NCBI GenBank assembly: GCA_027019605.1
Contig: JALUWJ010000150.1
Location: 1 to 38,204 of the forward strand
Source of the DNA: Henriciella sp.
GTDB lineage: Bacteria > Pseudomonadota > Alphaproteobacteria > Caulobacterales > Hyphomonadaceae
Direction: 5' to 3'
DNA length: 38,204 bases
Position 1 is the first letter of the stretch. The number at the start of each line of letters is the position of its first letter. This document shows positions 1 to 38,204 of this stretch, in pieces. A program made the translations under genes and the position numbers. Below the pieces are notes generated by a model that was not told the DNA's origin, ran no database searches, and saw only the letters and a program-made list of their open reading frames with translations.

Positions 1-206
1 TTCCTTATATCCTGCTCGGTGCAATCGTCGGATTTGATCCTTCTGGCGAGAACAGCCCTGAGGTCGTCCGCGGCTTGATGTTTGTCTTTGTCGGCGTTCC
101 GGTCGTATCATATGCCCTCGCCGCCATCATCCTGCGCAATTACCGCCTGACGCGCGCCGAGCAGCAGGCGAATGCAGACAAACTGGCCGCCGCCGTGGCG
201 GAATAG
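1..206 (+). CDS. C-terminal end of an MFS/GPH-type transporter (partial)
   Basis: An open frame enters from the left edge (codons in phase from position 3) and ends at TAG 204-206, giving the last 67 residues of a longer protein. The piece holds a hydrophobic stretch, an acidic turn with the motif NSPEVVRGL, another long hydrophobic segment (about residues 26-45) and a basic/polar cytoplasmic tail starting NYRLTRAEQQ. This ending (last helix followed by a YPLTR-like motif) is typical of glycoside-pentoside-hexuronide cation symporters and related major facilitator proteins. The substrate cannot be told from this fragment. The next gene is convergent and its stop lies 2 bp away. Family assignment is inference from the tail only. 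Confidence 0.55.
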   Translation, partial: PYILLGAIVGFDPSGENSPEVVRGLMFVFVGVPVVSYALAAIILRNYRLTRAEQQANADKLAAAVAE

Positions 207-208
207 GC

Positions 209-1342
209 TTACAGGTCCATGCGATATTGCCCGCCGCGCAACACCGGCGGTTGAAAAAGATCCGTCCGCAACGGCGTGCGCTGGGGCGCGAGTCCCAGAC
301 GTCTTGCCGTGCGGACGAACCTGTTCGCGATCAGCTTGGCGTGCGCCCCCCGGCCAGCCCCCCGTGCGAACCAGTCTGCATCATAGTCTTTGCCGCCGCG
401 CATCTCGCGCAGCAAATTGATCACGCGCGCGGCGCGGTCAGGGTAATGCTGAGCCAGCCATTCATGGAAAATGTCCTTTAGCTCATGCGGCAAGCGTAGA
501 AGCACATAGCCCGCACCAACCGCCCCATGATCTTTTGCCGCTTCCAACAGGCTTTCCAATTCGGGCTCATTCAGCGTCGGAATAATCGGCGCGGCCATGA
601 CCGTGACCGGAACCCCCGCCTCGCTCAGCGCGCGCACCGTCTCATAGCGTTTGCGCGGCGCCGCAGCGCGCGGCTCCATCGCGCGGGCAAGCTTTGGATC
701 AAGCGTTGTGATCGACACGCCGACCCGGCAAAGCTGTTTCTCTGCCATCGGCGCGATCAGATCCAAGTCCCGCTGGATCAATGCAGACTTGGTCAGCAGC
801 GACACAGGATGATTGTGATCGCTCAAAATCTGCAAAAACCGGCGCGTCAGTTTTTGCTCGCGTTCAACCGGTTGATAGGCATCAGTGTTGACGCCAAGCG
901 CAATCGGGCGAGGCACATACCCAGGGCGAGAGAGCTCTTTCAAAAGCAGATCTGGTCCGTCGGGCTTGTAGAACAGCTTGCTCTCAAAATCTAAACCTGC
1001 CGAAAGGCCGTGATAGGCATGCGTTGGCCGCGCGAAGCAATAGACGCAGCCATGCTCACAACCACGATAAGGATTGATGGACCGATCAAAATGAATGTCC
1101 GGCGACTTGTTGAACGTGATAATCGTGCGCGGCGTTTCCTTTGTCAGCGTCGTATCTAGCCGCGGCGCGCTTTCTTCGATTGTGCCCCAACCATCATCCA
1201 AGGCCTCCCGCGTTTCGGGCTCAAAGCGCCCCGTTTGGTTCGAAACCGCCCCGCGCCCGCGATGATGAAAGCGCTCTTGGACACCCGCCACAGACGCTCG
1301 CGCCACCCTGCTTTTCGGCGATAATTTTTGTCCCGTTCTCAT
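209..1342 (-). CDS. PA0069-family radical SAM protein
   Basis: A 377-residue protein. Cysteines C95, C99 and C102 in the context RGCEHGCVYC form the CxxxCxxC motif that binds the [4Fe-4S] cluster of radical SAM enzymes. The following FARPTHAYHG and the later motifs GVNTDAYQPVE and LTKS are those of the PA0069/Rv2578c family, distantly related to spore photoproduct lyase (SplB). Members are predicted radical SAM enzymes acting on nucleic acid, but I know of no established reaction. The ATG at 1342 is preceded by AGGAG with short spacing. A perfect LexA-type box lies 26 bp upstream of the start (separate entry), which implies DNA-damage induction and fits a repair role. Length is usual for the family. 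Function beyond the family name is inference. Confidence 0.85.
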   Translation of the reverse strand: MRTGQKLSPKSRVARASVAGVQERFHHRGRGAVSNQTGRFEPETREALDDGWGTIEESAPRLDTTLTKETPRTIITFNKSPDIHFDRSINPYRGCEHGCVYCFARPTHAYHGLSAGLDFESKLFYKPDGPDLLLKELSRPGYVPRPIALGVNTDAYQPVEREQKLTRRFLQILSDHNHPVSLLTKSALIQRDLDLIAPMAEKQLCRVGVSITTLDPKLARAMEPRAAAPRKRYETVRALSEAGVPVTVMAAPIIPTLNEPELESLLEAAKDHGAVGAGYVLLRLPHELKDIFHEWLAQHYPDRAARVINLLREMRGGKDYDADWFARGAGRGAHAKLIANRFVRTARRLGLAPQRTPLRTDLFQPPVLRGGQYRMDL

Positions 1343-1367
1343 GCGCTCCTATGGATCACAAGAAAAA

Positions 1368-1382
1368 GAACAAAACAAGAAC
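1368..1382 (-). promoter_or_regulatory. Alphaproteobacterial LexA (SOS) box
   Basis: The plus strand reads GAACAAAACAAGAAC, so the minus strand reads GTTCTTGTTTTGTTC: a perfect direct repeat GTTC-N7-GTTC, the established LexA target in Alphaproteobacteria. It lies 26 bp upstream of the start codon of the radical SAM gene and points at it. The position fits a repressor site at or just downstream of the promoter. The other genes nearby start on the far side or face away. Confidence 0.7.
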
Positions 1383-1575
1383 TTATTATTCTTATCCACA
1401 AGTTGGCGTGCCACTCACCAATCTTCAGCTCCTCATCCTGAGCGGCTTAGATGGGGCAAAATCAAAACGCCTATGGTATTGAGCGTGCGATAGACATGTC
1501 GGTTGCTAGACCATCGCAGTTGACTGCCCGGAATCTACGACCGCCAATTGAAGGACCTTCAGCTCGGAGCAATGT

Positions 1576-1833
1576 TCATTGTGGAGGACGATTTTTATCC
1601 GTTTTCCAGCCAATTCCGTAAATGAGAACAGAAGATGATAAGATCATCGACAGGACACCAAATGCCCTCATTGCAGGTAAAACGATTAGAGATGTAATAC
1701 TCGCCCCGACGACAAAACCTAAGATGCAGGCAATGAATATAAGCGCGCCTGCCATGCCCGCAGGCCTGATTGATTTCTTTTTTCGATTTTTGAATTTCGC
1801 AACATAAAACCAGTGAGAATCTGATTGCGCCAC
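1576..1833 (-). CDS. Small hypothetical membrane protein
   Basis: An 85-residue product starting at GTG 1833, chosen because GGAGG lies 6 nt upstream. The frame stays open to a TTG at 1866, but that has no ribosome binding site. After a basic N-terminal segment (KFKNRKKKSIRPAG, about residues 12-25) come two hydrophobic stretches, about 28-49 and 54-72, each able to cross the membrane, then a short polar tail. The charge pattern suggests both ends are cytoplasmic. I do not recognise a family. It stands alone between two intergenic regions. It could also be read as a DUF-type two-helix membrane protein with no assigned role. Confidence 0.5.
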   Translation of the reverse strand: MAQSDSHWFYVAKFKNRKKKSIRPAGMAGALIFIACILGFVVGASITSLIVLPAMRAFGVLSMILSSSVLIYGIGWKTDKNRPPQ

Positions 1834-2263
1834 GATTTGCCTCCGTGATCCGATCGTATCAACCAATTTTGGTTCAGCAACAGATTGAGGTGATTTATGC
1901 CGCTGAGCAAATGCCCGATTACGGCGTCAGAGCGGACTTTGGCAGTTAATTGGACCCTATCAGCCTCATCCTGGGCGAAGTCGAAGGACGAGGCGGGATC
2001 CAGGGAAGCTCGGCCCTTTATCCTTCGACTTCGCTCAGGATGAGGGCCTTATGGCAAACGTCCCCTCCTGCCCCCAAAAAGACATGACAATCGTCCTCCT
2101 CAAAGCATTCTGCGGCATTCGCTCCAAGGGCACAGCAATCACGATTTTTGGTCGCTTCGGTGTTTTGACTCTTATTTTGATCTAACGGATGGCGGCGATC
2201 GGTGTCGCGTGTCTTGGCAACGTGCTTCTCGTCTCATAAGCCGCCGCCTAGGAGGAGTGCAGT
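1834..2263. other. Intergenic region with one inverted repeat and a possible leader ORF
   Basis: No convincing gene of normal size lies in these 430 bp. The region holds the dispersed-type inverted repeat at 1964-2045 (own entry). It also holds a 16-codon frame, ATG 2189 to TAA 2237-2239, just upstream of the TRIC-family gene; GGCGGC at its start can pair with GCCGCC at 2240-2248, next to the ribosome binding site. Whether that leader is translated or structured is unknown. Confidence 0.4.
1964..2045. repeat. Long imperfect inverted repeat (dispersed alphaproteobacterial type)
   Basis: The 25-base arms 1964-1988 and 2021-2045 are reverse complements with one mismatch, separated by 32 bases. 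The arm core (CATCCTGAGCGAAGTCGAAG and its complement) is a sequence I recognise as an abundant dispersed intergenic element in sphingomonads and other Alphaproteobacteria. It would form a strong hairpin in RNA from either strand. It is not followed by a T-run, so it is not a classical terminator. Confidence 0.75.
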
Positions 2264-2896
2264 ATGGAAATCTCAGACGTCTTCGCGGTTCTGAACGTGT
2301 TTGGTCTGTTTGTGTTTGCGGTTTCGGGCGCTCTGACGGCCATCCGCAAGCAGCTCGATTTTCTGAGCGTTTTGATCATTGCCTTTTTCACCGGCGTCGG
2401 TGGCGGAACCATACGCGATGTCATGCTGGGCACCTCACCGGTTTGGTGGGTCAATGATCAAACCGCGGTGCTGATCTGCATTTTCGGCGCGATTGTCGCC
2501 AGCGCGACGCATCAACGCCTATGGTCGCGGCAGAAGGCATTGATCTGGGCCGATGCCGCAGGACTGTCAGTCTTTTCCGTGCTCGGGGCGCAGTCGGCTT
2601 TAGAGGCCGGCGCGCCAACGATTGTGGCAATCTTCATGGGCGCCGTCACCGCAACATTTGGCGGCATCATTCGCGACGTTCTGTTGGGGGAGCCTTCCCT
2701 CATTCTAAAACAGGAAGTCTATGCCACCGCGGCCTTGGGAGGCGCGACGGTTTTTGTGGTTCTGAACGAGATTGGTTTTTCGATGGATCTCGCCGCCATC
2801 GTGGCGGCGCTCTTAACCCTCGCCATTCGAGGCGGGGCGATCATCTTCGGCTACTCGCTCCCGAAACTCGGCAGTGATGTAAAGCGCGATCCTTAG
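2264..2896 (+). CDS. TRIC/UPF0126-family cation channel-like membrane protein
   Basis: A 210-residue integral membrane protein made almost entirely of hydrophobic segments, in two homologous halves. Each half contains the family signature: GVGGGTIRDVMLG (about residues 43-55) and ATFGGIIRDVLLGE (about 127-140). This duplicated GGxxRD layout defines the UPF0126/YicG family, now classed as prokaryotic trimeric intracellular cation (TRIC) channels, which conduct monovalent cations as homotrimers. The start at 2264 has a strong AGGAGGAG site 7-8 nt upstream. Length is normal. It appears monocistronic; the downstream cfa gene converges on it. Physiological role in bacteria is not established. Confidence 0.9.
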   Translation: MEISDVFAVLNVFGLFVFAVSGALTAIRKQLDFLSVLIIAFFTGVGGGTIRDVMLGTSPVWWVNDQTAVLICIFGAIVASATHQRLWSRQKALIWADAAGLSVFSVLGAQSALEAGAPTIVAIFMGAVTATFGGIIRDVLLGEPSLILKQEVYATAALGGATVFVVLNEIGFSMDLAAIVAALLTLAIRGGAIIFGYSLPKLGSDVKRDP

Positions 2897-2932
2897 CGGC
2901 CTTGAGAAACTCCGCCCTCAAAGCCTGTCACG

Positions 2933-4144
2933 TCAAGAGTTCAGCTTTTCCTCTGCCTCAATCATATAGTTGCGAGACAGCGGCAGCGCGCCGACGGTTT
3001 TGCTGAGCTGGATCTGAAAGTTCATATGCTTGCCATGCCGGAATGAGAATTCCGAGACGATCAGATAAAACTCCCACATCCGGCAAAACGCCTCGTCAAA
3101 CATTTCGGCGACCTTATCGCGATTGGCTTGAAAGCGCTTGTCCCACTCACGCAGAGTGTGCGCATAATGCAGGCGGAGGATCTCACAATCAGTGACCCAA
3201 AGCCCTGACTTCTCAATCTCAGCAAAGGTTTCGGACAGGGCTGGAGAGTACCCGCCCGGGAAGATGTATTTCCTGATCCAGGCCCCGGTTGTGCCAGGCC
3301 CGCCTTTGCGCCCAATCGAATGCACGAGCGCGCAACCATCATCGGTCAATCGATCGCGAATGGCCGAGAAGTATTCTTCATAATGCGCGACCCCAACATG
3401 TTCGAACATGCCGACAGAGACGATTGCATCAAACGTTTCCTGAACATGGCGATAATCCTGCAAGCGCAGCGAAACCTTGTCTTCCAAACCGGCGGCTTTG
3501 ACGCGAGCCTGGCCAAGCGCCAATTGCTCATCTGAAAGCGTAACGCCGACAACTTCGCAGTCGAAATTCTGGGCGATATAGATCGAGAGCCCGCCCCATC
3601 CGCACCCAATGTCGAGCACACGCATCCCAGGTTTGAGATTTAGTTTGGCGGCGATGTGCGCCATTTTCAGCCGTTGGGCCTTCTCCAGGGAAATGTCTTC
3701 AGTCGGCCAGTACCCGCAGGAATACTGCATGTTCTCATCAAGGAAGAGTTTGTAGAACTCATTCGAGAGATCGTAGTGGTGCTGCACATTTTTTCGCGAC
3801 GCCGCCGCTGGGTTTCGTTGGTGCCATTTCCGGATGCGTTTCAGCCACGCCTTCAATATCTTTTGTACCGGGTGACCGCGCAGGCCGGATCGGTTGAGCG
3901 CGAAGATTTTAAGTAGGTCGCGAATGTTGCCGTCTTCGATCACCAGACTGCCATCCATATAGGCTTCGCCGGCATGCAGCTCCGGGTTGAGGAAGAGCTT
4001 GCGATACAGCTTTTTGTCCTTGAGCCTGACGGTCGATTTCGGCTCTTCGCCAGTCCCGTGCTGATGCTGCACACCGTCAGCATCAATGATGATCAAGGTC
4101 CCCACTTTGACGAAACGCGCCATCATTGAGTTGAGTAAATTCAT
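2933..4144 (-). CDS. cfa: Cyclopropane-fatty-acyl-phospholipid synthase
   Basis: A 403-residue SAM-dependent methyltransferase that adds a methylene bridge across the double bond of unsaturated acyl chains in membrane phospholipids, usually on entry to stationary phase or under acid stress. The N-terminal third has the family's lipid-binding region. The segment NVQHHYDLSNEFYKLFLDE and then VLDIGCGWGG (SAM-binding motif I), VVGVTLSDEQ and FEHVG follow in family order. The ATG at 4144 was chosen because GGAGG lies 7 nt upstream; the open frame extends to 4204, but without a ribosome binding site. The C-terminal YMIEAEEKL is typical. It converges on the TRIC gene. Placement next to the reductase/TetR unit shows no obvious link. 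Confidence 0.93.
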   Translation of the reverse strand: MNLLNSMMARFVKVGTLIIIDADGVQHQHGTGEEPKSTVRLKDKKLYRKLFLNPELHAGEAYMDGSLVIEDGNIRDLLKIFALNRSGLRGHPVQKILKAWLKRIRKWHQRNPAAASRKNVQHHYDLSNEFYKLFLDENMQYSCGYWPTEDISLEKAQRLKMAHIAAKLNLKPGMRVLDIGCGWGGLSIYIAQNFDCEVVGVTLSDEQLALGQARVKAAGLEDKVSLRLQDYRHVQETFDAIVSVGMFEHVGVAHYEEYFSAIRDRLTDDGCALVHSIGRKGGPGTTGAWIRKYIFPGGYSPALSETFAEIEKSGLWVTDCEILRLHYAHTLREWDKRFQANRDKVAEMFDEAFCRMWEFYLIVSEFSFRHGKHMNFQIQLSKTVGALPLSRNYMIEAEEKLNS

Positions 4145-4325
4145 CAACCGCCCTCCGCTTGCAGACGGCATTTTTCTCAAAAAAAGTCGAAATCTCCAAC
4201 TCAACTACCGAATTCGAGCGATCACATTTTCCTGAATTGGGTCAGGAAGGAGACGGCTTCACCACCGTTTTATCCGCGTAAACCAGGCGAAACCCCAGGC
4301 TTGGATCGGGGGCAAAACTGCCGAT

Positions 4326-5168
4326 CTATCCCCATCCTGCTTTGTGATCTGAGACGTAAGTTTCCAGAGCGCGCGGTTTGCGGCCCAGCAAAAATTCAAC
4401 ATCATTTGATGGGCTGAATGACATGCCCATGCGCACCGCAAAGGTCATTTCGGCATTCATCTCTGCATACCAAGGCTCAGCCCCTTGAGCGATCAATCCA
4501 TCGCGCATTTGGTCTGGCGTGATCGCCATAAAGGGAAGGTCCCGGCCGAGGGCAGCGCTGATCCGCGCCGCGGCTTGCGCAAAGGTCATCGCATCCGGCC
4601 CGGTGATCCGATAGGTTCGGTGCGTATGCCCCGTTTCAGTCAATGCCTTGATCGCGATTTCGGCGACATCTCGGACATCAACGAAACTGGTTTTCCCTGG
4701 TCCGTCCGGGAACATCACGGCACCCGCGGCAACAAAGCCGGCAAAATTCTGCATGAACCAATCCGGGCGAAGGAAGGTCCAGTTGAGATCAGTGTCCCGC
4801 ACCACGGCCTCCAACTCGCCAGTGCGTCGAACGAAGAAGATCTCGCTTTCAGGATCCCCTTCAGCCGACAGCATGACAAACCGCTGCACTCCAGCTTGCT
4901 GAACTTGCTGCACCATGCGCTGCAGATCTGTTTTAAACGCGTCGCTTTGATTGGTGACCATGTAGACGGCCTCAACACCGTCTAAGGCAGACGCAAACGC
5001 TGCCTCGTCGGAGAAGTCGCCGAGGGCGGTTTCATAACCGTCTGATCCGATCATGGCGGCGGCCTTTTCAGCGTCGCGCACATATATGCGGAACGCTACG
5101 TCTCGCGCGATCAGTTGGCGCGCGATCTCGCTTCCGACATTCCCTGTCGCCCCAGTCACCAGTATCAT
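4326..5168 (-). CDS. NmrA-like NAD(P)-binding reductase (atypical SDR)
   Basis: A 280-residue Rossmann-fold protein. The N-terminal MILVTGATGNVGSEIARQL gives the GxxGxxG dinucleotide-binding loop at residues 6-12. FRIYVRDAEKA suggests an arginine suited to NADP phosphate. The downstream LRPDWFMQNF motif is typical of the NmrA/QOR2-like atypical short-chain dehydrogenases. Such proteins either reduce quinones or sense the NADP/NADPH state; the catalytic YxxxK motif is absent, as usual in this subgroup. It lies 17 bp downstream of a TetR gene on the same strand and is probably co-transcribed with it from the operator at 5807-5833. The substrate is unknown. Confidence 0.82.
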   Translation of the reverse strand: MILVTGATGNVGSEIARQLIARDVAFRIYVRDAEKAAAMIGSDGYETALGDFSDEAAFASALDGVEAVYMVTNQSDAFKTDLQRMVQQVQQAGVQRFVMLSAEGDPESEIFFVRRTGELEAVVRDTDLNWTFLRPDWFMQNFAGFVAAGAVMFPDGPGKTSFVDVRDVAEIAIKALTETGHTHRTYRITGPDAMTFAQAAARISAALGRDLPFMAITPDQMRDGLIAQGAEPWYAEMNAEMTFAVRMGMSFSPSNDVEFLLGRKPRALETYVSDHKAGWG

Positions 5169-5185
5169 TTGCGTCTCCGATTATT

Positions 5186-5803
5186 TTATCTGATTCTAGC
5201 AAAAGGACTGAGGCTGGTGACCAGAAGATGGGTCAGCGCCTCAACCGCTTGCTCGGTTGAAATCTTGTTTTGATGGCGGTCATCACAGATCGAATTGGCG
5301 GCCGCGACCAATGCCTTATAGAGCGGCGCGCGCTGATCTGTGTTCTCGTCGAGCACGCTTTCGAAGGCGCGTGCAAAACGCTCCGCATGATCGCTTTGCA
5401 CCGCGCGGCCAGCATCTCGGGCCTCTGCATTCGCCTCCACCGCAGCGGCGAGCACGATCAAGGCGGGACCGGCATCTAAGGAACATTGCACATAGGCCGC
5501 CGCAACGATGCGCGCGATCGCTGGCACGGTTTGGGGCGCGCGGGCGATCTTCGCTTCGGCATCTGAGGCATAGTATTGGCTCGTATCGTCCAGCAAAGCG
5601 ATGAGCAGGCCGGAGCGCGATTCAAAATGGTCATAGGCGATGGGTTTGCTCACCCCTGCCCGCTCCGCCAGGACCGCAAGGGTCAGTTCATCCGCACCGC
5701 CGGATTCCAGAAGCTGTCTGGCAACATCCAAAAGCTGGCGCCGGCGGTCCGCCTTGCTCAAGCGCTTCGGACGCGCAGAGGGGGTCTTGGATGCAACTGA
5801 CAT
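5186..5803 (-). CDS. TetR-family repressor
   Basis: A 205-residue regulator. Residues about 20-67 form the TetR DNA-binding domain: RRQLLDVARQLLESGGADELTLAVLAERAGVSKPIAYDHFESRSGLL in overlapping helices, with VSKPIAYDHF as the recognition helix. The rest is a helical ligand-binding and dimerisation domain with no telling motif. It is the first gene of a two-gene unit with the NmrA-like reductase. A 13-base inverted repeat begins 4 bp before its start codon, so it very likely represses itself and the reductase until an unknown ligand releases it. Confidence 0.88.
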   Translation of the reverse strand: MSVASKTPSARPKRLSKADRRRQLLDVARQLLESGGADELTLAVLAERAGVSKPIAYDHFESRSGLLIALLDDTSQYYASDAEAKIARAPQTVPAIARIVAAAYVQCSLDAGPALIVLAAAVEANAEARDAGRAVQSDHAERFARAFESVLDENTDQRAPLYKALVAAANSICDDRHQNKISTEQAVEALTHLLVTSLSPFARIR

Positions 5804-5806
5804 AAC

Positions 5807-5833
5807 CTACCAATCGTAACTTACGAATAGTAG
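5807..5833. promoter_or_regulatory. Probable operator of the adjacent TetR
   Basis: CTACCAATCGTAA (5807-5819) and TTACGAATAGTAG (5821-5833) are inverted copies around C5820, matching at 11 of 13 positions. The site abuts the TetR start codon, exactly where an autoregulatory TetR would bind. Assignment to this TetR is inference from position and symmetry. Confidence 0.65.
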
Positions 5834-5934
5834 GTAGTGAAGTTCTGACCGGGGTCAAGATGCGGCTCGACACATTCCCGCCACACGAATCACCGATCCC
5901 TTAATGCGGGGCGGGCTTCGTAAGGAGGCTGCAA

Positions 5935-6099
5935 ATGTTTCAGCTGACTGAGTTCTCACCTGAGCGCCCTGAATTCGGGAGCTTCTATCTTGTCACCCAA
6001 AGCGGTGAGCATGGGCCCTACCAGACCTATGACGACGCCGTGGACGCGGCTGAGCATCCACCCGCGAATATGATCGGGTTCAACCCACGCAAGGGCTAA
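5935..6099 (+). CDS. Small hypothetical protein, 54 residues
   Basis: A short frame from ATG 5935 to TAA 6097-6099, with a near-consensus AAGGAGG about 6 nt upstream. The product begins MFQLTEFSPE, is acidic and soluble, and contains a FYLVTQSGEHGPYQTYDDAVDA segment (about residues 17-38) that resembles the strand-helix units of small alpha/beta proteins reading a repeated input, as in SPOR-like or DUF-type mini domains. No cysteine or membrane segment is present. It is monocistronic between a leftward TetR promoter and the convergent oxidoreductase. I do not recognise the family; the case rests on the ribosome binding site and protein-like composition. Confidence 0.6.
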   Translation: MFQLTEFSPERPEFGSFYLVTQSGEHGPYQTYDDAVDAAEHPPANMIGFNPRKG

Positions 6100-6131
6100 T
6101 ATGTCGTGGACCGGAGTGAGCCGGACGAGCC

Positions 6132-7532
6132 TTAGGCGAGCTCTGCCATATAGCCCTGAAGCTTCATCACGGATGGCACAGAGTTTTCACGCAGCCGGTT
6201 CATGATGGCGAGCTTTTCCGTTTCGTGCTCTTGAATGCCCGAGACGAGCTCCGAATATCCGTCCAGGCGGTTCTCACGCAGCCATTTGCGCAAGTCTTTT
6301 TCCTGCGACCAATTGAATTGGTTCATCATGAACGCGTTCTGCATGCGCACCCAATCGGTGGCGTGGTTCGGCAGCGGCACGACCTGGCAGAGTCGATTTT
6401 TCTCTTCCTCAGTATCGCGGGTCAGCTCGATATGCGCGATGAAAGCAGCGCTGAAGACGGGCTGTACGGTTCTCACCGTTTGCAGGCGGATCGTGTCGCC
6501 AGCAAAAATCGTTGTTTCTTCAGCATTGCCAACCGCGCAGGCGGAGCAATCGACAAACAAAGTGTCCGGATCGCTCGGCAGCGTGCCTTCGTCCATGATG
6601 ATCTGATCCGGCTCAATGCGCTGGATCCGGCCCTTGCGAATAACGTTTTTGATCTTGCGAAGCTCGGCCAGCTCCGGATCGGAAATGGTCGCGCCGTGGA
6701 ACATTGTCGGGCGAACGGACTCATCGATGCGCACGAAGATGCCTGCTTTCTCGATCCGATCGAACATATCATCGATCGAGGTCGACGATGCAATCGCTTC
6801 CATTTGCGCCGCTTGTGCGCCCATCGTGGCCTCGAAAAAGCGTGGATCTGGCTGGGTTGTCTCGCGGCGCATCAACCAGGCATCGCGCGGCCGCACCCAG
6901 TGAATTTGGTCTGGATCGACATGGTTTTCGAGCAACCATACCACCGCGTCAATCCCGGTCTTTCCGCCACCGACGATCACATAACGCGACGGTTGCTCCA
7001 TCACTTTTGGTAGGTCGTTGAGCGGCATCATTTTGACCCCGTCAGCGACTTCAAAGTTTGGCGTGTGCGTTGAAGGCACAGTGGTCTTCAGCCAAGTCGA
7101 GTCGACAATCTTCTCCCGAGCCACGACTTCATAAGTCTTATCAGACGTCAGGGCGGAGATTTTGCCGTCGCCTTCATACTTGCACATTGGAAGGTAGGTG
7201 ACCCGTCCACTCGGCAAGAATTGGTAGCGCATCACTTCGTCAAAATAGGCCATGATCTCTGGGCCCGTGGCGAGGTCTTGCAAGCCTTTGTTCAAGCCGG
7301 TTGAGTCGATCGTGCCCTTGGACAGCTCTTTCGAGCTCACCCCATAATAGGCCGACGGTTGGTGCAGCGTCACATAGGGGTAAGCGTCATTCCAGTGCCC
7401 GCCCGGCTTGTGGTGCATATCAACGATCAGGACGGTCTTATCGCTTTCGGACAGGATGATATCCGCAAACGCCATGCCCATCGCACCCGCGCCCACGATT
7501 AGATAATCAACCTCAAACTTCTCCGCAGCCAT
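6132..7532 (-). CDS. Flavin-dependent NAD(P)-binding oxidoreductase
   Basis: A 466-residue protein with a Rossmann FAD-binding motif at the N terminus (YLIVGAGAMGMAFADIIL, GxGxxG type), followed by GGHWNDAYPYVTLHQPSAYYG, an arrangement like that of flavin monooxygenases and K-oxygenases (GG.W.. and LHQPS). A second nucleotide-binding motif, YVIVGGGKTGIDAVVWLL, occurs mid-protein and suits NAD(P)H. The ATG at 7532 is chosen because GGAGGAGG sits just upstream; an in-frame TTG lies at 7547. It is divergent from a TetR gene, with two operator copies between them, so expression is probably substrate-induced. Proteins of this type oxidise small organic molecules; the substrate is not deducible. 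Confidence 0.75.
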   Translation of the reverse strand: MAAEKFEVDYLIVGAGAMGMAFADIILSESDKTVLIVDMHHKPGGHWNDAYPYVTLHQPSAYYGVSSKELSKGTIDSTGLNKGLQDLATGPEIMAYFDEVMRYQFLPSGRVTYLPMCKYEGDGKISALTSDKTYEVVAREKIVDSTWLKTTVPSTHTPNFEVADGVKMMPLNDLPKVMEQPSRYVIVGGGKTGIDAVVWLLENHVDPDQIHWVRPRDAWLMRRETTQPDPRFFEATMGAQAAQMEAIASSTSIDDMFDRIEKAGIFVRIDESVRPTMFHGATISDPELAELRKIKNVIRKGRIQRIEPDQIIMDEGTLPSDPDTLFVDCSACAVGNAEETTIFAGDTIRLQTVRTVQPVFSAAFIAHIELTRDTEEEKNRLCQVVPLPNHATDWVRMQNAFMMNQFNWSQEKDLRKWLRENRLDGYSELVSGIQEHETEKLAIMNRLRENSVPSVMKLQGYMAELA

Positions 7533-7562
7533 CGCCGCCTCCTCCAAACAATATAGATCTTG

Positions 7563-7597
7563 ATAACAGTGTTATTGTTTGCTAATAACACTGTTAT
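7563..7597. promoter_or_regulatory. Double TetR operator between divergent genes
   Basis: Two copies of the perfect palindrome ATAACA-N-TGTTAT occur at 7563-7575 and 7585-7597, with centres 22 bp apart, that is two helical turns on the same DNA face. They fill the gap between the oxidoreductase start (7532) and the TetR start (7621). The repeated, phased palindrome is what cooperative binding of two TetR dimers would need. Assignment to the adjacent TetR is inference. Confidence 0.8.
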
Positions 7598-7620
7598 TAA
7601 AGGTCAAGTGAATTATACTC

Positions 7621-8208
7621 GTGATTGAAAGTAAGGCGAAAATCCTAACAGCAGCTTCAGAGCTCTTTGCAACCGCAGGTGCAGGTGCGTTGAGTGTGCG
7701 CGCAATCTCGAAACGCGCCGGCCTGTCGACCATCGGGATCTACAATCACTTCAATGGCAAACAGGGGATTTTGGATGCGCTCTATATAGAGGGCTTCCAA
7801 ATGGTGATGTCGGCAGTCCAGGTCGAGGACGAAAACCTGGCGCCGCGCGCAGCGGTTTTGCAGGGGCTGTCGAACTATATCGATCTCGCCACCGAACATC
7901 GCGGTCATTATGAACTGATCTTCGGCCGGGGCGATCCGAACTACACGCCCTCCTCAGCAGCGATCGCAGTCGGTGAAGAGGCCTTCAATCGGCTGACTTA
8001 TTTCGTATCTCGCGCCCTGCCCGATACGCTGTCGGAACGCGAAAAACGGGAAGCCGCTTTACAGTTATGGGCCCTCTCGCACGGCTATGTCAGCCTGCAG
8101 GATCATGAAGCGACTGAACTCATTCCAGACACAGCCTGGCGGGATTTGATGATGCGCGCGGTGACAACCCATTTGGATGCGCTGATTGCAAAATATGCCG
8201 ATCAGTAG
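7621..8208 (+). CDS. TetR-family repressor
   Basis: A 195-residue regulator starting at GTG. Residues about 5-50 are a standard TetR helix-turn-helix domain: ILTAASELFATAGAGALSVRAISKRAGLS followed by TIGIYNHFNGKQGIL. The C-terminal part is a helical ligand pocket with a WALSHGYVSL-like motif common to TetR_C_13/33-type domains. It is transcribed away from the flavin oxidoreductase across the double operator at 7563-7597 and probably represses both. Its stop codon overlaps the last 7 bp of the convergent yggS gene. Confidence 0.88.
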   Translation: MIESKAKILTAASELFATAGAGALSVRAISKRAGLSTIGIYNHFNGKQGILDALYIEGFQMVMSAVQVEDENLAPRAAVLQGLSNYIDLATEHRGHYELIFGRGDPNYTPSSAAIAVGEEAFNRLTYFVSRALPDTLSEREKREAALQLWALSHGYVSLQDHEATELIPDTAWRDLMMRAVTTHLDALIAKYADQ

Positions 8209-8864
8209 TCGCGGGCGCCAAAGAAGGCGGTTCCGACCCTGACATGCGTCGCGCCGAGCCGAGCAGCGAGCGCATAATCCCCGCTCATGCCCATGCTTAC
8301 CGTCTTCAGCTGATGCTGATCTGCTAGCTTTTTTAGGAGCGCAAAATGCGGCGCGGCAGGCTCATCGGCGGGCGGGATACACATCAAGCCGCTCACCTGC
8401 CCTGGATAGGTTTCCTGCGCGGCCGCCAAAAGCGCCGCCAGACCATCAACGCTCACCCCGCCCTTTTGCGGCTCGTCGCCTGTGTTCACCTGAATAAGCA
8501 GGTCAGGCGCTGCCACGCCGGTTTTCTCAACCGCCTTAATCAGCGCCTTGAGCAGCTTTTCCCGGTCGAGCGTCTCAATCACATCAAACAATTGTACGGC
8601 ATCTTCGGCTTTATTGGACTGCAGCGGTCCGATCAGACGCAATTGCAGATCGGAACAGTTCGCGCGGCGGCTCGCCCACCGGCTTTGCGCCTCTTGCACG
8701 CGGTTCTCGCCGAACACGCGCTGCCCGGCCTCCAGCGCCGCTTCAATCCGCTCTTCCGGCTGACGCTTGGAAGCGGCCACCAAGGTCACATCGCCGCCAA
8801 TCTCTGAAAGGATGCGTGTGCGGGCTTCGCTTATGGTCGGCGTCTGTGTATCTTCGGTCATCAT
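8202..8864 (-). CDS. YggS/PROSC-family PLP homeostasis protein
   Basis: A 220-residue protein of the fold-type III family that binds pyridoxal 5'-phosphate and buffers its level without a known catalytic reaction. Visible family motifs are VTLVAASKRQ with the PLP-binding lysine, FGENRVQEA, LIGPLQSNKA, ETLDREKLL, LLIQVNTGDEPQKGG, GLMCIPP and, near the end, MGMSGDYALAARLGATHVRVGTAFFG. The frame is open to 8975, but homology begins after the ATG at 8864 or 8861, taken as the start. That ATG overlaps the start codon of the divergent ThiE-like gene. The 3' end overlaps the convergent TetR gene by 7 bp. Confidence 0.92.
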   Translation of the reverse strand: MMTEDTQTPTISEARTRILSEIGGDVTLVAASKRQPEERIEAALEAGQRVFGENRVQEAQSRWASRRANCSDLQLRLIGPLQSNKAEDAVQLFDVIETLDREKLLKALIKAVEKTGVAAPDLLIQVNTGDEPQKGGVSVDGLAALLAAAQETYPGQVSGLMCIPPADEPAAPHFALLKKLADQHQLKTVSMGMSGDYALAARLGATHVRVGTAFFGARDY

Positions 8865-9471
8865 GGGGTTGAAACACCAAGCCGTCTCCGCTCGCAAGTG
8901 GCGTATCGCAATCCGGCGCGTGGAATCGCATTTCCCGAGCCACCTCCCACCGCTTCTGTTCCTGACGGACCCCAAACGAACCCCTGACCCGGTCTCTGTG
9001 GCAGCGCACCTGCCGGCCGGCAGCGGCGTTCTCTATCGGCATTTTGGCGCTGAGGATCGGTGCGAGATCGCCGCGCAGCTTGCCATGCTATGCAGACGCA
9101 AAGGGCTTCGCGTTCTGATCGCAGCAGATCCACAGCTCGCCGCGGACGTCGGGGCCGACGGCGTGCATTGGCCAGAAGCGCTAGCTCACCACGCTCCGAA
9201 ATGGCGGACGCGATTTGCGCTGCAAACGGCGAGCGCGCATTCAAGGTCCGCCATCAGCAAGGCAGCGCGCATGGGCGTCGATGCCGCCCTGGTTTCGACC
9301 GTGTTTTCCTCAAGCAGCCCGAGCGCAGGGCGCCCCATGGGCGCGCTTTCCTTCGCACAACAGTGCCGTGAAAGCGCCCTGCCCCTCTACGCCCTTGGCG
9401 GGGTGAAGGCGGGAAATGCGATCCGCGTTGCGAGTGTCGGCGGTCTGGCCGCGATTGAAGGACTTAGCTGA
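8863..9471 (+). CDS. ThiE/TenI-like thiamine phosphate synthase family protein
   Basis: A 202-residue (beta/alpha)8-type protein. Visible elements are [15 protein letters not shown] near the N terminus, [25 protein letters not shown] in the middle (the D.GADGVHL motif of the TMP synthase fold), [26 protein letters not shown] (the P-loop for phosphate) and [11 protein letters not shown] at the end. ThiE joins hydroxymethylpyrimidine pyrophosphate and thiazole phosphate; TenI-like relatives do other steps. The short divergent sequence fits the ThiE-like paralogues common in Alphaproteobacteria rather than the main ThiE. The ATG at 8863 overlaps the start of yggS; no clear ribosome binding site is visible, and GTG about 8920 is an alternative. 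The 3' end overlaps glmM by 8 bp. Confidence 0.75.
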
Positions 9472-10810
9472 CCGCGCGCACGGCGTCGGCCACAGATTCA
9501 ACAGCCGCGTCCATCAGCTTCGCATCGGTCGCTTCAGCCATGACTCGGATCAGAGGCTCAGTTCCGGATTTTCGAATGACCAATCGCCCTTTTTTGCCAA
9601 GCTTCTTCTCAGCCGCTTCGATCGCAGCCTGAACCGACTCCACCTCGAGCGGCGCGCCCGACTTAAAGCGGACATTGACCAGCTTTTGCGGCACCGGATC
9701 AAACACATGTGCGATCTCGGAAAGGGGTTTCTCTTTCTCCACCATCACCGCCAGCACTTGCAGCGCGGCCATCAAGCCATCCCCGGTGGTTGAATAGTCA
9801 GACATCACGATATGGCCGGACTGCTCACCGCCGAGATTGAAGCCGCCTTCGCGCATCCGCTCAACGACATAGCGATCGCCCACTTTCGTGCGCTCAAGCG
9901 CTAGCCCCAGGCTTTGCAGATGTTGCTCAAGACCGAGATTGGACATCACGGTGGTGACGACGCCAGGCTGGGACAGATCTCCCCGCGCTTTCCAATGACC
10001 GGCGATCAAACCGATCAATTGGTCGCCATCGACCTCATTGCCCTTTTCGTCGATAATGATGCAGCGATCTGCATCGCCGTCGAGTGCAATTCCGATATCT
10101 GCGCGATAGGTTTGCACCGCTTCCTTAAGCGCTCTTGTATCGGTGGAACCAACCTCAAGATTGATATTGAAGCCGTTCGGTTCCACGCCGATTTTGAACA
10201 CTTCTGCGCCGAGCTCATACAATGCCGCCGGCGCAACTTTATAAGCGGCGCCGTTCGCGCAATCGATGCAAATGCGAAGCCCCTTCAAGTTCATACGCCG
10301 CGGGAAGCTGGCTTTCACGATCTCAACATAACGGGCCTGCGCGTCATCAACCCGTTTGGTGCGTCCAAGCTCATTTGGCGCGGCGAGCTTATCATCGAGC
10401 GCCTTATCCATTCGGCTCTCAATCTCGAGCTCGATTTCGTCGGAGAGTTTGTACCCGTTTGGGCCAAACAGCTTGATTCCATTGTCTTCAAAACTGTTAT
10501 GGCTCGCCGAGATCATAACCCCGAGATCTGCCCGCAAAGATCGGGTCATCATCGCAACGCCCGGCGTTGGAAGCGGTCCAAACAGAGTCACATCCATGCC
10601 TACCGATGTGAATCCAGCCACGAGAGCTGGCTCAATCATATAGCCAGAAAGCCTGGTATCCTTACCAATGACAACGCTGTGACGGCGAGGACTGGTGGTC
10701 CGAAAATACTTTCCCGCTGCCATTCCTAAACGCATTGCAATCTCCGGCGTCATCGGAGGTGTGTTCGCCGTGCCACGGATTCCGTCGGTTCCGAAGTATT
10801 TGCGTGTCAT
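9464..10810 (-). CDS. glmM: Phosphoglucosamine mutase
   Basis: A 448-residue enzyme interconverting glucosamine-6-phosphate and glucosamine-1-phosphate, the second step toward UDP-GlcNAc for peptidoglycan and lipid A. The protein starts [16 protein letters not shown], the classic GlmM opening. [17 protein letters not shown] carries the phosphorylated active-site serine, DGDADRC is the metal-binding loop, and GGEQSGH and [12 protein letters not shown] are the substrate- and phosphate-binding loops. The ATG at 10810 is set by this conserved N terminus although the frame extends further upstream. GlmS lies 0.9 kb away on the opposite strand. The 3' end overlaps the convergent ThiE-like gene. Confidence 0.97.
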
Positions 10811-10970
10811 AGTGCGGTAATTCCTTGCTTCGTCCCGTTCTGAGCGCTTCTTTGCACTCCTTACATGCGCCATGCCACAATTTGGTTTAAGTTTCCAAGT
10901 TAGGATACAAATCCTGGTGGCACAGCATCTGCATATTAGGCGCTGTTGGGGAAAAGAGAGGACACGCAAA

Positions 10971-11507
10971 ATGCGTTTAAAATCACTCCTAGTTGGCAGC
11001 ATGCTTGCAGCCACACTCGCTGGATGCGCTACTGGCCTTCCATCCGATATGACCATCGCAGAATACTGCGCCAACCCAGATCGCGCGTCAGAAGAAGTCT
11101 GCCGTCTTAAGGTTGAAATTGATGGCAATGCGACTGCACTTGCTGAAACCAATATGAGCCTGCGCGAAGCCCGTCAGATCTCTGATAGCGCCATGTCAGC
11201 TGCGGCTGCTGCGCAATCGTCTGCGGACGCCGCCCAGAGCCGCGCCGATCAGGCCTATGCGCTCGCCAATCATCTGTCTGAGAAAGACCTGGATTGCAAA
11301 ACAACCACGGTCCAGCAGTCAACAACCGGCACATGTGAGCCTGGTTACACGGTTATGGGCTGTGTCCAAACACGCTACACGCACCGTGCGGGCGGCCTGT
11401 CATTCCTGCGCGAGCTGAACAATGAGCAGTGCCGCTTCAACAGCCAGGTGCTCGAAATGCAAGTGCGCTGCTGCCGCGCTGCAAACACGGGTGTAAGCGG
11501 CTCCTAA
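10971..11507 (+). CDS. Small outer-membrane-type lipoprotein with coiled coil
   Basis: A 178-residue lipoprotein. The N terminus [22 protein letters not shown] is a signal peptide ending in a good lipobox (LAGC), so the mature protein is lipidated on the cysteine. Residues about 45-95 form an alanine-rich heptad pattern ([23 protein letters not shown]), like the coiled coils of Lpp/OprI-type lipoproteins. The C-terminal half has six or seven cysteines ([28 protein letters not shown]), suggesting disulfide bonds in the periplasm. An intrinsic terminator follows. No specific function can be assigned. The ATG at 10971 fits the signal peptide; AGAGAGGA lies upstream. Confidence 0.75.
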
Positions 11508-11541
11508 CCGCCGACTTTCTACCGTTCATTTTGTATTTGAT

Positions 11542-11568
11542 AAGGGGATCCTAACGGGTCCCCTTTTT
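11542..11568 (+). terminator. Intrinsic terminator after the lipoprotein gene
   Basis: GGGGATCC (11544-11551) pairs with GGGTCCCC (11556-11563) around a TAAC loop with one G-T pair, followed by TTTTT. It sits about 35 bp after the lipoprotein stop. Confidence 0.85.
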
Positions 11569-11683
11569 ACCTTTATGCGTTCGTTTCTTCGACACATTCG
11601 GGAATAGTATTTGCAGTGACAGAATCATCGGCGTCGGATTAGGGACGGTGCGAGATCACACAGCAATCGCGGGGTAGAATTCA

Positions 11684-13519
11684 ATGTGCGGGATCATTGG
11701 TATAGTAAGCCAACAAGGCGCAGCCGCCGAACGCGCGATGGAGGCGCTTAGACGCCTTGAATATCGCGGCTATGACAGTGCGGGTGTCGCCACTTTGCAT
11801 GAGGGCAAACTGGATCGCCGCCGCGCCGCAGGTAAGCTCAGCAATCTCCAATCCCTCTTGAATGAGACTCCTATCCCAGGTTCGGTTGGGATTGGTCACA
11901 CACGCTGGGCGACGCACGGCGCGGCCAACACGCAGAATGCCCACCCGCACGTGTCAGGATCGGTCGCACTCGTCCACAATGGCATCATCGAAAACTTCCG
12001 ACACCTCAGGGAAACGCTTGAGCAAAAAGGGCATGTTTTCGAAACCGAGACCGACTCCGAAACCATCGCGCATCTGATCACCTCCAATCTCGAAACCGGC
12101 GCCGATCCGATCTCTGCGGTCAAAGCATCGCTCGCAGACCTTGAGGGCGCATTTGCGCTCGGGATTATCGTGGAAGGTCATGATGATCTGATGATCGGCG
12201 CCCGCAAAGGTTCTCCGCTTGTGATTGGTGTTGGAGACAATGAAATGTTCCTGGGCTCTGACGCCCTGGCCGTTGCCCCGTTCACCAATCGCGTTGTCTA
12301 TCTTGAAGAAGGCGATTGGTGCGTCTTGCGCCATACCTCATACGAAATTTTTGATGAGACTGGCGCTTCGGTCAATCGCCCAGAAACGATGGTCCAAGCT
12401 GCGAGCGCGGCCGTTGAAAAAGGCAATTACCGCCACTTCATGCAGAAGGAAATCTTCGAGCAACCCGACAGCACCGCCCGCACAATCGGCGCATATGTGA
12501 ATGCGCTTGATCAAGCGATCGAACTTCCAGGGGACGAGTCAGCGATTGACTGGGCGAGCGTCACGCACCTGCACATGGTCGCCTGTGGGACCGCCTATTA
12601 TGCGACCTGCGTTGCCGAATACTGGTTTGAGCAAATTGCCGGACTGCCGGTAAAAACCGATATCGCCTCAGAGTTTCGCTACCGCCAACCGGCGCTGCCG
12701 AAACAGGCCGGCTTGGCACTATTCGTGAGCCAATCAGGCGAGACCGCCGATACGCTTGCGGCGCTGCGCTATTGCAAAGAGGCCGGCCTCAAGACAGCGG
12801 CCGTGGTCAACGTACCGACCTCGACGATTGCCCGCGAAGTAGACTTGGTCTTGCCGACCCTCGCCGGGCCGGAGATTGGCGTTGCCTCGACAAAAGCCTT
12901 CACCGCGCAGCTTTGCGCGCTGGCGGCCGCAGCGATTGCTGCCGGAAAAGCGCGTGGCCATATCGATCGCGCAAAAGAAGTTGAACTGGTTGATGCGCTA
13001 AGCGGCATCCCGCGATTGATCTCTGAAAGCTTCGCACTGGACTCACCGATCGCGGGGCTCGCGCGGGATCTCTCAAAAGCCCGGGATGTGATCTATTTGG
13101 GTCGCGGCGTGCACTACCCGATCGCCCTCGAAGGCGCACTGAAGCTGAAAGAAATTAGTTATATTCACGCCGAAGGCTATGCGAGCGGTGAGCTCAAGCA
13201 TGGGCCGATTGCATTGATTGACGAAGAGACACCGGTGGTGTTCGTCGCGCCATTTGATGCACTGTTCGATAAGTCACTGTCGAACTTACAAGAGGTCGCG
13301 GCGCGGCGCGGAAATGTCTTGCTGATCAGCGATGCAGAGGGCGTCAAGGAAGCTGGAGATACACCGGCTCACAGTGTTGAAGTGCCAGCCTGCCATCCCT
13401 TTGTTGCGCCGATCCTATATGCTGTGCCGGTTCAACTGCTGGCCTATCATATTGCCGTCGAGAAAGGCACGGATGTCGACCAACCGCGAAATCTCGCGAA
13501 GTCGGTGACGGTCGAATAA
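11684..13519 (+). CDS. glmS: Glutamine--fructose-6-phosphate aminotransferase (isomerising)
   Basis: A 611-residue cytosolic enzyme making glucosamine-6-phosphate from fructose-6-phosphate and glutamine, the first committed step of amino sugar synthesis. The start MCGIIGIV places the catalytic N-terminal cysteine at residue 2 after methionine removal. GHTRWATHG, HNGIIENF and SETIAHLI mark the glutaminase domain. Two SIS domains follow, with ACGTAYYA, SQSGETADT, GRGVHYPIALEGALKLKEISYIHAEGYASGELKHGP in successive short pieces. It ends PRNLAKSVTVE, the canonical terminus with the swivelling tail. Length is normal. The 5' region shows no glmS ribozyme. It is close to, but divergent from, glmM. 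Confidence 0.98.
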   Translation: MCGIIGIVSQQGAAAERAMEALRRLEYRGYDSAGVATLHEGKLDRRRAAGKLSNLQSLLNETPIPGSVGIGHTRWATHGAANTQNAHPHVSGSVALVHNGIIENFRHLRETLEQKGHVFETETDSETIAHLITSNLETGADPISAVKASLADLEGAFALGIIVEGHDDLMIGARKGSPLVIGVGDNEMFLGSDALAVAPFTNRVVYLEEGDWCVLRHTSYEIFDETGASVNRPETMVQAASAAVEKGNYRHFMQKEIFEQPDSTARTIGAYVNALDQAIELPGDESAIDWASVTHLHMVACGTAYYATCVAEYWFEQIAGLPVKTDIASEFRYRQPALPKQAGLALFVSQSGETADTLAALRYCKEAGLKTAAVVNVPTSTIAREVDLVLPTLAGPEIGVASTKAFTAQLCALAAAAIAAGKARGHIDRAKEVELVDALSGIPRLISESFALDSPIAGLARDLSKARDVIYLGRGVHYPIALEGALKLKEISYIHAEGYASGELKHGPIALIDEETPVVFVAPFDALFDKSLSNLQEVAARRGNVLLISDAEGVKEAGDTPAHSVEVPACHPFVAPILYAVPVQLLAYHIAVEKGTDVDQPRNLAKSVTVE

Positions 13520-13541
13520 AGCGGGATTGGGATTGATCGCG

Positions 13542-13570
13542 GCCCGGCCTGTGAGGGAAACAGACCGGGC
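13542..13570. terminator. Strong hairpin between convergent genes
   Basis: GCCCGG-C-CTGT (13542-13552) pairs with ACAG-A-CCGGGC (13560-13570) around a 7-base loop, with one internal mismatch. It lies 23 bp after the glmS stop and just after the end of the leftward small ORF. There is no T-run, so termination is probable but not certain. Confidence 0.5.
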
Positions 13571-13582
13571 ACTAGATCAAGC

Positions 13583-13753
13583 TCATACAACTGTTCCGAA
13601 AAGCCCGAGAGTGAGGGCCGCACCGAAAACGGCGAGCGGAAGAGAGACGGCTGAAGCGATGAAGCTCGTCCGAGCTTCGATTGGGGAGGAAACACGCATG
13701 GGATTTGTCCTTCTTTGCGTTTCGAACAGCGACCATTCGCCGTCCGTGAACAT
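13583..13753 (-). CDS. Small single-span membrane protein
   Basis: A 56-residue frame from ATG 13753 to TGA 13583-13585. The N-terminal half is polar (MFTDGEWSLFETQRRTNP). The C-terminal half is one long hydrophobic segment, about residues 31-56 (FIASAVSLPLAVFG and onward), ending in VV. That is the form of a tail-anchored small membrane protein. An internal ATG (residue 19) is better placed behind AAGGA and could be the true start, leaving 38 residues. Frames on the other strand over the same DNA are less protein-like. No family is recognised. Confidence 0.42.
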   Translation of the reverse strand: MFTDGEWSLFETQRRTNPMRVSSPIEARTSFIASAVSLPLAVFGAALTLGLFGTVV

Positions 13754-13796
13754 CAGATAGGGACGCTATTTTGAAATTCAATGAATAATTTGAAAA

Positions 13797-14414
13797 TTAT
13801 TCAGCGTTCAATTTCTCGTGTATTTTGATCGGAACGCTCAACGCAGCGAGGAGGAGGTCCATGACCCCGTCCAATTCACGTTCAAGTTTCGGCAGAGTCA
13901 GCCGTGACCAAAGCTGCGGATACCGGAATTTCATGGTCGCTGACTGCATCATTTCGGCGACGAAGTTCGGATTTTCCATCGGTGCGAAAGTGCCTTCAGC
14001 AATGCCTTGCTCCAGAATTTGCACCAAATAAACGCGCTCTTGCGCCATCTCTTCGTTCGCGAAGGTGGGGCGCTCGCTGGACAATACTTCCGCAACTTCA
14101 AGAACTTTTGCATCCTTATCAAGCTTCTCGAAGGTAGCGGTCATGGCCGTGTGGTGAAAGACCCGCATCTTCTCCGGAGCGGGCATCTTCCGACGCACCA
14201 AAGCGGCGTTCTGCGCATTGATTTCCATATTCAGCTTACGCGCCATCGCTTCAGCAATATCTATCTTCGACGCGAAGAATCGATAGATGTTGCCAGCAGA
14301 CATTCCACAATCGCGAGCGATTTCAGCCATTGTGGTCTTGGCGTAGCCATAGTGCATGATACGCTCCATAGCGGCATGGAGAATCTGCTCACGAGTGTCG
14401 AGTTTATCGTTCAT
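13797..14414 (-). CDS. TetR-family regulator
   Basis: A 205-residue regulator. Residues about 8-55 form the TetR domain: REQILHAAMERIMHYGYAKTTMAEIARDCGMSAGNIYRFFASKIDI, with MSAGNIYRFF as the recognition helix. The C-terminal domain is all helical, with methionine- and glutamate-rich helices, and has no diagnostic motif. It is divergent from gpsA. A short palindrome (14446-14460) lies between the two starts. The ligand and targets are unknown; control of the gpsA operon is possible but unproven. Confidence 0.88.
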   Translation of the reverse strand: MNDKLDTREQILHAAMERIMHYGYAKTTMAEIARDCGMSAGNIYRFFASKIDIAEAMARKLNMEINAQNAALVRRKMPAPEKMRVFHHTAMTATFEKLDKDAKVLEVAEVLSSERPTFANEEMAQERVYLVQILEQGIAEGTFAPMENPNFVAEMMQSATMKFRYPQLWSRLTLPKLERELDGVMDLLLAALSVPIKIHEKLNAE

Positions 14415-14445
14415 GAGATTAGAATATAGGAAAAGTGTGAATGAT

Positions 14446-14460
14446 CAACAAATTGTTCAA
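14446..14460. promoter_or_regulatory. Candidate TetR operator in the tetR-gpsA intergenic region
   Basis: TCAACAAATTGTTCA is an inverted repeat centred on A14453 with one mismatched pair. It lies in the 72 bp between the divergent tetR and gpsA starts. The assignment rests on symmetry and position only. Confidence 0.3.
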
Positions 14461-14486
14461 TTTCGCACGCAGTTGTGAGAAGAAGT

Positions 14487-15491
14487 GTGACTGAATTCAC
14501 CAAAATTGGCGTTCTTGGCGCCGGCGCATGGGGCACAGCGCTCGCAGCGTCTCTATATCAAAAGGCCTCAGACGCCTCGACGGACATTCCCGTTTGGGCA
14601 CTCGAAGCAGAGGTCGCCGACGCTCTGAGCGCTGGCCAAGGCAACCCGACCTACCTGCGCGACATTGATTTGCCGAAGATGCAGGCAAGTACGGATTTGA
14701 AAACCCTGGCCGATTGCGACGCCATCCTGGCGGTTGTCCCGGCTCAATTCGCGCGCTCCGTGTTTGCACAGCTCGCGGACATGATCCGGCCCGGCACAGC
14801 CATCCTTTTGTGCGCCAAAGGCATCGAACGCGACAGCCTCAGCCTGATGACGGATGTTCTGAAAGAGACCATCCCGAGCGCGATTCCAGCCGTCTTGTCC
14901 GGCCCAAGCTTCGCGGCGGATGTTTCACGCGGGCTTCCCACCGCGGTCACACTCGCCTGTGAAGACGAAGCGATTGGCAAAGCTCTGATGGAAGCCATCG
15001 GGCAACCCGGCTTTCGCCCCTATTGGTCAAACGATCTCATCGGCGCTGAGATTGGCGGCGCGGTCAAAAACGTCCTCGCCATCGCCTGCGGGATTGTCGA
15101 GGGCTTGCAGCTTGGACGCTCAGCCCACGCAGCGCTCATCGCGCGCGGCTTTGCCGAGATGACCCGGCTAGGCACCGCGATGGGCGGCCGCGCCGAAACG
15201 CTGGCAGGATTGTGTGGGCTCGGCGATCTGGTCTTGACCTGCTCTTCGCCACAATCGCGCAATATGAGTTTCGGCTTGGCGCTTGGCCAAGGTCAGTCCG
15301 CGCAGGATATCCTCGCGGCGCGCAACTCGGTCACCGAAGGCGTCGCGACAGCCCCTGCCCTGATTGCACTCGCACAGAAGCATGCTGTTGAAATGCCTAT
15401 CTGCGAAGCGGTGGATGCCATACTCAGTGAACGGACAACCGTAAAAGATGCGATCACACGCCTGCTCGCGCGCCCCTATAAAGGAGAATAG
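14487..15491 (+). CDS. gpsA: Glycerol-3-phosphate dehydrogenase [NAD(P)+]
   Basis: A 334-residue soluble enzyme reducing dihydroxyacetone phosphate to sn-glycerol-3-phosphate, the backbone for phospholipids. The N-terminal [14 protein letters not shown] is the dinucleotide-binding loop. [51 protein letters not shown] (with the catalytic lysine) and [11 protein letters not shown] are all standard. The frame opens at GTG 14475; GTG 14487 is preferred because it follows AGAAGAAG and gives the usual short N terminus. It is the first gene of a tight operon with yciI and ycgN. Confidence 0.96.
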
Positions 15492-15494
15492 ATT

Positions 15495-15794
15495 ATGCCG
15501 CTTTTCCTCATAAACGCTCGCGACAAAGCCAATCACTCTGACTTAAGGCAAGCGACCCGGCAGGCACATTTGGAGTGGGCTGGTCAGTATCGACACAAAA
15601 TCGCGATGGCTGGTCCTGTCCTCTCTGATGACGGTGAAACCATGGTTGGATCCACGTTCGTCATTGAGTTTGAAGCGCTCGATGAGGCGAAAAGCTGGGC
15701 TGCGGAAGATCCTTACGCCAAAGCCGGATTGTTTGAGCGCACCGAGATCATTCCGTTCATTTGGTTGATCGGAGATGGCCCCTCAAATGGCTGA
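15495..15794 (+). CDS. YciI-family protein
   Basis: A 99-residue protein of the dimeric ferredoxin-like alpha/beta family. Motifs are MPLFLINARDKANH, RQAHLEWAGQY (the conserved histidine and tryptophan region), GPVLSDDGETMVGSTFVIE and DPYAKAGLFERTEIIPF, all in the YciI order. Structures of this family have a conserved His-Asp pair, but the reaction is not settled. The gene starts 3 bp after gpsA and overlaps ycgN, a gpsA-yciI-ycgN order that is common in Alphaproteobacteria. Confidence 0.92.
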   Translation: MPLFLINARDKANHSDLRQATRQAHLEWAGQYRHKIAMAGPVLSDDGETMVGSTFVIEFEALDEAKSWAAEDPYAKAGLFERTEIIPFIWLIGDGPSNG

Positions 15795-16257
15795 TCCAGA
15801 CAAACCGTTTTGGGAGTCGAAATCACTTGAGGACCTGACGCCGCAAGAGTGGGAATCGCTCTGTGACGGCTGCGCGAAATGTTGTTTGATCAAACTCGAA
15901 GACGAAGACACGGGCGAGATCGCGATGACCCGCCTGCATTGTAAACTGCTCGACGCCGAGACCTGTCATTGCAGCGATTACCCGAACCGCAAACAGCATG
16001 TGCCAGACTGTGTGATCCTGACTCCGAAAGATGTTTCCGAGCTGCGTTGGATGCCCGCCTCCTGCTCGTATCGGCTCGTTCACGAAGGCAAGCCGCTCCC
16101 TGAATGGCATCATCTGATCAGCGGTGATCCGGATCTGATCCATCGCCGCGGCGAATCGATTATGGGCCGAACCTTGAGTGAAGACACTCTGTTCGACCCA
16201 GATGATGTTGAGCAAATTGAAGACTGGATCGTCGATTGGGACGGCAACGAGCCTTAA
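15787..16257 (+). CDS. YcgN/UPF0260 cysteine-cluster protein
   Basis: A 156-residue soluble protein. After PFWESKSLEDLTPQEWESLCDGCAKCCL come further cysteines at HCKLLD, TCHCSDYP and PDCVIL, and CSYRL. This is the pattern of the UPF0260/YkgJ-type zinc- or iron-chelating cysteine cluster. ATG 15787 matches the family start and overlaps yciI by 8 bp; ATG 15775 is a less likely alternative. The last 4 bp overlap the convergent GumN-like gene. Function of the family is unknown. Confidence 0.92.
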   Translation: MADPDKPFWESKSLEDLTPQEWESLCDGCAKCCLIKLEDEDTGEIAMTRLHCKLLDAETCHCSDYPNRKQHVPDCVILTPKDVSELRWMPASCSYRLVHEGKPLPEWHHLISGDPDLIHRRGESIMGRTLSEDTLFDPDDVEQIEDWIVDWDGNEP

Positions 16258-17276
16258 GGCCCTTCGATCTCATAACCTTTGTCGCGCAGCATGGTGATCA
16301 CGCTATCTGGTCCAGCGAAGTGTCCTGCCCCAGCGGCGATCAGGACGGAGCCCGGTTCCTCGAGCATCGCTTCAATGACCGGGACCCAAGCTTCATTGCG
16401 GGTCACCAGCAGACGCTCATAAGCCTCATCGGTAAAGCCATAGCCTTCGGGATCCGCCATCAACGCACCGATCCCGGCGACATCTCCATCCGCCCATTCT
16501 TCCACCAGAAGATCGAGCATGCGCGGTGTGTCATCGAGCAAGAGCGCTGATTCATACAGCATCTGGATCTGATCGCCTTCGCTGAGCAGATCGAACGCAT
16601 CGGCTTGCTGTGAGATCGTTTCCAGATAAGCGAACGACTTGCCCGCTGCCGTGCCTTCAGCCTCAATCACAGTCTCGACACCGGAATTTGGATCATAGCC
16701 ATCATTGACCAGTTTCATCACGCCCAGATTGACCGAAGCCATCCAGGGCTCAAACGTGTTCATCGCATCCAGCGGCACACCAATCGAATCAAAGGCGGCT
16801 GAGATGACCGCTTCATCTTCGTCGTTCAAAACTTCCTTCAAGGTCCGGCCATCTTGATACATGCCGCGCGCAAGGAAGTCGGTGGCGATTGCGCGCTGCG
16901 CCGCTTCGCTGCTCATATCGACTTCGAAGACGATTGTATCGGCGTCTGTAATCGCCTGGTCTAAGGCCTCGGTTCGCCATTCCAGATCTGGCCGCAGCAA
17001 GTGCACGGTTCCGAAAATATTGATTGTTGTGTCTTCGTCCGACAGCGTCCACATCGCTGGTGCGCCTGGCCCGCTTGTTGAAAGCGCCGTCTCGAGCGTG
17101 CCTTCAAACCGTTCCAGGATCTCTTCTTTCGAAACCCGCTTCGGCGCTTCAGCGGCTTCACCCGCTTCAACTGTGTCCGCATCGACCGCAGGCGCAGGCT
17201 GATCACCGCCGCACGCCGACAGCGTCAGAGCAAGCCCAAGAACGGCGCCGCTGACGCCCAATCGCAATCTGTTCAT
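16254..17276 (-). CDS. TraB/GumN-family lipoprotein
   Basis: A 340-residue exported lipoprotein. The signal peptide MNRLRLGVSGAVLGLALTLSACG ends in a lipobox (LSAC). After a low-complexity acidic linker, the domain begins APAMWTLSDEDTTINIFGTVHLLRPD, with the GTxH motif of the TraB/GumN (Tiki-like) putative metalloprotease fold. DTIVFEVDMSS supplies the E-x-D motif. Near the end, VLIAAGAGHFAGPDSVITML supplies the second GxxH. These residues are the proposed metal ligands. ATG 17276 is preferred since AGGA lies about 7 nt upstream; ATG 17282 is the alternative. Substrate unknown. Confidence 0.88.
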   Translation of the reverse strand: MNRLRLGVSGAVLGLALTLSACGGDQPAPAVDADTVEAGEAAEAPKRVSKEEILERFEGTLETALSTSGPGAPAMWTLSDEDTTINIFGTVHLLRPDLEWRTEALDQAITDADTIVFEVDMSSEAAQRAIATDFLARGMYQDGRTLKEVLNDEDEAVISAAFDSIGVPLDAMNTFEPWMASVNLGVMKLVNDGYDPNSGVETVIEAEGTAAGKSFAYLETISQQADAFDLLSEGDQIQMLYESALLLDDTPRMLDLLVEEWADGDVAGIGALMADPEGYGFTDEAYERLLVTRNEAWVPVIEAMLEEPGSVLIAAGAGHFAGPDSVITMLRDKGYEIEGP

Positions 17277-17390
17277 TTTCATTCCTCGCTGGTCGGTCTG
17301 TATGTGCGTATCACACGGCTGCTTTCAACCTCGTTACGCGGATTCTTGCAATTGCATCGCCTCCCGGCTTGGCGTATGAGGCGCGTAGAA

Positions 17391-17467
17391 GCACCTATAG
17401 CTCAGCTGGATAGAGCGCTGCCCTCCGAAGGCAGAGGTCAGAGGTTCGAATCCTCTTAGGTGCGCCA
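17391..17467 (+). tRNA. tRNA-Arg (anticodon CCG)
   Basis: A full cloverleaf is visible. The acceptor stem is GCACCTA/TAGGTGC, the D arm is GCTC..GAGC, and the anticodon stem CTGCC/GGCAG encloses CTCCGAA with anticodon CCG, reading CGG arginine codons. The T arm contains GGTTCGAATCC. The CCA end is encoded. No sign of integration is seen downstream of this tRNA. Confidence 0.97.
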
Positions 17468-17481
17468 GCTTCTCGAAATGA

Positions 17482-19125
17482 CTACCAAGGCGCCTTCACG
17501 CGATAGAGCACGCGGTCATGTTCGCCGGTGACGAACAGATTGCCGTCCTCATCCATGGCGACGCCGTTGAAGATTTGCGACGGCGGTAGGCCTGGCAAGC
17601 CAGGTGTTCCAGCCGGGAAAGAGGCAATCGCGCGGCGTTCGCCTTCGCGGGTCACATGCAGGAGGCGGGACGCCTCAGCCTCGACCACCACAAAGCCGTC
17701 TTCGGTCACCACGAAGCCTTCAGGGTTGGCGAGATCGCTGACCACAACCTCAGGCGCTTCCAAAGCTTCTCCAGCGCTGGCAATCTTCAGGATCTGGCCT
17801 GCGCTGCGATCACTCACATAAAGATCCTCACCATCGACGATCAAAGCGGTCGGGGCCGTCAAATCATCTGCGAGAACCGTGGTTTCGTCTTCACCGAACA
17901 AGGTGACCGCCCCTTTCAAGTGCTCTGCAATGGCGAGCTCCCCTCGATAGCGCATCGCAGACGCAGGTCCGGCGAGGTTTGGAATGTGCCGCAAACGGGT
18001 CTGCGTAGCCGGGTCCCAGATCCGAACGTCAGAATCAAACCATGAGCTGAGGATCAGATTGTCGCCATCGCGCGCGACATTGAGCGAGCCGCCAAGCTCG
18101 CCGACGCCGACCACATTTCGCTGCGTGATAATCTCCTCACCGGTCTCGCGATCAAAGCCGCGCAAGGCGTGCACGTCGGCCACCCAAACCGTATCGCCGA
18201 TGACGGTCACCCCGCCCGGGTGAGACATGCCGCCGGGTTGGAGATCGGTGAACGTTCCGTCTTCATTCTGACGCTTGATAAAGCCATCGGTATAGCTGGA
18301 GACGAAGATCGTGTCCGAGCTATCAAAAGCGAAATTATCGAGGCCCGGCGTCAAAGTACCGATCACCTCGCGCCCGCTTTCGCCCATGCGCACCACCTCG
18401 CCTGTGCCGGTATCGAGCACGTGCAAGGTCCCCTCACTATCGAACTTGATCGCCGCGGGAACCGTGAACCCGGTCGCCTCCGTCCGTCGCTCGCCGGTAT
18501 CGACATCGAAACTAACCACCTCGCCTGCAAACCAGCGCGGGCCGTAGAGACGCCCATCCGGCCCCCAATCCATCCCATTGAGGCCGCAGCCCGGCCCGAG
18601 ATCATCCGCGATCAGGCGCGGCGCGCCCTCGCCTGTCGGGTCGAGCTCATAGAGGTTCGTTCCAAGGAAGCATTGCGAGACAAACAGGCGGCCATCATCT
18701 GAAAACGTAATCGGATTTGCGCCGGGCGGGATTTGCGCCGCAACCACTTTCTCGCCTTCCGGCGTAAAGCCTGCCACCTGGCCGGTCAGGATTGATGTCC
18801 AATAGTATGACCCATCCGGTGCAAAAGCGACATCGTCGGGGCCGAACACACCATCCTCGGCGGTAAAGCGACGAACCTTTTCGCCCGTCTCGGGATCAAT
18901 GACTGTCAGATCAGAGCCGATCACTGATGTGACATAGAGCAAGCCATCTGGCCCGAAGTGAATACCGTTCGCGCCGGAAATATTTGCGCCGGTCGCGATG
19001 GTTTCCAAGACCGCTTTCGGGGCGGCCTCTGACGGCGCTTCAGCCTCAATGGTGACGTCATCTGATCCTGAGTTGCAACCAGCAAGCACGACACCCGCGA
19101 GCAGCAATGAATGTAAATGGCGCAT
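17482..19125 (-). CDS. Secreted beta-propeller lipoprotein (SMP-30/NHL-like)
   Basis: A 547-residue lipoprotein: signal peptide MRHLHSLLLAGVVLAGC with lipobox, then an acidic linker, then a long run of repeated units of the type GPDGxLYVT.. and ..G.v.. about 40 residues apart. Examples are NGIHFGPDGLLYVTS, DDVAFAPDGSYYWTS, ITFSDDGRLFVSQ, NGMDWGPDGRLYGP and GVAMDEDGNLFVTG. These blades are those of SMP-30/gluconolactonase and NHL propellers. The count suggests more than one propeller or a large one. It probably binds or hydrolyses a small molecule in the periplasm; no catalytic set is clear. ATG 19125 sits 6 nt after GGGAGG. Confidence 0.78.
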   Translation of the reverse strand: MRHLHSLLLAGVVLAGCNSGSDDVTIEAEAPSEAAPKAVLETIATGANISGANGIHFGPDGLLYVTSVIGSDLTVIDPETGEKVRRFTAEDGVFGPDDVAFAPDGSYYWTSILTGQVAGFTPEGEKVVAAQIPPGANPITFSDDGRLFVSQCFLGTNLYELDPTGEGAPRLIADDLGPGCGLNGMDWGPDGRLYGPRWFAGEVVSFDVDTGERRTEATGFTVPAAIKFDSEGTLHVLDTGTGEVVRMGESGREVIGTLTPGLDNFAFDSSDTIFVSSYTDGFIKRQNEDGTFTDLQPGGMSHPGGVTVIGDTVWVADVHALRGFDRETGEEIITQRNVVGVGELGGSLNVARDGDNLILSSWFDSDVRIWDPATQTRLRHIPNLAGPASAMRYRGELAIAEHLKGAVTLFGEDETTVLADDLTAPTALIVDGEDLYVSDRSAGQILKIASAGEALEAPEVVVSDLANPEGFVVTEDGFVVVEAEASRLLHVTREGERRAIASFPAGTPGLPGLPPSQIFNGVAMDEDGNLFVTGEHDRVLYRVKAPW

Positions 19126-19208
19126 GCGCAACCTCCCGCTTTTTTGCCAACTTGCGGCTGGGCTGTGGTGCTGTCAATTTGAGGATGGCCCTTCCGTAGA
19201 GGGAGGTT

Positions 19209-21125
19209 CTACTCTGTCATATCCGCGAAGGGGTTCTCGGTCGGCAAGGCGATCGCATTCGCTAAGCCGCGGATTTTAACCGCGCTTTCGCTGATTTCGA
19301 TATCGGCTTCCTGGATCTGATCCTCACCGAACCGATAGATTGGCGCATACTCACCGCAATCGGCTTTTGCGATATAGGCGCTCGACGCGGTGACGCTCGT
19401 TTCGCGTTTGTCGAGATAAGCTCTCATCGCTGCCTCGCCATAGCGCTTTTCGAGCATCGCCTCGGTTCGCGTGGGCGAGAGCACCACGGCGGAGGCATTG
19501 TTCCCGCCAAATCCTTTTGAGTTGAGGATCGCGACCTCGACATCTTCTGGCGCGCGCGACTGGTGGTCTGGCCCAAGGCTTAGGCGCTCTTGATGGACAT
19601 CATCGGCGACCCCATCGATGGTCTTGATGCCGGGCAGCACGCCATACTTGAAACAGCCCAGTGCTGCCGCAAGCTGGTCACCGCTGGCGGGCGCGATTGT
19701 ATGGCCGAGATAGGCTTTCACCGCGACGACGGGCCAGTCATTAATGCCAAACGCTTCGGCCACTTGGTCAAAAATCTGAGATTCCGAGACCCGGTTTTGC
19801 GGCGTGCTAGAGCCATGGGCGAGGACCATGCTCTTGTCGCGCATCGTGTCTTTGCCCACCACAGCTGACGCGGCCGCGACGGCCTTTGCCATGCTAATAT
19901 GATTGCCGGGCCCCGGCGCCGTGATCGATTTCTTGGTGCCGTCCGCATCGATGAAGACATCCGTGATTGCGCCAAGACACGGCGCGCCGAGTTCCATGGC
20001 AAGCGCATCATCCATCAGAATGAAATACTGGCTCGACTCGCCGATGGTGAAGCCGCAATTCTTGCCAAACGGACGGCTGGCACGGCGATAGTCGATCTCG
20101 TCCGTGCCATAAGTCCGGATCATATTATCGTCGCTGGCGAGCGCGCCCATTGTGCCGAACCCGTCCATCAATTCAGGGCCAATCGGGGCTTCGCTATTAC
20201 CGACCATAGCAACCCGAATTTTCCCCGCTTGCAGGTCAGACACAGCATGGCGCAAGTTCGAGAGGAAGGTCGCACAGGCCGCAACCGAGCTACTGGCAAT
20301 CCCGACATTTGACAGGACATAGGCGTTGATAAAGTCGGTCGGCATCGAGTTGATGCCCATCACCAGAGCTTTGGTGGTCACCCGCTCGCCTTTGAGGCGC
20401 GCCTGGTGCATTCCGCCATAGCCTTCTTTGTCCATCTGGCCGAAGCCACTCGACGAATAGACGCCGACCTCATCCGGGTTGATGTGTTCGAGCACGGTGT
20501 CCCATTCGATGCCCATCGCTCGCAAGGCATCGGTCGCGCCGAACAGAGCCATCTGAAGACCGCGCGGCTGGAAGCGCGAATTGTAGAGGCTCGCCATCTC
20601 AAAACCGGTCGGCAATTGCCCAGCAGCCTTGATCGGGAACTCGCGCGTATTGTTGAACTTCACATCAAGCCCGTCTGACGCGGTGACGCGAACATGGTCA
20701 TCGTCATGGTCTTCAACCGACCAGCTTTCCGGCAAAGGTTTTGGAAGCTTGTCTTTCGCGACCACGAATTCGAGCGGTGCATCATTGCCACCATTCTCAG
20801 ACTGCAGGGTCGCATTCGATTGCCAGTACAATGCGTCGACATCGAAATGGCTTTGCTCGACACGGCGGACCAGGGTCCCGTCCATGACATCGGTTTCAAA
20901 CCTCGCCGCAACGCCGGCCTGATCCAACTCGGTGCCATCTTCGCAGCGATAGGTTTCGCCGGTTTCGGTCTCGACCAGGCCCATCATTACGGCGAGACCG
21001 GCAATCGTACTCTGCCGCTCCTCGGTCGGGAGTGTTTCGATAATCATCCGCCGAAAGCTTTGAAATCCAGATGTCCGTCCGGCCGCGTTCACGCCGCCCA
21101 TGCTCACAATGACTGGTAGCCGCAT
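19209..21125 (-). CDS. fabY: Large beta-ketoacyl-ACP synthase, FabY-like
   Basis: A 638-residue condensing enzyme. The N-terminal MRLPVIVSMGGVNAAGRTSG and the length match FabY of Pseudomonas (about 635 residues), which starts fatty acid synthesis by condensing acetyl-CoA with malonyl-ACP in place of FabH. The thiolase-fold triad is present: nucleophile C284 in SSVAACATF, H437 in LAHGSSTPQ, and H475 in KAYLGHTIAPASG with K470. GFGGNNAS near the C terminus is the glycine-rich loop. The insertions compared with FabF are typical of FabY. It is a single gene between leftward neighbours. Physiological role as initiator is inferred from the family. Confidence 0.75.
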   Translation of the reverse strand: MRLPVIVSMGGVNAAGRTSGFQSFRRMIIETLPTEERQSTIAGLAVMMGLVETETGETYRCEDGTELDQAGVAARFETDVMDGTLVRRVEQSHFDVDALYWQSNATLQSENGGNDAPLEFVVAKDKLPKPLPESWSVEDHDDDHVRVTASDGLDVKFNNTREFPIKAAGQLPTGFEMASLYNSRFQPRGLQMALFGATDALRAMGIEWDTVLEHINPDEVGVYSSSGFGQMDKEGYGGMHQARLKGERVTTKALVMGINSMPTDFINAYVLSNVGIASSSVAACATFLSNLRHAVSDLQAGKIRVAMVGNSEAPIGPELMDGFGTMGALASDDNMIRTYGTDEIDYRRASRPFGKNCGFTIGESSQYFILMDDALAMELGAPCLGAITDVFIDADGTKKSITAPGPGNHISMAKAVAAASAVVGKDTMRDKSMVLAHGSSTPQNRVSESQIFDQVAEAFGINDWPVVAVKAYLGHTIAPASGDQLAAALGCFKYGVLPGIKTIDGVADDVHQERLSLGPDHQSRAPEDVEVAILNSKGFGGNNASAVVLSPTRTEAMLEKRYGEAAMRAYLDKRETSVTASSAYIAKADCGEYAPIYRFGEDQIQEADIEISESAVKIRGLANAIALPTENPFADMTE

Positions 21126-21214
21126 TTATTCTATTCCAGCTCTTCCTGTTCGCGCCTTTTCACACGAGTGAGTCGCGCTTGTGGTGCAAAACCTTTCACA
21201 TCGGGATCGTAATG

Positions 21215-21841
21215 TCACCCGTTTGCAGAAACGCTTTTATGCACACCGGGTACGTAGCCGTGCGCTAAGGCTTGGCAGGTAATGTGCGGGGTCAGGCGGA
21301 TGCCCTGCCCTGGCAATTCACTGGGCGCGCTATATCCTGAAAAAGTCCAGGCATAGGCGTTGCCCTTCCACTTCAAAAACGGCGCCGCGCCCGTCGTGAA
21401 CATGGCGCCGTCGGGAAGCTCTGACGGCACAATCGTTTCGCGTTCCGATTTGCCTTTCAGAACGGATTGAATCTCACCTGCGATCGCATCGCTTAGATCA
21501 GAGGCTTTCGGACGATAGCGAAACACGCCGGAGCGCACCAAAGCTTCGCGAAATCGCTTGGCTTCTGGATAGCGGCATTCATAACAAGGCCGGTGCCCTG
21601 CCGCGAGCGAGGTCACTTCGTCCAAGAAGAAGAGCTCGGTATATCGCCGTTCGGCCATGAGCTCGCGCTGGCGCCCTTTGAACTCGAGCACGCAGGTAAT
21701 CCATTGCCGCGTTTTCCAGTGCGTCGGCTTCAGCGTCTTCTCATCGTCATGAAAACAGCCGCCGCGATTGCCCATCATCGTCCCGCGCTCTGATACCGCG
21801 TGAATGAGGCCAAATGGATCAACGCGGTTTTGCAGGGGCAT
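21215..21841 (-). CDS. Conserved hypothetical protein with Ada-like RPCxxC motif
   Basis: A 208-residue soluble protein translated right after metG, starting 3 bp past its stop, so surely co-transcribed. I do not recognise a named family. Visible elements are GNRGGCFHD near the N terminus, ITCVLEFKGRQRELMAERRYTELFFLDEVTSLAAGHRP and then CYECRYPEAKRFREAL. GHRPCYEC resembles the zinc-binding GxRPCKRC of the Ada N-terminal domain. The C-terminal PGQGIRLTPHITCQALAHGYVP has two more candidate metal ligands. A zinc-bound fold acting on nucleic acid or thiols is possible. ATG 21841 is the only sensible start. Confidence 0.7.
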   Translation of the reverse strand: MPLQNRVDPFGLIHAVSERGTMMGNRGGCFHDDEKTLKPTHWKTRQWITCVLEFKGRQRELMAERRYTELFFLDEVTSLAAGHRPCYECRYPEAKRFREALVRSGVFRYRPKASDLSDAIAGEIQSVLKGKSERETIVPSELPDGAMFTTGAAPFLKWKGNAYAWTFSGYSAPSELPGQGIRLTPHITCQALAHGYVPGVHKSVSANG

Positions 21842-21844
21842 AAT

Positions 21845-23566
21845 TTAGCTTTCTTCACCGCCGAAGCGCTCTGTCCATTCCTCGACCATCGCATCTTCGA
21901 TCTTTTGGAACAACACGGGCGGTGCCTGGATCGCCATGCCGTGGGGCAGCGCGTCCAACAAGCCATCATCTTCCGGCGATGGCCAGTTGCGATTGCCCTC
22001 AGGAATGCCCAGCGTGTCCAAGATCGATTTCGCCGTGTTCGGGATCAGCGGCTGCGCTACAATCGCGAACAGGACAACCAGGTTCAGTCCGGTGCGCACA
22101 CCAACAGCCGCAGCATCGACATCATTCTTGTACTTCACCCAAGGCTCGGCCCGGGTCAGATATTCATTTCCCGCTGCCCACAGCGCACGCGTTTCAGCCG
22201 CCGCTTTGCGGAACTCCATCGCCTCATAGTGTTCGGAAATGCGCTGAAGGCTGGCTTTTAGTTCGCCTGCCATCCATGCTTCGTCTTCGCCCGGTGCGCC
22301 GCTCGCCGGAAGCGCCCCATCGAATTTGCTGACCGTATATTTGGTGATCCGGTTCACAAAATTGCCGAGCACATTGGCAAGATCGGAATTGATCGCCGCT
22401 TGGAACCCTTCCCAGGTAAAGGCCGCGTCTGAGCCCTCTGGCGCATTTGCCATCAGATACCAGCGCCAATAGTCTGCCGGAAGCAGATCCAGCGCCTGGT
22501 CCATAAACACGCCGCGCTTTTGGCTGGTCGAGAACTTGCCGCCATACCAGGTGACCCAGTTAAAGGCTTTCAGCTTATCAACGGCTTTCCAAGGCTCGCC
22601 GGAACCGAAAATCGTGACCGGGAACGACACCGTATGGAAGGCGACATTGTCCTTACCCATGAACTCGACATATTCGACATCGTCCGCACCCTTATCGGTG
22701 CGCCACCAACTTTCCCAATCGCCGTCATTGGCTTTCGCCCATTCTTCGGTCGCCGCAATGTATTCAATCGGCGCGTCGAACCAAACGTAGAAGACTTTAT
22801 CCTCAAAGCCTGAACGCGGATTGCCGTCGGCGTCCAAGACCGGCACGCCCCATTTCAGGTCGCGCGTAATCGCCCGGTCGCGCAGTCCCTCGTCCAGCCA
22901 TTTCAGTGCAATCGAGCGCGCGAGTTGCGGCCAGTCCTTTGAGGCCTCAACCCATTCCCGGATCGTGTCCTGCATTTTCGATTGCAACAGGAAGAGATGC
23001 GCCGTGTCGCGTATCTCGATATTCGTGCCGCCAGACACGGCAGAATACGGATTCTTCAGGTCCACCGGGTCGAGCAAGCGCCCGCAATTATCACACTGAT
23101 CGCCGCGCGCCTTCTCATAATCGCAATGCGGACACGTGCCCTCGACATAGCGGTCCGGCAAGAAGCGCCCATCATCGACGCTGTAAACCTGTTTTGAAAC
23201 GCGTTCTTCAATCAGGCCTTTTTCTTCCAGCACGCGCGCAAAATGCTGCGTCAGCACCTTGTTCTCATCGCTCGAGGACCGGCCAAACCAATCATAGGAG
23301 AGCGAGAACCCCTCGCCTGCGGCGCGCTGAATCTCGTGCTGCTCATCGCAATAGTCTTGAACGCTGATCCCAGCGGTTTGGGCCGCGAGCTCCGCCGGTG
23401 TGCCATGCTCATCGGTGGCGCAGATATACATCACGTCATGCCCGCGCAGCCTTTGGAAGCGCGCATAGACATCCGCCGGCAGCATAGATCCGGCAAGGTT
23501 CCCCAGGTGCTTGATGCCATTGATGTATGGCAAGGCGGAGGTGATCAGGATGCGTCGTTTACTCAA
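21845..23566 (-). CDS. metG: Methionyl-tRNA synthetase
   Basis: A 573-residue class I aminoacyl-tRNA synthetase charging tRNA-Met. The N-terminal [11 protein letters not shown] carries the HIGH-type ATP motif (KHLGN). A zinc-knuckle insert [17 protein letters not shown] is present, as in the MetG1 subtype with one or two zinc sites. [11 protein letters not shown] is the KMSKS equivalent, altered to STSQK as often in this branch. [22 protein letters not shown] and [10 protein letters not shown] are the anticodon-domain landmarks. It lacks the C-terminal tRNA-binding extension of some MetRS. Divergent from the DUF1761 gene. Confidence 0.97.
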
Positions 23567-23674
23567 GAGTCTCGTTCCTCTAAGCTTTCCCTAGCGTTAG
23601 ACTGAGTCGACCAGAGAATTTCGGCCTGTCTAATCGCGAGATGGGATAAAGGAAACATCCTTAAGGAGGGAAGA

Positions 23675-24142
23675 ATGCCAAAAATTGCAGGTGTAAACCT
23701 ACTCGGCGTGCTGCTTGCGGCGGTCGCCATGTTTTTTATCGGGTTCATTTGGTACGGGGTCTTGTTCCAAGAACCGTGGATGGCGGCGAATGGACTATTC
23801 TTTGCCGATCCAGCGAAAGAGTACATTCAGTGGCTGAGTGCAGACGGCATCCAGTCGACATCCGCAGCCATGGGGCCTGACCCGATGATCATGCTGGCGG
23901 GCTTCGTTTTATCGCTGGTCTTAAGCTTCGGGCTCGGCTGGCACATGAAGCAGAAGAATATTTCAAAGCTTGGCACTGCGGTTCTGTTTGGGCTGTGGCT
24001 AAGCCTGCTCATCGGCTTGCCTTTGATCGCCTATGACACGGTCTATACGCCGTACGGCTCCTTGATGGGCTTCTTCGTCGATGGCAGCCACACGGTCGCG
24101 ACGATTATCGCGGCCTGTGCCATCATGTCCTTGTTCGACTAA
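23675..24142 (+). CDS. DUF1761 membrane protein
   Basis: A 155-residue integral membrane protein with four hydrophobic segments, about residues 9-29, 70-88, 100-121 and 135-153. FFIGFIWYGVLFQEPWM near the start and GFFVDGSHTVATIIAACAIM at the end match the DUF1761 family. No function is known. The start is well supported by AAGGAGGGAAG directly upstream. It is monocistronic and followed by a strong hairpin terminator. Confidence 0.87.
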   Translation: MPKIAGVNLLGVLLAAVAMFFIGFIWYGVLFQEPWMAANGLFFADPAKEYIQWLSADGIQSTSAAMGPDPMIMLAGFVLSLVLSFGLGWHMKQKNISKLGTAVLFGLWLSLLIGLPLIAYDTVYTPYGSLMGFFVDGSHTVATIIAACAIMSLFD

Positions 24143-24166
24143 GACAGCCGCACTTGAAAAAAGAAG

Positions 24167-24194
24167 CCCCCGGATCGCCAGCGCGGTCCGGGGG
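24167..24194. terminator. Strong bidirectional terminator hairpin
   Basis: CCCCCGGATCGC (24167-24178) pairs with GCGGTCCGGGGG (24183-24194) over 12 bp with one G-T pair and a CAGC loop. TTT follows on the plus strand, and an A-run at 24157-24162 gives a T-run on the minus strand. It serves the DUF1761 gene and the convergent OmpA-like gene. Confidence 0.85.
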
Positions 24195-24255
24195 TTTAAG
24201 TCAAATGCTCCTGTGTGGGAGAGTGAAGGAGCATCTGGGAGGAAACACGTTCGGG

Positions 24256-24711
24256 TCAGCCGATCTGCGGCGCCCACGCTGACAATCGGATTTCGACATT
24301 TCGCATCATCGGAGCGTCAAGCGCGCTCGCCGGGTCCGTCGACGCAAAGCTGGCATTCAATCGCGTCCCGGCAAGGTCAAACGCCTCCAGCGCGTCGGCA
24401 ACTGCTTCCAAGCGCGCGGCGGCGAGCCGTTCAGCCTGAATAACCGAAGCCGCATCTGGCGCACGGGCCTGCAGCGAGACCGGGCCGACCATGCATCCTG
24501 CGAGCTGCGTCTGTGCGGCTTTGAGCAGCGCTTCAGAGGCAGCATTCAATTCGCTTTCGCCGGCCTGAAAATAAACTTGAAGGGTTTGGCTGTCGCACAC
24601 CGCTGTCTGAACCGGGCTATAAGCCTGCGTCGGCGGCGCCGGTAAAGGTTGCGCACTCGCCAATGTTGCAGAGGCCGACAGCGCAGCGAGGCTCGTCAAA
24701 ACTTTGATCAT
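24256..24711 (-). CDS. Periplasmic protein with degenerate OmpA-like domain
   Basis: A 151-residue exported protein. MIKVLTSLAALSASATLASAQP is a Sec signal peptide cleaved after ASA. The mature part has two cysteines (AVCDSQ and AGCMVG). LQVYFQAGESELNAASEALLKAAQTQL resembles the start of an OmpA C-terminal domain (V.F..gsa.L...), and ERLAAARLEAVADAL resembles its second helix (aLs..RA..V...L), but the peptidoglycan-binding NxxLSxxRA motif is degenerate. Peptidoglycan binding is therefore doubtful. The gene ends next to the shared terminator. Confidence 0.65.
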   Translation of the reverse strand: MIKVLTSLAALSASATLASAQPLPAPPTQAYSPVQTAVCDSQTLQVYFQAGESELNAASEALLKAAQTQLAGCMVGPVSLQARAPDAASVIQAERLAAARLEAVADALEAFDLAGTRLNASFASTDPASALDAPMMRNVEIRLSAWAPQIG

Positions 24712-24854
24712 TTTCAGCTCCCTTCTCGTGTGAGATCAGGAAACGCATACCGCGCGGCGAAATCATGCCCGGATCGGGATGAAATGTGGCAACTGCATGA
24801 TCTTGTAATGACGACTTGCGCTTTCCGGTCGCTCATTATAAACGACCCGCCAGT

Positions 24855-24930
24855 GCCCCTATAGCTCAGCTGGTAGAGCAACGGATTTGTAATCCGTAGG
24901 TCCGCGGTTCGAGTCCGTGTGGGGGCACCA
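24855..24930 (+). tRNA. tRNA-Thr (anticodon TGT), integration site of the island
   Basis: Complete cloverleaf with acceptor GCCCCTA/TGGGGGC, anticodon stem ACGGA/TCCGT around TTTGTAA (anticodon TGT, threonine), T arm GGTTCGAGTCC and encoded CCA. Its last 25 bases form the left copy of the direct repeat flanking the island, so the gene remains intact after integration. Confidence 0.98.
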
Positions 24931-24932
24931 TT
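24906..24932 (+). repeat. attL: left 27-bp direct repeat
   Basis: It spans the T arm, the acceptor 3' strand, CCA and two further T bases of tRNA-Thr. It matches 37845-37871 at all 27 positions; the bases outside differ on both sides. Confidence 0.88.
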
Positions 24933-25101
24933 GGTTCCTGGGTCAGGCAGCGCGGTACGATACAATCCGTCGGACCGGGTGCGATTTCTCCCTGCCGTGC
25001 TCGAGTAGGTTGTTTCGCGTCCAAATTTTTCTTGCCTTATGGGCGAAAAGGCCGAGCTCAATTTTGTGAATGAGCAGATTAGCGCTTACGGGTGACCTTA
25101 G

Positions 25102-25121
25102 TTTGTGGGTTAAGTCACAAA
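25102..25121. promoter_or_regulatory. CRP-like site 1, upstream of the SGNH hydrolase gene
   Basis: TTTGTG-N8-CACAAA is a perfect 6-base inverted repeat. Within it TGTGG-N6-TCACA matches the CRP consensus TGTGA-N6-TCACA at 9 of 10 half-site bases. Its centre is about 88 bp before the start codon. TAAGAA at 25141-25146 is where a -10 element would lie if the site were at -41.5 (class II activation). Binding by the island Crp is inferred. Confidence 0.65.
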
Positions 25122-25198
25122 TCTAGCCGCGTATTCGCGCTAAGAAATAAAAAAATTGGAGTAACCACTAGGCTTAATTGGCGAGAAAGGAGCAATTA

Positions 25199-26110
25199 AT
25201 GACTGAAGAGTTGAACATTATGGAGATCGCTGACGAAGATTTAGACGCAATGACTCCTGATCAGTCGGCTGCTTATTCCGCCAAGCTTTGGGGGGCTCAC
25301 ATGCAAGCTGAATCTGAGGCTTTCGGTGCTATAGAGGCGGGTGCAATTCCGGTCGTTGCCCTAGGCGACTCCTGGTTCGACTATCAGCCCGCTGGGTTTG
25401 ATATACTCGATTTTCTGCAACGCATGCCTGAGTACGAGATCTTTGACCACGGTGAGGCCGGGGATACGATTGAAAATATGGTCTACGGAACGGACTATAA
25501 AAGAAGTCGTTGGCGTCCTAAACGTCCTCGGCTGGAAGACGCGCTGAAAGAAGTTCGCGACTCTGGCGCAAAGTTTTTCCTCGTTTCGGGGGGCGGAAAT
25601 GATGTGGCCGGAAAGGAACTAGAAAACCTGCTCAACCATGCTGAAACTGGTCGCCCTGCTATTCGCAAAGGCCATCTCGATTTTTTAGTCGATACCGTCT
25701 TTAGAGAAGCCTTCGAGGCGCTATTCGAAAAGATCTGGAACATTGACCCGGAGATTTCAATCATTGGGCATGGATACGGCAACGCGATACCAGATGGACG
25801 CGGTGTTATCCGAGTTCTTGGGTTCCAATGGATTGGACCATGGCTGCGTCCGGCATTGACAAAGAAACGCATACTCGGAGCTGTGGAACGCCAGCAGGTT
25901 GTAACCACCCTAATTGGTCGGCTGAACGATCTAATTGGCGAGCTGGGTCAGAAGTATTCCAACTATCATGCGATTGACGCACGTACCGTGATCAAACCAT
26001 CGGATTGGGAAAATGAGCTACATCTCAAGAATAGCGCATTTAGACGAGTGGCCGTGCTCTTCCACGAGAAAATCCAGGCGATCGCCGCGCAACAAAAACA
26101 AATGAGTTGA
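25199..26110 (+). CDS. SGNH/GDSL-family hydrolase
   Basis: A 303-residue cytosolic protein (no signal peptide). ATG 25199 is chosen for the AAGGAG 6 nt upstream; a TTG at 25178 is in frame but unsupported. Block I VVALGDSWFDY places the nucleophile at S58. HGEAGDT (84-90) gives the block II glycine, GGGND (131-135) the block III asparagine N134, and DWENELHLKNSAF (269-281) the block V histidine H275. The usual Asp three residues before that His is N272; E271 or E273 may substitute. The family hydrolyses esters, including lipid acyl esters. Being first in the island after a CRP-like site, it may supply or release a substrate for the peroxidase-P450 protein, but this is inference. Confidence 0.8.
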   Translation: MTEELNIMEIADEDLDAMTPDQSAAYSAKLWGAHMQAESEAFGAIEAGAIPVVALGDSWFDYQPAGFDILDFLQRMPEYEIFDHGEAGDTIENMVYGTDYKRSRWRPKRPRLEDALKEVRDSGAKFFLVSGGGNDVAGKELENLLNHAETGRPAIRKGHLDFLVDTVFREAFEALFEKIWNIDPEISIIGHGYGNAIPDGRGVIRVLGFQWIGPWLRPALTKKRILGAVERQQVVTTLIGRLNDLIGELGQKYSNYHAIDARTVIKPSDWENELHLKNSAFRRVAVLFHEKIQAIAAQQKQMS

Positions 26111-26489
26111 GGCCGACTGGTTCTCTATCGTTCAGTCTTAAATTCGAACCGATCCCTGTTGTCGGTTTTGTACTCGGTGAGGAGCAAAGGGCTCGATTGC
26201 CCCTGACCCGACTGAACACACTCTAGACAATGCTCGCTTGCCTGTTTTTCCTTCAAATATCTTTCTGGTATTTTCCCACATCCCAATGGTTGCGCCTGAT
26301 TGAGAGGTTGTAACCGCAGCGCTGTTTTTGGATGCGTCCAGCCGTTCGAAAACACAATTCATGACCGGAATGAGATCGCGTTCAACAATTTGCCCACAAG
26401 ACTCGATTTAGTGGGAAAACTCACATCGCGGTTTTCAAAAGCGATTTATCAAAAAGCTCTCACCTAAATTCATAGCAATGGGGGCTCAA
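26111..26489. other. Intergenic region holding CRP-like site 2
   Basis: Short frames occur on the minus strand at 26125-26362 but lack ribosome binding sites and recognisable motifs, so no gene is called there. The region's only clear element is the CRP-like site at 26410-26425. GGGGG at 26480-26484 serves as a possible ribosome binding site for the next gene. Confidence 0.5.
26410..26425. promoter_or_regulatory. CRP-like site 2, upstream of the small-protein/barrel unit
   Basis: AGTGG-N6-TCACA, one exact half site and one degenerate. The 15-base core GTGGGAAAACTCACA matches site 1 (GTGGGTTAAGTCACA) at 12 positions with identical spacing. TATCAA at 26447-26452 lies at the same distance as the candidate -10 of site 1. 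Confidence 0.55.
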
Positions 26490-26858
26490 ATGAATATAGT
26501 AAAATGGTCGATACCGGGGCATGCGCACGCGACGATCTTATTACCGCAAAGCCATATTAACTCAGTCATCGCTTTCAATATGACTCCCGTGAACAATACT
26601 GACGCGGCAGTTCGCGGCGCGGTCAATAGCAACACGTTCCCAGATTTTGTCGACATAGAACATTTCGATCATGTTCTGAAGCGGTCCCAGCGGCTCAATC
26701 GCGTTATTCACGTGGATATGGTCCATCACCAAGAGAGTTTTGATGCCCAGCTCGCATTCAGTTTTGTCGGCGGCACCAAAACTCATGGTGATGTTGTGCC
26801 GTTCAAGACAAATGCTCGGGGTATCACTAGATTGTCTGTTTTGGCGGAGTTGGTGTGA
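26490..26858 (+). CDS. Hypothetical protein coupled to the barrel protein gene
   Basis: A 122-residue frame starting MNIVKWSIPGHAH; ATG 26490 has GGGG about 6 nt upstream, while ATG 26478 has none. The stop TGA overlaps the next ATG (TGATG), a sign of translational coupling. The sequence has many histidines (HAH, EHFDH, HVDMVHHQE) and no signal peptide or membrane segment. I do not recognise a family. A frame of 108 codons exists on the opposite strand over the same DNA and cannot be excluded as the real gene, although the coupling and the upstream CRP-like site favour this strand. Confidence 0.42.
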   Translation: MNIVKWSIPGHAHATILLPQSHINSVIAFNMTPVNNTDAAVRGAVNSNTFPDFVDIEHFDHVLKRSQRLNRVIHVDMVHHQESFDAQLAFSFVGGTKTHGDVVPFKTNARGITRLSVLAELV

Positions 26859-28378
26859 TGAAGACTCTACTAACGACCGCGACCGCAATACTCATTTGTG
26901 CACCGGCTGCAATTGCTCAGGAAGAGAGCAGTGAGGCTTGTTGGATTGGAGGTGATGGCAGTACGCTCACAGATGACTGCGGTATATCAAAGGACGACTT
27001 GCTAGGATCCTTGGACTTAGCAGCCCCAGCGAACCCACTTTTTACCCTGATGGGGGCGACACCAGAGAAGGTCATTAAGCCGAAGCCTGGCGAGAGTTTC
27101 ATGTTTTCCTATCTTCCAGATGCTGTTGACGCATTTGGACAGGAAAACACATCGATCGGCATTGAGATAAACCCTGGCAATCTAATGATGCCTGAGTATC
27201 TTTCCCCTCAAGCGCTTCGTTCAGACGCGAACGGAGAATCGGTTTCTCGGATCGCGCCGTTTGGCAATTCACAGCAGCGTGCGGCATTCCTGTCCCAATT
27301 TACGCTTTCCGCAGCCTACATCGAGAAAAACGGAGATACTGACTCTTCTCAATACGGGTTAGGCCTCAGCTATGTCTATGACGGCAAATCCGCCATTTAT
27401 AATGGCAGAGACTTTCGAGATTGTGTAAAAGAGAGTGATCCAGTCTATGTGGAGATCCTTGATAACGCCGTGCCATTTGGCAACAAGGTAAGGTCAATTC
27501 TGGCGAAAACCGACATTCCAGCTATTGCCTACCAGGAAGTGGTTCAAGCAGCGGACAATGAGTACATTGATGCACAATCCGCCAGTCGTTTCCCGGATTT
27601 TAAAACGGCTTTCGAAAAAACGCAGATTACGATTCCCAGCGTGGGGCCAAATGGTGCGGTACAGTCGAGTCAGCGGGCGCTCACTGCGGAAGAGATTTCT
27701 GAGATTTTGAGCCACTTAGGGCCCATTGTGCCCGCCTATACGAAAGAGCAATTGGATCTAATAAATACCGCCATGCAAGAGTGTGGAGAGCTCGTCACAC
27801 GCTGGAACCGCCCAGTCTATGGTGGCGGAGTGTCCTTCTACCACACCGATATTGATCAACCCAATGAAACGATGTTGGGAACACAGACAGATGTGCCTGA
27901 AGATGAGTCGGGCTGGGGAATTTGGGCATCGGCTTCGCTTCCGTCACCTTTTGGAACGGAAACGAAAACAGTGGTGAACGGCTACTCAGAAGAGGTCAGC
28001 AACGGCCAATTCGTGATCAGCGCCCGTTACAATGACGGTCTCATCCGTGACCGAAAGGTTGGTGACGAGACAATAACAGAATCCGTTGATGGCTGGTCCT
28101 TGGGGGGACGTTACGTGCATCAACTGGCCGCCTCTCAAGACCAGAAAACCGTGAACGCGCGTGCTTTTCGGGCCTTTGTTGAGGCGGCCTACTCTCAGGA
28201 AGAATTCGGCGACATTGATGACGAGTTTTATCAGCTTGGTATCGGCGCAGAATTCCAGCTTCGTAAGGACCTGTTTTTCCAATTCATCATTGGTGACACG
28301 TTTAACAGCGACATCGACCGATCAACCTATCTCACAGGTGAGTTCAAATGGTCGTTTTCAAGCCTTTCTGCGCAATAG
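26858..28378 (+). CDS. Secreted, probable outer-membrane beta-barrel protein
   Basis: A 506-residue protein starting at ATG 26858 (GTG 26855 also possible), with GGCGGAG about 8 nt upstream. MKTLLTTATAILICAPAAIAQEE is a Sec signal peptide cleaved after AIA. The mature N terminus has a C-x(11)-C pair (SEACWIGGDG..DDCG). From about residue 315 to the end the chain is a run of alternating polar/apolar strands with turns, such as YGGGVSFYHTD, GWGIWASASLP, NGQFVISARYNDGL, DGWSLGGRYVHQL, FRAFVEAAYSQEEF, FYQLGIGAEFQL, DLFFQFIIGDTF and YLTGEFKWSF. This is the pattern of an outer-membrane barrel. An intrinsic terminator follows. It may pass substrate or product through the outer membrane; no family recognised. 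Confidence 0.65.
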   Translation: MKTLLTTATAILICAPAAIAQEESSEACWIGGDGSTLTDDCGISKDDLLGSLDLAAPANPLFTLMGATPEKVIKPKPGESFMFSYLPDAVDAFGQENTSIGIEINPGNLMMPEYLSPQALRSDANGESVSRIAPFGNSQQRAAFLSQFTLSAAYIEKNGDTDSSQYGLGLSYVYDGKSAIYNGRDFRDCVKESDPVYVEILDNAVPFGNKVRSILAKTDIPAIAYQEVVQAADNEYIDAQSASRFPDFKTAFEKTQITIPSVGPNGAVQSSQRALTAEEISEILSHLGPIVPAYTKEQLDLINTAMQECGELVTRWNRPVYGGGVSFYHTDIDQPNETMLGTQTDVPEDESGWGIWASASLPSPFGTETKTVVNGYSEEVSNGQFVISARYNDGLIRDRKVGDETITESVDGWSLGGRYVHQLAASQDQKTVNARAFRAFVEAAYSQEEFGDIDDEFYQLGIGAEFQLRKDLFFQFIIGDTFNSDIDRSTYLTGEFKWSFSSLSAQ

Positions 28379-28403
28379 ACCTTAGGCCGATTTAGGCCCT
28401 TAT

Positions 28404-28449
28404 GGGGACAAAGCGATGCCCTCTCCTCCCGTCGTTTTGTCCCCTTTTT
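28404..28449 (+). terminator. Intrinsic terminator after the barrel gene
   Basis: GGGGACAAAGCG (28404-28415) pairs with CGTTTTGTCCCC (28433-28444), 12 bp with one G-T pair, followed directly by TTTTT. A weak TGTCC-N6-TCACA match (28438-28453) overlaps its 3' end. Confidence 0.85.
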
Positions 28450-28470
28450 CACAATCCAGGAGACTGATTT

Positions 28471-28806
28471 ATGCATGTTGAAGAAAACGAACTAAACCAA
28501 ATCGCCGCAGCTCAGAGAGCGCTTGGGAAGTCGGTCGCATCGATCCTGGAAACAAGCTACGGAGATGACTTCGATGAAAAGGCGCTCGAGGAGGTTGGAC
28601 GTCAACTGGTCAAATACTCGAAGCGTCTGCAAGAAGGAATTCCGCGCGCGACCCCGTTCCAGCTGTTCAGGATCGCGACAGATAATGTGGATACGTCCTC
28701 AAAAGAAGAACACCGCATAATGATCGTCATCGATGATGGTCAGCCAGGGGATGTAGGGTTGCCGGGTGCTACGACACAATGCCCGCGATGCGGCTATCAT
28801 TTTTAG
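28471..28806 (+). CDS. Hypothetical 111-residue protein with C-terminal CPRCGYHF
   Basis: A small acidic protein with AGGAG upstream of ATG 28471. Residues about 1-55 are predicted helical (NELNQIAAAQRALGKSVASILE.., DEKALEEVGRQLVKYSKRLQE in separate stretches). The C-terminal part HRIMIVIDDGQPGDVGLPGATTQ leads to a final CPRCGYHF. A single CxxC cannot hold zinc alone unless it dimerises or uses the nearby His. The terminal tag-like motif could be a leader or docking tail, but no family is recognised. It lies 9 bp upstream of the membrane protein gene and is surely co-transcribed. Confidence 0.6.
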   Translation: MHVEENELNQIAAAQRALGKSVASILETSYGDDFDEKALEEVGRQLVKYSKRLQEGIPRATPFQLFRIATDNVDTSSKEEHRIMIVIDDGQPGDVGLPGATTQCPRCGYHF

Positions 28807-28815
28807 GTAATATCC

Positions 28816-29799
28816 ATGACGACGCCTCTCTATTTTCGTGAAATAACTGCCTTTCCGCCCGGCGATGAAAATGAAATCGTTTTCAACAAAGGGGGCGCTG
28901 AGAAGAAACAGCTTCCGCCAGAGTACCAGGCTTTTCTCACCGACCTTGAACTTGCTGCCAGCCGCGTAAGATCGGCATTTGATATGGAGTTTCCCGAAGC
29001 CAGAGCACGTTTGATCAACGCGCTCACGCATGCTGCGAGGGTAGGTTTAGGAGGAGCATACCCAAATCTTCCATTGGGGAAATCTCAGTTTGAGGTTGTG
29101 AAACTGAAGATCGCTAACGAGGCCTATCAAATCCGTAGAGATCGTATTTATCGAATGCTTCAATGGTCTCCAGCCTGGCTGGTAGGGATCATCGCTCTGT
29201 TCTCAATCTGGTTTCTGTTGAATAATATTGCAACAACAATTGCCGATGCGATCAAGCTGACGCCGCAAAGCGTGTCTGATTTCGGCGTCTCTCTCGGGGC
29301 CTACGGTATGGCTCTATTTGGCGTTTTTTTTGGTGCTTTATTGATAGCATTTGGGCGAAATCGGAACATCACATTCGACAACTTTACAAAGATTAAGACC
29401 TACCGGTTCGGTGTTGTGAAGTATCTTATCTTCCTCTCGGTGCTCGCAGCCATTCTCATGATATTGCTGTATCACAAGGTCGTCCAATTCGGATTGGGGA
29501 CGATTGTCTTGAATGATTTCCTCGAGATTCCTTCGTACGGTGTCATAGTCGGTCTCGTTTGTGCTGTCAGCGAACCCTTTATTCTGGGTCTGGTTACGGA
29601 AAACTTGAACCCGGACTCCACCAATGAGGCGATCAAAACGGGCGTCCCCTCTGGAACGCCCGGCGAATCCGGAAACCAATCTGCTGAAAGCAACTCTCCC
29701 CAAGACAAACCTTCCGGAGGTGAACCTCCCGAAGACAACCCTCCCGGAGATAACCCTCTCGAAAAGCAGAGTGAAACCTCATCGCCAAAGCTGGAATGA
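28816..29799 (+). CDS. Four-helix membrane protein with Pro/Gly-rich tail
   Basis: A 327-residue protein. The N-terminal 115 residues are soluble and partly helical (YQAFLTDLELAASRVRSAFDMEFPEARARL). Four transmembrane stretches follow at about 117-140, 158-178, 201-222 and 236-256. The C-terminal 65 residues are a low-complexity tail rich in P, G, N, D and E with imperfect repeats of a P-x-D-N-P-P-G type. No family is recognised. Spacing shows it is translated with the 111-residue protein and precedes the DyP-P450 gene by about 95 bp, which contains CRP-like site 3. It could anchor a complex at the inner membrane; this is inference only. The start codon has a weak ribosome binding site. Confidence 0.65.
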   Translation: MTTPLYFREITAFPPGDENEIVFNKGGAEKKQLPPEYQAFLTDLELAASRVRSAFDMEFPEARARLINALTHAARVGLGGAYPNLPLGKSQFEVVKLKIANEAYQIRRDRIYRMLQWSPAWLVGIIALFSIWFLLNNIATTIADAIKLTPQSVSDFGVSLGAYGMALFGVFFGALLIAFGRNRNITFDNFTKIKTYRFGVVKYLIFLSVLAAILMILLYHKVVQFGLGTIVLNDFLEIPSYGVIVGLVCAVSEPFILGLVTENLNPDSTNEAIKTGVPSGTPGESGNQSAESNSPQDKPSGGEPPEDNPPGDNPLEKQSETSSPKLE

Positions 29800-29824
29800 C
29801 TGGTCTGCGATAGACAGATAGAGT

Positions 29825-29840
29825 TGTGTGTAAAATCACT
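29825..29840. promoter_or_regulatory. CRP-like site 3, upstream of the DyP-P450 gene
   Basis: TGTGT-N6-TCACT, four of five bases right in each half site. The core GTGTGTAAAATCACT aligns with sites 1 and 2 without gaps. Its centre is about 61 bp before the start codon; CATATC at 29853-29858 is a possible -10. Confidence 0.5.
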
Positions 29841-29893
29841 GCGCGATCGTGGCATATCTGCGCGACTTGGAAACAAAATAAGGAACGGGCAAT

Positions 29894-32800
29894 ATGTCAA
29901 AATACGCCAGCAAATACAGGGACGTTTCCAGCAAGGATATCGACGGCATTAGTGACCTGGTCGTTTGGGCTCCAATTAAACAAGGATTCATCGAGGCGTT
30001 TTCGAACGTGACCTATGAGACGCGGCTTCGCGTAGTTGCAGAAGCCCTCCATAGCGTTCGAAAAAGCGCCCGCGAGCATGAATTGCTGGAGCCTTTTTCT
30101 GATACAGCTAAGCGGATCTTGTCTTTATTGGATTTTCGCATCGGGATTGTCGATCGGGAGCTATTCCAAGCGCAGCCTGGCGACGATAATTCAAAGCCGC
30201 GATACCGCCCTCGCAAATACATGTATCTCGTCGCGACATTTGATGGCCCTTGGGAGCCGTATATGCGCCTTATCTGGGAGCCGCTCGGCGCGTTCCTCGA
30301 CTTGGTTCTTTGCAATTGTGAAGGCTATGTCCCTTCGGTCGACAATGACTTCGAAACATATGCACAATGGGTCCGGGACAACCAACTAGATTCAGCAATT
30401 TTCTACTCTACGTCCGGCTTAACCGTGAAAGACAAGATTTATTTGTCGGACATTGAAGAGATTCTGCGTTCCAGTTCTAACCCCGTGAACCTTCAGACGA
30501 TTGCCCAACACAGCATCCGGCACCCCGACGATGTTGCAAAAGAAATTCGAGATTCTCGCAACGGTCAGCGTCTGGCATTGAAGCTGGGATTGGAAGCGCT
30601 CAATGTGTTGTATAAACTTGCAGATTACTATCCCGGGGATGACGTAAAAATCGGTGACGGGCGCTACCTATTGCGGGCGGCGAGGCGCCTTTTAAACATG
30701 TATGACTTCCCGGGGCTTCCGAGTGATATAGAGCGCCTCTACAAACCACAACTTGACTGGTATCGCCTTGGAGCAGTTGAAAGCAATCGTCAAAATGAGC
30801 GAGATCCCGAGTTTAAAGAAAGTGAAATTCAAAAAGGGCTCCTCACCACTTACGATACCGAGGAATTTATAACCTCGCATGGTGCCTTGTTGCTCATTAG
30901 AGTGAAAAAACCAGAACTGGCCAAGCTCTTCTTAGAGGTCTTTCCTTTTAGTTGGGAGGGGGAAGCAACTGAGAAGGCGCTCACTAATACTTTCTTCGGT
31001 CAGATATTCACCAATGTTGCGTTTTCATATCGTGGCTTGGAAAAGCTGGGTGTGCCAGAGCGCGATTTAGACGGATTTCCTAAGGAGTTCCGGCAAGGAA
31101 TGCAGGAGCGTGCAGCCTTGCTTGGAGACAAATATGGAAACCACCCACGTCGTTGGCGCTTGCCAGAGCGCAATGGGCCGCTCGCCGACGAGTATAACGA
31201 TCGTCCTGTGGAGCTTTCTGAGATCGACATTGCAATTCAGGTGCGATCCGGTTTTTCGGCACAAGAGTTCATCAGCAATACGTTCCAGTCTTTCAGCAGC
31301 ATCGCGCGAGATCTGCAGTCAGCGAATGGCAAAATGGAAGGGCCGCGAACTTTCGGAGAAGAATTGGCGAACAGGTTTATATTGGAGCACAACGTTCAGC
31401 ATACCAAGTTCTCTTACTTGCTGAATGCCGATTCGCCTGATCCAGATCTCCCACTCTCGTTCGACTGGCTTAATCAATTTTTCGCTCAACGAGATGGCGA
31501 GAGGAGCGCTCGCCCCCTCATCGAAATGTTCATTCTCTATATCGCGAATCTCGGAGAGTTTTTTGGATTCGAGATCGTATGCGTTGAAGATATGTTTCGT
31601 CCGGACGCAGACCAGATCGACCAACGCGCCAATGATGACAATCCTAGTCTATCCGAAGCCATCGATCACTTTGGATTCCGGGACGGGATCAGTCAGCCTG
31701 TCATAGTTGATAAAGTGGAAAAAAATGCGCCACCAGATCACGTGACTCATGGCGAATTGTTCTATGGGTATAGAAATATGCGCGGCGATACTCACCGCCT
31801 CGAACAACGCGAAGATTTAAAATATCGCTCAAGCTTTCTCGTTGTCAGAAAAATGCGGCAAGACGTGAAATACTTCAAAGAGTTTGAAGACGACCATTCT
31901 GAAAAGATTGTCGACGCTTTGGTAGGGAGGAAAAAAGGTCCAGATGGAACTCCATTGATCGCTTCGAAGCTTGGACTTAATCATTTTACTTACGAGGATG
32001 ATCCAAAAGCAAAACGCTGTCCGTTCTCTGCGCATATTCGTTTATCAAATCCGCGCGGCAAAGAACACGACCGCAAACACCCGATGATCCTAAGACGTGG
32101 TATGAGCTTCGGGACCCGATATGACGAAAAAGTTGAAGCGCATCGCAACGAGCTCATCCCTCAAAGGGGTATCGTTTTCATGGCGTACTGCGCCAGCATC
32201 GCTGAGCAATACGAAGTGATTCAAAGATGGTTGAACGCAGGCAATGCGACAGGCGTCTCGTCAGCTCAAAACGATCCGCTCACCGGCGCGCATCCAGCAA
32301 ACAGCCCACAAATGTTCTGGTGCCAAACCGATGACGGGTTTCATTCGGTTGAAATAGAGAAGCCCTTCGTAACTCTCGACTGGGGACATTACTTTTTCGT
32401 ACCCAGCAAGACAGCTTTGCGACGGATTGCTAGATTTGAAATCGATCAGAGTGCGGAGCTGGAGCGCCAACTCTCCGGAGAAGAAATTATCGCTCAAATT
32501 GAGGAATTGCCCGAAAACGTACAGCGTGATGAGTGGAAGCAATTGCTTGAAGACTATCTCTCGAAAGATCCTGCAGAACACGATATAACGCCGCGGGTAT
32601 GGGAAGCCATAGATGCGCGCGGTGGAGCGTTAAGGATCGAAAGTGGTATCGCCTTTGATTCAGGAGATGAAGAACCGACTCAGGAAAAGGATCCGCACCA
32701 AAAGATCGTTTTGGTCACAAGCCAAAAACACATCATGGACGTGTTCAAAAATGATTGCCTCGAAGGGGACGTGGCTGATTCGAGCTCGCGTGTTCGGCCG

Positions 32801-33985
32801 TTCTCTTCGCGCGAGCAGTACGAACGCATCAGCCGTAAAGATGCATTTGGCACTATATATGTTTCACTGGATTCGCCATGTCCGCATATTGCCGGCGAGG
32901 CTTCGCAACAGAGCCGCTACCACCAAGAGGCTTACCCCACGAATTCGTTTTTAATGAAGCACACGCTCGATGAAGCCATCAGCGAAGGGTTTCTGGCAGG
33001 TCAGCAGGTTCTCAACGATCTAAAATCGGTCACCGAAAACCTGAATCCATTGCCGCGGTCTCAAGCGCTAGAGTTCAAACTTGAGTTGGGATATCAATAC
33101 ATACAGCCCGCCTTGGCAAATCTGTGCCATACATGGTTTGGCATTCCAGACTATGAAGAAATCGAAGCGGGAAGCTGGGACTGGCGAGAATCTCGCCAAC
33201 CGGTTTGCCCCGGTGATTTCTTGTCGCCATCGCGCCACGCATTCTATCCCCGTCCTACATCGGCGATTGAAAAATATGGCCTCAAACATGGAGTTGCGCT
33301 GCGTAAAGCGGTGAAAAAATACGTCGATAAGCATTGGGGCGCTACCGAATTGATGAAAGGCGAAATTGCCAGCCAGATGCATGAGGCACTTCGAAAGCAG
33401 TCAACGGGTGAATTACCCGGCTCACCAGAGATCGACTACAAAGAGTTGATGTGGCGAAATCTTATTGGGATTATGATTGGAGCTCTGCCTCCCATGGATG
33501 CCAATTTGAGATTTGCAATGCTGGAGTGGTTGAATGAAGAGACGCTTTGGCGCTTGCAAGCGGACTTTCGTCAACAGAAGCAAAGGCTGGGCGTTGTCGA
33601 TGCCGCCAAAGCAGCCTTAAGCGATGAATTGGTGCGCGCCATGTGCCTGCGCCCTGCGCCAGACTTGATCTATCGCGTCGCGAATCAAGATTTTGACTTC
33701 GACGGAGTCATGGTTCGTAAGGGCGAAATGGTAATTCTCTGTTTGTCTGCGGCGACACAGGCGCTTGTTCGTCAAAATGAGTCTAGCGTGGAACTGATTT
33801 TTGGCGGCAATCGAAAAGACCCATCGGGAATACCGATTGCGCCGGCAAAGCATCCTCAGCACGCATGCCCGGCCCAGGATATGGCGATGGGGGGGATGAT
33901 TGGCATACTTGCAGCCCTATTGGATGCCGGCACGATTCAAGCGATGCCAGCGTCGCTAATCGTCGGAATTTCGGATTGGATCTGA
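29894..33985 (+). CDS. DyP-type peroxidase / cytochrome P450 fusion protein
   Basis: A 1363-residue two-haem protein without signal peptide. Residues 1 to about 320 form a conserved-looking alpha/beta region with KYMYLVATFDGPWEPYMRLIWE and CNCEGYVPS. Residues about 330-870 are a DyP peroxidase. FGFRDGISQP (593-602) gives the GxxDG motif with distal D597, CPFSAHIRLSNPR holds the likely proximal haem ligand H714, and MILRRGMSFG holds the distal arginine R734 or R735. Residues about 925-1363 are a P450. E1245-x-x-R1248 is the K-helix motif, and HACPAQDMA places the haem thiolate at C1325. The I-helix reads LIGIMIGALPPM (1190-1201) without the acid-Thr pair, and the Gly after CP is Ala. AAGGAAC precedes ATG 29894. 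It probably makes or uses a peroxide in one domain and rearranges it in the other; the substrate is unknown. Confidence 0.85.
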   Translation: MSKYASKYRDVSSKDIDGISDLVVWAPIKQGFIEAFSNVTYETRLRVVAEALHSVRKSAREHELLEPFSDTAKRILSLLDFRIGIVDRELFQAQPGDDNSKPRYRPRKYMYLVATFDGPWEPYMRLIWEPLGAFLDLVLCNCEGYVPSVDNDFETYAQWVRDNQLDSAIFYSTSGLTVKDKIYLSDIEEILRSSSNPVNLQTIAQHSIRHPDDVAKEIRDSRNGQRLALKLGLEALNVLYKLADYYPGDDVKIGDGRYLLRAARRLLNMYDFPGLPSDIERLYKPQLDWYRLGAVESNRQNERDPEFKESEIQKGLLTTYDTEEFITSHGALLLIRVKKPELAKLFLEVFPFSWEGEATEKALTNTFFGQIFTNVAFSYRGLEKLGVPERDLDGFPKEFRQGMQERAALLGDKYGNHPRRWRLPERNGPLADEYNDRPVELSEIDIAIQVRSGFSAQEFISNTFQSFSSIARDLQSANGKMEGPRTFGEELANRFILEHNVQHTKFSYLLNADSPDPDLPLSFDWLNQFFAQRDGERSARPLIEMFILYIANLGEFFGFEIVCVEDMFRPDADQIDQRANDDNPSLSEAIDHFGFRDGISQPVIVDKVEKNAPPDHVTHGELFYGYRNMRGDTHRLEQREDLKYRSSFLVVRKMRQDVKYFKEFEDDHSEKIVDALVGRKKGPDGTPLIASKLGLNHFTYEDDPKAKRCPFSAHIRLSNPRGKEHDRKHPMILRRGMSFGTRYDEKVEAHRNELIPQRGIVFMAYCASIAEQYEVIQRWLNAGNATGVSSAQNDPLTGAHPANSPQMFWCQTDDGFHSVEIEKPFVTLDWGHYFFVPSKTALRRIARFEIDQSAELERQLSGEEIIAQIEELPENVQRDEWKQLLEDYLSKDPAEHDITPRVWEAIDARGGALRIESGIAFDSGDEEPTQEKDPHQKIVLVTSQKHIMDVFKNDCLEGDVADSSSRVRPFSSREQYERISRKDAFGTIYVSLDSPCPHIAGEASQQSRYHQEAYPTNSFLMKHTLDEAISEGFLAGQQVLNDLKSVTENLNPLPRSQALEFKLELGYQYIQPALANLCHTWFGIPDYEEIEAGSWDWRESRQPVCPGDFLSPSRHAFYPRPTSAIEKYGLKHGVALRKAVKKYVDKHWGATELMKGEIASQMHEALRKQSTGELPGSPEIDYKELMWRNLIGIMIGALPPMDANLRFAMLEWLNEETLWRLQADFRQQKQRLGVVDAAKAALSDELVRAMCLRPAPDLIYRVANQDFDFDGVMVRKGEMVILCLSAATQALVRQNESSVELIFGGNRKDPSGIPIAPAKHPQHACPAQDMAMGGMIGILAALLDAGTIQAMPASLIVGISDWI

Positions 33986-33990
33986 GAAAC

Positions 33991-36882
33991 TCAGATCTGG
34001 AAGGACCGTTCAATCTGTCGCCGTATCCTTTCAGTTTCTTCTACTTCCCGCTGTGAATCCCTGAGTTTTGCCGCTTCGAGAGCTTTCAGAATGTAGTCGT
34101 CATATCGCAGTTTCATGTGACCGTGGGCAGCAGCTAAGGCGAGTCCACGATACGCGGTACTTTCGCCTAGACGATCACCATTCCGAGCGCGTTGTAATGC
34201 GCGTGCTGCGAACCGCCTGACATTTAACCAGTCTTCCAGTTGCGCATAACCATCGACGAGATAGCCATAATTGAGCGAAATATATTGCTGGCTGCCATCG
34301 GAAATCATCCAGTTGGAGGCAGTTTCAATTTGTTTTAGAGGAGCGGCATCACCAGTCTGATAAAAGGCCGCTGCGGCCAATAATGCCTTTGACATGGCAT
34401 AGTGATACCTGGACCGCATTTGTTTAGCCATTTCTAGAACTTTAGATGAGTATTCGACCGTTTGAGCGTACTCTCTTCGCCAGAGGGCAGCCGCGCTCCT
34501 GTGACCGATAATCGACATTGCAGTTTGATGTCGCGTTTCGTTCAAATATATGAGTGCCTCCTTGAACGAGGTCTCAGCCTCCTCAAATCTGCCCTGGTCA
34601 GCCAAGGCGAAAGCCCGACAAGACACGGCGTAAGCCAGCGCCGAGGATGCACGATCCCCGGATCGGTTCTTTAGCTTGGTCGCGACAGCAGAATTTATGT
34701 GCTGATAGGCGGAACTGTAGTCTCCAGTCGCAGCCAAGAATTGACCTCTGCTGGCTTCAATTTGAGTGTCCAGTCGTCCATCCTGAAGACCGGGCGCAAG
34801 TTGAGCAGCTTCATCTAAGAAGTGGGTGGCGCGTTTAGGTTCGCCCAAACCATAATTCAATGATGCCAGCCAATAGTTGCCCCAAGCTAAGCCTTCATCA
34901 TCCTGGAAACGGGTTGACCACGAGATCGCTTGATCAAGGACTTTGAGTTGCTCCCGACTGGGGTCTACTATGCAAGCCAGGCCGTACTTGTGAATGATAG
35001 TGCGGGCTCTGAAGTCATAAATACCGCTACGTTCGATGTTCTCCAAAGCAAACTTAAAGTGCTGTTGTGCTTTATCTAGCGAAGACCGCCGCAGTGCTGT
35101 TTCACCCGCCTTCACAGAGTGTTCAATTGCGCGCTCATATTGTCCACTGTTTCCATAATGATAAGCAAGTTGCGCGTTTTGAGCTATGTCTTCGCTTGGA
35201 TTTGGCAATTGCGATAAGACTATGGCGATTTGACCATGGATTTCACGCCGTTCGCGTAAACCGATAACGTCGTAGATCGCATCCCGCGTAAGTCCGTGTT
35301 TGAATCGCAGCTGGCCTGGGTTCTTTTCCGAAAACAAGAAGTCTTCTTCTTGCAAACGCGTCAGATACGCTTTCGAATACTCGGATCGAAGAACCCCCTT
35401 CAAAACCCAAGCAGGTAGCGTATTTCCAATCACTGCCGCGACACGAAGCACGCGCGCCAATTCCGGGGTGAGTTTTGAATAGCGATCGCTGATCAGAGAC
35501 CTTAGCCATACATTCTGATCGCTCGTCACTAACTTCCCACCATCTCGTTTCACCGCATAACATAACTCTTCGAGGAATAACGGGTTACCGCCGCTTAACG
35601 ATTGAACTTGCTTTAGAACAAAGTGATTGATCTCAGGGGTGAGGTGCTGCGCCGCTTGCGCTATGTTGGAGTTGGCAAGCGGGGGTAAGGTGATCACCTC
35701 CGCGTGCAAACGATTGGCGAACAAATCGTCGATTTGTCGAGTGGCAATTATAAATTTAGCGTTTGTCGTTTGCTGAGACTGGGCGATCAGCTCAATGATG
35801 GCGGCGCTAGCGCTATCTGCAAATTGCCAATCATCGATTATGATCAGATGTTCTTTCTCCGAATGCAACGCATTAATGGCTCGAGCGACGAGCTCGGCAA
35901 TCCGATCAAGTTCTGCCTCGTTGGTTGAAATTGTATCTAATGCAAGGAGTGCGTCAATTTCATTCGCTAGTTGTTTCCCTACATTTACGTCTCTAGAACC
36001 TTTGCTTTTCCGAACAGCTTCTTTCGTCGCCAAGAGCAATAGGAGTATTGGGTAAAGGGCTGATGCACCGGGCTCTGGGGAACAAGCAACCAAACTAAAG
36101 GTGTAGCCTAGTTGGGCCGATTGTCCTTGCAGTACATGCAATAAGCGTGACTTGCCCATGCCTGCTTCAGCCTGAATAAAAATCACTGGGGTAGAAGACG
36201 TAATTGCACCCCATAGCAAGTTAAGCTCCTGGTCGCGTCCTACAAATGGAGTCATTGAATAGCGCGCGCTTTCCACACCATCGACCGCAGCTTCCACATC
36301 ATGACCACGCGCAAGTACTCGTCGAGCCAGAACGGGTTCATTCTGGTTTTTGAGTTTCACGGAGACAAGATCAGAAACGGGGTAGGAGCGTCTGTCGCCG
36401 CCCAATGCAGCGTCGCTGATCAGGATTTCATCAGGCGCTGCCGCGTCGAGAATTCTTGCCGCGACATTCGTCGGCCGCCCAAGTATTTCGTACGCACCAC
36501 GCGCTTTGTCGCCGTCTCTTACGAGTACAGTTCCGGCATGAATGCCAGTGTGGAACTTTACCGAGAAGTTGAGCCCATTTTTCCGGGCATTGAAATCGTC
36601 GACCGCTTTGTGGATTTCGAGAGCTGTCAGAATCGCACGGCTTGTTGCATCCTCGAATACCACCGGGTGCCCAAAAGCGAAAAGAAATCCATCACCATCA
36701 ATACGTACGAGCGTTCCACCATATTTTTCTATTATGCCTGAGAAAAGGTCTCGCAATTCGTCCAAAATCGCGCTGTAAGCCTCCGGCTCGAGCTGTGAAG
36801 AGATATGCGTAGATCCACACATATCTGAAAACACGATCGTCATGTGCTTGCGCATTTCATTAATCGGAGGCGTTGCGCTCAC
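33991..36882 (-). CDS. Class III nucleotidyl cyclase / AAA-type ATPase / TPR signalling protein
   Basis: A 963-residue cytosolic protein. Residues about 13-160 are a class III cyclase. Metal aspartates are D20 (VFSDMCGST) and D64 (RIDGDG); transition-state residues N139 and R143 (RPTNVAARI) are present. The adenine-selecting Lys/Asp pair appears as R60 and E132, conservative but unusual. Residues about 210-500 are an STAND/AAA-type ATPase with VGRDQEL, Walker A AEAGMGKSR (238-246) and Walker B LIIIDDWQFAD. Residues from about 570 on are TPR-like helical repeats (AEAETSFKEALIYL and similar). TPR parts of such proteins sense ligands or partners. Translation starts at GTG 36882, 1 nt after the crp stop. 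Its stop is 5 bp from the convergent P450 gene. Confidence 0.88.
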   Translation of the reverse strand: MSATPPINEMRKHMTIVFSDMCGSTHISSQLEPEAYSAILDELRDLFSGIIEKYGGTLVRIDGDGFLFAFGHPVVFEDATSRAILTALEIHKAVDDFNARKNGLNFSVKFHTGIHAGTVLVRDGDKARGAYEILGRPTNVAARILDAAAPDEILISDAALGGDRRSYPVSDLVSVKLKNQNEPVLARRVLARGHDVEAAVDGVESARYSMTPFVGRDQELNLLWGAITSSTPVIFIQAEAGMGKSRLLHVLQGQSAQLGYTFSLVACSPEPGASALYPILLLLLATKEAVRKSKGSRDVNVGKQLANEIDALLALDTISTNEAELDRIAELVARAINALHSEKEHLIIIDDWQFADSASAAIIELIAQSQQTTNAKFIIATRQIDDLFANRLHAEVITLPPLANSNIAQAAQHLTPEINHFVLKQVQSLSGGNPLFLEELCYAVKRDGGKLVTSDQNVWLRSLISDRYSKLTPELARVLRVAAVIGNTLPAWVLKGVLRSEYSKAYLTRLQEEDFLFSEKNPGQLRFKHGLTRDAIYDVIGLRERREIHGQIAIVLSQLPNPSEDIAQNAQLAYHYGNSGQYERAIEHSVKAGETALRRSSLDKAQQHFKFALENIERSGIYDFRARTIIHKYGLACIVDPSREQLKVLDQAISWSTRFQDDEGLAWGNYWLASLNYGLGEPKRATHFLDEAAQLAPGLQDGRLDTQIEASRGQFLAATGDYSSAYQHINSAVATKLKNRSGDRASSALAYAVSCRAFALADQGRFEEAETSFKEALIYLNETRHQTAMSIIGHRSAAALWRREYAQTVEYSSKVLEMAKQMRSRYHYAMSKALLAAAAFYQTGDAAPLKQIETASNWMISDGSQQYISLNYGYLVDGYAQLEDWLNVRRFAARALQRARNGDRLGESTAYRGLALAAAHGHMKLRYDDYILKALEAAKLRDSQREVEETERIRRQIERSFQI

Positions 36883-36883
36883 A

Positions 36884-37582
36884 TTATGTTCCTAAATGGC
36901 GAATGATCATTTTACGCAACCGATCGACGGAACAAATTTCTAGTTCTCGCCCTTTCTGTCTGATAATGCCTTCGCTTTTGAGCTTGCTGAATTCTCTGGA
37001 TATAGCTTCGCGGTGTGTTCCGAGTTTAGCCGCTAGTCTTCGATGAACGGGAAAATTCAAAAGCGTGACACTACTTTTGTCCCGCCCCGATTCTTCACAA
37101 CGTTTAACTAGTTCCAGCCAAATCCTGCACGGGACAGAGAGCGTCGACAGATCAAGAATGCGCTGACTAAGCTCTCGTATTCGCCCGGCCATGTGCATCA
37201 ACATCCACTCTCTGAATTCGCTATTTTGGTCGATAAGTAATCGAAACGTGCGACGTGATATGCTTAACACTTCGCTATCTTCAAGCGCGACCGCGTTCAT
37301 TGATCGTGGAGTTTCATCAATGGCGGCCAACTCGCCTACAATTTGGCCAGGACCGCACTCTCGAAAAAGAGTTTCCTTGGCCGCGACTGAAAAAAGCGTG
37401 AACTCTATGCAGCCCCTGCGGATAAGATACACATTGGTCGTTTCGTCTGACTTTGATAAAAAAGTCTGTCCTTTATCGACCTTCACCACGGACGCGTGGC
37501 CTATAAATAGCGCTTCAAGGTTTTTTGGAATGCGGATGGGGCGTTCGTCAGATAGATCCAGTAGAACAAAATCATCGAACAT
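36884..37582 (-). CDS. Crp/Fnr-family regulator with intact cAMP cassette
   Basis: A 232-residue regulator. The cyclic-nucleotide domain contains the phosphate-binding cassette G83-E84-L85-A-A-I-D-E-T-P92-R93-S94, which keeps the Glu and Arg-Ser that bind cyclic nucleotide in E. coli CRP. There is no N-terminal Fnr cysteine cluster. The winged helix (about 178-212) has the recognition helix HREAISREFSKLK with R191, E192 and R196 in the RExxxR order of CRP (R180, E181, R185), predicting GTGA/TCAC-type half sites. Such sites precede three island units. It is the first gene of an operon with the cyclase, so ligand source and receptor are co-expressed. Confidence 0.9.
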   Translation of the reverse strand: MFDDFVLLDLSDERPIRIPKNLEALFIGHASVVKVDKGQTFLSKSDETTNVYLIRRGCIEFTLFSVAAKETLFRECGPGQIVGELAAIDETPRSMNAVALEDSEVLSISRRTFRLLIDQNSEFREWMLMHMAGRIRELSQRILDLSTLSVPCRIWLELVKRCEESGRDKSSVTLLNFPVHRRLAAKLGTHREAISREFSKLKSEGIIRQKGRELEICSVDRLRKMIIRHLGT

Positions 37583-37844
37583 AAGGACTCATTCCAGTAT
37601 TTTTGGTTTGAACATAGATTGCGCAAATGTTCCGTATCAGACTTTCAAATTTGCCTAAACATTAAAATAATACGCTATGGTTTTGATTTTTCGTTTCTTT
37701 CAGGGGGATATAGACGAAGCCGACCGCGGCTGTTGCTACTCTCTCAGCCCATATAATTTCCCGGTACAATTTGGTGCAGAGAATTACTAGATTTTCGACG
37801 CCTTATAGACATTATTGCATTGTAATTATTGAATTATATATTCA

Positions 37845-37871
37845 GGTTCGAGTCCGTGTGGGGGCACCATT
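37845..37871 (+). repeat. attR: right 27-bp direct repeat
   Basis: An exact copy of the tRNA-Thr 3' end with two extra T bases, standing alone without the rest of the tRNA. It marks the right border of the island. Confidence 0.88.
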
Positions 37872-37890
37872 TCCCTGTTAATTGACTTCA

Positions 37891-37927
37891 GCATCCAGCC
37901 CGCCAGCACCTGCGGGCGTACGGATGC
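37891..37927. terminator. Long hairpin after the DUF4198-like gene
   Basis: GCCCGC (37898-37903) pairs with GCGGGC (37912-37917), extended by GCATCC (37891-37896) with GGATGC (37922-37927). It lies just past the stop of the leftward gene. The T-run is poor, so termination is probable only. Confidence 0.5.
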
Positions 37928-37933
37928 TATCCC

Positions 37934-38204
37934 TTACATCCCCACATCAAAGGTCAGTGCGGTTGTGTAGCTGCGGATATCTGTGCCTGCGCCCTCGGGT
38001 GCGGGGGCTTGCATTCGGGTCATGATCAGGTGGGTTCCGAGGTGCTCGAGTGGGATTTGGACCTGACCGGCAGGATCGGAGGTGAAGGTCGTCCCTTCAT
38101 CCATGAGTCGTTCGGCTTGTCCGCTGCGGGTGAGTACGAGCGCTTGGTTGGCAAGTGGTTCGTCGTCGAAGCTTAGCAACACACTCAGAGACCCGCCCTT
38201 TTCT
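37934..38204 (-). CDS. DUF4198-like periplasmic protein, C-terminal part (partial)
   Basis: A frame running leftward from beyond the right edge to TAA at 37934-37936, about 89 residues visible. SLSVLLSFDDEPLANQALVLTRSG and EGTTFTSDPAGQVQIPLEHLGTHLIMTRMQAP form an Ig-like beta-sandwich pattern (ligand access, DxxG turn, G.HL/.w.l..). This matches the C-terminal half of DUF4198 proteins, which are linked to nickel/cobalt uptake or to TonB receptor systems. It is chromosomal DNA right of the island. The internal GTG 38182 is not the real start, since the frame is open to the edge. Confidence 0.6.
   Translation of the reverse strand, partial: EKGGSLSVLLSFDDEPLANQALVLTRSGQAERLMDEGTTFTSDPAGQVQIPLEHLGTHLIMTRMQAPAPEGAGTDIRSYTTALTFDVGM

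Follow-up and report, generated by a model that had tools for sequence, protein, structure and literature searches.

Polypeptides that join a haem peroxidase to a cytochrome P450 are known from eukaryotes, and the sections available of a study describe them in both domain orders (PMC5919972). In the fungal Ppo enzymes, or linoleate diol synthases, which are fusions of the P450 families CYP6001-6005, the accessible parts of two papers call the P450 partner self-sufficient (PMC13049297, PMC5919972). The window analysed here is a stretch of 38,204 nucleotides from Henriciella sp., and the gene under study encodes a bacterial counterpart in which the peroxidase is of the DyP type. As in Ppo, the peroxidase precedes the P450 in one chain with two (here predicted) haems. 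Unlike Ppo, whose peroxidase belongs to the COX-like superfamily, this protein has a DyP half and an additional N-terminal domain (AB), and lies next to cyclase and Crp-type genes. It is not a Ppo member, as there is no COX-like domain and Pfam at E≤1 returns only DyP families; since the two peroxidases are unrelated, the convergent architecture proposed in the initial annotation is supported. The oomycete CYP5619 fusion, in which the P450 comes first as in the bacterial reverse fusions described below (L012-L017, L095-L097), differs in being eukaryotic and in carrying another kind of haem peroxidase/dioxygenase, and the available portion of the source makes no mention of an AB domain (PMC5919972).

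No description of a DyP-P450 fusion was found among the titles and abstracts listed in searches of the open-licence PMC literature. The CYP152 peroxygenases carry an Arg-Pro in the I-helix, have an altered acid-alcohol region and use no redox partner. According to the part available of one of the papers above, the same region is altered, and a redox partner is dispensed with, in PGIS (CYP8A1), TXS (CYP5A1) and plant AOS (CYP74) (PMC13049297). Finally, the Streptomyces P450 family CYP157 is described, in the accessible text, as having no ExxR motif and being genetically linked to regulatory 'conservons' (PMC3599690).

Organization of the fusion protein

The features of the gene and its product are the following:

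29894..33985, + strand: AB-DyP-P450 fusion gene, 1363 aa, with homologues of identical layout
29918..30445, + strand: N-terminal AB domain, residues ~9-184; in other loci also encoded separately, next to DyP
30854..32437, + strand: DyP-type peroxidase domain, residues 321-848
31682..31684, + strand: D597, catalytic Asp of GFRDG (34/34 aligned DyP domains)
32033..32035, + strand: H714, position of the DyP proximal haem ligand (34/34 DyP domains)
32093..32098, + strand: R734/R735, DyP distal Arg region (R734 34/34, R735 33/34)
32450..33979, + strand: P450 domain, residues 853-1362
33488..33493, + strand: P1199-P1200, I-helix, in place of the acid-alcohol pair (alignments)
33635..33646, + strand: R1248...C1251, degenerate K-helix ExxR slot (alignments)
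33674..33676, + strand: R1261, invariant P450 Arg (33/33 P450 domains)
33860..33868, + strand: H1323-A-C1325, His and Cys haem-thiolate ligand (His 32/33, Cys 33/33)

The gene is a natural DyP-P450 fusion in which the ligand and pocket residues of both halves are retained. It is read as a single ATG frame without internal stops, in line with the unbroken frame of the initial annotation, and encodes three parts: AB, the DyP peroxidase and a divergent P450. The full-length model has a pTM of 0.40, too poor for placing the two haems relative to each other.

The AB domain, a third conserved domain, had been overlooked in the initial annotation. It has no Pfam match in the window protein, and two stand-alone relatives match neither Pfam nor NCBIfam. 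The idea that AB is itself a DyP half was rejected, as profile comparison finds no detectable homology (probability 0.1%), and a comparison of AB with the PDB gave no convincing relative, the four MotB-type sequences obtained having E values of 0.04-0.13.

The DyP half is assigned to the DyP superfamily by a curated profile, by its signature residues and by the fold of a homologue. Pfam Dyp_perox_C (PF20628) matches residues 640-782 above its cut-off (E 6e-9, 36.3 bits versus 20), which bears out the predicted domain; DyP_N (residues 369-421) stays under the cut-off, and NCBIfam TIGR01413 matches residues 583-841 with an E value of 1.1e-24 and a score (87.3 bits) that lies below its cut-off of 100.5. 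The catalytic residues were found at the claimed sites, GFRDG occupying residues 594-598, with D597, H714 and R734 invariant among the 34 domains and R735 present in 33. The fold was assessed on the homologue L002, whose model is of low overall confidence: Foldseek places DyPs at ranks 1-26, 28 and 29 among the 50 matches listed. The closest PDB entries are bacterial DyPs (Deinococcus radiodurans 8re2/8re3 and Amycolatopsis DyP2 4g2c), which the window domain resembles in profile, fold, GxxDG Asp, proximal His and distal Arg; those chains comprise 442-493 residues without AB or P450, whereas here both are fused.

The P450 half and its altered motifs

The P450 half is more divergent. PF00067 scores 11.1 bits (E 0.16) against the single window protein, below the cut-off of 22.8, and a Pfam scan of that protein at E≤1 returns nothing for this half. 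On the other hand, a 9-row profile of the domain retrieves 67 PDB sequences at E≤0.01, and the 60 of these 67 that were listed are all P450s, judged by name apart from a few such as NascB, NzeB and GymB1 that we take to be P450s. The P450 part of the domain search suggested in the initial annotation stays below the PF00067 cut-off for the single protein and succeeds with the family profile. Structure prediction agrees with the P450 assignment: the domain model (pLDDT 77, pTM 0.84) has 1571 matches among PDB chains at E≤0.001, and the best 50 of them are all P450s with TM scores of 0.47-0.53 (query length).

C1325, proposed as the P450 cysteine, is indeed present in 33 of 33 P450 domains, and R1261 presumably plays a role of the haem-propionate type. 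The ExxR motif had been placed at 1245-1248. The letters E1245-L-V-R1248 exist and are unconserved, while the E and R of the K-helix align to R1248 and C1251, so that this claim does not hold. A second candidate, M1250xxR1253, has both residues invariant in a 7-row alignment and was dropped because the profile and a wider alignment both place the motif at 1248/1251, the positions of an E and an R in L053. L053 is also the only forward member (DyP before P450) to retain ExxR, which is degenerate in the other 9 of 10 and kept in 16/16 rows from reverse fusions, split genes and L100. Stable haem binding by the P450 half is thus not assured. CYP157 also lacks ExxR, which means that its absence does not exclude membership of the P450 superfamily; however, the K-helix sequences of CYP157 and of the fusion P450 differ, and a peroxidase fusion is not mentioned for CYP157 in the available part of the source (PMC3599690).

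The I-helix is altered as well. Forward members have the acid in 0/10 and the Thr in 1/10 cases. Overall, the acid is absent from 25 of 27 DyP-linked P450s (the exceptions being L031 and L094), versus 1 of 6 P450s whose short flanking stretches lack both AB and DyP; the Thr beside the acid position is kept in 8 of the 9 reverse fusions. Its acid-alcohol pair being replaced by P1199-P1200, the window P450 does not qualify as a classical O2/NAD(P)H monooxygenase, nor as a CYP152 member, for these prolines occupy the Arg-Pro position. Its I-helix alteration recalls PGIS, TXS, CYP74 and CYP152; unlike in those enzymes, the acid itself is gone, ExxR is degenerate and no close sequence kinship is seen.

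Relatives and neighbouring genes

The AB-DyP-P450 layout occurs in 7 complete frames, namely the window gene and six homologues of 24-51% identity from other genomes, and in one truncated copy, carried by a Sphingopyxis plasmid that also bears chlorocatechol genes. Two more DyP-P450 fusions have AB as an adjacent separate gene. The three parts are separate neighbouring genes in L092, L099, L104 and L105, and are joined as P450-AB-DyP in the reverse fusions (L012-L017, L095-L097), one of which resides on plasmid pNL2 of Novosphingobium aromaticivorans, a species whose reverse fusion has the locus tag SARO_RS19865 in strain DSM 12444. In L018, an opposite-strand ORF considered as a candidate P450 has no Pfam match, and the P450 was found on the other strand. 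Relatives have DyP and P450 fused either way round or encoded by neighbouring genes, arrangements which suggest that the two work as a pair. On the other hand, 10 of the 26 AB loci have DyP without P450 in the stretches examined (one of the ten, L103, stops at a contig end), so that AB-DyP may work alone.

A single origin for both orders was rejected in three of four tests. Grouping forward and reverse fusions as one clade gave a p-AU of 0.0005 for DyP and 0.0008 for P450 (0.002 with L100), while in the P450 tree a single origin of forward and reverse fusions minus L095, a grouping picked post hoc from the tree, was not rejected (p-AU 0.24).

The neighbouring genes considered are:

25178..26110, + strand: SGNH/GDSL hydrolase, tentative partner (Pfam below cut-off, E 0.0088)
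28471..29799, + strand: two small genes just upstream, of 111 and 327 aa, the longer with hydrophobic segments; membership unsure
33991..36882, - strand: class III nucleotidyl cyclase with AAA and TPR (Pfam), in convergent orientation and separated from the fusion gene by 5 bases
36884..37582, - strand: Crp/Fnr-type regulator, cNMP-binding and HTH (Pfam)

The cyclase carries the motifs FSDMCGST, IDGDG and NVAAR; a relative adjoins 9 of 10 forward fusions, and a Crp-type relative lies near 5 of 10. The two small upstream genes have no relatives in the loci compared. The SGNH gene of the window lies in a low-GC stretch 3.8 kb from the fusion, a relative forming a C-terminal extension of the fusion in L029, and an LCAT-type gene follows the L105 operon and is found near L100; lipid-family hydrolases are thus fused or near in four loci, where the neighbours scanned were hand-picked ORFs. 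A Pfam scan of 29 further ORFs of the window turned up no ferredoxin or P450-reductase family. At 6132-7547 the window has a gene for an FAD/NAD(P)-binding protein whose class is unclear.

Possible functions of the two predicted haems

We infer haem binding, peroxide use, reaction order, substrate, location and regulation of the fusion as follows. The protein would be a three-part, probably cytoplasmic enzyme, whose DyP half would react with H2O2 or organic hydroperoxides, generating a radical or oxygenated intermediate. The P450 half would then rearrange or hydroxylate it by isomerase or peroxygenase chemistry: having lost the usual O2-activation acid, it may run on peroxide without an electron-transfer partner. 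Both haems would act sequentially on the same substrate, a hydrophobic one and probably an acyl lipid freed by the partner hydrolase, a substrate class for which the evidence is weak, and the neighbouring cyclase and Crp-type regulator may switch expression. The peroxide-based chemistry put forward in the initial annotation is partly supported by the loss of the acid in 25/27 P450s and by the missing redox-partner families, the latter for 29 window ORFs only. To this explanation as a whole, a peroxide-run, redox-partner-free two-haem oxidase analogous to Ppo, we give a probability of about 45%.

A more specific version appears doubtful: a bacterial analogue of cyclooxygenase plus P450 isomerase, built on DyP, that would have arisen repeatedly and in either domain order. 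Here DyP would initiate the radical oxygenation of an acyl lipid supplied by a fused or adjacent hydrolase, and the thiolate haem would isomerize the hydroperoxide, all under cyclase/Crp control. To our knowledge, DyPs are not known as fatty-acid dioxygenases, and their physiological role is poorly known. If true, this version would represent a new bacterial oxylipin-like signalling or modification route.

The two-haem oxidase would be a second, unrelated way of uniting the haems of a peroxidase and a P450, would identify a specific partner for a group of DyPs and would supply candidate self-sufficient, peroxide-driven P450s as well as an entry point to possible oxylipin chemistry in bacteria. 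Furthermore, because the pair exists in bacteria both unfused and in fusions of either order, DyP-P450 and P450-DyP, it offers a natural test of intermediate channelling by fusions.

Alternatively, the haems could share peroxide and no intermediate, the P450 being an H2O2 peroxygenase for the hydroxylation of a hydrophobic or aromatic compound, with the DyP independently oxidizing or coupling a phenolic product, as in degradative or pigment chemistry. The loss of the acid-alcohol pair, the intact DyP pocket and the two plasmid-borne copies (pNL2 and the Sphingopyxis plasmid) are consistent with this reading; however, aromatic-degradation families number zero among the window ORFs scanned, and insertion-sequence and Tn3 transposase genes stand between the chlorocatechol genes and the fusion on the plasmid. 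We regard it as possible, on the unlikely side.

Less probable still, the P450 half could be a pseudo-enzyme, a haem-less or inert fold serving DyP as scaffold or sensor. Its degenerate ExxR, vanished I-helix pair and low P450 profile scores point this way, as does the P450-derived activator family TIGR04515, which matches some reverse and split relatives far under its cut-off. Against it, all 10 forward members keep the Cys, the His of HxC and the Arg at position 1261, L053 retains ExxR, and P450s without this motif are known, as the accessible text on CYP157 indicates (PMC3599690).

It is improbable that DyP only protects a peroxide-using P450 by removing or metering H2O2: peroxide is a DyP substrate and the pairing is 1:1 within a single chain, but the AB-DyP loci without P450 point to a probable separate role for DyP. 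Pycsar defence is defined by a cyclase plus a TIR or membrane effector. A part in anti-phage signalling, with the cyclase as a Pycsar-like sensor, is very improbable, although PADLOC models of Pycsar cyclases detect the cyclase (best 1.2e-13) and the Crp protein resembles PycTIR in its cNMP part (9.7e-14). These matches reflect general shared domains, the fusion itself has no PADLOC match at E≤0.01, and the cNMP-binding neighbour is of Crp type, with a DNA-binding HTH in place of TIR, and not an effector, which argues against Pycsar membership. Lastly, a frameshift or assembly artefact merging two genes, conceivable because the genome is a draft in 327 contigs with 84.5% completeness and 5.3% contamination, is refuted by the six other complete frames of like layout.

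A DyP-P450 fusion with two recognisable folds

The frame at 29894-33985 (+) is open throughout, from ATG to stop, and encodes a protein of 1363 residues in which three parts are distinguished:

Residues about 9-184: AB domain, N-terminal, conserved
Residues 321-848: DyP domain, conserved in relatives
Residues 853-1362: P450 domain, conserved in relatives

A natural DyP-P450 fusion had been proposed in the initial annotation, and this is confirmed: both folds are present, and the same layout is found in seven complete AB-DyP-P450 frames (window, L002, L027, L028, L029, L032, and L053). The DyP half matches Pfam PF20628 (6e-9), solved DyPs (best match 3.4e-26) and NCBIfam TIGR01413 (1.1e-24, yet under that model's cut-off). 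The Asp, His, and Arg residues earlier assigned to it are correct and are kept in 34 aligned DyP domains (R735 in 33/34). The AB domain of the window protein has no match in Pfam, and two stand-alone AB relatives have none in Pfam or NCBIfam.

The expectation that profile searches would recognise both domains held for the DyP half; for the P450 half it failed with the single protein in Pfam and held with a family profile. Judged by sequence, the P450 domain has diverged too far for Pfam to recognise it from one protein (PF00067, E 0.16, 11.1 bits, cut-off 22.8). On the other hand, a 9-row profile of the domain matched a 9-row P450 profile (6 rows DyP-linked, 3 not) with 99.6% probability (E 1.3e-24), and retrieved 67 PDB sequences at E<=0.01, of which the 60 listed comprise proteins named as P450s and a few presumed to be P450s. 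The AlphaFold2 model of residues 848-1363 (pLDDT 77, pTM 0.84) matched 1571 PDB chains at E<=0.001, and the 50 shown are all P450s. Information from the family settles the identity of the domain. The full-length model of the L002 homologue, poor overall (pTM 0.40), gave DyPs at ranks 1-26, 28, and 29 in a Foldseek search, the other ranks shown being P450s.

Distribution and origins of the AB-DyP-P450 partnership

One scan of genome contigs yielded two loci: L002, from a Deltaproteobacteria MAG, is a full-length homologue of 1207 aa, and L003, from Acidobacteriales, has adjoining but separate genes for AB and DyP. In draws that overlap and count known genomes again, the P450-domain profile matched 3/398 genomes of the order, 3/398 in a phylum draw (one match weak and only a candidate P450), 3/289 in a class draw (one weak, G789, which is an AB-DyP-P450 operon), 2/42 genomes of a genus, 1/25 of an order, and 11/282 of the phylum of L002. 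Three of these 11 genomes carry fusions (G1044, G1266, and G1324); the profile places seven of the other eight weak matches within P450 frames, the eighth, G1233, being a candidate only. The forward fusion (AB-DyP-P450 order) is thus rare and patchy. In L054 and L055 a separate AB gene precedes a DyP-P450 fusion; the two are closely similar copies of an AB, DyP-P450, cyclase locus within the same genome, G1324. L011 (11944-17394, Sphingopyxis plasmid pDB-1) is a copy cut at the N-terminus, immediately downstream of a Tn3 transposase gene. The label that the plasmid record gives to WP_011907039.1, the Novosphingobium fusion of the opposite, P450-AB-DyP order, goes no further than Dyp-type peroxidase domain protein.

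Searches with AB matched 16/229 genomes of the order and 8/207 of the L002 phylum. DyP lies in the same frame or adjoining at all 26 loci behind the matches, a P450 at 16, and a cyclase-profile gene at 15 (three matching over the cyclase domain only); the AB-DyP linkage is partly built in, because the AB query derives from DyP-linked sequences, the P450 and cyclase linkages less so. Reverse fusions, in P450-AB-DyP order, have frames of 1443 to 1772 residues (L012-L017, L095-L097); in both of those inspected, AB is preceded by hydrophobic segments. A P450 gene adjoins AB-DyP in L018 and L094, while AB, DyP, and P450 are separate genes in a row in L092, L099, L104, and L105. Related genes lie directly upstream of the reverse fusions L012, L017, L096, and L097; the one preceding L012 is TPR-rich and labelled a SARP-family regulator. 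AB, a common protein (about 340 aa; the L093 frame has 547), and DyP, with no P450 seen, occur in L003, L093, L098, and L101, the last three sharing a further ORF.

In midpoint-rooted trees with some long branches, the ten forward P450s group together (98/97), and the stand-alone P450 from the L088 AB/DyP/cyclase locus is sister to that clade (95/98). The ten forward DyPs fall on one side of the DyP tree (97/90), while a clade apart from them (100/99) unites the nine reverse DyPs with those of split L018 and L094. A single clade of forward plus reverse fusions is rejected both in the DyP test (p-AU 0.0005) and in the P450 test (p-AU 0.0008; 0.002 with L100), and is not rejected for P450 minus L095 (p-AU 0.24). 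For at least two origins of the fusions, the DyP test gives the stronger evidence.

P450 motifs and the proposed mechanism

These analyses demonstrate the fusion, its two folds, conserved pocket residues, and a repeated partnership. We tentatively favour, with a probability of roughly 45%, a tandem peroxide enzyme: both haems would be bound and used, the P450 would run from peroxide with no redox partner, and the DyP and P450 pair would handle one hydrophobic, probably lipid, substrate. The lack of a redox partner is proposed because Pfam finds neither a ferredoxin nor a P450-reductase family among the 29 other, longer window ORFs scanned; at 6132-7547 there is a gene for a FAD/NAD(P)-binding protein whose class is unclear. 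Alternatively, each haem enzyme might perform its own, independent peroxide reaction, which we consider rather unlikely.

That the P450 half is a former enzyme, no longer catalytic, is improbable. ExxR is kept in only one of ten forward members (L053) and in 16/16 other DyP-linked rows (9 reverse, 6 split, L100), and the alignment retains the Cys ligand position and R1261 in 33/33 P450 rows and the HxC His in 32/33. ExxR-less P450s such as CYP157 are described in an excerpt of PMC3599690. The initial placement of the K-helix motif, ExxR at 1245-1248, is wrong: by profile alignment and by multiple alignment, the E and R positions fall at R1248 and C1251.

The I-helix acid is kept in none of ten forward members (Thr at the following position in one) and none of nine reverse fusions (Thr in eight). 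It is missing in 25/27 DyP-linked P450s (exceptions L094 and L031, the latter counted as found within an AB-DyP-P450 operon) and present in 5/6 rows classed solely by roughly 1.5-kb flanks lacking AB or DyP; alignment at this site is unsure for L018, L092, and L095, which have inserts. According to the portions consulted of PMC13049297, PGIS, plant AOS, and TXS need no redox partner to cleave their hydroperoxides or endoperoxides, and its printed sequences show an I-helix Asn near the iron in PGIS and AOS and Ile in TXS; on our own reading, these occupy the slot where Thr would be.

The protein had been likened to fungal Ppo enzymes. The likeness would lie in the proposed mode of working, with an unrelated peroxidase, whereas membership in Ppo is ruled out, the COX-type domain being absent (Pfam). 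According to excerpts of PMC5919972, eukaryotes have peroxidase and P450 fused in either order (CYP6001-6005 and CYP5619); the DyP forms of bacteria repeat both orders with an unrelated peroxidase. In the sections seen of PMC4420034, DyPs and COX-type peroxidases belong to separately evolved superfamilies, and P450 fusion is mentioned for fungal LDS only. The mentions of DyP and 'fused' in the text available from PMC11727664 are unrelated, and the open-licence literature searched for DyP-P450 fusions, mostly titles and abstracts, names none.

Gene neighbourhood

Two genes follow the fusion:

33991-36882, strand opposite to the fusion: class III cyclase-AAA-TPR gene, lying five bases past the fusion stop
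36884-37582: Crp/Fnr-type gene, next after the cyclase gene

The cyclase contains FSDMCGST, IDGDG, and NVAAR, which we take to be its catalytic motifs. A related cyclase gene adjoins 9/10 forward loci (the exception, L029, is a 6.5-kb contig without one) and a Crp-type gene is near 5/10; a cyclic nucleotide may govern expression. Near 25 kb the GC content of the window declines from about 0.57 to about 0.49, and it does not recover before the contig end (38204). This low-GC stretch holds the SGNH gene, the fusion, and the cyclase and Crp genes, and looks like an acquired island. Between SGNH gene and fusion, 26855-28378 encodes a protein of 507 aa whose start resembles a signal peptide by eye; it matches no family over cut-off in Pfam or NCBIfam.

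L029 (392-5152) is a four-part AB-DyP-P450-SGNH hydrolase fusion of 1587 aa. Its extra C-terminal SGNH/GDSL domain is related to window gene 25178-26110 (22.8%, 1e-9); each of the two has GDSW, GGGND, and, at the C-terminal end, ELH or EFH, and both are under the Pfam cut-off. Because the roughly thirty neighbour ORFs of relatives searched in Pfam were hand-picked, these hydrolases count as individual observations and give no frequency. One LCAT-family gene lies beyond the cyclase in L100; another follows the L105 operon (395-5172), a compact same-strand row of AB, DyP, P450, and LCAT-family gene on a 6.2-kb contig.
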